From Podaxis mareebaensis (lineage: Eukaryota > Basidiomycota > Agaricomycetes > Agaricales > Agaricaceae): a DNA stretch of 47,380 bases. The stretch is from contig JAEUWP010000595.1 of the NCBI GenBank assembly GCA_018524725.1, positions 1 through 47,380 of the forward strand. The letters are read 5' to 3'. Below are positions 1 to 47,380 of the stretch, piece by piece. The position numbers and the translations under genes are program-made. The notes beneath the pieces were generated by a model. The model saw nothing but the letters and a program-made list of their open reading frames with translations, did no database searches and had not been told where the DNA came from. The first letter of the stretch is position 1. Each line of letters begins with the position of its first letter.

Positions 1-198
1 CTCACTCCATTGTAGCAGAGTAGCTACTTCTATTTTAGGTATGTTCTTTTCCTTGTTCAGTAACTGGGGAGGGTCCGCTTAATTTACTATGTTATTTTCA
101 CAGTTTAAATGGCCGAAAATGTCTAGATTTGCCCCTATTTTCATTTGGGGCATGTCAATGGATCACCCTGTTGAGGGTGCAAGTTGATGTTGACTTGT
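1..198. other. 3' non-coding tail of element 1
   Basis: Follows the last in-frame stop of the extra ORF on the minus strand. No open frame of note. The expected polypurine tract and 3' LTR (which should end in CTTACA on the plus strand) are not visible, so the element continues beyond the window edge. Confidence 0.5.
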
Positions 199-3100
199 TT
201 ACAAAGGTAACAAGGATGAGTGCAAGCAAGAGGAGGTGATTGAGGATGATTCGCTGATGACATCTTGAGATGATGGGGCAGAGGTGTTGGCCTCAGCCAG
301 GAAGGTGATAGGTGGGAGGTCAGACACAAGGGCAGAGGCATTGGCCTCAGCCATGGTTGTGTCTGATGAGTGGTGCTTAGTGGTGACAGGGGTGGGTACA
401 GAGGTGTTGGCCTCTGTCATCTGGGTGTCCCCATCAAGAGCCACTTTTTTGGGGTTTGTGGGTGCTGGCTCGGGGAGAGTTGGGGCAAGGGGGTGAGCCA
501 GCTGTAGTTGGGAAGGTGGTGGCTCCAGCAGGTGTTGGGGGTAGTTGCAATTCTGGAGAAGTCAGAAGAAGGGCGAAGCCCCTGCCAGTAGCCACCCTCA
601 GGGAACAAAGTGCTCCCCTTTTGTCTGTTGCAAATTCTTGTGCTCAAAGTACAAGAATCGATTGATGTCATCTAGAGTGGGATGTCTCCATCCATCCCAC
701 TCGGGGATCACTGGCAGCTCATGGTATCAGTTGAGATAAGTGACCCAGCGATTGTCATGTTCGTTGTAGAGGTCATAATGCAGTTGATCACCACAATAGG
801 TGTGGTTGAGCCACCACAGCCTGAAAAGATAGGAGTGGTCTACCCATGAAATGGGTATACCATTGCGGATGAGAATGTGAGCCACATCATTGAGGCTCAG
901 GTTGTGCGAAGCATATGAGGTCATTTCCAGGGGCCATATAGAGTATACGGGCCCATTCTGAGGAACGAAGGCATGTTCTGGGGGAACGTGACTATTGTAT
1001 GATGCAATGAGTTCACAGTAGAGGTGTGGGGTTGCTACCAGTACTGCAAACAGTTGTACAAATCTTTGGGCAGCACTTTTATCATTGGGACTCAATGCAT
1101 GGCCCAGGCCATACCTGAAGATGCAGTGATGGTGCACGAGTTTCCATTGTTCGAATGCAATGCCATTAAAGGCATTGCATGTGTCGAGTTTCCATGTATT
1201 AGAAGATATTGACCTAAAAGGTCAATATCGAACAGCTGCAGTCCAGAGGGCATTGGTAATCCTTTGCCCTCATTTTGCTTGAGGATATTGTGTGTGCCAT
1301 GGTCTTGTACAGCACACGGGATGGGCTCTAGTCTGGTGATGTATTCCTCCTGCATCCCAGGTGCTAAAAACTTGGGGTCGTAACCCTCAAGGTTCAATAT
1401 AAATTCCATAGCATCATCATGATGCTCTGGGAGGGTTGAGAATGTGATGTGATACAGCTCTTGAAGCAAGAAATATGCTTCGAACCTGCTGTGGATGTTG
1501 ATATGGCAGTTGTTCATGAACCACCATAACCAGAGTACTTGTCTTGGGGTCATGGGTAGACCCCAGCCTGCAATGTGATGGATGGTGCCCTTCTTGTTGT
1601 TGTGAATGAACTCCCAACCTTGGAGTTCAGTGTTTGCAGCAAGTTGAGCATTTGTACCAGCGAACACAGTGTTTATTTGCTGGCAGTAGTAGATGTCGTG
1701 CGACAACATTCCACACATGAAGTTGTCGTGTTCTCAGATGCCAGGTTCAGTGCCCCAGAGTCCCCAAAAGTTGGGGACTCTACCTCTGTGGCTGATAAGG
1801 TCTGATATGTTGGCACAGTTGTCATTATTTGACAACGGTGCCTTAGATTTGCTCTTGCTCTTCTTGCAACAATTCTTTGTGGAATCATTGTCATTGCTCA
1901 AGTATTCTAGTCCTGATAACTGTTCATCTGGGTCATCTGGGCTGTACCAGACGAATTCATGATGAAGTCAGATTTCAGGTTCTGGGAGGAGATTTCCTGG
2001 TGGGCATACCAGGATGGGCTGGCCAAAGGAGAGTCCCTCAAATAGGGATTCCGATGGGACGATGCTGCTCGAGGTCTGTTTTGTTGACCTCAATGGGGTA
2101 GTTTGAGTAAGTTCTGTCATGGGGACATCAATGTCCCTGGACAGTACCTCCTCAATGTATGGTAGGGTGACATCAGCTGGCAGTGGTGGTGGCCGATGTG
2201 ATGATGAAGTAGCCAGTGGGGGTGAAGGTTGATGATGCTGGTGAGGTAATGGTTTTACCTTGTTACTGGTGCAAGGTGTCAGTGTCATGGGTGTTTGTGG
2301 GGTGCTAGGCACCCCCCATTGGGATGATGTCATCGATTGAGACATCGCGTGCCATTCTTCTTCATGGTCTGATTTTTCACTCAGCTGTCGTTGCAGGTCT
2401 GAGACCTGCCTTTGTAGTAGGCTGTTTCATCCTTTGAGCATGATGAAATGATCTTGCAGACTGCAGAGCTTTGCAAGAAGCTCCTCAATAATTGCGTTAC
2501 AAGCACCATGTCGGGAACTGGTGCTTACTTCTGATATCAGGTCTATAGGTAGACCTGCTTCATTGAGGCAGTTCATTAGCTCTTGGATGTATTGGTTGTC
2601 CTCGAGCTCCATGTCTATGGCCTTTTGCTTTCCTCAGGCTTTTGAGGAAAGGATGGGCTGTGCTGGATTGGAAGTTTTCTGTTTACCCTTGTCCTTAGAG
2701 GATGAGGGTGGCAGAGATTTTGGTGCCCTGCTCCTTCCTCTGGCTGTCATTACTGAGGAAGATCTGGACAAAGGGGCAGCATTGCTCCTTCGTGGTTTGG
2801 GTGCCAGTGGTGGGTTGGGTGTCAGTGTGGTCAGCCACTGTGTGGTTGTGGGCTGATCTTGGTTCAGTGGCTGCAGTTGCTGGGGTGGGTTTATCATTTG
2901 CTGAGTTGGTGTGAACAGCTGTTGTGTGAGTGGCACAGGCTGATGCTGTTGGAATGGTTGGTATAGTGCCATTGGTGGAGGGTAGGGGCCATACAGTTGT
3001 GGGAAACTGTACATGTGTGGAGGTGGTGGATAGAATGCAGGGTATGGAAAACCCTGTGCAAACTGTGGTGGTGGTGGAGGCATTGCATGCAGATGCAATG

Positions 3101-3479
3101 GTTCCATTGTGTTTGGGGCTTGTGGTAGCATGCCCACAAGGTTGGTTAGTAGGGCCTGATGGGCAATGAATTGTTGCCCATCATCTCTTTGTATTGGGGT
3201 TGGGTCAGACGATGTGTCCATCGCCCTCCCCCCTTCGAGGCCCATTGGAGGGCCTCCAGGTTGTGCAGGGTGATTCGTGTCACCCGCACTGATGAGTTTT
3301 GTTGTTGCTGTGTGTGTTGGGGTTGTTGCACATCCATGGTGGTGGTGTTGAAGCAAGAACAAGTTAGAGTTATTTGTTCCATCTCTGTGTTCCCAAACAT
3401 TGGGAATGCAATCCTCAGGGTCAAGTGTCCAAATTTGGACACCATCAATTTTTCCATGGATAGTCATTGACTGATCCAT
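199..3479 (-). pseudogene. Extra ORF after the chromodomain in element 1, function unknown
   Basis: Begins with an ATG at 3479, nine bases after the pol stop at 3488-3490. It stays mainly in one frame to about 1100, then continues in a second frame from about 1137 to 199, so a small indel lies near 1090-1140. Roughly 1,080 residues if joined. Visible layout: a short N-terminal domain; a long Pro/Gln-rich stretch (about 3200-2830); a basic Ser/Arg/Lys patch (about 2790-2640); a Leu/Gln heptad-like segment near 2410 suggesting a coiled coil; another Pro/Ser/Thr linker (2340-2150); then a Trp/His/Tyr-rich globular region (1720-600) containing the motif LWLWWFMNN; and a Thr/Ser/Ala tail. There is no signal peptide and no clear membrane segment, so it is not an obvious envelope gene. 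At least five stops. I do not recognise the family. Confidence 0.6.
1155..1229. repeat. Two adjacent perfect hairpins in element 1
   Basis: 1155-1180: 10-bp arms ATGCAATGCC / GGCATTGCAT with a 6-base loop. 1205-1229: 11-bp arms GATATTGACCT / AGGTCAATATC with a 3-base loop. They are only 24 bases apart and lie in the extra ORF. Confidence 0.9.
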
Positions 3480-3508
3480 GGTAGTTGTCAAATTGAGTCA
3501 GCACCTTT

Positions 3509-3534
3509 CAGCTCTAGATACTGATCTAGAGCTG
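3509..3534. repeat. Perfect 11-bp hairpin at the end of element 1 pol
   Basis: Arms CAGCTCTAGAT / ATCTAGAGCTG with a 4-base loop, inside the last codons of the chromodomain region. Confidence 0.9.
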
Positions 3535-5918
3535 CTAGGTCTTTGCAATGGTGATACAGCTCCCATGTCATATCACCCAGACTCCAGTGTACCTGGAACT
3601 CCACCTTGCCATCATTTGTGAAACAATGACCAATGATTTCATTGATGAACCATTCATGTTCATTGTCTATGCCAAAGTCGTAGGGTTCCAGTTTATTTTG
3701 GCTAGGGAATAGTGCATTGTCCAATGCATTATAGGGCCAGAGCAATGATATGTGGAACATCAGGTGTATTTGATGTTCCTGCAGGGCTGGTGGTAGCTCG
3801 AGACGGTAGTTAGACATCTCAGGTTTGGCTTCCAGGACCTTAAAGGGTCTGATGAACTTTGGGCAGAGCTTTTGAGCTCTGCCTTTTGGCAAGTTAAGGT
3901 TTTTGGTGGAGAGGAATACCAGATCTCTGACTTTAATGTCAGGTTTGGGTCCTCTCCTTTTGTTCGCCTGGCAGGTTTGAAAAACTCACACTTCTATAAT
4001 GGCATCATGAGCAGATGCCAAGTTCATCAGGGTGGCTTTGGCAAATAGTCTAGCACCCTTAGGGGGTGTTAGGTCACCCCATATTTCTTGGATCATACTG
4101 GGCATGTATCCACTGTTCAATTCAAACAGTGCGTACCCAGTAGTGGCCGATATACTTGAGTTTATAGCAAACTCAGTCATGGGTACCTTGTCTACCCAGT
4201 TTTTCTGGTCATGGCTGACTGTTGCTCAGAATATCTGTCTGATATTCTGGTTCATGCATTCGGTCTGCCCATCCATTTGTGGGTGGAACAATGTGGACAT
4301 TAGGAGCTTAGCTCCTAAAATTTTATGGAGTTCTACCCACCAAGCAGAGGTGAACTTTGAATCTTGATTGCTTATGATCGAACTAGGGAGGCCATGTAGC
4401 CTCATGATCTCTTGTAGATAGATCCAAGATAACTTGGATGCTTTCATCCACATATGTACTGGAATCAGGTGTACCATACTCGTCATTCTACAAATGACAA
4501 CCCAGAGGTAGTCAAAGCCTTTGGATTCAGGGAATGGACTGACAAAGTCCATTCCAATGGAATCCCAAGGTTTGGTTGGGACCAGTAGTGAGTGCAATGT
4601 TCCAGAAGGTTTTGTATTCGAGACCTTCAAGCATTGACATATTTCACATGTTCTGCAGAACATGCATGTGTCTTTGGCTATTTTTGGCCACCAGTACCAC
4701 CTTCAGAGGTACTCTGCTGTCCATTGGTCACCAAAGTGACCAATGATCTCATGAGCTTTATTCAAAAGCTCTGTGATTAGTGGTCAGTTGTTGGGAATAC
4801 ATACCACCTCCCATCCTTGGGGGGTGGTTCTTTGAATAATACCGTCTTCATTGATAGTAAAACCACTGTATTTCTCAGGTGCTTCAAGCACTGCTGAAAA
4901 CATGGGGTTGGATGTGTATCCTGACATGATTGTTTTCATCACATCAATTGGGAGCTCCATTGGAGCTTTGGTGGAGACATTACCTGTTAATGCATCTCCC
5001 AGTGTTGGAGACTCAATGAGTTGTTCTCGTGGCTCCTGTTGAGCAACCTGTCTCTGGGCTGCTTCTTGGAGCTCACAAGTTTCAATCTCTCATTCTTCCT
5101 GCCATTCGCACAGGCGAGTGCTTCAGTGCAATGGTCACTCGACCATTGCCTTGACTCTGTCGAGAAGGTGCTCAATCTCCTCAGCTTGTTGTAGGGGTAG
5201 GTCCTCACAGTGAGGATCAATTCTGTGATTGACTTGGACATATTCTCCAGGGGAGTGTTCCTCTCCTGGGGTGTCACTTTCAAAGTAGCAAGACAAGTAG
5301 TCTGCTACTTTATTTTGTTCTCCTTTGACATATGTAATGTCAAAGTTAAAACATGATAGATAGTCCATCCACTGTCATTGTTGGCTAGACAGTCACACTT
5401 GAGTTTTGAAAAACTCCAGTGCCTTGTGATCTGTGATAACATGGATCCTGTAGCCAACGAGTTTATCCTCCCACTTCATTAGTGCTTCTAAAATCACTAG
5501 TATCTCAAGTTCATGCACAGCATAGTTCTGCTGTGCTGGGGTGAACTTCTTGGACATGAACCCTGCTGGGTGGCAGTCTGCCCAGGTGGGTCCTTGTCCA
5601 TACATGGCTCTAATGCCTGTCTTAGAGGTGTTGCAGATGATCCATATAGGTTCCCCAGTCCTGGGGTCTATTGGTTTGATAATGGGGGTCTTCTCACAGA
5701 TCCTCTTCACCATGTCAAAACATCATTGGTGAAGGGGCCTCCAATGGAACGGGGTCCCATTCTGAGTGATTGCGAGCAGTGGCCTGGTGTATGCAGATAT
5801 GTCTGGCAAAAAGTTTGCCAGGTAGTTGACGAGTCCAACGAATTGTTGGACATCAGTATAGTTTCTGGGAGTGTGCCACCCCCAAATATGAGTCAGTTTG
5901 TCTTCATCTGGGTGTATC

Positions 5919-5976
5919 CCTTGGTCATCAATAATATGACCAAGGCAGTCAATGCGATCTGCATACAGATCGCATT
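5919..5976. repeat. Two adjacent perfect hairpins in element 1 RT
   Basis: 5919-5945: 10-bp arms CCTTGGTCAT / ATGACCAAGG, 7-base loop. 5951-5976: 11-bp arms AATGCGATCTG / CAGATCGCATT, 4-base loop. Both are inside recognisable RT coding sequence downstream of the YLDD motif. Confidence 0.9.
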
Positions 5977-7246
5977 TGGATTGTTTGACATATAATTTGT
6001 GTTCGCACAGTCACTCAAACACAAGTCATAGATGATCTTCGTGTTCATCTATTGAGTCAGAGAATATGAAGATGTCATCAAGGTATACATGTACACATAT
6101 ATCTATGACATTGCAAAATATAGTGGTCATTAACTGCTGAAAGGTTGCAGGGGCATTACAATCCCCCTGCTGCATTATGTTGCTGACATACATGCCAGCA
6201 ATTGTAGCAAATCCCATTTTGTCTACATCTTCCAGACGTACTTGGACTTGCTTGTAGGCATCAGCGAGATCGATCTTGGATCGATATCATGCTCAAGTGA
6301 CATCTTCTCAAATGACGTCTTGGTCTGGCAAGGGCATAGCATCCTTGATGGTGTTTTCATTTCATTGTCATGCATTGATGATGGTTTGTAGTTGACCGTC
6401 TTTCTTTGGGATGCACAGTAACAGTGCTGCTTGGGAGATATGTCATGGCTCCCACCATTTTGCATTCACATAGTGGTTGAGTTTCTGGTGAAACTCCCCA
6501 TGCAGGGATTGTGGGCATCTGGGAGTGAAGTAGCTATACTTCTTACTCTCATCAATGAGGTTTATTTCATGATTTACTTCACAAAATGGGGGAAGCTCAT
6601 CTGGAGGACCATGCATTATGTCCTCAAATTCATTGAACCACTGCTGGTGCAGTGTTGGTATGTCTTTCTTGGAGTACTGGCCTTGTCACTCAGGGTGGTG
6701 ATTCCTCTTCTTGGCATTGATCCAAGCATTTTGTATCCATGTTTCTGAATCGTCTTCCACTGGAAGACGAGTGACGATCATACTGTGGAGTTGGTCTCAT
6801 ACCATTTTATCAGGGTAATGTACCCTGGTAAACTCCTGGATTTTGACTACATCATCAAGGTTGGGTTGTGTGAACCCAGTCGAAGTTGGTAGTTCATCCC
6901 CAGGATGATGCATTTCCCATATGCTGCAGACCATGGCATTCCATTCTGTGGGCATGCAGGGGTCATAGTACCATTCAAACATTGGGTTCTGAGTGGGTCT
7001 GTCTATCAAATGAGACTTGTATCTCATTTTTTGTGGTCCATGAGGGGCATTTTGTCCCTCTTGGTTTGGTGAAGGGTGTAATTTTACCTTCAGTTTGTCT
7101 CTCTTGGAGGAGACCTTGTGTCCTCTGTGACCTACATCCCCCCTTCAAGAGTTCATGGAACTCTTGACCTCTTCTAGGAGGTGACAGCTATTGTGGGGTA
7201 ATGTTTCCCCTTGGGAGCTTTGTTCATCATCTCGAACTGCTTCTAT

Positions 7247-7280
7247 GGATGTTCAATGGACACCGTCCCATTGAACATCC
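7247..7280. repeat. Perfect 13-bp hairpin in element 1
   Basis: The longest stem found: arms GGATGTTCAATGG / CCATTGAACATCC around an 8-base loop, between the protease and RT domains of element 1. A second small palindrome (AAGTCAA/TTGACTT) follows at once. Confidence 0.9.
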
Positions 7281-8128
7281 TCCACAAGTCAACTTGACTT
7301 GTTTTTGTCAGTTGCACAGTGGCAGCACAGGCAAGTATCTGATTCACTGGCAAAGTTTGCTACTTCTATGGTTTTGCTTCCAATTCTGACTTCATTCTTG
7401 ATGAAGTCAAGGATGACGTTGTTTGTATGCATGAATGGCATACCAATTATCATGTCATAGTGATTGAAGTTTGCTACATCTACATATGTACAGGTATGTA
7501 TGTTTCCAATGGCGACATTTACTGTCACTCTGTACTTGACAGTGGATCAACTGCCCACTGTCCCCAGTTGCAGTGTGTGAGGGTCTAATAGTTCATTGAC
7601 CCTGATGCCAGCCACTTGTGCAAATGTGGGGGTGATGCCGGTAGTTGTACTACCAGAGTCCCACAGTGTCCAAGCATCAATACCATTGACACTGATGAGA
7701 GTGGCAAGACATTGTTTCTCACTGAGGGAGGCTTGGGGCTGAAGGATCTTATCCTTCTCTTTATGGAGGGTAATGCAGTGTACCCTCACTTTGTGGTCTG
7801 GTTTCTCACTGGGCTCGACAGTGAGAGTGTCAATGACATTGAAGTTGTTGCAATCTTTGTTGTTGACATCTTCTGTGTTGCCAATCATGGCAGCAAAATC
7901 ATATTTGTCATCAACATCAGATCCATAGTCTGATTCAATGACTTCAACTTGTACTAGTTTGTCTCCATTTGACAAACTAGACTCTGGTTCTTCTTGGACC
8001 TCAGTGTTGTCATCTGAGGTTGAGTCCTGTTCGATTTCTTCAACTTCTTGTTGAAGAACTTCTTCATCATTTGCTGGAATGACTGTGTGTGCAGCTTGTA
8101 CATAGCTGCATCATTTCCCCTTCTCTAG

Positions 8129-10975
8129 GCATTCTTGTGCCCAGTGACCATGTTTTCCACATTTGTAACAAGGCCCTTTCTCTGTGGCCTTGTTCCCTTG
8201 GTTCTGCTTAACAGGTATCTTGCTCTGTACCTGTGGTTTGAATTGAGCCTTGGGTTTGTGTTGTCGAGGTGGAGGTCTCAATGGTCATTTTGGTGGAAAG
8301 GCATTTGAGGATTGCCTTAGCTCATGGGCAGGGATGCAATCCTGTCCTGCAGATATGTGACAAGGGACCCATGCAGTCCTTGTTCTTGGTTCTGCTGTGG
8401 CAGGTTTCTTTGGGAAGCCTGCTGATGGTTCATGTGATCAAGAAGGTTTCAGTACCTTTTCGAAGAAAGCACTGCTTTGCATCCAATTCTCGTAATTGGC
8501 TGCATGTGCCATGAAGTCCTCAAGTTGATTCATCTCAGGAGATAGTCCTCTGTCAAACATGAGGAAGTGCCTCATGGTTTGCAGGAGACCTTCCAGGAAG
8601 GTCTCAATGAGAGAATAATTGTTGGGGTGGATTGCCATGTCTTGCAAGTAACCCAAGATGGTGTCATAATAGTGTTGAATCCCTTCTTTGGGATTATACC
8701 TGACCCCTTTGAGGCTTTCATGAGCCTCGTGCATTGACGTTGGTCTGATGAATCTGTCATAAAGTGCTGTAATGATGCTCTTGAATGTCCAATCATATTT
8801 ACTATGATCTATACTAAGTACATGATGGACAAACATATCCTTTGCCTCTCCAATGAGGTAATATTGGAGGGTTAGGATTCATAGTCAATCCATAGTGGGA
8901 CTCTGTCCCCCTAGTCCTTTCATGGCGAAGTCAGCACAGAGACTTGTTACAAATGACAACAAGTCTCTGAATTGGTGACTTCCACTGTATGGTTCTAAGC
9001 TCTTTTCTGTGGGGAGCTTGTTCAACAAAGGTTTATAACCTTCAGGGTACTCGATTGGTTGTGCGAGGTATTGGTTGATTGTTTGATGTAAACAATCATA
9101 CATGAGGTTATTGTAGCTCTGGACAGATTGTACGATCCCCAGAGTTACTGACTTGTCACATGCCTCTCTGACTAGAGAGTATTGATGAGTCCCTTGGTTC
9201 AGCGTGGGGAGTCATGAGGTGGTGTATACCTCCCGCTCCTCCTTTGTGTCAACTTCTTCCTCTCCTTCTTCCTCTTGGACAGGAGGAAGATTTCGGAGGG
9301 GATGTAGGTTGTATAGTGGGGGCAGATTTTGCCCCTGCAAGGATGGTTGTTGGGGTGGGGAGGCCATCCTGACCATTTTGTGGGTAGTAACTGTTTGAGG
9401 TGTCTTGAGAGGGCCTCCAAAGAACACACAAGTAGCTGCCTTTTGCTCCTCGTGTTCTGACATGGTGGCCTCAATGGGTATATGTCCATTGAACCTAATA
9501 TATTGGTCATCTATCAGAGACGACCCATGGGTGTGGATGTCTTTGTTTCGCATCCATTGTAGGGCAACCCAGTTGCTCCACTTATCAGCACGAGGGGTTC
9601 ATGTAGCCATAGGCAATACGAATGGGGTACTCGAGGCTTGGAATGAGCCAGTGTTCATAGGAATGCTAGTGGTGGAAGGTAGCTTGGCTTTAACATTTGA
9701 TGTTGAAGCCACTGGGGAATTTCCACTGGCCATGGGTTTGGCCAATGGCGATCTCATGGTTTCAGGGTTCATTGCAGGGTAGTTACTACCCTGTGCCATT
9801 GTTCTTGGTGATGGTACACCCATCAGTCCTTTCCCTTTGGGAGAAGGGATAGGGGGCAGTTGAGGCAACCAATGTGGGTTGAGGGTGTTGATCTGACCCT
9901 GGGGGTCAGGTTGCATTAACAGGGGAGGTGGCAGTCAGGATTGTGATGCCCCAGTGGTTGGGGCATGGCAATGCAATTGGTTTGTGAAGGTATTGTTCCC
10001 TGGGATTGTCTCACTGTCCGTGACAGTGGATCCATTGATGGTGAAGTGTGTGGCCCTTAGGCTGTACCCTTGTGTGTGTCATCATTGCATGCTGAGGTGC
10101 TTGTTGTAAGCTTGATCTGTTTCCCCTGGTTGCCTGGGTGCATGTAAATGCACCACAGCTTGGGTGGTATTCAATAACACAGTCAGGGAGGGAGATGGAT
10201 GGCATGGATGTAATTGAGGAGCTGCAATGCAGAGTTGTGGTTGAGGTGTTGCTGGCAGTCCATCGTTATTGTGTTGACAATGGTGCTTGTGCACTGGGTG
10301 TTGTTCAGCCCTCTCGATCACTTCATCAATTTTGGCATTGAGGGGATCATAGGTGATCCCATCATTAGTGGAGTCAAGGATGTGCTCGAGGTACTGTTGA
10401 GTAGGTTGTATTTTATATACACTGTGCATGGGCATAAGGTCAGTTTATTTGACCTTTGTGGCCCAGGCCTTTTGGTAGGCCATGCAGAGCTTTGTCAAAG
10501 CTCTGATATAGGTAGTGTGGAATCAGTTGGAGCTGACTTCTATTGGCGAGTCAGTTTCCCAGTATGACTCCGCTATGATCATTTCAGTGTATACCAACAT
10601 TTGGTGTTGGTGTTGGCATTTAATAATGCCATAGTCTGTGAATATGGAATTGACTTGGTCTTCTAAGGAGACCACATCATTGAGAGCAGGGGGCAAGAAT
10701 TCCAGCATCGATGGTTCAGAGTGTGAACCATCAGATTAGTGTGTTGTGCTTGATGAGGGGCACAATGCTAGGGGATGGCTTGGCTCAAATTCAGGGAATA
10801 GGGGAAGCTCCAGAGGAGCTTCCTCACTGTTGGTGGATGATTCATGAGCTGACACGTCTGCTGGGGGTGTGGTGATGGGGAAGGGGATTGTCAGTTCATA
10901 GCATGGTGAGGGGATAGATGGTGAAGGGGGTGTGAATGGGGTGTGTAGGTTTTGTACATTCATGTTGCATGTCAT
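8129..10975 (-). pseudogene. gag: Element 1 Gag
   Basis: Structural protein of the particle. The first ATG in the frame is at 10975; the N-terminal third is Pro/Ser-rich. A capsid-type retrotransposon Gag segment lies at about 8836-8438 (FIRPTSMHEAHESLKGVRY, then RHFLMFDRGLSPE). A CCHC knuckle of the form CX2CX4HX4C (CYKCGKHGHWAQEC) lies at 8129-8170. Several stops interrupt the frame, but the frame itself is kept from 10975 into pol. Hairpins of 9-12 bp sit inside it, for example at 8937-8969 and 10485-10505. Confidence 0.75.
8937..8969. repeat. Perfect 12-bp hairpin in element 1 gag
   Basis: Arms CAGAGACTTGTT / AACAAGTCTCTG with a 9-base loop, inside the Gag frame. Confidence 0.9.
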
Positions 10976-11153
10976 TGCATTGAGATGTCATTGTGTGTCT
11001 TCAGACACATTGTAGTGTCCAGGGGGGTGGTTGTGCTGTCAGGCCATTTGAGTAAGTGGTGACAAGAGCTTTTTACTTTAGGCTTTTAAGCGCAATAGTT
11101 GCATTTAATGGATTCACTTAGTATGTGCCCAAGTGCAGGGTATTGTAAAAAAG

Positions 11154-11242
11154 TGTAAGCCTACTGGGGCTTACTCAGAGCTTATGACCTTAAGTTCACA
11201 CCAGCATACAATAAACCTGATATATTGGGACGTATGTAGTGT
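11154..11242 (-). repeat. Element 1 5' LTR, left half
   Basis: Starts TGTAAG; the matching end CTTACA is at 18437, giving a TG...CA LTR with 6-bp terminal inverted repeats once element 2 is removed (about 272 bases). Bases 11155-11174 form a 7-bp hairpin (GTAAGCC / GGCTTAC). The LTR was inferred from its ends and position only, because the partner LTR is outside the window. Confidence 0.55.
11239..11242. other. Target site duplication of element 2, left copy
   Basis: GTGT immediately before the LTR; repeated at 18251-18254. Four bases, within the usual 4-6 for gypsy integrases. The low-complexity GT context makes the exact length slightly ambiguous. Confidence 0.7.
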
Positions 11243-11555
11243 TGAATGACGAAGGTTGCGAGTAAGAGGGGCTGAGAGTGAGAGAGAGAGACGGCAGCTC
11301 AAGATAGGAATTAGACTCCAAGAGAGAGGTGTATTTCGATACGCGTTCAACAACTATTTCTATGAAATCGGACAATGGCAGACAGTGACAAAAGTATCTA
11401 AGAGGGGACGAACAAAGGAGGACGGTTGTGATGCGTCCTATGGTGAGAGACGAGTTGTTTAGGTAAAAAAATAGATACTCGGACCATTGTTTGGTTACAG
11501 AGGAGAACAATGCGATGTTCCGTCGTGCTCGCGCAGCCGTTTCCCATTCCCTACA
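11243..11555 (-). repeat. Element 2 3' LTR
   Basis: 313 bases, starts TGAATGACG and ends CCCTACA; matches 17938-18250 apart from about six CpG-to-TpG changes, for example T at 11434 and 11437 regions where the partner keeps CG. Confidence 0.95.
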
Positions 11556-11570
11556 CCTGCCCTTTCCTTC
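11556..11570 (-). promoter_or_regulatory. Polypurine tract of element 2
   Basis: Reads GAAGGAAAGGGCAGG on the minus strand, directly against the 3' LTR, where plus-strand DNA synthesis is primed. Confidence 0.7.
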
Positions 11571-11695
11571 AGAAAGCAACTGTCCTCAGTTGCATCGAAA
11601 CAGACCCTTCCAACCCTACTCGTCACCATAGCCCATACCTCAATCCCAACCTATCCAAGCCCCCTAATCCTTGCCAACTCCTTCTACCCTTTCCT

Positions 11696-14600
11696 TCAAT
11701 CCCTCGTGGCCGCCGAATTGTCTTCTTCGCCTTCCAACCCAACCAAGTCCACAAGATCCACAAATTCTGTAACTTGAAGCTGATGAGGTGACCGTGCGTG
11801 GTAAGGAATTAGCCGGAATGCTGCAAACTTGAGTTTTGAAACAATGCCGGTCACTTCCGCTAGGATATATGCGCCGCTTCGAAGGCGTTTTACGACCACC
11901 ATTGGTCCGAAGTAGCGGGGCTTGCACTTGCGGCCGATCTCGGGCTCAATTTTTTTATTGAGGACAAGGACGAGCGTTCCAGGAGTGAAATCATAGTCGA
12001 ACATCTTGTTTTTGTTGCCTTTTTCGAAGTGTTTAATAGAACGAAACCGAGCCTTCACTACTTGATTGTGGATCTCGGCTAAATCTTCATCACGCTTCTC
12101 GAGTGCCCATGCCCGAATTGCAATGAGTTCTGTCAAGGAAAGTTTGTGTGAAATTGGGGGAGCAAGGAACGTGGCTTCTGTGATGTCGAAGGGGAGTAGA
12201 GGCTCAACGCCATGGACTGCAAAATATGGTGTAAGTCCCGTAGATTTCCGTGTAGTCACCCGATCTGCCCAGAACACGTATGGTGCATGTTCGTACCATT
12301 TCTGAACATTACCATCGCAGACTTTGATGAGTGCGTCTCGAATCGTTCTGTGAGTGCTCTCCACAACACCATTTGACTGCGAGTTGTAAGCAGAGATGTG
12401 AATGTGGTTGATGTGGTACTTAGCGGATAGCCAGTCGAGTGCTGCCACAAAGGCTGTTCCATTGTCCGTAACGATCTCCTCGAGTCCACCCCATTGGCAC
12501 AGAATTTCCTCAAAAATGAAGCTACCCAGAGTGCGTCCTGTTTCCTTCATGAGAGCCCGCCATTCTGGCCACCCTGTGAGACTGCAACGTGCTTGCACAA
12601 TATACTTGTACCCATGAGATGGTGGCATGTGCATCGTGTCGATATAGGCCTTGCGAAATAAGGGAGCTGGTGTCTGGACAGTTGGTGGAATGATGACATG
12701 TTCCGTGGATCGAATCTGGCACTGATGGCATGTCTTGATGAACCATCGGAGGTCGTCGTTGAGAGATGGCCACCAGAAATGATCTGTAAGAGTTCGTCGT
12801 GTGGCAAAGAATCCCTTGTGGCCTAATCGGTCATGTGCTTCGATCAACAAACGTGTTCGTTCCTGCGGTTCCATGATGACGACTTGATGTTTGCCTGAGT
12901 ACTCTTTCCTCCATAATCGCCCGCTGTTTACGAAAAACTTGCCCGCATGGTTGATTAGCTTCTTCCTCGCTTTCTCGGTGAGTCCCTCTGGCATCTGCAG
13001 GGTTTCTAGAAAGTTCCTGATCCTCGTCATTTCCACATCTCTCTGCCTCGTGTTGTCGTCATATGGCCTCGTGGTATCTGTGCCTTCCCTGCCCTTTCCT
13101 TCTAAAATGGCGCCCTCGTCATTCTCTTCCAAATCCCCTTTCCTCCCAACCATCTTGACCCTTGCCCAATTTTCTTCCAATCTCTGATGAACCTCTGCTA
13201 CCCAGATCCCACAACCCAGAGCCTCGTCCACCCAGTCCTCTGCTTCTTCCTCCGCCTCATCTTCATCCTCGCTGTCTTCTGACCTCCTCCGCCTTGACAA
13301 CCCGTCTGGTCCCACATGTTTGGTCCCTGGAACGTGTACCAACTCGAAGTCAAACAACAAAATTGCTGCAATCCATCGGTTTATTGCTGCATTAGGATGA
13401 ACATCAGGTCGGTTGATCATCCCTTTTATATATTTTGCATCTGCTTCAACAACCAGCTTGGGTACTCCAATAATCCAGATTTTGCATGCGTTGAGTGCCC
13501 GATAGAGGCCATATAGTTCCAGTTTTGCTTGGGAGTAACGTGAGATTCGTTCATTCCATGCTATTGATCCGAATCGGGCAGGTCATCTTCATTTGGTGCT
13601 ATCGAGCTGTGCCAGGATGTAACCGACTGTGATGACTGAGGTGTCGATGGAGAGAATGACATCATACGGGAGTGTGTGGTCGATTGGTCATATTGCTTCA
13701 CATGTCGTGACTTTGGTTTTCACTTCTTTCATGGCTGCTCGCTGTTCATCGCCCCACTCGAACTCGGCCTTTGTTACTCGGGTTAACTTGGTAAGTGGAT
13801 TGCAGATTTCCGCGAAGGACTTGATCCAATTCCTAACTGTCCCTGCCATGCCTAGAAATCCCCTCACTTCTGACACGTTCCTACACTCTGGCCACCTCAG
13901 GATCTTGTCAACAGTCGTTGTATCTGGCCTCTGTCCTTCGTAAGTGCATAACCGCCCTACTACCACAATCTCTGGTTGACACAGTTGGAGCTTTGCTGCT
14001 GAAACTGTTGCTCCCGCATGTTTGAGCCGATGGAGGATTCGATTAAGGTCGACTGCGTGCTCCCAGATGAACCATCGAATTTCTGGGTTATCTGGAATTG
14101 TTTCGTAAGTGCCATTGTCCTTCTCGTAATGTGTTTTTGGCCCTAATAAGGTGATATCGTCTAGGAAGTTGGGTGCATTTTTGGTTTCGTCTTGCAGGAT
14201 AAAAGCGACATCGTTTTGAAATATCCCCACTGAGCCTGTCCATCCTTGTGGTAAAACCGTTAGACAAAACGTCCCCAGAGGTGTGTCAAAGGTAGTTAGA
14301 TCTCGTGATTCCTCCGCTAAGCCCCGATGATCATAGCCAACAAACATGTCTAGCCCTGAGTAAATTCCTCGAGCTGCGCATTGTTCAGCATAGAGATGGA
14401 CGAGTGGTGGTGCCTGGGAGTCTCAAATGGTGATGGCATTGAGAGGCGTCAAGTTGTGTACAATTCGTACGTTCCCATCTTTCTTGGCTACTGTGAACCA
14501 TTGATGCCGATATGAGCTGTAGGATGGTTCGTAAACACCTGTCTCGATCTTTTGTTTGATGAGGTCAATGACTTTGTCGCAAATTCCAGGTGGTATGGGG

Positions 14601-15589
14601 AGTGATTTCTTTGTCCAAGGCACATGCTCAATGATGGGGATTTTTATAGGTTCGAAATAGTCGTCGCAGAATCGCCCTTTCTCAGTTTCGTCCCATGCGA
14701 GGCTGCTTTCGTTGTTCATCAAGGCTTGGGCAATGAGGTTCTGTTCTGTGAGAGTAAGGAAGTTGTTCTGAAAAAGGCCAAGTGCCTCCATGCGTTCCTG
14801 AGTGAGTCGTGAGCCTGGTTGGAATGGCAGTGGATGTGTTGATAGGGGGGGTAATGTGTCAAGGGGGTTTTCGGGAAGTCGTCGCACTACTCGATATTCG
14901 CTCGGCATTGTAGCAGGTACTGGACATGTCTTGTTCGCGACCTTCTTGTATGCCAGGCAGTGCGCCTGTGTATTGTACTCGAAGGATATCTCGAGGACTG
15001 TATTGGTGAGTGAGTCTTGAGCCCCAGTGATCTTCATTGTCTCTGGCTGATTTCCCATAACCATTAGACTCCGTCGTGACTTTTCTTCAACCCTTGCTCT
15101 TGTTGGTATCACCACTTTCTGTGCTGGGTTCATGGGGTTCGTGACTATGATCTCGACCTGCCCGTCTGTTCGCACTTCTCGCCCCAGCTTAACTCCTTGC
15201 TGCCATGGCCGTCCCAACAATAATTTATATGGTGCCATCCCCACCACGAATGCATGCGCGTATGTGCTGACTCCTCCTATCATGATTTCCAACCACTCGA
15301 CGCAACCTTCTAGCTCTTCCTTCCCTCCGTTCGCTGTCTGCATAGTCATCCGCCTTCCCCGATTCATCTCACAGCCCAGCTCCTCACACAGATCTCGCCG
15401 AATGATCACAATTTCTGATCCTTCATCCAGCAGTCCCATTTCCCTAACTATTTGCCCATCTTTGCCCTTTAGCTTTACTTCAACTTCGCGGAGTGGTGTT
15501 GAAAATTCAAGGGGGACTCCTGGTGTCGTCGTAACCATGGTACCAGCAGTTGGGATTCGTTGTGTGCGTATGTTGTCTATCATTAATCG
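11696..15589 (-). pseudogene. pol: Element 2 Pol: protease, RT, RNase H, integrase
   Basis: Same frame as Gag. Protease: LLDEGSEIVII with Asp at 15425-15427 (DEG in place of the usual DSG) and LLLGRPW. RT: VHNLTPLNAIT, then LPQGW, and FLDD (14156-14167) in place of YxDD. RNase H: SIDTSVIT, AKLELYGL and VEADAKYI supply the acidic residues. Integrase, counted from the methionine at 13420: His196, His201, Cys231, Cys234 zinc domain; Asp261, Asp319, Glu354 catalytic triad intact. Internal stops at 14423-14425, 13688-13690, 13589-13591 and 13583-13585 are all TGA; the first interrupts a spot normally Arg-Asp-Ser. The frame ends at 11696. No chromodomain. Confidence 0.9.
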
Positions 15590-17743
15590 TCAAAGATCGG
15601 GGCTGACAGCTAGTAGCTGCTTGATGGTGATTTCGGGAACTGGTACATTCAGGAGGTGCTGAAAGGTTTCTTGTGTCAGCTGTGGGTTCACGATTTTTGA
15701 CTCGAAGTGGTAGGCTGGTTGTATGCCTGCTGGTCCTTTGTTTCCTTCCTGTCTTTCTCCGCCTGCTTTCCCTTCTTTCTTTTCGAAATCCTTCTTCCCC
15801 TGCACTCGTGTAGTCACCAACCCATCTGCTTCTTCTCCCATACTCTCCAACTCAGTCATAGCTCCCCATACGAACCCTTCCTCCTCAAAATCCTGCACTG
15901 ATATGAATGATGTCATGGCACCAGGTGTTTCCATGTGTGGGGGAGAATCACGTATTGTTGGGGTTGTTGGACTCGATGTAGTGGTGGTCGTAGACAGTGG
16001 TAGGGGTCCTCCCCACTTCATGTCGATTGCTGCCTTGAAGCCATCTGGGTGCCATTCGATTGGTGATCCGTCTGCATGAACATGGAAACCATTGGGGAGT
16101 ACCAGCATTCGGTTTGTGCGCACGTATTCTTGTGCAACTGTGCATACTCGCATCTTGTGAGGGCCTTTGCACATGTGGCATGCAATTTCTGGTGATGAAT
16201 TCGGGTGTTGCATGGATGCACTTGGGTTTCCAGATGGCATGTGTGGTCCCCGATTGGGTTGGCCAGGATATCGTGGTCGCATGTGTGGATATGGTTGAAA
16301 CCCTGGTGGCTGGGATGGATACTGTGGCTGGTACGGTTGCACGGGTGGCATTGATGGATACTGTGGCTGGTATGGTTGCACAGGTGGCATTGATGGTTGG
16401 AAGTGCTGTGTTGTCGGCATCGTGGGGTGTGTCAGCATGTTTTGTGTCGCTGGATATTGGGAAAATGATGCTGGGTGTGGTTGTAACTGCGATATAGTTC
16501 CAGTGTTCATGGTCCATCGTGATAAGACTGGTGGTGGTATGTGTTCCTTGAGTACTGGAGCCAGTGTGACGAGTTTCGCATATTTCGCCATGTACATTGC
16601 ATCTCCCACATCGAGTCCTCGTAGTTGTCGCGTCAACTCCTCAATACCTTCTGTATCGTCTCCTTTCCCCTTCCCCTCAAACCGCACCTTCCTTGTTCTA
16701 ACCTCTCCTTTCTTCAGCTTCCGGCCTTTCTTTTTCTTCTTCCAATCCTCCTCATCACTTGATGTTTCTGTATCTGATTCTGAAGACTCCGATGAGTCCT
16801 CCGAACTCTCTGAATCCTCCGAATCTGAATCATCTGAGCTGCTACCCCTTCGACCCTTCCTTGATCTTTTCTTCGCCCTTGACCTCCTCTTTCCTCTTGA
16901 CCTATCTTCTTCATCCACCGCTTCTCCTGAAAGAACAAATCTTCCAGCCTTCCATGCTTCTTCGATCTTTGGAATCTGTGACCGGCTGAGGTTCTTGTCC
17001 TCTACCTCAAGTCGGGCTCGAATAAGCTTGCACGTGCTTGTTGGAAGTCCTTTCCAGAAGTAACGGTCGCATTCATCGGTCGAAATCTTGTTGTTGGTTA
17101 CAAGGTGTGTGGCGATTCGCGAAAACTCCCGGTAAAACTTGTTGAGCTGATCTTCATTACGAATTCTCCTGTCTTCATCCTCAATGAAATCGAGCAAATG
17201 ATTGAGGGTGATCTTCTCGCCGAGTGCTGTTTTCAAGTATGTTTCTAGGATTTTTGTCTTGAGGGTGTCGTAATTCTGATCATAGCCATCCAATCCCTTC
17301 CAGAATTGCTTGGTTTCACTGTCTGTGTACTTCACCACCATTTTAGCCTTCTCCGCTGATGTTAACCCACAGCTATCAGCCAAGTCTTCAAATTCCTCCA
17401 AGAATTCCAACAGCTTCTTTGGCTTTTCTGAATTGAAGTGGGGTGCCTTCTTGCTAGACGCGCGTGGCATTCCCCCAACTCCTATTGGCCCCAGTCTATT
17501 GCCTGACATTGCAGCAGGAGGTGATGGCGTGGTAATCAGTGATGCAGTGATATGTGGTACAGCGGTTGGTGTGATATTTGTGAAGTCGGCAAGTAGAAGT
17601 TTCCGGGAGTGTCCTCGTAAGGTTCCTTCTTCCAAGGGTTGATGTTCGGTGATGTCTGATAGAATAGTTGGCCTTTCGAAGGCAGTAGGTTTGACGTTGG
17701 TTACAACAGGTTCTGATACGCTTCGCTTGGTAGACTTCTTCAA
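15590..17743 (-). pseudogene. gag: Element 2 Gag part of the Gag-Pol frame
   Basis: 717 codons from the TTG at 17743; the first true in-frame ATG is at 17509 (MSGNRLGPIG), the likelier start and giving about 639 residues. Capsid-type domain (FEDLADSCGLTSAEKAKMVV onward), then a basic/acidic low-complexity stretch (KKRSRKGRRG, SSDDSDSEDSESSEDSSES), a direct repeat of PPVQPYQPQYPSMPP units, and a zinc knuckle CHMCKGPHKMRVC of the shortened form CX2CX3HX4C. It ends in TGA at 15590-15592. The next codons stay in frame with pol, so the stop is probably a CGA arginine codon changed to TGA, not a designed terminator. Confidence 0.85.
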
Positions 17744-17915
17744 TGTCGTAGTTGGATGTCCTCGAAGCGTTGTAGGACTTGCTTCACGTGGCTTGGGTGA
17801 TGTGTTAACTGATGAACTTGCCGCAAGACGGCGCGTCCAGGTGCGAGTTTGGCGGGTGCTGCTGGGTTCAGACGTGATGGAAGTAAGAGGGATGCAGTGT
17901 CAAGGACAACTACAG

Positions 17916-17934
17916 CCCCTCGCGGTGGGCTCCA
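17916..17934 (-). promoter_or_regulatory. Primer binding site of element 2
   Basis: On the minus strand this reads TGGAGCCCACCGCGAGGGG, three bases after the 5' LTR. It begins with TGG, the complement of a tRNA 3' CCA end, and so looks like a standard tRNA primer site. The tRNA was not identified. Confidence 0.65.
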
Positions 17935-17937
17935 CTA

Positions 17938-18250
17938 TGAATGACGAAGGTTGTGAGTAAGAGGGGCTGAGAGTGAGAGAGAGAGACGGCAGCTCAAGAT
18001 AGGAATTAGACTCCAAGAGAGAGGTGTATTTCGATACGCGTTCAACAACTATTTCTACGAAATCGGACAATGGCAGACAGTGACAAAAGTATCTAAGAGG
18101 GGACGAACAAAGGAGGACGGTTGCGACGCGTCCTATGGCGAGAGACGAGTTGTTTAGGTAAAAAAATAGATACTCGGACCATTGTTCGGTTACAGAGGAG
18201 AACAATGCGATGTTCCGTCGTGCTCGCGCAGCCGTTTCCCATTCCCTACA
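17938..18250 (-). repeat. Element 2 5' LTR
   Basis: 313 bases, same ends as the partner at 11243-11555. It keeps CG at most of the differing sites; at one site (17954) it carries T where the partner keeps C. Confidence 0.95.
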
Positions 18251-18254
18251 GTGT
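18251..18254. other. Target site duplication of element 2, right copy
   Basis: GTGT immediately after the right LTR, matching 11239-11242. Confidence 0.7.
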
Positions 18255-18437
18255 GTTATAAGGTCAGCTGTCCTAACGACAGCTGACGATGAGATTATAA
18301 AGAGTGTGTGTTTGATGGATTGAGTAATCCATCAATGCTGAAGACAAACAAGAGAATTTATTAATTAATTAATAAAAGGAGTGACTAATTGATGAGGGAA
18401 TAAGAGACAACACGATGGTAAGGGCCCAGCCCTTACA
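18255..18437 (-). repeat. Element 1 5' LTR, right half
   Basis: Continuation of the LTR split by element 2. Holds three perfect hairpins: 18263-18287 (10 bp stem, 5-base loop), 18312-18335 (10 bp stem, 4-base loop) and 18418-18436 (8 bp stem, 3-base loop) at its very end. A TTAATTAATTAATAAA run lies near 18360. The host sequence CTCCC (18438-18442) should be the target duplication. Confidence 0.55.
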
Positions 18438-18717
18438 CTCCCTCTTGTCTCCACCCTGCTTATTCCCATCTAGGCTGTCATTCCATAATGTCACACATCT
18501 TTGTCATTGTCATTGTCCTCATGAGGATTCTCAGCCAATCTTCATTCTGAGATCCCAGGTGAGTCTTCTGCATCCCCCCTGCCATCTACATCATATTCAC
18601 CATCCTGTTCGCTTTCTGTGTGGCTTCCAGCACTTGTTCATGGGAGAAAATGCATCGTCTTATGGGTGTTTCTAACAAATTGGAAATTGTGGTGCAGGCA
18701 GTGAAAGCTTCAGTTCA
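18438..18717 (-). pseudogene. Duplicated acidic coding fragment, copy 1
   Basis: Diverged direct repeat of 18977-19266. Read on the minus strand it gives an acidic, disordered-looking peptide (ESEQDGEYDVDGRGDAEDSP, then RLAENPHEDNDNDKD) with TGA and TAG stops. The plus strand shows splice-like GTGAGT and TTCCAG borders, but the minus reading conserves acidic character better between the copies. Origin unknown; acidic linkers like this occur in several fungal transposases. Confidence 0.4.
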
Positions 18718-18976
18718 TAAGTACTAGATATGCACCCAGCAGGATGTCTTGTCATCCCAAGTCTGAAGAGACCATATACTTGCAAGCCAGGATTAGCACA
18801 AACAACAAAGGGAATTCTATAACTCAGTTTATGAAAGGAATACTGAAGTAGGGACTATGGCATTCCACTGGACATATTTTTGAGTACATTGGGGAGAGAG
18901 TATAGTTGGGAATGAAGGACAGTGTGTACCTTATGCCTTATGCCTCTGTGTCTGCTAAATACCCTTCATCCTCATC

Positions 18977-19266
18977 ACTGCCCTCTTCTTCACCTCCACC
19001 CTCCTCGTTCCTATCTAGGCTTTCATTTCACAACATACATGCATCATCCTCATCGCTGTCATCCTCATGAAGATTGTCAGCCAATCTATGTTCTGACTTG
19101 GTCCTAGGTGAGTTTTGTGTTTCCTGTTCATCATCCACATCGTATCTGCTGTTCTGACTGTCTTCTGTGTTGCTTTCAGCTTCTGTTCATTGAAGAATAT
19201 CATTTTCTTACTGTTGTTCCTAGTGGATTGAGTGTTGCGATGGAGGCAGTGAAAGATTCAGTTGAT
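18977..19266 (-). pseudogene. Duplicated acidic coding fragment, copy 2
   Basis: Partner of 18438-18717. The minus-strand reading includes YDVDDEQETQNSPRTKSE and RLADNLHEDDSDEDDA, then an in-frame TGA and another acidic run (EEGGGEEEGSDEDEG). The two copies align along their length with many transitions. No family recognised. Confidence 0.4.
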
Positions 19267-20168
19267 GATGCAGTGGTATCTAGAGTTGGTGAGCAGGCAC
19301 CAGGACTGTTATGAGAGTACTTACAGAGCAACCGGTTGGAAAGTGTTCATTCTGTAGCATGTCAATACTGTGTGCTTGATTGAAAAGAGAGACGAGATCA
19401 GTTCCAAGTCATGAAGTTCATGTTCCCACTATACATGTACAAACAAATAATTGGGCGTTGCTCATATTCATGGGTCTGAAGGGGTTTTTCACTTGAAAAT
19501 GTCTATTGTAGATACTGTAGGTACTGTAGAATGCATTATATTTAGGTCAGCTAAAGTTAATCAGTGATTGCCAGGGCTGATGCGATATGTGGCCTGAGCG
19601 GTTTACAATCTCTCCTACACCCGCAAGATCTGCTGTCTATATAGCCATTTAAGTGCTACTAACACTAATATGCCCATGTATGTTATGCCAATGTTTTTTA
19701 ATCTTACATTTTTGCTCATTATTCCAGAAAATGGAAAGATTTTATATTTTGAATGCCAAAAAAATGTTGAATATGAATATCTACCTGAAATATCATTGCA
19801 GGTCAATACATTCTGAACAAAAGGATTTGATGGCATAAGAAATGTGCTCAAATGTTTCGGCCATGCTGTTATAGCACCGAAAACATTGCATGCCCTTACA
19901 TACTGCTTCAAATGTTTTTTTTCTGCTATTAATGTCTATTTTATCTTTCAAATACTATACATAAACCAAAATGTAATAATAGTTTTAAGCCATTTCACTG
20001 ATGTTATTCTACATATCTATATTGAGACATTCATAGTTACTTCAGTGTTCTAATTATACTAGACCAAGCCTGAGGTAAGATACTAGATCTGCTGAAAGGA
20101 GTTACTGATATACATGGTATCACCAAGTCTGAGTGCTAAGTATAGCCTAGCTTCTGAAGATCCAAGGT

Positions 20169-20173
20169 GAGAC
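20169..20173. other. Target site duplication of element A, left copy
   Basis: GAGAC, repeated exactly at 42236-42240, over 22 kb away. Confidence 0.85.
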
Positions 20174-20930
20174 TGTTACAAGGTTTCTTCTTTGGCTGAA
20201 CAATGCCTAAGTCAGAGCCTATCCTTGTAAAGGGGACAAGCAGAGGTCCTAGTCCTGTTCAGGTCAGTAGGAGCTGCTCTGTTTAACCTCAGGTGGCTGT
20301 TCACGTTGTCTCTAGGCAGCAAACTCATATAGATTGCATGCTCCATAGGACAAGACATTGACAAGAAGCCTGAGAGGGAAAAGCTGTCTTCCAAGGGCAA
20401 AGAGTTGTAGACTTTAACATGCTACTGTTGCTCTGGACTTATTCAAGTACCAAGAGGAGGTAACATGCATTAGGATTAGACTTGGCTAATCTACATGTCC
20501 AGGCATTGTACATATACTAAGTCCAATGACTACTTAAGGAAGTAGATCAATTGTAGCATAGTAGATGAAATAGTAGAAGAAGAAAGGGACATGGGTAAAG
20601 TCTGCATGAGTGAACATAATTGATGCAAGCATAAATATGACAGAGGTGACAAAACTTATACCTGGTCCAAATATAGAAAAGTGTCTAGGAAAGGAAGTAG
20701 TAAGTTTAGCATTCAATCACAGATCATCATTGCATGGAAAATACACTCTGTGGTAATGGCACGCTTCGTCTACTTTCTCGCACATCTCCCAATCAAGTGT
20801 TTGTCACAACTCAGTGGTTTCCTGCCAGAGGCTGACCATCATGTGCTTCATCAGATCCCAGTCTTTGTAGGTTTGCTTCTCAGTCTCTTCAGTCTCCTCA
20901 GTGATCTCAGAGTCTGCAATATTTGTAACA
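20174..20930 (-). repeat. Element A 3' LTR
   Basis: 757 bases, TGTTACAAGG...TTTGTAACA, with 5-bp terminal inverted repeats TGTTA/TAACA. The 3' end of the accessory reading frame of the element runs into it, to a stop at 20717-20719. A TATA box and the putative transcript start are in the middle, as in the 5' LTR. Confidence 0.9.
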
Positions 20931-22397
20931 TGATCCCCTTCATAATGTCGAGTGTCCTCACTTGACTCAGTGACTCCTGGTAATGTTTTCATCATCATAA
21001 GGGTATTCATGCATTCCCTCTCCTGTGTCATCCATGATGCTTTGGAGGGTGCATTCAATTGACTGAGCTGACCATTGTCAAGGGCAAATGCATCAGTCAG
21101 AGGCTCTGGGGATGATGGTGGTATTGATGGTGTGACAGGAGAGGTGTGGAGGAGATCTGTCATGGCATTCATCAGCAAATCTAGGTCCTCGGATGTTGTT
21201 GGCAGTGGTGAGGCCTGCCTGAAGGAGAATGTGACTTCTGTGGCAGCACGAATGAATGGGTGAAGGAGATCTTGAGTCTCCTGACAGTGAGGGTCGAGCT
21301 GCAGAGGGGGAGGAAGTTGATAAGGAGAGAGTTGAGGAATGAGCATTCTGGGATCAATTGTTTGAGGGAGTGCTAGTTCCTTGTCCACTATCCTGCTGCC
21401 CAGTAATGGCAGTGTGTTCAGTGAGTCTGGCCATGGTGAGCTGGGCTCGGTCAGTGAGGATTCTGGCATAATGGAACAGGGAACATGTTCTGATGGGATT
21501 AAGGAAACAGTACTTCTGGTAATGTCCAGGGGCATAATGGTGGCAGAAGGGGCAATAGTATCTCTTGCATTGATCTGCCCTATGACCCACATTGCTACAT
21601 TGATAGCAGGTAGCATGTTGGTCGGATAGGGTGAGGATAGGATCATCAGCAATAACAATTTCTGTATTTCCAGAAGTTCCTGCTTTGGGGTGTTGTTGAT
21701 CCACATCATGAAGTTGCTCGGGTACTGAAGTGGCTCCTTGGTTCCATTGGGGCAAGGGGTTGCGAGTAACATTGCCAGATCTAAGTCCAATTTGTGGGTG
21801 GAGAAAAGCAGATACATCCTCTCACACTTGCAGAATTGCACAGTGGGTGCCTCAGAGGTATTGCCTTTCCTGATCAAGTCCTGGCAAGTCAATAACCTGA
21901 GCAAGGCAGGCACTGACTCTGTTGGCCAGTCTGTTAGCATGGAGCTGGCAATGTATTGCATTAAACCAAGTCAACCTGAAAGAGTCAAGTACTTCAGTTG
22001 ATTGATTACCACGCTCAAAAGTGGTCCTTGCTTGGGAAAAGGCATCTTGGTATAGAGAGTCAAGTTGTACTGCAGCAGAAAGAGTGGCATCACCTGCTTC
22101 TTGTAGGGCACAAGTCAAAAGGGTTCACCTTTGGGCACTTTGTGCTTCATGTAGTTGGAATGCCTCAGATATTTGGTGCCTGACTTCTGTGATGTCAGTG
22201 ACTTGTCTTTGCCATTCTTCATAGCAAAGAGACTTGGGGGTAGAGGGACAATCTTCTGGGGAAGGTGTCAGTTCATGAGTGAGAGGAGTAGGTGGAACAG
22301 AGATGAGGGTCTGCAATGATGCTCAGGTGAATGAGGTGTTAGAAGTAGGAGTGGTCAGGTAATCAGTGGTTGTAGTGTTGTTGGAGGTGAAAGACAT
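20717..22397 (-). pseudogene. Element A zinc-knuckle accessory ORF, running into the 3' LTR
   Basis: Starts at ATG 22397, 31 bases after the pol stop at 22429-22431. The first frame encodes a Thr/Ser-rich start, a helical region (TEVRHQISEAFQLHEAQ, IHCQLHANRLANRV) and a CCHC knuckle CYQCSNVGHRADQC followed by a second Cys/His cluster (YYCPFCHHYAPGHYQKYC); it stops at 21354. A second frame, open without any stop from 21961 to 20804 (385 codons), overlaps it, continues through the polypurine tract into the LTR, and in less decayed copies ends at 20717-20719 (WDLMKHMMVSLWQETTEL). The same two-frame arrangement is kept in element B. Either one protein is made by frameshift or splicing, or two overlapping proteins. 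Function unknown; nucleic-acid binding is likely from the knuckle. Confidence 0.65.
20931..20941 (-). promoter_or_regulatory. Polypurine tract of element A
   Basis: Minus-strand GAAGGGGATCA directly before the 3' LTR. The accessory reading frame passes through it. Confidence 0.6.
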
Positions 22398-25235
22398 TCG
22401 AATAGCTTGAGTTTTAGTGGAGGTTGTGTCACAGTTTATAAGCATTGAGGAGGGTCTTGGAATTGCGCAGGTCTGTCGAATTTTGCCAGGTTCATTCTGA
22501 ATCTGGGTATCCCTTCCAATGCACTAGAAACTCTAATCCTCATCTTCTGGTGTGACAGTGTGCCACTATGGCTTCAACTTCCCATTCTTCTTCTCCTTGG
22601 ATGAGGTCCAGTGGGGGTCTTGAGAAGTGTTTGCCATAAATGTCATTTTTGGTGACAGGGTAGAGGTATTGGACATGGAAGATGTTGTGTATCTTCCAGC
22701 TCTTTGGGAGAGATAGCTTGTAGGATACATTCCCATGTTTCCTAATAATGGTGAACAGGCCTAGTCAATGGGCAGTGATTTTCCTTGACATGACCTGAAT
22801 TGGTAGATTTTGAGCATTGAGCCATACTTTCTGGCCAGGTTCTATTTTTGGTAACATGCACGTTTGTGTCTGTTCTGTCATAATTTTGTGTGAAGTCTCA
22901 TGTGCTATTTTTGCAGCTTCATGGATATTTATAATCCAATTCATTCTTTCTTTGGCTGATGGGGAGTTCATTGGTGCTAGCTCAGTTGGGAAAGCTTTGA
23001 GTGGGTGACCATACATGAGTTTGAACAGTGTTTGTTGGTGGTTGGCATGTGTTCTGGAGTTATGGGAGAATTCGACTAAAGGGAGGTGTTCAGGCCAGGT
23101 GTGGGGATTTTGAGTGCAATAGGCCAATAGGTACATCTCGATTTCTTGATTGAATCATTCAGTTGATCCATCCGATTGAGGGTGATAGGCAGTGGAGGGG
23201 GCATGATCAATATTCAGCTTCTTGAACATAGCTTGTATTGATTTAGCCATAAATTGGGGATCTCTGTCCAAAATGATCTTGTTGGGTATTCCTGTGCAAA
23301 TGAACACATGCTTGATCAAGATATCTGTGATTTGATTGGTGGTGGCAGATTTGGAAGTGGGTATTATGATTATCCCCTTCATAAGACTGTGGTCAACCAC
23401 AGACAATATTGCATCATGTCCATTGGATTCAGGGAGGTCTGTAATGAGGTCCATGGACATCTGGGTGAAAGGCTGTGATGATCAGGGACCTGGAATCAGT
23501 TGGAGGGGGGGCTTCAAGGGTCGTCTATTGATTTTGTATTGCTGGCAGGTGGGGCATCCCTTCACATAGTTCATGATATAGGCACGAATGCCAGGCCAGG
23601 TGACATATTCTTGAAGTTTCCTGAGGGTCTCAGCAACTCTGGGGTGTCCTGCAGCTGGTGTATTGTGTACACACTGCAATAAGTGCTTCTTAAGTGCGGA
23701 GTCCATGGGAAGTTGAATATGACCTTCTTGATCCAATTCTATGGTTCTGTCCTTTCCCTTTTGGGCATTGTTTTCAACATCAGGGTCTACAATGTTGATT
23801 TTGTTGTTTTCTCCTGAATTAGCCAATTTCATGTTAGTGTTGGTGAAGTCGCTAGTTTGGAACTTCTCTAGTGGAATGGCCACTTTCATTGTTTTGAGCT
23901 CTGTGTCTTTACTTGTTGAGGCATGGTCTGGTCTTCTGGACAAAGCATTGGCAGCACAGTTCTTGGGTCCAGGAATATGGCGAATCTTGATTTTATGGGT
24001 GCTAATCATGGCGGACCATCGAATGGTTTGTCTTGACAGTTTTGATGGCTTGGCCCAATGAATAATGTTGTTGTGATCCATCCATATCATCATTGCATAT
24101 GGTGATCCATCGATGTAATGACGCCATTCTTGTAGCACATGGATGATGGCTAGGAATTCCTGTTCTGATGCATGGTAATTCCATTCAGCTTGGGAGAATG
24201 GTTTGGAATAGTAGAAGCATGGGTGTAGCACACTGTTTGAATCCTTCTGGAGGAGAACTGCTCCAGAGGCATAAGCAGATGTGTCAGTTTGAATTTCGAA
24301 TGGTTTTGAAGGATCGGGGGTGATTAAAATGGGTTCTTCCAGGAACTGTTGCTTTAGTTTTCTAAATGCATTATCAGCTTCTTTTGTCCATCTGAAAGGA
24401 GTGTTGGACTTCTTCAAAAGTGCATTAAGGGGTAGGGACAGGTGGGCATAGTGCTTGATGAATTTGCGATAGAAGTTGCAGAACCCAATAAATTTCCATA
24501 CATCTCAGACTGTCTTGGGGGTAGGCCAGTCTGCTATTCCCTTGAGTTTGGTTGGATCCATTTTGACTTCGTTCAGAGAGATGATGAATCCAAGGTAGGT
24601 GAGGGTCATCTTTTCAAATTCGCACTTCTCCAGTTTGAGGTAAAGATCATGTTTTCACAAGATCTTGAATACTTCTTCTGTCATCTTCTGCAGTTCGGCT
24701 TTAGTGGGGGCGTGGATAAGGATGTCATCCATGTAGACAATGACTTTGTTTTGCACAATGAGGGGGGCGAGGATAGTGTCCATCATGTTTTGGAAGGTCA
24801 TGGGACTGTTGCACATCCCAAAAAATATGACTGTGGGTTCGAATAATCCTTGGTGAGTGCAGAAAGCTCCTTTCCATCTGTCTTCTTCAACAATGTGAAC
24901 ATTGTTGTAGCCAAGTCTGACATCGAGTGTGGTGAAGTATTTCAAGCCTTGTAATTTGTCAAGTATGGATTGGATCAAGGGGATAGGATAGCCATTCTTG
25001 ACCATGTATTCATTAAGATAGCAATAGTCCTGACAGGGCCTAAGCTTTCCATCTTTCTTTGAGACAAAGAAAAACAGTGAAGCCATGGGAGATTTTGAGG
25101 GTCTGATATACCCTTTTGCAAGGTTTTCTTCAAGGAATTTGTCAAGCTCTTTCTCTTCAGCAAGGGAGAGTTTGTAAGAGGGAAAAGCCTTTGGGATGAA
25201 GGTCTCCTTTGTTTCGATCTGGTGGTCCCATTGTT

Positions 25236-25385
25236 GAGTGGGAGGGAATCTTTTGCTTTTCTTTTGGGAGAAAAGGTCGAGATATTTGTGAAACTCCCAG
25301 GGAACTATTTTCTTGGGATCAGTCTCCCTTTTCTGTTCTCCTGCTTGGGCTAATATTTGAGAGTAAGAGGTCTTGGCATTTATTT
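25236..25385. repeat. LINE target duplication, left copy
   Basis: 150 bases of element A pol, identical by eye to 28833-28982. The last few bases could instead belong to the T-rich tail. Confidence 0.85.
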
Positions 25386-28300
25386 TTATTTTTATTTTTA
25401 TTTTTATATCGATGTTTATTGCAATAGAACTAGCTACTACAAACAGGTGCACGATAGCAGTCCCAATACTGAAACAAAGAAGAAGAAAAGGAGATAGGGA
25501 AGAGCAAAAAAGAAAAGTGTGAGAGCGAGTGAAGCTACTCTAAATACGGTTGAGATGAAAAGAAAGTGAACTAACTTAACAAGACGAGTGACAAGAGAGA
25601 AAACTGAGAAGAGATAAGAGAGGGGTAGGAGCGGGGAGCTAGCTACGAGGCAAGAGTGAGATGAAAGAGGCCTTTAGTGAATGTCCGGTACTCCATTTCT
25701 TGTAAGTCGCTCTCTGTGGTTGAGGCAGCGGGTGGCAAACTCTTCTTGAGTGATGGGTCCTTGAATCTGGTCGGCGAAGGAGAACGCTGTGGGGTTTTGG
25801 TCTAGAAATTGGATAACCCAATGGAAGCCGCCACGGGCTCCATATGGGTATTGGAAATGGGGGCAGGCATCGAGGATGTGGTCTCAGGTTTCTAGCAGTT
25901 CTCCACAGGGGCAGGAGGTGATGTGGCACCCAGGGAAGAAGCATTGCCTAAAGGCGCCTATGGGCGCATGATTGGTGGCACAGCATGTGAAGCACACGCA
26001 TAGGTTGGGATTTCTCCTGAGGGGTGAATTGAGCCAAGTTCCCCCTTTGGTGTATTTGGGCTGGAGGGGGTTTTCCATGCTGTCAACTAGTGGAAGCCAT
26101 GAGTGGCCATGGTGGGAGGGGTCGTTCATGAGGCAGTGCCACATCGAGAGGCACTTTTGGGTGTAGTGGTTTCGAACAAATCCGAGTGAAGTGCAGAAGG
26201 GTTGGTTGTGCGGGTTGGGAAGCCAAAGGGATTTGGCGAGAGTGTGCACCTTGTGGTGTAGAGACCAATTGGCAGATGAAGGGATGGACCAGAAGTGGAC
26301 GTGGTTAAGAGGGGAGGAAGAGAGCCAGGAGTGCAAGAGAGGGGCGACTGCGATGGAGTCTGGGTGCGCACTGTGGGGCCTGTAAGAAAATAACAATTTA
26401 GCTGAGGAGATAGAGTCCATGAAAACTACAATAGAAGAAGCATCAAGAGATTGAGCGTGGGAGATAGAAGAAAAGAGTCCAAGGCGAAGAGCGTAGGATT
26501 CGGAATCAGAAGAAGTTACCTCACCACAAGGGTGAACGGAAGAAGAAAGGATGTCCAAGTCAGAGGAGTTGAAAACTAGAAAGGTGGAGGTGGCAGAAAG
26601 AGAAGGATTGGAGGGAACAGAGCCATCTGTAGCTACAGAGAGGGAGATGGGGGAAGAGAAGGAGAGGTCACAAGCTCGGGAGGCATTAGCGATGTGAAGT
26701 GCCATGGCGCCTTCTTTCGAAGGGTCAGGGCATTCGAAGAATTTAATTTGTTCGCTAAACAAGTCCAGCAAGCACTGACCAGGTTTGGCATTTGGGTGAA
26801 GATGCTGGAATCGGTCTGTGACCAGTTGGGCATCTGAGATGAAGTCTAGCGCCGTTGAGTGCTGTTTTGTGTGGTGCGTGTCTAGTGGGTTGATGTCGCA
26901 TGTGAGGAGTTTGAGAGGATGGGAGGGGGGGAGAGTGTGGAATCAAAGGGAGCATCACTTGGCAAGCTTGAAGAGGTGGAGTTGGATGGGGATAAGACCT
27001 GTGATGGCCTCGACTCCACCTGTGGGGGTGGTGCAGAATGCACCCATGATCCATAATGCAGCTTGGCGTTGCATGCGTTGGAGGGACTTAATGAGTCTGC
27101 GGTATCTCGCGTTCCGGTTAAACCAGAGACGGAATCCATATGTCGCTATAGGGATGACACATGAATGGTATAGGAGTCTCTTGTGGAGGGGAGAGAGGCC
27201 GCGGATGGAATTGCCAAGCATGCGCATGCAGCAGACGGTGGATAGCACCTTGGTGGAATAAAATCGGACGTGTTCCTTGAAGGAGAGGCTTCTGTCAAAC
27301 CAGAAGCCGAGGTAGCATAGGAAGGGTTTGGGGGTGATGGTAAGGGAATCATCAATGATGACAGGGGGATTGGGTTCGTGGGAGGGGTGATTGGAAAAGT
27401 GGAAGGCCTCGGTTTTGTCTCTTTCAAGAACGAAACCAAGGTGGCGAAGGTAGTCTTCACAGTTTTTGTAAACCTGTGAGAGAAGGCAGCAGTTAGTAGA
27501 AAAAGAGTCTGATTGAACAATGATAAGTCCGTCATCAATGAAAGAAACTATTTTACAATGAGAGTCATTGGAAAAATGGTACATAAAAGGAGAAAGGGAG
27601 AGAGCAGTGAGGATGGGAGAAAGGGTGGAGCCTTGGCCGACGCCAACAGACGCAGAAAATTTTGGGGACAAATTATTGTTCCATGAATAGGTGGTGAAGC
27701 GGTTACTTAAGTAGTCAGAGAAGAAGGAGACGAGACAAGAGTTGAAACCTTGGTGGCTTAGAGTGGATATGAGCATGCTGTGGTTGGTAGAGGGAAAGAA
27801 TTGCACCACATCGAAGGCGATGACACTTGTCTTGAGTTTTCATTTCCATCCTGTGCGGACAAGATGGGTGACATAGACTCCAGCATCTTCAGTGGAGCAC
27901 TGTATGATGCCTCCAAATTGGAGGGGGTGGACGAGATCATGTTGGGATGCTTCAAATTGCATGCGGGCTGAGATCATTTTTTCGATGAGCTTGCCGATAG
28001 TGTTAAGAAGGATGATGGGGCGGAACATCTTCAGTGTAGAGTAGTGTGGTTTGTTGGGTTTAGGAATGATGACAGAGGTGGAATTTTTGAAGTGTTCCAG
28101 CCATGTAGAGAATTCAACACATTTAGTGGCGAACGTGAGGAAGTTGTGGAGGAAAGTGTCATTAGACATAAGGTGTTTAATATGAGCCCATGAGAGATGG
28201 TCGGGGCCTGGGGCGGAGGCATTGGCACAGGGATTGAGGGCATCAAACAATTCAGCCTTGGAAAATGGAAGCCACGGGCGTTCCGGATGGGTGGCAAAGG

Positions 28301-28832
28301 AATTGATGGCATCTAAATCAACTGGGCGTTTTGAGGCGGAGTTGTAGGAAGAATCGAGGGCATGCCAGAGGTCATCTAGCTCGTCACAGCTCTTCCCATT
28401 GTGGGTGATGGATTGGGAAGGAGGGAGGTTACGTTTGCCAATCCAGGACATTAAGTCCCATGGACGGCGGTCTTCTTCAGCTATATCCTTGATCTTTTTG
28501 TCGAAGAATAGGCGTTTGGCAGAGCGGGTGGTATGTCTAAATCTGGCCCAGTTTGATTTGGACTTGTGGGCTTGAAAAGCCCTGAGGGCAGTGGAGCATG
28601 ATGAGTTCCACCACAGTTTGGAGCGAGCGCAGATTTTAACGAGTTTGGCATTGCGTTGCCATTCTTGGTCGATGATTAAGGACATAGTTTGGGCATACGA
28701 GTGGACATCTTTGGTGGAATCGAAGGTGGGAGGGATGTTTTGGAGACGGATGCCTATGGAGTAGAGGAAGGAAGCTTCCTCTTCGGAGTTGCAGGGGATG
28801 GTGAGTTTTTCGATAAATGGTTGGAAAGGGGA
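25386..28832 (-). mobile_element. 5'-truncated LINE (non-LTR retrotransposon)
   Basis: 3,447 bases, minus strand, inserted in element A pol. Its 3' end (left) is a tail of repeated AAAAAT units (25386-25409). The ORF is open right up to the 5' junction at 28832, so the element lost ORF1 and the endonuclease on integration. CpG content is near normal, in contrast to the host element, so insertion was recent relative to A. The RT/RNase H arrangement suggests a Tad/I-type LINE; the clade is not certain. Confidence 0.88.
25674..28832 (-). pseudogene. LINE ORF2 fragment: reverse transcriptase and RNase H
   Basis: One frame from the truncation point to TAA at 25674-25676. RT: NASAPGPDHLSW, VIIPKPNKPHY, FRPIILLNTIGKLIEKM, VGVGQGSTLSPILTALSLSP and the catalytic FIDDG (27531-27542). 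RNase H: ATDGSVPSNPSL, then SDSESYALRLG and VVFMDSISSAK. The C-terminal Cys/His motif CPCGELLET-DHILDACPHF is typical of LINE ORF2 ends. Stops at 27840-27842, 26955-26957, 26943-26945 and 25884-25886 are all TGA; the last replaces what is usually Arg. It lacks the endonuclease, so it would be inactive even unbroken. Confidence 0.88.
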
Positions 28833-28982
28833 GAGTGGGAGGGAATCTTTTGCTTTTCTTTTGGGAGAAAAGGTCGAGATATTTGTGAAACTCCCAGGGA
28901 ACTATTTTCTTGGGATCAGTCTCCCTTTTCTGTTCTCCTGCTTGGGCTAATATTTGAGAGTAAGAGGTCTTGGCATTTATTT
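28833..28982. repeat. LINE target duplication, right copy
   Basis: Identical to 25236-25385. Both encode the same pol segment (SQILAQAGEQKRETDPKK), so element A pol is read through the junction on either side. Confidence 0.85.
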
Positions 28983-29621
28983 CAGTGAAGTTTTCCTCAG
29001 AGAAATCTTCTTCAAGCTCATTCACATAGATTTCTGAGAGAGTATCATCGATTATCAAAGAGAGCATGGTGTTTTCCATTAAACATCTCCATGAGAGGGT
29101 TCATTTTGACCAGTCAATGTCGGGATTGTATTTTGCAAGCCAGAGAATCCCTAGGATTATTCTGGGTCATCCTAGATTAATCACCTGCAAATCCATCTTC
29201 ATTTGTTTCCTGTAGATGGTGAAATCAAGGGTAACAGAGTGAGTGATTTGCTTATCTTTGTTCAGGGTTCCATCAGCATTTCTGACTTTGATTGGTTTTC
29301 TCAGTGGCAATGTTTTCAGGTTCCATTTCTTGACCAACTGGTGGTCGATAAAGTCTCGTCCTGGTCCAGAATCTATCAGTGCAAGGTTTTCCATGGATTT
29401 TTCAGAGAGATGCATGGTGATGGGACAATAAAAGGTGTTGGATTGGTGAGTCTTTAGACACAACTTGGAAGCAGATACTTCATTCTGAGAAAAGGAAGAG
29501 GGCATAATTTTGTCCTTTGGACAGGGGTAAGAGTCAGAAACCAGTCCATTTGAGAATAAATAAGGAAAAGAATTGTCCTTTGGTGCATCTTTCTTCATTC
29601 TAGATGATCTAGACATGGAGG

Positions 29622-31598
29622 CTAGTCATCTGAGGCAAAATCCTGGATCTCCTTTGCTTGAGCACTGGTGGAATTTGAGAATTCAGTGAAGATCTCAGCG
29701 ACTTCCTCGTTGTCTGCTTCCTGAATTATCTCATTGATCCAGGCAAACATGGCTTTTCACTTCTGCTGCTTCTCTTTGTCATGGGGTAGTTTAGGGGGTA
29801 CAGGTGGCTTATGCTTGGAAACCTTTGCTTGGGCATTTCACAGTAAGTTTCATGCCAATTGCAGTGGACTTGGTTTCTTTCGACATTCTCAAGTGAAATG
29901 TCCTGTTTGTCTGCAGTTGAAACATTTCCCTTGCTTGAGGTCATTGTGCATTTTCAGGGTGAGGATGTTCTGAAGAAACGTCTCCAGGAGGTCCTGATTT
30001 TCTTCCACCTTGTTGACTTCTGCATTGGATTCTTCTTCCAAAGAATAGTCTTCTTCAAGCACAATCTCAGAGAGTGCCAGTGCCAGGTTATCCACATCCA
30101 TGGCATATGGATCTTTATATGCCTGGCTCCTTGACCAATTCATATTATAGGATGCCTTCTTCTTCAGTTGGGGTATAGCTCTATTGGTTCATTCTTGGGT
30201 GTGGCTAGCTCAATAGTTGTTCTCCATGTGGTGTTGTTCTTCCACTGCTCTCACTGCTTCAAACCAGATGTCAATGTCTGGTCCAGGTCTGAGGGCAATG
30301 GTTTTGAGGCCAATTTCGAAGTCCAGACCTTCTCTGAATCAATAGATGAGTTCTTGGGGGTTGACCATCCCTGCTTGGGTTGCAAGGACTTTGAACTCAG
30401 AGATGTACTGGTCCACTGGTCTTTGTTTCTGCTTGAGAGCATGGAGCTGTCAGAGAGCATCTTCGGTGTAGTTGTAAGGGAGGAAGACTCTATTGAGTTC
30501 ATCTTGGAATGCATTGAACGTTCCAAGGTGTAATACTCCATTGAAGTTGTGTTGGCAGAGATATTCCATTTTCCATGGTTCCACTGCTCCTCCAATGTAG
30601 TAGAGCATGAATATGATGGCATTGTGGTCGGTAGGGAATTTATGCTGGTTGGCAATAATGTACAGGGCACATTGCTGCTTCCATGCCAGGTACTTCTGCA
30701 GGTCTCCATCATACAAGGGTGGTGCCTTGTATTTTGGTGTGGAAGGGGCAGCAGGCATTTGTGCTTGTTGGGGAAAACCAAATCCTGGTGGAAGTGCTCC
30801 TGGTTGTCCTGGTGCTGGAGGTCCTGGGGGTGGTGCTCCTGGTGGTGGCAGAGGTGGTGCTCCTGGTGGTCCTGGTGGTGGGTTCAGACCTGGTTGTCCT
30901 GATCCTGAAGGTGGTCATCCAGGTGGAGGTGGTCCAGGAGGTGGGTAAGGGCTTCCTGTTTGCAGTGGGTTTGCTGGCTGAGCTGCTCCAGTCTGAGGCA
31001 GGTTTCCCTGATTTCCTTGTACAATTCCAGTTGTTTGATGTCTGGGAATCCCTGGGTTTGTGAAGAGGGGCTGTTGGAAGAATCTCTGATTTGGGGGTAT
31101 GATATTACTTCCAAATGCGAAGGTGGCAGCTTGATTGATGGGTGCTGTGGAGTCCATTCTAGGAACTGGTGGTTGCAGTTGCAGCAGTGGTTGAACTGGC
31201 TGCTGGGGAGTGGGAGTAGGGTGTTGTGATGGTTGTTGGTGGTATGGGGGTGGAATTGAGGCTGCACTTGGAGGTTGAGTGAGTTGCTGAGGTGGTTGTA
31301 CAACAGTGGGAGGGATAGTGACAGTGGTCAACATTTGTTGTCTTCATTCTCTAGCTGCTTCTCTTCTTCCTCTGATATTGGTGGTAAGTCGCAGTTCCCA
31401 AGGGGTGACTTCATTGAGGTTAAGAGATCTGACTCTTCTCAGAGGTCTTGTTCTGGCTGGAGATACGATGGGTGAGACAGGGGATGCTGATCATCAAGCT
31501 GTTTCATCACTGCTGTCTGAGTCCTGAGCTCTAACTCATTCCAGTAAGGCAGTTGCTTCTCCTGAAATGGTGAGGGGGGTAGGGGAGTGGAAGGACAT
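29622..31598 (-). pseudogene. gag: Element A Gag
   Basis: From ATG 31598 (MSFHSPTPLTISGEA) to TAG at 29622-29624. A Pro/Gln-rich N-terminal half (many PPG repeats), then a capsid-like region (PLYDGDLQKYLAWKQQCALY, then FNAFQDELNRVFLPYNYTED), an acidic segment, and the CCHC knuckle CFNCRQTGHFT-EC, which is broken by a TGA. Stops throughout are mostly TGA. Confidence 0.75.
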
Positions 31599-31894
31599 TC
31601 AAGGTTCCTCTCAATGAGGGCTTGAATTAATTCTTGTACTTGGTCTGGTGTAAGGTCGAGGTGTCAGAGATCAGGGGGAATTAAGGAGAGAATAGAAGTA
31701 TTGTCCTGTGAGGAATTCCAGGAAGATGATAAGGTAGAATAAATAGAAGAAGGGGCAAATGGCTGAGGGCTGTCAATTTCAGATGATTGAGAACTTTTGT
31801 CAATTTCCATTGATTGAGAACACCTTTTGATTTCTGACAATTGAGAACACTTTTCGATTTCTGACAATTGAGAATGCTTCACCTTGACAGACAT
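31304..31894 (-). pseudogene. Element A upstream ORF overlapping gag
   Basis: ATG at 31894, ahead of and in a different frame from gag. The first part encodes a degenerate 8-9 residue repeat (SQLSEIEKC, SQLSEIKRC, SQSMEIDKS, SQSSEIDSP). It continues as LTPDQVQELIQALIERN and overlaps the start of gag. The same ORF, with the same repeat, is in element B. A TGA breaks it at about 31664. Beyond about 31350 the frame is probably only a shadow of Pro-rich gag. Function unknown. Confidence 0.45.
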
Positions 31895-31928
31895 CGATGT
31901 GATTTATAGTCAGAGGGTCTTCTTCTGA

Positions 31929-32135
31929 CAGACCACCAAACATTGAGTGGGCATATTACAGGCTTCCTTGCCAGACCACCAAACAACAAGTGGGTGAATT
32001 ATAGTCAGGAAGGGGAGTTTGGTGTCATTTAGGCATAGTGTGAAGCAATGAGAACCAATGACATCCTGATGGCACAGTGTGAAGCAATGAGAACCTCGAG
32101 GTGACTACACACACAGCACAAAGCAATGAGAATGG
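31929..32135. repeat. Leader repeats of element A
   Basis: Between the 5' LTR and the first ORF: two copies of a CAGACCACCAAACA-type unit (31929 and 31972) and three copies of a GCACAGTGTGAAGCAATGAGAA-type unit (about 32032, 32071, 32115). Element B has the same sets. Candidate cis signals for packaging or leader structure. Confidence 0.6.
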
Positions 32136-32176
32136 TAGTTGGGGCAAAATTACAACGTGGGATCAGCACATGAGGG

Positions 32177-32188
32177 AAGTCTAATCTT
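32177..32188 (-). promoter_or_regulatory. Putative self-priming site of element A
   Basis: Plus-strand AAGTCTAATCTT just inside the 5' LTR. Ten bases (AAGTCTAATC) are complementary, in the transcript, to the LTR stretch at 32491-32500, which lies 28 bases downstream of a TATA-like CATATA (32528-32533) on the minus strand. No tRNA-type TGG site is present. Confidence 0.55.
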
Positions 32189-32190
32189 GA

Positions 32191-32842
32191 TGTTACAAGG
32201 TTTCTTCTTTGGCTGAATGATGCCTAAGTCAGAGCCTATCCTTGTAAAGGGGACAAGCAGAGGTCCTAGTCCTGTTCAGGTCAGTAGGAGCTGCTCTGTT
32301 TAACCTTGGGTGGCTGTTCATGTTGTCTCTAGGCAGCAAACTCATATAGATCACATGCTCCATAGGACAAGACATTGACAAGAAGCCTGAGAGGGAAAAG
32401 CTGTCTTCCAAGGGCAAAGAGTTGTAGACTTTAACATGCTACTGTTGCTCTGGACTTATTCAAGTACCAAGAGGAGGTAACATGCATTAGGATTAGACTT
32501 GGCTAATCTACATGTCCAGGCATTGTACATATACTAAGTCCAATGACTACTTAAGGAAGTAGATCAATTGTAGCATAGTAGATGAAATAGTAGAAGAAGA
32601 AAGGGACATGGGTAAAGTCTGCATGAGTGAACATAATTGATGCAAGCATAAATATGACAGAGGTGACAAAACTTATACCTGGTCCAAATATAGAAAAGTG
32701 TCTAGGAAAGGAAGTAGTAAGTTTAGCATTCAATCACAGATCATCATTGCATGGAAAATACACTCTGTGGTAACAGCACACTTCATCTACTTTCTTGCAC
32801 ATCTCCCAATCAAGTGTTTGTCACAACTCAGTGGTTTCCTGC
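32191..32842 (-). repeat. Element A 5' LTR, first part
   Basis: Matches 20174-20825. It is cut at CCTGC by element B and resumes at 42131. Differences from the 3' LTR include paired CA-versus-TG sites that point to an ancestral CpG. Confidence 0.9.
32838..32842. other. Target site duplication of element B, left copy
   Basis: CCTGC, last bases of the first part of the 5' LTR of element A; repeated at 42126-42130. Confidence 0.9.
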
Positions 32843-33660
32843 TGTTACAAGGTTCTTCTTTGGCTAAGTGACACCTAAGTCAGAGCCTATCCTTGTAGGT
32901 GAGACGAGCAGAGGTCCTTGTCCTATGCAGGTTAGAAGGAGCTGCTCTGTTTAACCTCAGGTAGCTGTTCATGTTGTCTCTAGGCAGCAAACTCATAAAG
33001 ATCGCACACTCTGTAGGACAAGATGTTGATGAGAAGCCTTAGAGAGAAAAGCTGCACACAAGGGCAAAGAGATGTAGACTTAAAGTGATACTGGTGCTCT
33101 AGGACTTGTTCAAGTACCAAGAGGAGGTAACACACTTTAAGATTAGACTTGCCTAATCTACATGTCCAGGTGTTGTACATATACTAAGTCCTCTGACTAC
33201 TTATGGAAGTAGATCAATAGTAACATAAGAGACGAATAAGAGGTAATCATACAGAAGAGGAATTCATAAGATGAATGGGCAGAGGGCATGTGGAGTAGAA
33301 GCAAAGGAGTACATATGGTAAAGATGAAAGTCTGCAAGAGCAAACATAATTGATGCGGACACAAGTATGTCAGAGAAGACGAAACTGATACCTAGTCCAA
33401 ATATAGAAGAGTGTCTGGAATAGGAAGTAGTAAGTTCAGCATCCAATCACAAGTCATCATTGCATGGAAAATACACTCCGTGGTAGTGACATGCTTCGTC
33501 TACCTTCTCGCACATTTCCCAATCAAGTGTCTGTCACAACTCCATGGTTTCCTGCCAGAGGCTTACCATCATGCACTTCATCAAATCCCACTCTTTGTGA
33601 GTCTGCTGCTCAGGCTCCTTGGTCTCCTTGGTGGTCTCGGAGTCTGCAATATTCATAACA
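32843..33660 (-). repeat. Element B 3' LTR
   Basis: 818 bases, TGTTACAAGG...ATTCATAACA. The accessory frame ends inside it at 33447-33449. About 61 bases longer than the LTR of element A, mainly from a segment around 33240-33330 that A lacks. Confidence 0.93.
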
Positions 33661-35127
33661 TGATCCCCTTCATAAGATCAAGTGTCCTCACTCAACTCAA
33701 TGGCTTCTGGTAACATTTTCATCGTCGTAAGGATATTCATGCATTCCCTCTCCTGTGTCGTCCATGACACTTCAGAGGGCATGTTCAATTGACCAGGCTG
33801 ACCATTGTTGAGGGCAAATGTGTCGGTCAGAAGCTCTGGGGATGATGGTGGTATTGATGGCATGACAGGAGAGGTGTGGAGGAGATCTGTCATGGCATTC
33901 GTTAGCGAATCTAGGTCCTCGGATGTTGTCAGCAGTGGTGAGGCCTGCCCAAAGGAGAGTGTGATGTTGGTTGCAGCATGGATGAATGGGCAAAGGAGAT
34001 CTCGAGTTTCCTGACGATGGGGGTCGAGCTGCAGAGGAGGAGGAAGTTGGTAAGGGGAGAGCTGAGGAATGAGCATTCTGGGATCGATCATCTGTGGAAG
34101 CGCTAGTTCCTTGTCCACCATCCTGCTGCCCAGTAGTGGTGGTGTGTTCGGCAAGTCTGGCCATGGCGAGCTGGGCTCGGTCGGCGAGGATTCTGGCATA
34201 ATGGAATGGTGGGCAAGTTCTGATGGGATTGAGGAAACAATACTTCTGGTAATGTCTGGGGGTGTAGTGGCGGCAGAAGGGGCAATAGTATCTTGTGCAT
34301 TGATCCACCCTATGACCCACATTGCTACATTGATAGCAGGTGGCATGTTGGTCAGATAGGGTGAGGATAGGGCTGTCTGTGATAGTAAAGTCTGGATTTC
34401 CAGAAGCTCCTGTTTCAGGGTGTTGTCAATCCACATCATGAAGTTGCTTGGATACTGAAGTGGTTCCTTGGTTCTGTCGGGGCAAGGGGTTGCGAGTAAC
34501 ATTGCCAGATCTAAGTCCAATTTGTGGGTGGAGAAAAGCAGATACGTCCTCTCGTGCTTGCAGAATCACGCGGTGGGTGCCTCGGAGGTATTGCCTTTCT
34601 TGATCAAGTCCTGGCAGGTCAATAACCTGAGTAAAGCAGGCACTGACTTTGTCAGCCAGTCTATTAGCATGGAGCTGGCAATGTATTGCATTAAACCAAG
34701 TTGACCTGAAAGAGTCGAGTACTTCAGTTGGTTGATTACCATGCTCAAGAGCAGTCCTTGCTTGGGAAAAGGCATCTTCATATAGAGAGTTGAGTCGTAT
34801 GGTGGCAGAAAGAGTGGCATTGCCTGCTTCTTGTAGGGTACAAGATGAAACGGTTCGCCTTTGGGTGCTTTGTGCTTCATGTAGTTGGAATGCCTCGGAT
34901 ATTTGATGCCTGACTTCTGTGATGTTGGTGACTTGTCTTCGCTGCTCTTCATAGTGAAGGGATTCAGGGGTAGAGGGGCGATCTTCTGGGGAAGGTGTCA
35001 GTTCATGAGTAAGAGGAGTGGGTGGAACAGAGATAAGAGTTCGTGATGATGCTTGGGTAAAAGAGGTAACAGAAGTGGGAGTGGTCAGGTAGTCAGTGGT
35101 CGTTGTGTTGTTGGAAGTGAAAGACAT
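33447..35127 (-). pseudogene. Element B zinc-knuckle accessory ORF, running into the 3' LTR
   Basis: ATG at 35127 (MSFTSNNTTTTDYL), 31 bases after the pol stop at 35159-35161. The first frame is open 233 codons to a TGA at 34426 and then continues in frame through the CCHC knuckle CYQCSNVGHRVDQC and a second Cys/His cluster to 33772. A second frame, open from 34520 to 33678 (280 codons), carries the conserved tail (LQLDPHRQETRDLL, then WDLMKCMMVSLWQETTEL in the LTR) and would end at 33447-33449. Both frames are long in A and B at the same offset. No membrane segment or signal peptide. Function not known. Confidence 0.65.
33661..33671 (-). promoter_or_regulatory. Polypurine tract of element B
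   Basis: Minus-strand GAAGGGGATCA before the 3' LTR, same as in element A, and coding for Glu-Gly-Asp in the accessory frame. Confidence 0.6.
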
Positions 35128-35158
35128 TCGAGTAGCTTGGGGTCTAGTGGAGATTGTG

Positions 35159-38100
35159 TCACAGTTTATAAGCGTCGAGGATGGCCTTGGAATTGCACAG
35201 GTCTGTCAAATTTTGCCAGGTTCATTCCAAATTTGGATATCCCTTCCAATGCACTAGAAACTCTAATCCTTGTCTTCTAGTGTGACAGTGTGCCACTATG
35301 GCTTCGACTTCCCATTCTTCTTCTCCTTGGACAAGGTCAGGTGGGGGTCTTGAGAAGTGTTTACCATAAATGTTGTTTTCAGTGACAGGATAGAGGTATT
35401 GGACATGGAAGATGTTGTGGATCCTCCAGCTCTTGGGAAGAGATAGCTCATAGGATACGTTTCTGTGTTTCCTAATAATGGTGAATGGGCCTAGTCGATG
35501 GGCAGTGATTTTCCTTGACACAACCTGAATTGGCAGGTTTCGAGCATCGAGCCATACTTGTTGGCTGGGTTCTATTTTTGGCAGAGTGCACATTTGTGTC
35601 TGTTCTGTCATAATTTTGCGTGAAGTCTCATGTGCTATTTTTGCAGCTTCTCAGATATTTATAATCCAATTCATTCTTTCTTTGGCCAATGGTGAGTTCG
35701 TCGGTATTAGCTCAGTTGGGAAGGCTTTGAGTGGGTGGCCATACATAAGTTCAAATGGTGTTTGCTGGCAGTTGGCATGTGTTCTGGAATTATGGGAGAA
35801 TTTGACTAAAGGGAGGTGTTCGGGCCAGGTGTGGGGGTTTTGAGTGCAATAGGCCAATAGATACATCTCGATTTCTTGATTAAATCATTCAGTTGATCTG
35901 TCTGATTGGGGATGATAGGCTGTGGAAGGGGTGTGATCAATATTCAGCTTCTTGAACATTGCTTGTATCAATTTGGCCATAAATCGGGGATCTCTGTCAG
36001 AAATGATTTTGTCAGGTATTCCTGTGTGAATGAACACATGTTTGATCAGGATGTCTGTGATTTGATCGGCAGTGGCAGATTTTGAAGTGGGTATTATGAT
36101 TATCCCCTTTGTAAGACCGTGGTCCACCATGGACATTATTGTATCATAGCCATTGGATTCGGGGAGGTCTGTAATGAGGTCCATGGACATCTGGGCAAAA
36201 GGCTGGGATGATCAGGGACCTGGAATCAGTTGGAGAGGAGGCTTCAAGGGTCGTCTATTGATCTTGTATTGCTGGCAAGTAGGGCATCCTTTCACATAGT
36301 TCATGACATAGGCATGAATGCCAGGCCAGGTGACATATTCTTGAAGTTTCCTGAGGGTTTCAGTGACTCCAGGGTGTCCTGCAGCTGGTGCATCATGTAC
36401 ATGCTGCAATAAGCACTTCTTAAGCGTGGAGTCCATGGGAAGTTGGATGCGACCTTCTTGATCCAGTTCTATGGTTCCGTCCTTTCCTTTTTGGGCTTTG
36501 TCCTCAACATTGGGGTCTATGATGTTGATTTCACTGTTTTCTCCTGAATTAGCCAATTTCGCATTAGTGTTGGTGAAGTCACTAGTTTGAAACTTCTCTA
36601 GTGGAATGGCTGCCTTCGTTGTTTCAAGCTCCATGTCTTTACTTGTCGAGGCATGGTCTGGTCTTCTGGACAAAGCATCAGTGGCGCAGTTCTTAGATCT
36701 GGGAATATGGCAAATCTTGATTTTATGGGCACTGATCACAGTGGACCATCGAATGGTTCGTCTCGATAGTTTTGATGGTTTGGCCCAATGAATGATGTTG
36801 TCATGATCTGTCCATATTGTTGTTTCATAGGGTGATCCATCGATGTAATGACACCATTCTTGTAATGCACAGATGATGGCTAGGAACTCCTGTTCTGATG
36901 CGTGGTAGTTTTGTTTGGCTGGGGAGAATGGTTTGGAGTAATAGAAGCATGGATGTAGCACACTGTTTGAGTCTTTCTGGAGGAGAACTGCTCCAGATGC
37001 ATAAGCGGACACATCAGTTTGAATTTCAAATGGTTTTGAAGGGTCAGGGGTAATTAAGACGGGTTCTTCCAGGAACTATTGCTTTAATGTTCTAAATGCG
37101 TTGTCAGCTTTCTCTGTCCATTTGAAAGGAGTGTTGGACTTCTTTAGAAGTGCGTTAAGGGGTAGGGACAGGTGGGCATAGTGCTTGATGAACTTGCGGT
37201 AGAAATTACAGAACCCAATGAATTTCCATATGTCTTGGACTGTCTTGGGTGTAGGCCAATCTGCTATTCCTTTAAGCTTGACTGGGTCCATCTTGACTTC
37301 ATTAGGAGAGATGATGAATCCAAGATAGGTGAGAGTTGTCTTCTCGAATTTGCATTTCTCCAGTTTGAGGTAGAGATCATGCTTCTGCAAGATCTTGAAT
37401 ACTTCTTTTGTCATTTTTCGCAATTCGGCTTTGGTAGGAGCATGGATAAGGATGTCATCCATGTAGATGATAACTTTGTTCTGCACGATGAGAGGGGCGA
37501 GGATTGTATCCATCATGTTCTGGAATGTCATGGGGCTGTTGCACATCCTGAAAAACATGACTGTGGGTTCGAATAGTCCTCGATGGGTGCAGAAAGCTCC
37601 TTTCCATCTGTCTTCTTCAACAATGTGGACATTGTTGTAGCTGAGTCTGACGTCGAGTGTGGTGAAGTACTTCAATTCGTGTAGTTTGTCGAGTATGGAC
37701 TGGATAGAAGGGATAGGGTAGCCGTTCTTGACCATATGTTCATTGAGATATCGGTAGTCCTGACAAGGCCTGAGTTTTCCATCTTTCTTTGAGACAAAGA
37801 AAAATGGTGAGGCCATAGGAGATTTTGAGGTTCTGATGTATCCTTTTGCAAGATTTTCTTCAAGGAATTTGTTGAGCTCCTTTTCTTCAGCGAGGGAGAG
37901 TTTGTAAGAGGGGAAGGCTTTTGGTATGAAACTTTCTTTTGTTTTGATCTGGTGATCCCATTGTCAAGCAGGAGGAAATCTTTCACTTTTCTTTTGTGAG
38001 AAAAGATTGAGATACTTGTGAAATTCCTGAGGGACTATTTTCCTAGGATCAGTTTCCTTCTTTTGTTCTCCTGTTTGGGTGAGTATTTGAGAATAGGAGG

Positions 38101-38752
38101 TTTTGGTGTTTATTTCGGTGAAGTTTTCCTCAGAGAAATCTTCTTCAAGCTCGTTCACATAGATTTCAGAAAGAGTGTTGTTGATGATTGAAGAGAGCGT
38201 GGTGTTTTCTGTCAAACGTCTCCATGAAAGGGTCCATTTTGTCCAGTCAATGTTGGGGTTATATCTGGCAAGCCAGGGGATTCCCAAGATCACTCTAGGT
38301 CATCCTAGATTGATCACCTGCAAATCCATCTTCATTTGTTTCCCATAGATGGTAAAATTGAGGGTAACAGAATGAGTGATTTGCTTATCTTTGTTTAGGG
38401 TTCCATCAGCATTCCTGACTTTGATTGGTTTCTTCAACGGCGACGTTTTCAGGTTCCATTTCTCAACCAACCAGTGGTCGATGAAATCTCGTCCTGCTCC
38501 AGAATCGATCAGTGCAAGGTCTTCCACGGATTTTTCAGAGAGATGCACGGTGATGGGGCAATAGAAGGTATTGGATTGGTGAGTCTTTAAACATAATTCA
38601 GAAACGAGTACTTCATTCTGAGAAAAGGAAGGGGGCATAATTTTGTCCTTTGGACAGGGATAGGAGTCAGAAACCAGTCCGTTAGAAAACAAAAAGGGAG
38701 GAGGGGAATCATTTCTCGGTGCATCTTTCTTTTCCTGGGACGATCTAGACGT
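35159..38752 (-). pseudogene. pol: Element B Pol: protease, RT, RNase H, integrase, chromodomain
   Basis: One frame, in the -1 frame relative to gag and overlapping its end by about 70 bases. The codon equivalent to the pol ATG of element A is ACG at 38750-38752. Protease: LIDSGAGRDFIDHW. RT: FVSKKDGKLRPCQDYRYLN, and YMDDILIHAP near 37460. RNase H: SAYASGAVLLQ, WTDHDNIIHW, ATDALSRRPD. Integrase: HDAPAAGHPGV / CPTCQQYK zinc domain, SMDLITD, ISDRDPRF, HPQSDRSTE with all three acidic residues present. Chromodomain near 35290-35190 (EWEVEAIVAH, LVHWKGYPNLE). Stops at 36212, 35885 and elsewhere are TGA where checked. Confidence 0.9.
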
Positions 38753-38757
38753 GGAAG

Positions 38758-40713
38758 CTAGTTGTCTGAGGCAAAATCCTGGATCTCCTTTGCTTGAGCA
38801 CTGGTGGAGTTTGAAAATTCAGTGAAGATTTCAGCGACTTCTTCGTTGTTTGCTTCCTGAATTATCTTGTTGATCTGGGCAAACATGGCCTTTCGCTTTT
38901 GCTGCTTCTCTTTGTTGCAGGGTAGTTTAGGGGATACAGGTGGCTTATGCTTGGAAACCTTTGCTTGGGCACTTTGTGGTAGATTTCATGTTGATTGTGG
39001 TGGGTTTGGTTTTCTTGGACATTCTCGAGCGAAATGTCCTGTTTGACCACAGTTGAAGCATTTCCCTTGCTTGAGGTCATTGCACATTTTCAGAGTAAGG
39101 ATGTTCTGAAGAAACGTCTCCAGGAGATCTTGGTTTTCTTCAACCTCATTGACTTCTGCATTGGATTCTTCTTCCAGAGAATAATCTTCTTCAAGTGCGA
39201 TTTCAGAGAGTGCCATCACCAAGTTATCCACATCCATGGCATATGGATCTTTATACACCTGGCTTCATGACCAATTCGTATTGTAGGGTGCCTTCTTCTT
39301 TGGCTGGGGTATAGCTCTATTGGTTCATTCTCAGGCATGGCTAACTCAATAGTTGTTCTCCATGTGGTGCTGTTCTTCCACTGCTCTCACTGCTTCAAAC
39401 CAGATGTCAATGTCCAGTCCAGGTCTAAGGGCAATGGTTTTGAGACCAATTTCAAAATCCAGTCCTTCTCTGAACCGGTAAATGAGTTCTTGGGGGTTGA
39501 CCATCCCTGCTTGGGTTGCAAGGACTTTGAACTCAGAGATGTACTGGTCCACTGGTCTTCGTTTCTGCTTGAGAGCGTGGAGTCATCGGAGAGCATCTTT
39601 GGTGTAGTTGTAAGGGAGGAAGATTCTGTCAAGTTCATCTTGAAATGCGTTGAACGTTCCGAGGTGTAATACTCCATTGAAGTTATGTTGGTGGAGATAT
39701 TCCATTTTCCATGGTTCTGCTGCTCCTCCAATGTAGTAGAGTATGAAGATGATGGCATCATGGTTGGTAGGGAATTTATGCTGATTGGCGATGATGTACA
39801 AGGCACATTGCTGCTTCCATGCCAGGTATTTCCATGGGTCTCCATCATACAAGGGCAGTGCCTTGTATTTTGGCGTGGAAGGGGCGGCAGGCATTTGTGC
39901 TTGTTGGGGAAAACTGAAACCTGGTGGAGGTGCTCCTGGTTGTCCTGGTGCAGGAGGTCCTGGTGGTGGTGGAGGTGGTGCTCCTGGTGGTCCTGGTGGT
40001 GGGTTCGGACCTGGTTGTCCTGGTCCTGAAGGGGGTCTTCCAGGCAGAGGTGGCCCAAGAGGTGGGTGAGGGCTTCCTGCTTGCAGTGGGTTTGTTGGCT
40101 GAGCTGCTCCAGTCTGAGATGGGTTTCCCTGATTTCCTTGTACAATTCCAGTTGTTTGATGTCTGGGAATCACGGGGTTGGTGAAGAGGGGCTGTTGGAA
40201 GAATCTTTGATTTGGGGGTATGATATTACTTCCAAATGTGAAGGTGGTGGCTTGGTTGATGGGTGCCATGGAGTCCGTTCTAGGAACTGGTGGTTGCAGT
40301 TGCAGGGGTGGTTGAATTGGTTGCTCGGGAGTAGGGTGTTGTGATGGTTGTTGCTGGTATGGGGGTGGAATTGAGGCTGCACTTGGAGGTTGAGTGAGTT
40401 GCTGAGGTGGTTGTACAACAGCAGGAGGGATAGTGACAGTGGTCGACATTTGTTGTCTTTGTTCTCTAGCTGCTTCTCTTCTTCCTCTAATATTGGTGGT
40501 AAGTCGCAGTTCCCAAGGGGCGACTTCATTGAGGTTAAGAGATCTGACTCTTCTCGGAGGTCTTGTTCTAGCTGGAGAGACGATAGGTGAGACTGGGGAT
40601 GCTGATCATCGAGCTGTTTCGTCGCTGCTGTCAGAGTCTTGAGCTCTAACTCGTTCCAATAAGGCAGCTGCTTCTCCTGAAATGGTGAGGGGAGTTGGGG
40701 AGTGGAAGGACAT
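38758..40713 (-). pseudogene. gag: Element B Gag
   Basis: From ATG 40713 (MSFHSPTPLTISGEAAALLE) to TAG 38758-38760. Pro/Gly-rich N-terminal half, capsid-like middle (PLYDGDPWKYLAWKQQCALY; FNAFQDELDRIFLPYNYTKD; DQYISEFKVLATQAGMVNPQ), acidic segment, and an intact CCHC knuckle CFNCGQTGHFAREC. Broken by several stops, for example TGA at 39583-39585 where Arg is likely. Confidence 0.8.
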
Positions 40714-41009
40714 TCAAGGTTCCTCTCGATGAGGGCTTGAATCAATTCCTGTATCTGATCAGGTGTGAGGTCGAGGTGTCAGAGGCTGGGAGGAATTAAG
40801 GAAGATATAGAAATATTGTCCTGTGAGGAACTCCAGGAAGATGATAAGGTAGAATAAATAGAAGATTGGTCGTATGGTTGAGGGCTATCGATTTTAGATG
40901 ATTGAGAACTTCCGTCGATTTCCACTAATCAAGAACAAGATTCGATTTCTGTTGATCAAGAATGCCTTTCGATTTCTGATGATCGAGAACGCTTCACCTT
41001 GACAGACAT
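40170..41009 (-). pseudogene. Element B upstream ORF overlapping gag
   Basis: ATG at 41009 (MSVKVKRSRSSEIERHS). A degenerate repeat with S-R/Q-S-x-E-I units is interrupted by two TGA codons, then a third TGA precedes HLDLTPDQIQELIQALIERN. The frame stays open across the start of gag to TGA at 40170. Conserved in element A. The part past about 40450 overlaps Pro-rich gag and may be a shadow. Confidence 0.45.
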
Positions 41010-41043
41010 CAACATGATTTATAGTCAGAGGGTCTTCTCCTAA

Positions 41044-41255
41044 TAGACCACCAAACATTGAGTGGGCATATTACAGACTCCTTTGTCAGACCACTAAACA
41101 ATGAGTGGGTGAATTACAATCGAGGAGGGGGGGGTTGGTGTCATTTAGGCACAGCGTGAAGCAATGAGAACCAACAACATCCCAATGGCACAGCGCAAAG
41201 CAATGAGAACCTTGGGGTGACTACATGCACAGTGTGGAGCAATGAGAGCAGCAGT
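41044..41255. repeat. Leader repeats of element B
   Basis: Two AGACCACnAAACA-type units and three GCACAGnGnGnAGCAATGAGA-type units, the same arrangement as in the leader of element A. Confidence 0.6.
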
Positions 41256-41293
41256 CGGGGCGAAAGTTACAACGTGGGATTGGCACATGAGGG

Positions 41294-41305
41294 AAGTCTA
41301 ATCTT
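41294..41305 (-). promoter_or_regulatory. Putative self-priming site of element B
   Basis: Plus-strand AAGTCTAATCTT next to the 5' LTR. Twelve bases are complementary, in the transcript, to LTR bases 41604-41615, which begin 28 bases downstream of the TATA-like CATATA at 41643-41648. This matches the self-priming arrangement known for Tf1/sushi retrotransposons, where the first bases of the mRNA prime reverse transcription. Confidence 0.6.
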
Positions 41306-41307
41306 GA

Positions 41308-42125
41308 TGTTACAAGGTTCTTCTTTGGCTAAGCGACACCTAAGTCGGAGCCTATCCTTGTAGGTGAGATGAGCAGAGGTCCTTGTCCTATGCAGGTCAG
41401 AAGGAGCTGCTCTGTTTAACCTTGGGTGGCTGTTCATGTTGTCTCTAGGCAGTGAACTCATAAAGATCGCACACTCCATAGGACAAGACGTTGACGAGAA
41501 GCCTTAGAGAGAAAAGCTGCACACAAGGGTGAAGAGATGTAGACTTAAAGCAATACTGGTGCTCTAGGACTTGTTCAAGTACCAAGAGGAGGTAACACAC
41601 TTTAAGATTAGACTTGCCTAATCTACATGTCCAGGTGTTGTACATATACTAAGTCCTCTGACTACTTATGGAAGTAGATCAATAGTAACATAAGAGACGA
41701 ATAAGAGATAATCATACAGAAGAGGAATTCATAAGACAAATGGGCAGAGGGCATGTGGAGTAGAAGCAAAGGAGTACATACGGTAAAGACGAAAGTCTGC
41801 AAGAGCGAACATAATTGATGCAGACACAAGTATGTCAGAGAAGATGAAACTGATACCTAGTCCAAATATAGAAGAGTGTCTGGAATAGGAAGTAGTAAGT
41901 TCAGCATCCAATCACAAGTCGTCATTGCATGGAAAATACACTCCGTGGTAGCGACACACTTCATCTACCTTCTCACACATTTCCCAATCAAGTGTCTGTC
42001 GCAACTCTGTGGTTTCCTGCCAGAGGCTTACCATCATGCACTTCATCAAATCCCACTCTTTGTGAGTCTGCTGCTTGGGCTCCTCGGTCTCCTCGGTGGT
42101 CTCAGAGTCTGCAATATTCATAACA
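41308..42125 (-). repeat. Element B 5' LTR
   Basis: 818 bases, near identical to 32843-33660; differences are mostly C/T or G/A at CpG sites. It carries a TATA-like CATATA at 41643-41648 (minus-strand promoter) and a 7-bp hairpin (AGATTAG/CTAATCT) at the putative transcript start. Confidence 0.93.
41604..41615 (-). promoter_or_regulatory. Putative transcript start / self-primer in the LTR of element B
   Basis: Plus-strand AAGATTAGACTT, that is AAGTCTAATCTT on the minus strand; it pairs with 41294-41305 and forms a small hairpin with CTAATCT just upstream. The start position is inferred from TATA spacing. Confidence 0.5.
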
Positions 42126-42130
42126 CCTGC
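42126..42130. other. Target site duplication of element B, right copy
   Basis: CCTGC directly after TAACA; the LTR of element A resumes at 42131. Confidence 0.9.
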
Positions 42131-42235
42131 CAGAGGCTGACCATCATGTGCTTCATCAGATCCCAGTCTTTGTAGGTTTGCTTCTTGGTCTCTTTGGTCT
42201 CCTCAGTGATCTTGGAGTCTGCAATATTCATAACA
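42131..42235 (-). repeat. Element A 5' LTR, second part
   Basis: 105 bases matching 20826-20930, ending CATAACA. Together with 32191-32842 it restores a 757-base LTR. Confidence 0.9.
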
Positions 42236-42240
42236 GAGAC
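42236..42240. other. Target site duplication of element A, right copy
   Basis: GAGAC directly after the LTR end TAACA, matching 20169-20173. Confidence 0.85.
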
Positions 42241-42391
42241 TGAGAATGGAGATAGGAGTTGAAGCAGATCAGCAAGAGAGATATGGACTGTCAGAGAAGA
42301 CAATGAGAAAGAAGGTCAACAATGAGGTAGAGAACAGATGAGAGAGCAAAAGAGGTGGAAACAATGTAAACAGCAATGGAAATGAGAGGAG

Positions 42392-43456
42392 TGTAACAGA
42401 TTAGGGTCATGCACACCCTGGAAGCTGGCAGTGTTTTAGTATGTAACTATTGTTGAGGAATTAATCAGCATAACACTTATGTATATACTTGCCATCAGCA
42501 GTACATACTGAATCCTTGACATGTATGCTCTGCATTGATAGAGTAGATATATTTTCAGACCCCTCCATAGCTTCATGCTATGCTTATATTGATCTGTTTC
42601 TATTAATATACTTATAACACTTGTATAGATGTACAGCCTGTGTTAGTATTACTCATATCCTCATGGTTTATGACTTGTAGAAACATTTCTTGCTTTTTAT
42701 GACTCCTGTAGCATACAGTAGAGTTATGTTCTTTCTTATTTTATCTTTTACATGCATCTTACTCATGTTATATATGCATATGCTTTATGTTTCTGACTCA
42801 TGCATGTATGATACCCTATGCCCAGTGTAGTTACTCTCTACAGTATTTAAACCCCACTGTAGTAACATACTTTCTTCACTGGAGTTTCATATTCCTCATC
42901 TTTACTTGACTTCTAAACTCTCTTCTCAACATTCCTCACTATTGTCAATTCAGTATCCTATTCTCTGGTACTCCTGAAGACTCACCTTTCCCACATTTCT
43001 CAGGACTTGTTCCCATTCAACTAGCCTTGGATTGTGAGTAACTAGTTTACTCTCCACTGACACTATGCTTTTGTAGTAGCAAACTTGTTCTCTCTTCATC
43101 AACCATATGATGTACTATATCAAATGCTGGGATATAGGCTGCCAACTTGGAGTGTAGGCCAACTGTGCACAGGCAATAGAGATGAATGACCTGTTTAGTG
43201 GATACAAGTAATCTGGCATTGGAAGGGAATTAGAGCAGTATACTCTTGATATGTGAGTTGTCTCTTCATATAAGTCTAATGTTAAAGTCTTGACTACAGT
43301 CTCGTAGGTGCACCCAAGTAAAAGGCATGCACATCAATATTGGTTAGAAGCTGTAACAGGGATCTGCATCTTTGTCTTGTGTTGCAAATCATGTAGTTAC
43401 AGTAGTGGATGAATTTGAATGTTCACAGAATTCTCAATTTCAATAACTTGCATTTG
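42392..43456 (+). pseudogene. Decayed 3' end of an aldehyde dehydrogenase gene, left copy
   Basis: Homologous to 46120-46515 of the intact gene: end of exon 10 (GATTAGGGTCATGCACACC...GCTGGCAGTGTT), the intron (now holding a solo LTR), exon 11 (43156-43255), the last intron and exon 12 with its TAA, and some 3' flank to about 43456. In-frame TAG and TAA replace coding codons in exon 11. Most differences from the intact gene are C/T and G/A, including lost CpGs. Exons 1-9 are absent, so it is a partial duplicate. Confidence 0.8.
42451..43101 (+). mobile_element. Solo LTR in the pseudogene intron
   Basis: 651 bases from TGTTGAGGAA to TTCATCA, flanked by ACTAT (42446-42450) and ACCAT (43102-43106), a 5-base target duplication with one transition. 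Comparison with the intact gene shows the flanks rejoin exactly at this point. It contains TATTTAA (42844-42850) in the plus direction followed by a pyrimidine-rich stretch, as in a plus-strand LTR promoter. Not related to the other LTRs here. Superfamily unknown. Confidence 0.75.
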
Positions 43457-44196
43457 GTGGGAGAGAATTTAGTGTTTAAGGAATCCACATGCTTGGATGA
43501 CAAATGTGTCTTTTTGCTTTACAGATTGGCATTGCTAGGATATTACAGAAAATGTTGTTGTGATGAAAGAGGGGCCAATGACACGGGTCAATAATATGAA
43601 ATTTGGAGAATTAAACCATATGCATATTGTATGTTCCGACGTAAATTAAACAATTTAACACCTTTTCGTGAACATCAGCACGTCGTTTCATCACCTTCGA
43701 CACTGTCCTACCTATCTACATTCCCTCCTGAAATAGCGATTCTATGAGTGGTCAAGATCCACCCGATTGTTCCCACCCTTTCCCCAAAAACACAAATACC
43801 AGAACAATCCACGAGAACACAAGAACACAAGAACCACAACGCCAAAAATATCACTCCCACAAGATGCACTCATACGTCATGTAGACCCCTATTTCGTACT
43901 CAATAAACCCAAGAAGAGGACTGAAGAAGCAACGGGCGTCACACCATTCCCATCAGAACGCCTTCATCTCCAAGGGGATGACAAAGCCTAAGGCACAGGC
44001 CGCTCTATGACTATCGGGGTGTGGGTAACTGCATTATTTGACGCGGAGGGAACTCTGAATTATCCGGCTTTTTGGTTGTGCGAGTTACCGTGGAGAGGGT
44101 ATATTTGGCAGGCTTGGAGACGTGAAGGTGGCTGTCTGAGTATCTCCACCTCTTCCCTCTTACTATTAAGACTAATTGAAAGACAGTGAACTAACG
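43457..44196. other. Upstream region of the aldehyde dehydrogenase gene
   Basis: Transition from decayed, AT-rich DNA to CpG-normal DNA at about 43640. A TATATTT at 44100-44106, about 95 bases before the ATG, is a candidate TATA box, and a pyrimidine-rich run lies near 44145-44165. A 74-codon plus frame at 43767-43991 has no recognisable motif and is not called. Confidence 0.45.
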
Positions 44197-46423
44197 ATGC
44201 CGAAGACGTACACGCATACGTTTGATACCCCGACTTACAAGGGGAAAGTTACGCTCAACGCTGGGTATGCTCTCCCACTTCTTTGGTTTTGGGTTTTGGT
44301 GGTGATAATGGTTGGTCGTAGGTTGTTCATCAACGGGAAGTGGGTTGATCCCGTTGAAGGAGGAACGATTGAGTGCGTTTGTAAACTCTCTTACTCACTG
44401 ATATGTTATGCTGAGACCGAGTTTTTTTCTGGGGTAGTGTTGTCGATCCCAGTGAGCTTCTGAAACAATTTTGGTGTGTGGAATGAAGGTGTTAAATGTA
44501 CCTACAGCAAACGGGAAAGTCATTACGACCGTTGCGGGTGGGGCGGAGCAGGATATCAATATCGCGGTTGAAGCCGCTAGGAATGTGTGTTCACATCCCC
44601 CTCTCTCACCCACCTTTTCTATATATCTAATCCGACAACAGGCGTACAAGAACTCATGGGGCCTCAAAGCCCCTGGTTCGGAACGTGGAAGGTTGATGTA
44701 CAAACTCGCGGATTTGCTGGAAAAACATCGAGACGAACTAGGGGCGTTGGAGTCTTTGAACGTCGGTGCGTAGAGTTAACATTTTTTTCGTGCTTTGATG
44801 AGAAATAGAGATTGACGGTGACGGGTGCAGGCAAGACGTACACTGCGGCGAAGGCATTTGATTTGCAAGGTGTTATTTATACGTTTAGGTATTATGCAGG
44901 ATGGGCGGATAAGGTGCATGGAAAGACGATTGAGACGACGGAGAATAAGATGGCGTATACCAGGCATGAACCGTATGGCGTTGTTGTGTGTCTCAGGCTC
45001 TCCACATCTTCCCTTCCTCCTTGCGCTCATGTCGTCTCGTAGGGTTGTATTATCCCATGGAACTTCCCTCTGGTGCGTATATTCTCAATTGCTGGTTGTC
45101 CGGTAGATCTTGATTTGGGCTTGGGATGCAGCTCATGGCGTCGTGGAAATTGGGTCCGGCACTTGCCACGGGCAATACAGTTATATTGAAACCCTCGGAA
45201 TTGACTCCGCTCTCTGCGCTCAGGCTCGCGGAATTGATACATGAAGCTGGGTTCCCTCCTGGAGTGGTAAACATCGTAAACGGATATGGTTGGTTGTTAT
45301 CTCGACTTGACAAACTTCACTTACTCATCATGGCCTCGTCCCGTGTCGTGTTGACAGGAGGCACTGCTGGCCATGCTATAGCCCAACACCCCCACATCAA
45401 CAAGGTCGCGTTTACAGGCAGTACCCTAACAGGACGCAAGATCCTCAAAGCGTCTTCGGAGACGAATTTGAAGGTTGTTACTCTTGAGCTTGGAGGGAAG
45501 AGCCCTACTATCGTGTTTGACGATGCAGATTTGGAGCAGACATTGAAATGGGCATCTGTCGGAATCTTGTGCGTCTTCTCTTCTCGTACTATACCACAAT
45601 ACTAACGGCCTGCACACGATTAGCTCGAACATGGGTCAATCCTGCGTTGCTGCTTCGCGTATATTCGTCCAAGAGGGCATATACGACCGATTCCTTCAAA
45701 ACTTTACTAAACTCGCGCAACAACTCACAGAAAACACTGGGTCTCCTTTCGACCCGAAGACACAACACGGCCCGCAAATTTCCAAGACGCAGTTTGACCG
45801 CGTGATGGGATTCATCAACTCAGGGAAGCAAGAGGGTGCAAAAGTGGCGATTGGTGGGGAGAGACACGGAAGTGAAGGATACTTTATCAAGCCCACGGTG
45901 TTTACGGATGTGAACACCAGGATGTCGATTATGCAAGATGAGATCTTTGGTCCAGTTTGTTCGGTTATCAAGTTTAAGACTGAGGAAGGTGAGTGAGATT
46001 GTTGTCAGCTACTGTTGATGCTGGTGTGACGAGCATGGTGAATTGTGTGCAGAGGTGCTTGATATGGCGAATGATGTGGCATATGGACTTGGGGCGAACG
46101 TCTTTACGGAAAACTCGAGTCACGCGATTAGGGTCGCGCATGCCTTGGAGGCTGGCAGTGTTTGGGTATGTGATCATACTACGTGCTATGTGAAATGCTG
46201 GATAGGGCGCTGACTTGGGAATGTAGGTCAATTGTGCACAGGCAACGGAGATGAATGTTCCGTTTGGTGGATACAAACAATCTGGCATTGGAAGGGAATT
46301 GGGGCAGTATGCTCTCGATACGTGAGTCGTCTCTTCGTACATACTTAATGCAAAAATCCTGATCATGGTCTTAGGTACACGCAAGTAAAAGCTGTACATA
46401 TCAATATTGGTCAGAAGCTGTAA
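44197..46423 (+). CDS. NAD(P)+-dependent aldehyde dehydrogenase, 12 exons
   Basis: Oxidises aldehydes to carboxylic acids. Proposed exons: 44197-44264, 44322-44376, 44489-44584, 44642-44765, 44831-44985, 45043-45072, 45132-45288, 45358-45568, 45624-45988, 46053-46165, 46227-46321, 46375-46423; 505 residues, the usual family length. Family signatures: [31 protein letters not shown] (NAD-binding), [10 protein letters not shown] (general-base Glu), [14 protein letters not shown] (catalytic Cys), EIFGPV, and [14 protein letters not shown] at the C-terminus. Introns are GT-AG, 46-112 bases, with CTAAC-type branch sites (for example 45603-45607). The exon 2/3 border is the least certain: a GTTTGT donor is needed to keep the frame. 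No targeting signal, so probably cytosolic. CpG-normal and uninterrupted: the only intact gene here. Confidence 0.92.
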
Positions 46424-46769
46424 AGAAACTTGCATCTTTGTTTCGTATTGCGTACCGTGTAAAGTAGCAGATGAGTTGAATGCTCTCAGTATTTTCGATT
46501 TCGATAACTTGCGGTTTCTGCACACCATGCTCCGCGATGTTTGTTAGCTTTGCATGTTCATCAACTCGGCGGCCTCCAAGACCAAGAAAAGCCGTCACTT
46601 CAACGTGTTAGTGGTGTCGGTACGCTGGAGTTGGGATGCAAAGACATCGATGTGGCTGGACAAGCCGCTAAACATTTCGCACTCGAAGCTTGTAGTCGGT
46701 CGTCTAAACATAGATGGCATATAAGACAGTATGGGCACCAAGAGCTGAACGCTCAAGACCGTCTGGAAA

Positions 46770-47165
46770 GCCCAGCCAACGATCCATGTGGGTACGAAAC
46801 CAACCATGAAATCATTCAAGGGGAAACTTTCGAGTTGATCCGATTTGTGCTCAAATTCAAGACCGGGGACGGTAAGCGCTGTCTGAAGCACTTCCTGTTG
46901 GTATGTCATATTTGTAATTGCTTCTCATCTAAGGCGATCAGCGGGGCGAGCGATACGACATACTGGCTTGTAGCTAATGTTTTCACTGAGAACTCGGAAG
47001 TGGATTTGGCACATGGGTTGGAGGCTGGTAGTGTCTATGTGAGTTGGTTAGTACGAGTATAAGTCGAGGAAGACCTAGCACACATTGGATATGTCAACCA
47101 CCCGCAGTCAACGGAGATCACGGTGGCCCTGTCGGTGGACATAAGCAATCCACCCTGGGGTAATA
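46770..47165 (+). pseudogene. Decayed 3' end of an aldehyde dehydrogenase gene, right copy
   Basis: More diverged than the left copy. Readable pieces: FVLKFKTGDGK (counterpart of VIKFKTEEG, 46843-46875), an intron-like gap, [20 protein letters not shown] (counterpart of [20 protein letters not shown]), GSVYV followed by a GT-like donor at the same place as exon 10, then STEITVALSVDI (counterpart of [11 protein letters not shown]). It has frame breaks and lacks the catalytic half. CpG is retained, so divergence here is ordinary rather than CpG decay. Confidence 0.75.
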
Positions 47166-47380
47166 CGTGAACGCTGGAGGCCTGAGCCCGGTCTCGTTTT
47201 GTACCCCAGCACGTGCGATTGCGATTCCACGCACAAGTGAAAGCAGTTCATGCTAAGTTTGATGAAGTTTTGTGAGCGAGGAACGAGAATATTTTGCCAC
47301 CTACATCAGCAAAACATCCAAAAGATGTTATTGACTTGGAGACCTTAAGAAACTCTGACATCATTTTGTGCATATCAGAT
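47166..47380. other. Downstream flank, nothing recognised
   Basis: CpG-normal DNA with no open frame or repeat that I can support. Confidence 0.4.

Follow-up and report, generated by a model that had tools for sequence, protein, structure and literature searches.

Short, near-perfect hairpins throughout a chromodomain Ty3-type retrotransposon family of Podaxis mareebaensis

A retrotransposon of Podaxis mareebaensis, here named element 1, carries 38 perfect hairpins with arms of at least 9 bp, a 57-fold excess over the 0.67 found in dinucleotide shuffles, and an excess is present in all 16 loci of its family examined. We hold, with moderate confidence, that the genome of this family is folded along its whole length and that the folding is kept by selection, with template switching supplying stems.

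Element 1 lies in the window, the whole stretch of 47,380 nucleotides analysed, which is the full length of contig C180. Judged by its sequence, it is a member of a family of chromodomain Ty3-type LTR retrotransposons. Its main part (1–11236, minus strand) is composed of the tail of the 5' LTR (11154–11236), gag, protease, reverse transcriptase, RNase H, integrase, a chromodomain region, and a further ORF, and aligns at 87.9% over 11 kb (BLASTN) with a complete relative on contig C287. The 3' end lies beyond the contig, and the element's own LTR evidence is the split 5' LTR only. Element 2 (11237–18250, minus strand), which is not hairpin-rich, is nested in this LTR between the two copies of a 5-base target duplication (GTATG, 11232–11236, and GTGTG, 18251–18255); its insertion split the LTR and cut off the first ~186 bases, observed at 18251–18438 (minus strand; 79.8% to positions 1–186 of the C287 LTR). 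The gag-pol frame (3491–10987, minus strand) is interrupted by 35 TGA and two TAA codons, eight of the TGA codons within the reverse transcriptase core (5924–6484, minus strand), which is 67% identical in amino acids to a relative on contig C237. The zinc-binding and core region of the integrase (4229–4702, minus strand) scores under the curated cut-off with both PF17921 and PF00665, and its SH3/chromodomain region (3491–3985, minus strand) scores over the cut-off with PF24626. One or more further ORFs lie 3' of pol (730–3497, minus strand); a piece of the ORF after pol, used as query, gave a single homologue, in Agaricus bisporus. No Rfam family matched positions 1–20000 of the window at the gathering threshold.

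Three complete relatives of element 1 have direct LTR repeats of 246–274 bp that are 96–98.8% identical, and 5-base target duplications, read by eye, of GGTAG (C237), GCTCA (C287), and CCTAC (contig C166). The ORFs of C237 carry Pfam domains in the order protease, reverse transcriptase, RNase H, integrase. The same LTRs, 5-base duplications, protease, reverse transcriptase, RNase H, and H2C2-rve integrase with SH3 and chromodomain typify the Ty3/gypsy (Metaviridae) chromodomain elements of Agaricomycetes, to which the element 1 family adds the genome-wide near-perfect hairpins and the ORF after pol. Relatives of the reverse transcriptase, compared as proteins only, occur in Agrocybe, Leucocoprinus, Phanerochaete, and Peniophora, with 59–75% identity over 58–83% of the query. 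Three other Ty3 elements tested in the same host lack the hairpin excess; that other families there manage without genome-wide hairpins weighs against the selective reading favored below.

Element 1 was scanned for perfect inverted repeats with arms of at least 9 bp and loops of 0–12 bases. The 18 repeats of the original prediction, with arms of 9–13 bp, were all recovered (arm/loop length in brackets): 1155–1180 (10/6), 1205–1229 (11/3), 3509–3534 (11/4), 3754–3779 (9/8), 3862–3883 (9/4), 4227–4249 (9/5), 4531–4555 (10/5), 4647–4664 (9/0), 4722–4745 (10/4), 5128–5149 (9/4), 5919–5945 (10/7), 5951–5976 (11/4), 7145–7167 (10/3), 7247–7280 (13/8), 7954–7980 (10/7), 8937–8969 (12/9), 10485–10505 (10/1), and 10803–10823 (9/3). 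The scan adds 20 others, 17 of which bring the number within 1–10900 to 35: 675–702 (10/8), 1757–1781 (11/3), 2628–2651 (9/6), 3157–3183 (10/7), 3425–3442 (9/0), 4300–4318 (9/1), 5282–5311 (9/12), 5323–5345 (9/5), 6750–6770 (10/1), 7284–7302 (9/1), 7387–7409 (9/5), 8036–8058 (9/5), 8167–8194 (9/10), 8585–8605 (10/1), 9076–9098 (9/5), 9775–9793 (9/1), and 10710–10732 (9/5). The remaining three are in the severed LTR piece, at 18263–18287 (10/5), 18312–18335 (10/4), and 18357–18376 (10/0). At minimum arms of 7, 8, 9, and 10 bp, 101, 55, 38, and 20 hairpins were observed vs 9.47, 2.55, 0.67, and 0.22 in 60 dinucleotide shuffles, in agreement with the earlier estimate of about half a repeat by chance at 9 bp. 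The anticipated spacing of one hairpin per 60–100 bases also stands, as arms of at least 6 bp occur 167 times in 10.9 kb, or about once per 65 bases. Loops of 3–8 bases are enriched 22–50 fold and loops above 30 bases show no enrichment, which is the expectation for real stem-loops.

The original prediction had not noticed the pattern in elements 2, A, B, the LINE, or the host gene. In the 35,956 bases outside element 1, arms of at least 9 bp number three vs 1.25 in dinucleotide shuffles, and arms of at least 7 bp show a slight excess (35 vs 25.6; maximum of 20 shuffles, 34). With region limits chosen in the present analysis, the longer arms number zero in element 2, one in 18439–25640, zero in the LINE region, one in 28841–42240, and one in 42241–47380; the LINE region has four arms of at least 7 bp vs 1.4 expected and two of at least 8 bp vs 0.2. 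Just beyond the ends of the three complete elements, hairpin density is 0–1 per 500 bases.

The hairpins do lie in coding sequence, as proposed, but are not restricted to it: the LTR is filled as well, and the element extends to 18438. The gag-pol frame contains 28 hairpins with arms of at least 9 bp vs 0.76 in codon shuffles (maximum 4 in 100) and 1.65 in shuffles preserving both codons and dinucleotides (maximum 5 in 100), so the excess is beyond what the gag-pol amino acids and codon usage explain. The latter shuffle, which mixes poorly in the shortest frames, matched the observed value there (213 aa in element 1; 338 aa in C237, at arms of at least 8 and at least 9 bp). The suggestion that the arms are built largely by synonymous choice agrees with the reverse transcriptase ORF of C237: arm codons are not less conserved among homologues than the others (0.635, n = 67, vs 0.562, n = 402; P 0.15), and 36 of 67 hairpins adopt the codon phase that pairs third with second positions, vs about one-third in codon shuffles.

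Within subfamily A, the hairpins are common property. Among 441 instances with arms of at least 8 bp in nine copies, 436 are shared, meaning that in another A copy no more than two of the pairs are lost, four are private, and one is not scorable. The hairpin at 5919–5945 is perfect in all nine copies, that at 3157–3183 in element 1 only. The refuting outcomes named in the original prediction, similar counts in codon-preserving shuffles or related copies without the hairpins, were looked for and did not appear in gag-pol or among the A copies. Against that, subfamily B has about the same hairpin density with most coding hairpins at different places. Coding stem columns common to the two subfamilies number 275 vs 184 expected by chance; the hairpin at 3862–3883 is common to subfamily B, that at 4300–4318 is near-perfect at the same site there, and that at 5323–5345 is near-perfect in two of the three B rows shown. 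Three LTR stems, at homologous places in both subfamilies, are an exception to this positional turnover.

Transversions were depleted in stems, and not in loops, while the family replicated. In the nine A copies, transversions present in at least two copies affect 20 of 1605 stem columns, compared with 89 of 2612 in the vicinity (OR 0.36, P 8.5e-6); in loops they affect 21 of 497 columns. Singleton transversions, which are mostly post-insertion, differ little between stems and nearby columns (OR 0.74, P 0.10). Fewer transversions in stems are also observed in three B copies (OR 0.35, P 0.013) and between L021, another relative, and its nested neighbour copy (OR 0.57, P 0.0035); in six B pieces of 3–4 kb the depletion is not significant (P 0.24). 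In 23 non-coding A-type LTRs, tested with hairpins chosen for their presence in a reference row, transversion columns amount to 1 of 71 in stems, 58 of 175 outside, and 6 of 18 in loops; B-type LTRs show 4 of 50 vs 34 of 181 outside, which is not significant (P 0.085). This LTR conservation may reflect specific LTR functions, since two of the four stems lie at LTR ends, where the integrase acts.

Compensatory changes exist and are few. At 10485–10505, one pair is A-T in five A copies, G-C in three, and unpaired in one; at 9775–9793, one G-C pair is A-T in four of nine copies, with both sides changed, and those four have another mismatch. Alignment cells changed on both sides number nine in A-type LTRs vs 3.0 in shuffles (0 of 500 shuffles) and 11 in B-type LTRs vs 5.5 (8 of 500), eight of the nine A-type cells coming from one pair and hence one inherited change. 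Counted as pairs, two-sided changes do not exceed the shuffles (A-type, 2 vs 1.1, 51 of 500; B-type, 3 vs 1.8, 110 of 500).

In the reading that we favor, the family genome would consist, from LTR to LTR, of local stem-loops, short and near-perfect, strung one after another, in which base pairing was preserved during replication and the loops were free. On subfamily divergence, hairpin density was roughly maintained while most coding hairpins were relocated, and hairpin-directed template switching in the element's own reverse transcription would provide part of the new or repaired perfect stems. Selection, not mutation bias, would then be the keeper of the stems, and the folded molecule is probably the RNA or its cDNA. 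The benefit may lie in packing, in avoidance of nucleases or RNAi, or in holding sense and antisense strands apart.

Template switching has left traces. Loops completely inverted from one copy to another, on stems that match, are observed as GGG/CCC and TCT/AGA, which consist of transversions throughout and are robust, and as TGTG/CACA, which is probable; the two robust cases show that hairpin-directed switching occurs. The TCT/AGA case is the hairpin at 10803–10823, whose loop is TCT in two A copies, the inverse AGA in five, and CGA in one, the site being absent from the ninth; its stems are identical except for one base in one copy. In the subfamily-B homologue of the hairpin at 4647–4664, the copies divide among three loops (TGTG, six; CACA, two; TGCA, one), a set that could derive instead from decay of a CGCG loop. 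PMC8794818 treats compensatory change with loop inversion as the firmest evidence obtainable for template switching and also counts plain inversions. The hairpins of RNA genes formed and maintained by template switching in that paper are alike in loop inversions and compensatory stem changes, and differ in arising by DNA replication; here a whole mobile element is affected, with reverse transcription as the probable stage.

The main rival, a purely mutational ratchet that we regard as possible but doubtful, dispenses with benefit: with the family's reverse transcriptase, the growing strand would often snap back on an imperfect repeat close by, copy the other arm, and return, so that perfect palindromes accumulate within the tolerance of the proteins. 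The loop inversions are in its favor, as are the strictly Watson-Crick and unusually perfect stems and the restriction of the trait, among the families tested in this host, to a single one, which makes an element-encoded agent likely. A reverse-complement copy of at least 10 bases close by also accounts for more clusters of three or more differences (19 of 3671 in A, 14 of 1467 in B) than do the reversed (3 and 4) or complemented (1 and 0) controls, but most matches of 9–12 bases resemble stems decayed in one copy. Copying from arm to arm would, by reasoning, not slow the stems, and yet they evolve slowly, as the A-type LTR, which is non-coding, shows best. Nor are stem gains one-armed: where a hairpin is present in one lineage and absent from its sister, the differences spread over both arms, with all in one arm in 2 of 11, 9 of 26, and 4 of 21 cases vs 3.2, 7.7, and 6.1 expected. 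Finally, perfect arms reach 13 bp at most in the three sequences with arm lengths listed, and the TGTG/CACA pair loses weight if it reflects CGCG decay. A bolder proposal, which we entertain as a rather unlikely one, makes the family's reverse transcriptase a writer of palindromes, its snap-back switching in each round turning coding and non-coding genome alike into perfect hairpins; every gene of the element would then have been shaped, as far as its proteins permit, by a force of mutation and not by function. Of the two causes offered in the original prediction, template switching is thus backed by loop inversions and selection for a folded RNA by stem-specific conservation; both remain in play.

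The folding-energy difference of the sense strand at 350 nt is 20.8% for element 1 and 24.9% for C237 vs −5.5 and 1.1% for control elements, and the same kind of calculation gives 15.5–25.8% for six ssRNA phages (MS2, Qbeta, GA, PP7, PRR1, and SP). In the excerpted text of PMC7642675, whose method differs in detail, SARS-CoV-2 stands at ~15% and the highest vertebrate RNA virus at 23.4%. It is improbable that selection for folding acted on both strands or on the single-stranded cDNA, and not just on the genomic RNA, whether to prevent sense/antisense annealing or to organise the cDNA. With G-U pairs disallowed, the two strands have nearly equal excess (23.8 vs 21.8%; 28.2 vs 26.0%), and one-mismatch stems of at least 8 pairs do not favor G-U above A-C (11 and 17), as this explanation would have it; with G-U pairs allowed, the sense strand is the more folded (element 1, 20.8 vs 15.6%; C237, 24.9 vs 18.1%), which at 120 nt is significant for C237 (z −2.78 vs −2.28, P 0.016) and not for element 1 (P 0.18). 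The phages show a like symmetry and no clear G-U preference, so symmetry is no specific pointer to DNA or to both strands. An artefact of base composition, low complexity, coding constraint, or assembly, suggested by the CpG depletion (o/e 0.19) and skewed composition of element 1, is refuted, with next to no probability left to it, by the loss of signal in dinucleotide and codon shuffles, the excess in L021 at a CpG o/e of 0.9, its presence in 16 of 16 loci, and its end near the element ends.

The selected whole-length folding that we favor has its nearest parallels in RNA genomes. The ssRNA phages are alike in excess folding on both strands, but the element replicates via DNA, and its perfect stems of at least 9 pairs are about seven times as dense (2.3 vs 0.31 per kb), with perfect to one-mismatch stems (at least 8 pairs) at 100 to 63 vs 23 to 45. 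Selection for folding alone need not give stems as common and uninterrupted as these. GORS viruses, as portrayed in excerpted source text, share folding energy far above shuffles genome-wide, many consecutive stem-loops, and positions poorly conserved between relatives; here the genome is that of a reverse-transcribing fungal element, and the stems are short and near-perfect. No report of whole-genome folding in an LTR retrotransposon, or of a retrotransposon family with such hairpins, was found in open-licence full texts, in line with the original prediction.

Genome-wide folding is known from RNA viruses; here it is met in a retrotransposon family of dozens of copies, at every locus tested, and with values that approach or exceed the maximum listed for vertebrate RNA viruses in PMC7642675. 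Subfamilies, dead copies, and LTRs provide natural controls that viruses do not offer, and the same host also holds unstructured Ty3 elements. The family thereby makes an old question testable: whether genome-wide folding is selected, and for what, or is a by-product of polymerase behaviour at hairpins.

The window is a complete contig (C180) of a 36.95-Mb genome, and its element 1 is a hairpin-rich Ty3-type LTR retrotransposon. Because the gag-pol frame (3491–10987, minus strand) is interrupted by 37 in-frame stops, 35 TGA and 2 TAA, and the CpG observed/expected ratio of the element is 0.19, element 1 is a decayed copy. The dominance of TGA together with the strong CpG depletion fits, as expected, decay of CGA to TGA; among the listed stops of the genome's other Ty3 copies, TGA likewise predominates. 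Pol is followed by a further long ORF region (730–3497), and the 299-residue C-terminal piece of its counterpart on contig C237, which carries a subfamily B copy, has a single above-threshold homologue, a hypothetical protein of Agaricus bisporus H97 (51% identity). The named homologues of the family proteins are from Agaricomycetes, including Agaricus bisporus, Agrocybe, and Leucocoprinus, which makes an agaric or a near relative of one the probable host. The 3' end of element 1 falls beyond the contig edge, while its 5' LTR is split into two parts (11154–11236 and 18251–18438, minus strand) by element 2 (11237–18250), whose own LTR copies are 98% alike and which is flanked by a 5-base target duplication, GTATG/GTGTG, one transition apart. 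A tRNA search of the window found none.

The original prediction listed 18 perfect hairpins in element 1, all of which are exact. With arms of at least 9 bp and loops of at most 12 bases, the element carries 38, that is 20 beyond those listed, versus a mean of 0.67 and a maximum of 3 in 60 dinucleotide shuffles (arms ≥9). Synonymous-codon shuffles of gag-pol did not give similar counts (0.76 versus 28 observed), and a codon shuffle that also keeps dinucleotides, and mixes less well, gave 1.65; in the shortest frames tested, the latter attained the observed counts. Loops of 3–8 bases are enriched 22–50-fold, and the enrichment is absent for loops longer than about 30. For 8-base direct repeats, the ratios were 1.5–7.5 where the gap did not exceed 8, no count being above 4, and 1.2–2.3 at gaps of 31–1000. 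The remaining 35,956 bases of the window hold 3 hairpins with arms of at least 9 bp versus 1.25 in shuffles, and 35 versus 25.6 with arms of at least 7 bp, just over all 20 shuffles. Six repeats with arms of at least 9 bp were initially counted outside 1–10900, three of which are element 1's own LTR. The two long ORFs of element 2 had 0 hairpins in the codon-shuffle test, and the LINE region (25641–28840) has a slight excess (4 versus 1.4 expected with arms ≥7; 2 versus 0.2 with arms ≥8). Two related gypsy elements have one arm-9 hairpin in common (24888–24907 and 37618–37637), which looks to overlie a homologous RT segment; they show no general hairpin excess at arms of at least 9 bp.

The hairpin pattern is real and family-wide. 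An integrase search returned 48 of 150 scored matches at 69–100% identity, two of them representing one copy, before a drop to 40%, and the RT search showed a gap from 61 to 41%. Twenty sampled loci comprised 16 of the family, three other Ty3 elements, and a family fragment beside another element (L027). Hairpins with arms of at least 7 bp exceed shuffles at all 16 family loci (20–92 versus 2.8–10.2), the weakest being L020 (20 versus 9.4), of which only about 1.2 kb is alignable to element 1. The three Ty3 outgroups, whose RTs are only 30–33% identical, have 5–11 hairpins versus 5.9–8.6 in shuffles. In three complete elements, the hairpins occupy the LTR-to-LTR interval, with 0–1 per 500 bases outside. 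Locus L022 (C70:10113–20112) consists of two subfamily B copies lying tail to tail on opposite strands, and its status as a third subfamily was ruled out. Searches of viral contigs and prokaryote genome contigs found no DNA relatives, and relatives in other organisms came to light only as homologous proteins. Among open-licence papers, no comparable retrotransposon turned up.

Between subfamilies A (element 1) and B (C237), 57% of aligned bases are identical, and hairpins are about as dense in one as in the other. They have 275 stem columns in common versus 184 expected, and two A copies have 771 versus 163; therefore, most coding hairpins have been replaced since the A/B split. Hairpins private within subfamily A (4 of 441 instances) were too few for use. 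Stem rates were taken from well-aligned columns with variants split into shared and singleton, in place of all-difference rates. Transversions present in two or more A copies, which are mostly older than insertion, occur 2.7-fold less often in stem columns than in nearby ones, whereas singleton transversions differ little between stems and surroundings; A-copy loops are as free to vary as flanks. Stem transversions are likewise depleted in three B copies (P 0.013) and, in the same direction, in a more distant B pair (P 0.0035), the depletion in six shorter B pieces falling short of significance (P 0.24). By the contrast between shared and singleton variants, the hairpins were kept up while the element was active.

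Snap-back template switching during reverse transcription could perfect imperfect palindromes without any selection. Loop inversions were sought with position, orientation, and flanks constrained, between copies with matching stems and loops differing at most positions. Subfamily B has 19 distinct loops of this sort, of which 5 are near reverse complements (3 exact), and A has 73, of which 10 are (2 exact); for B and A, plain reversal gave 0 and 3 and plain complement 2 and 5, overlapping with the reverse-complement matches. GGG/CCC (B) and TCT/AGA (A) involve transversions only, the inverted stretches with their stems span 21 and 25 bases, and an origin by independent point mutations is unlikely. 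TGTG/CACA is a probable loop inversion; a CGCG loop decaying two ways would mimic it, such decay being read in a B LTR loop, and the two CACA-loop copies have 6 privately shared alleles, with up to 15 in other pairs. The proposal that TGTG/CACA alters a zinc-binding Cys of integrase was withdrawn, the ligands presumably being the next two Cys residues. Of many apparent B inversions, most were comparisons with L022 and its opposite-strand copies and are false. Rewriting of one arm, a sign of template switching, was not found: where a hairpin is present in one lineage and missing from its sister, the differences fall in both arms, which argues against a purely mutational origin.

The slow evolution of A-type LTR stems, in sequence not known to code for any protein, also speaks against template switching without selection, which we regard as rather unlikely. 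LTRs were sampled as 20 of 40 scored A matches plus 3 further, and 20 of 40 scored B matches plus 1 further. With hairpins taken from a reference row, a choice that favours conserved ones, transversions occur in 1 of 71 stem columns versus 58 of 175 outside in A, and in 4 of 50 versus 34 of 181 in B (not significant). Cells altered on both sides of a pair number 9 versus 3.0 in shuffles in A (0/500) and 11 versus 5.5 in B (8/500), while the pairs so altered are not above shuffles (2 versus 1.1 and 3 versus 1.8). Nearly all of the A cells come from one 3' LTR stem pair, where 15 copies have G-C and 8 have A-U, intermediates being absent. The LTR ends (L009:780–1049 and relatives) are short palindromes of the TGTAAGGGC...GCCCTTACA and GTAAGCC...GGCTTAC types, found in both subfamilies and most aligned copies.

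Folding excess was computed by approximating the 350-base method outlined in PMC7642675 with non-overlapping fragments and our own dinucleotide shuffles. It reaches 20.8% for element 1 and 24.9% for C237 on the sense strand, and 15.6% and 18.1% on the opposite strand, versus −5.5 and 1.1% (sense) in two control elements. The same calculation gives 15.5–25.8% sense and 13.9–23.7% antisense for six ssRNA phages, whereas perfect stems of at least 9 pairs are far denser in the family (2.3 versus 0.31 per kb). G-U is not in excess over A-C in one-mismatch stems of the family; its use as an argument against RNA-level folding was dropped, as the six phages have no G-U preference either. Selection acting on both strands or on the cDNA, with the opposite-strand excess below the sense-strand one in both elements, is improbable. 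Selection for folding, with template switching as the supplier of stems, stands about an even chance: folding would be under selection along the whole genome of the element, and template switching may provide the stems on which it acts.
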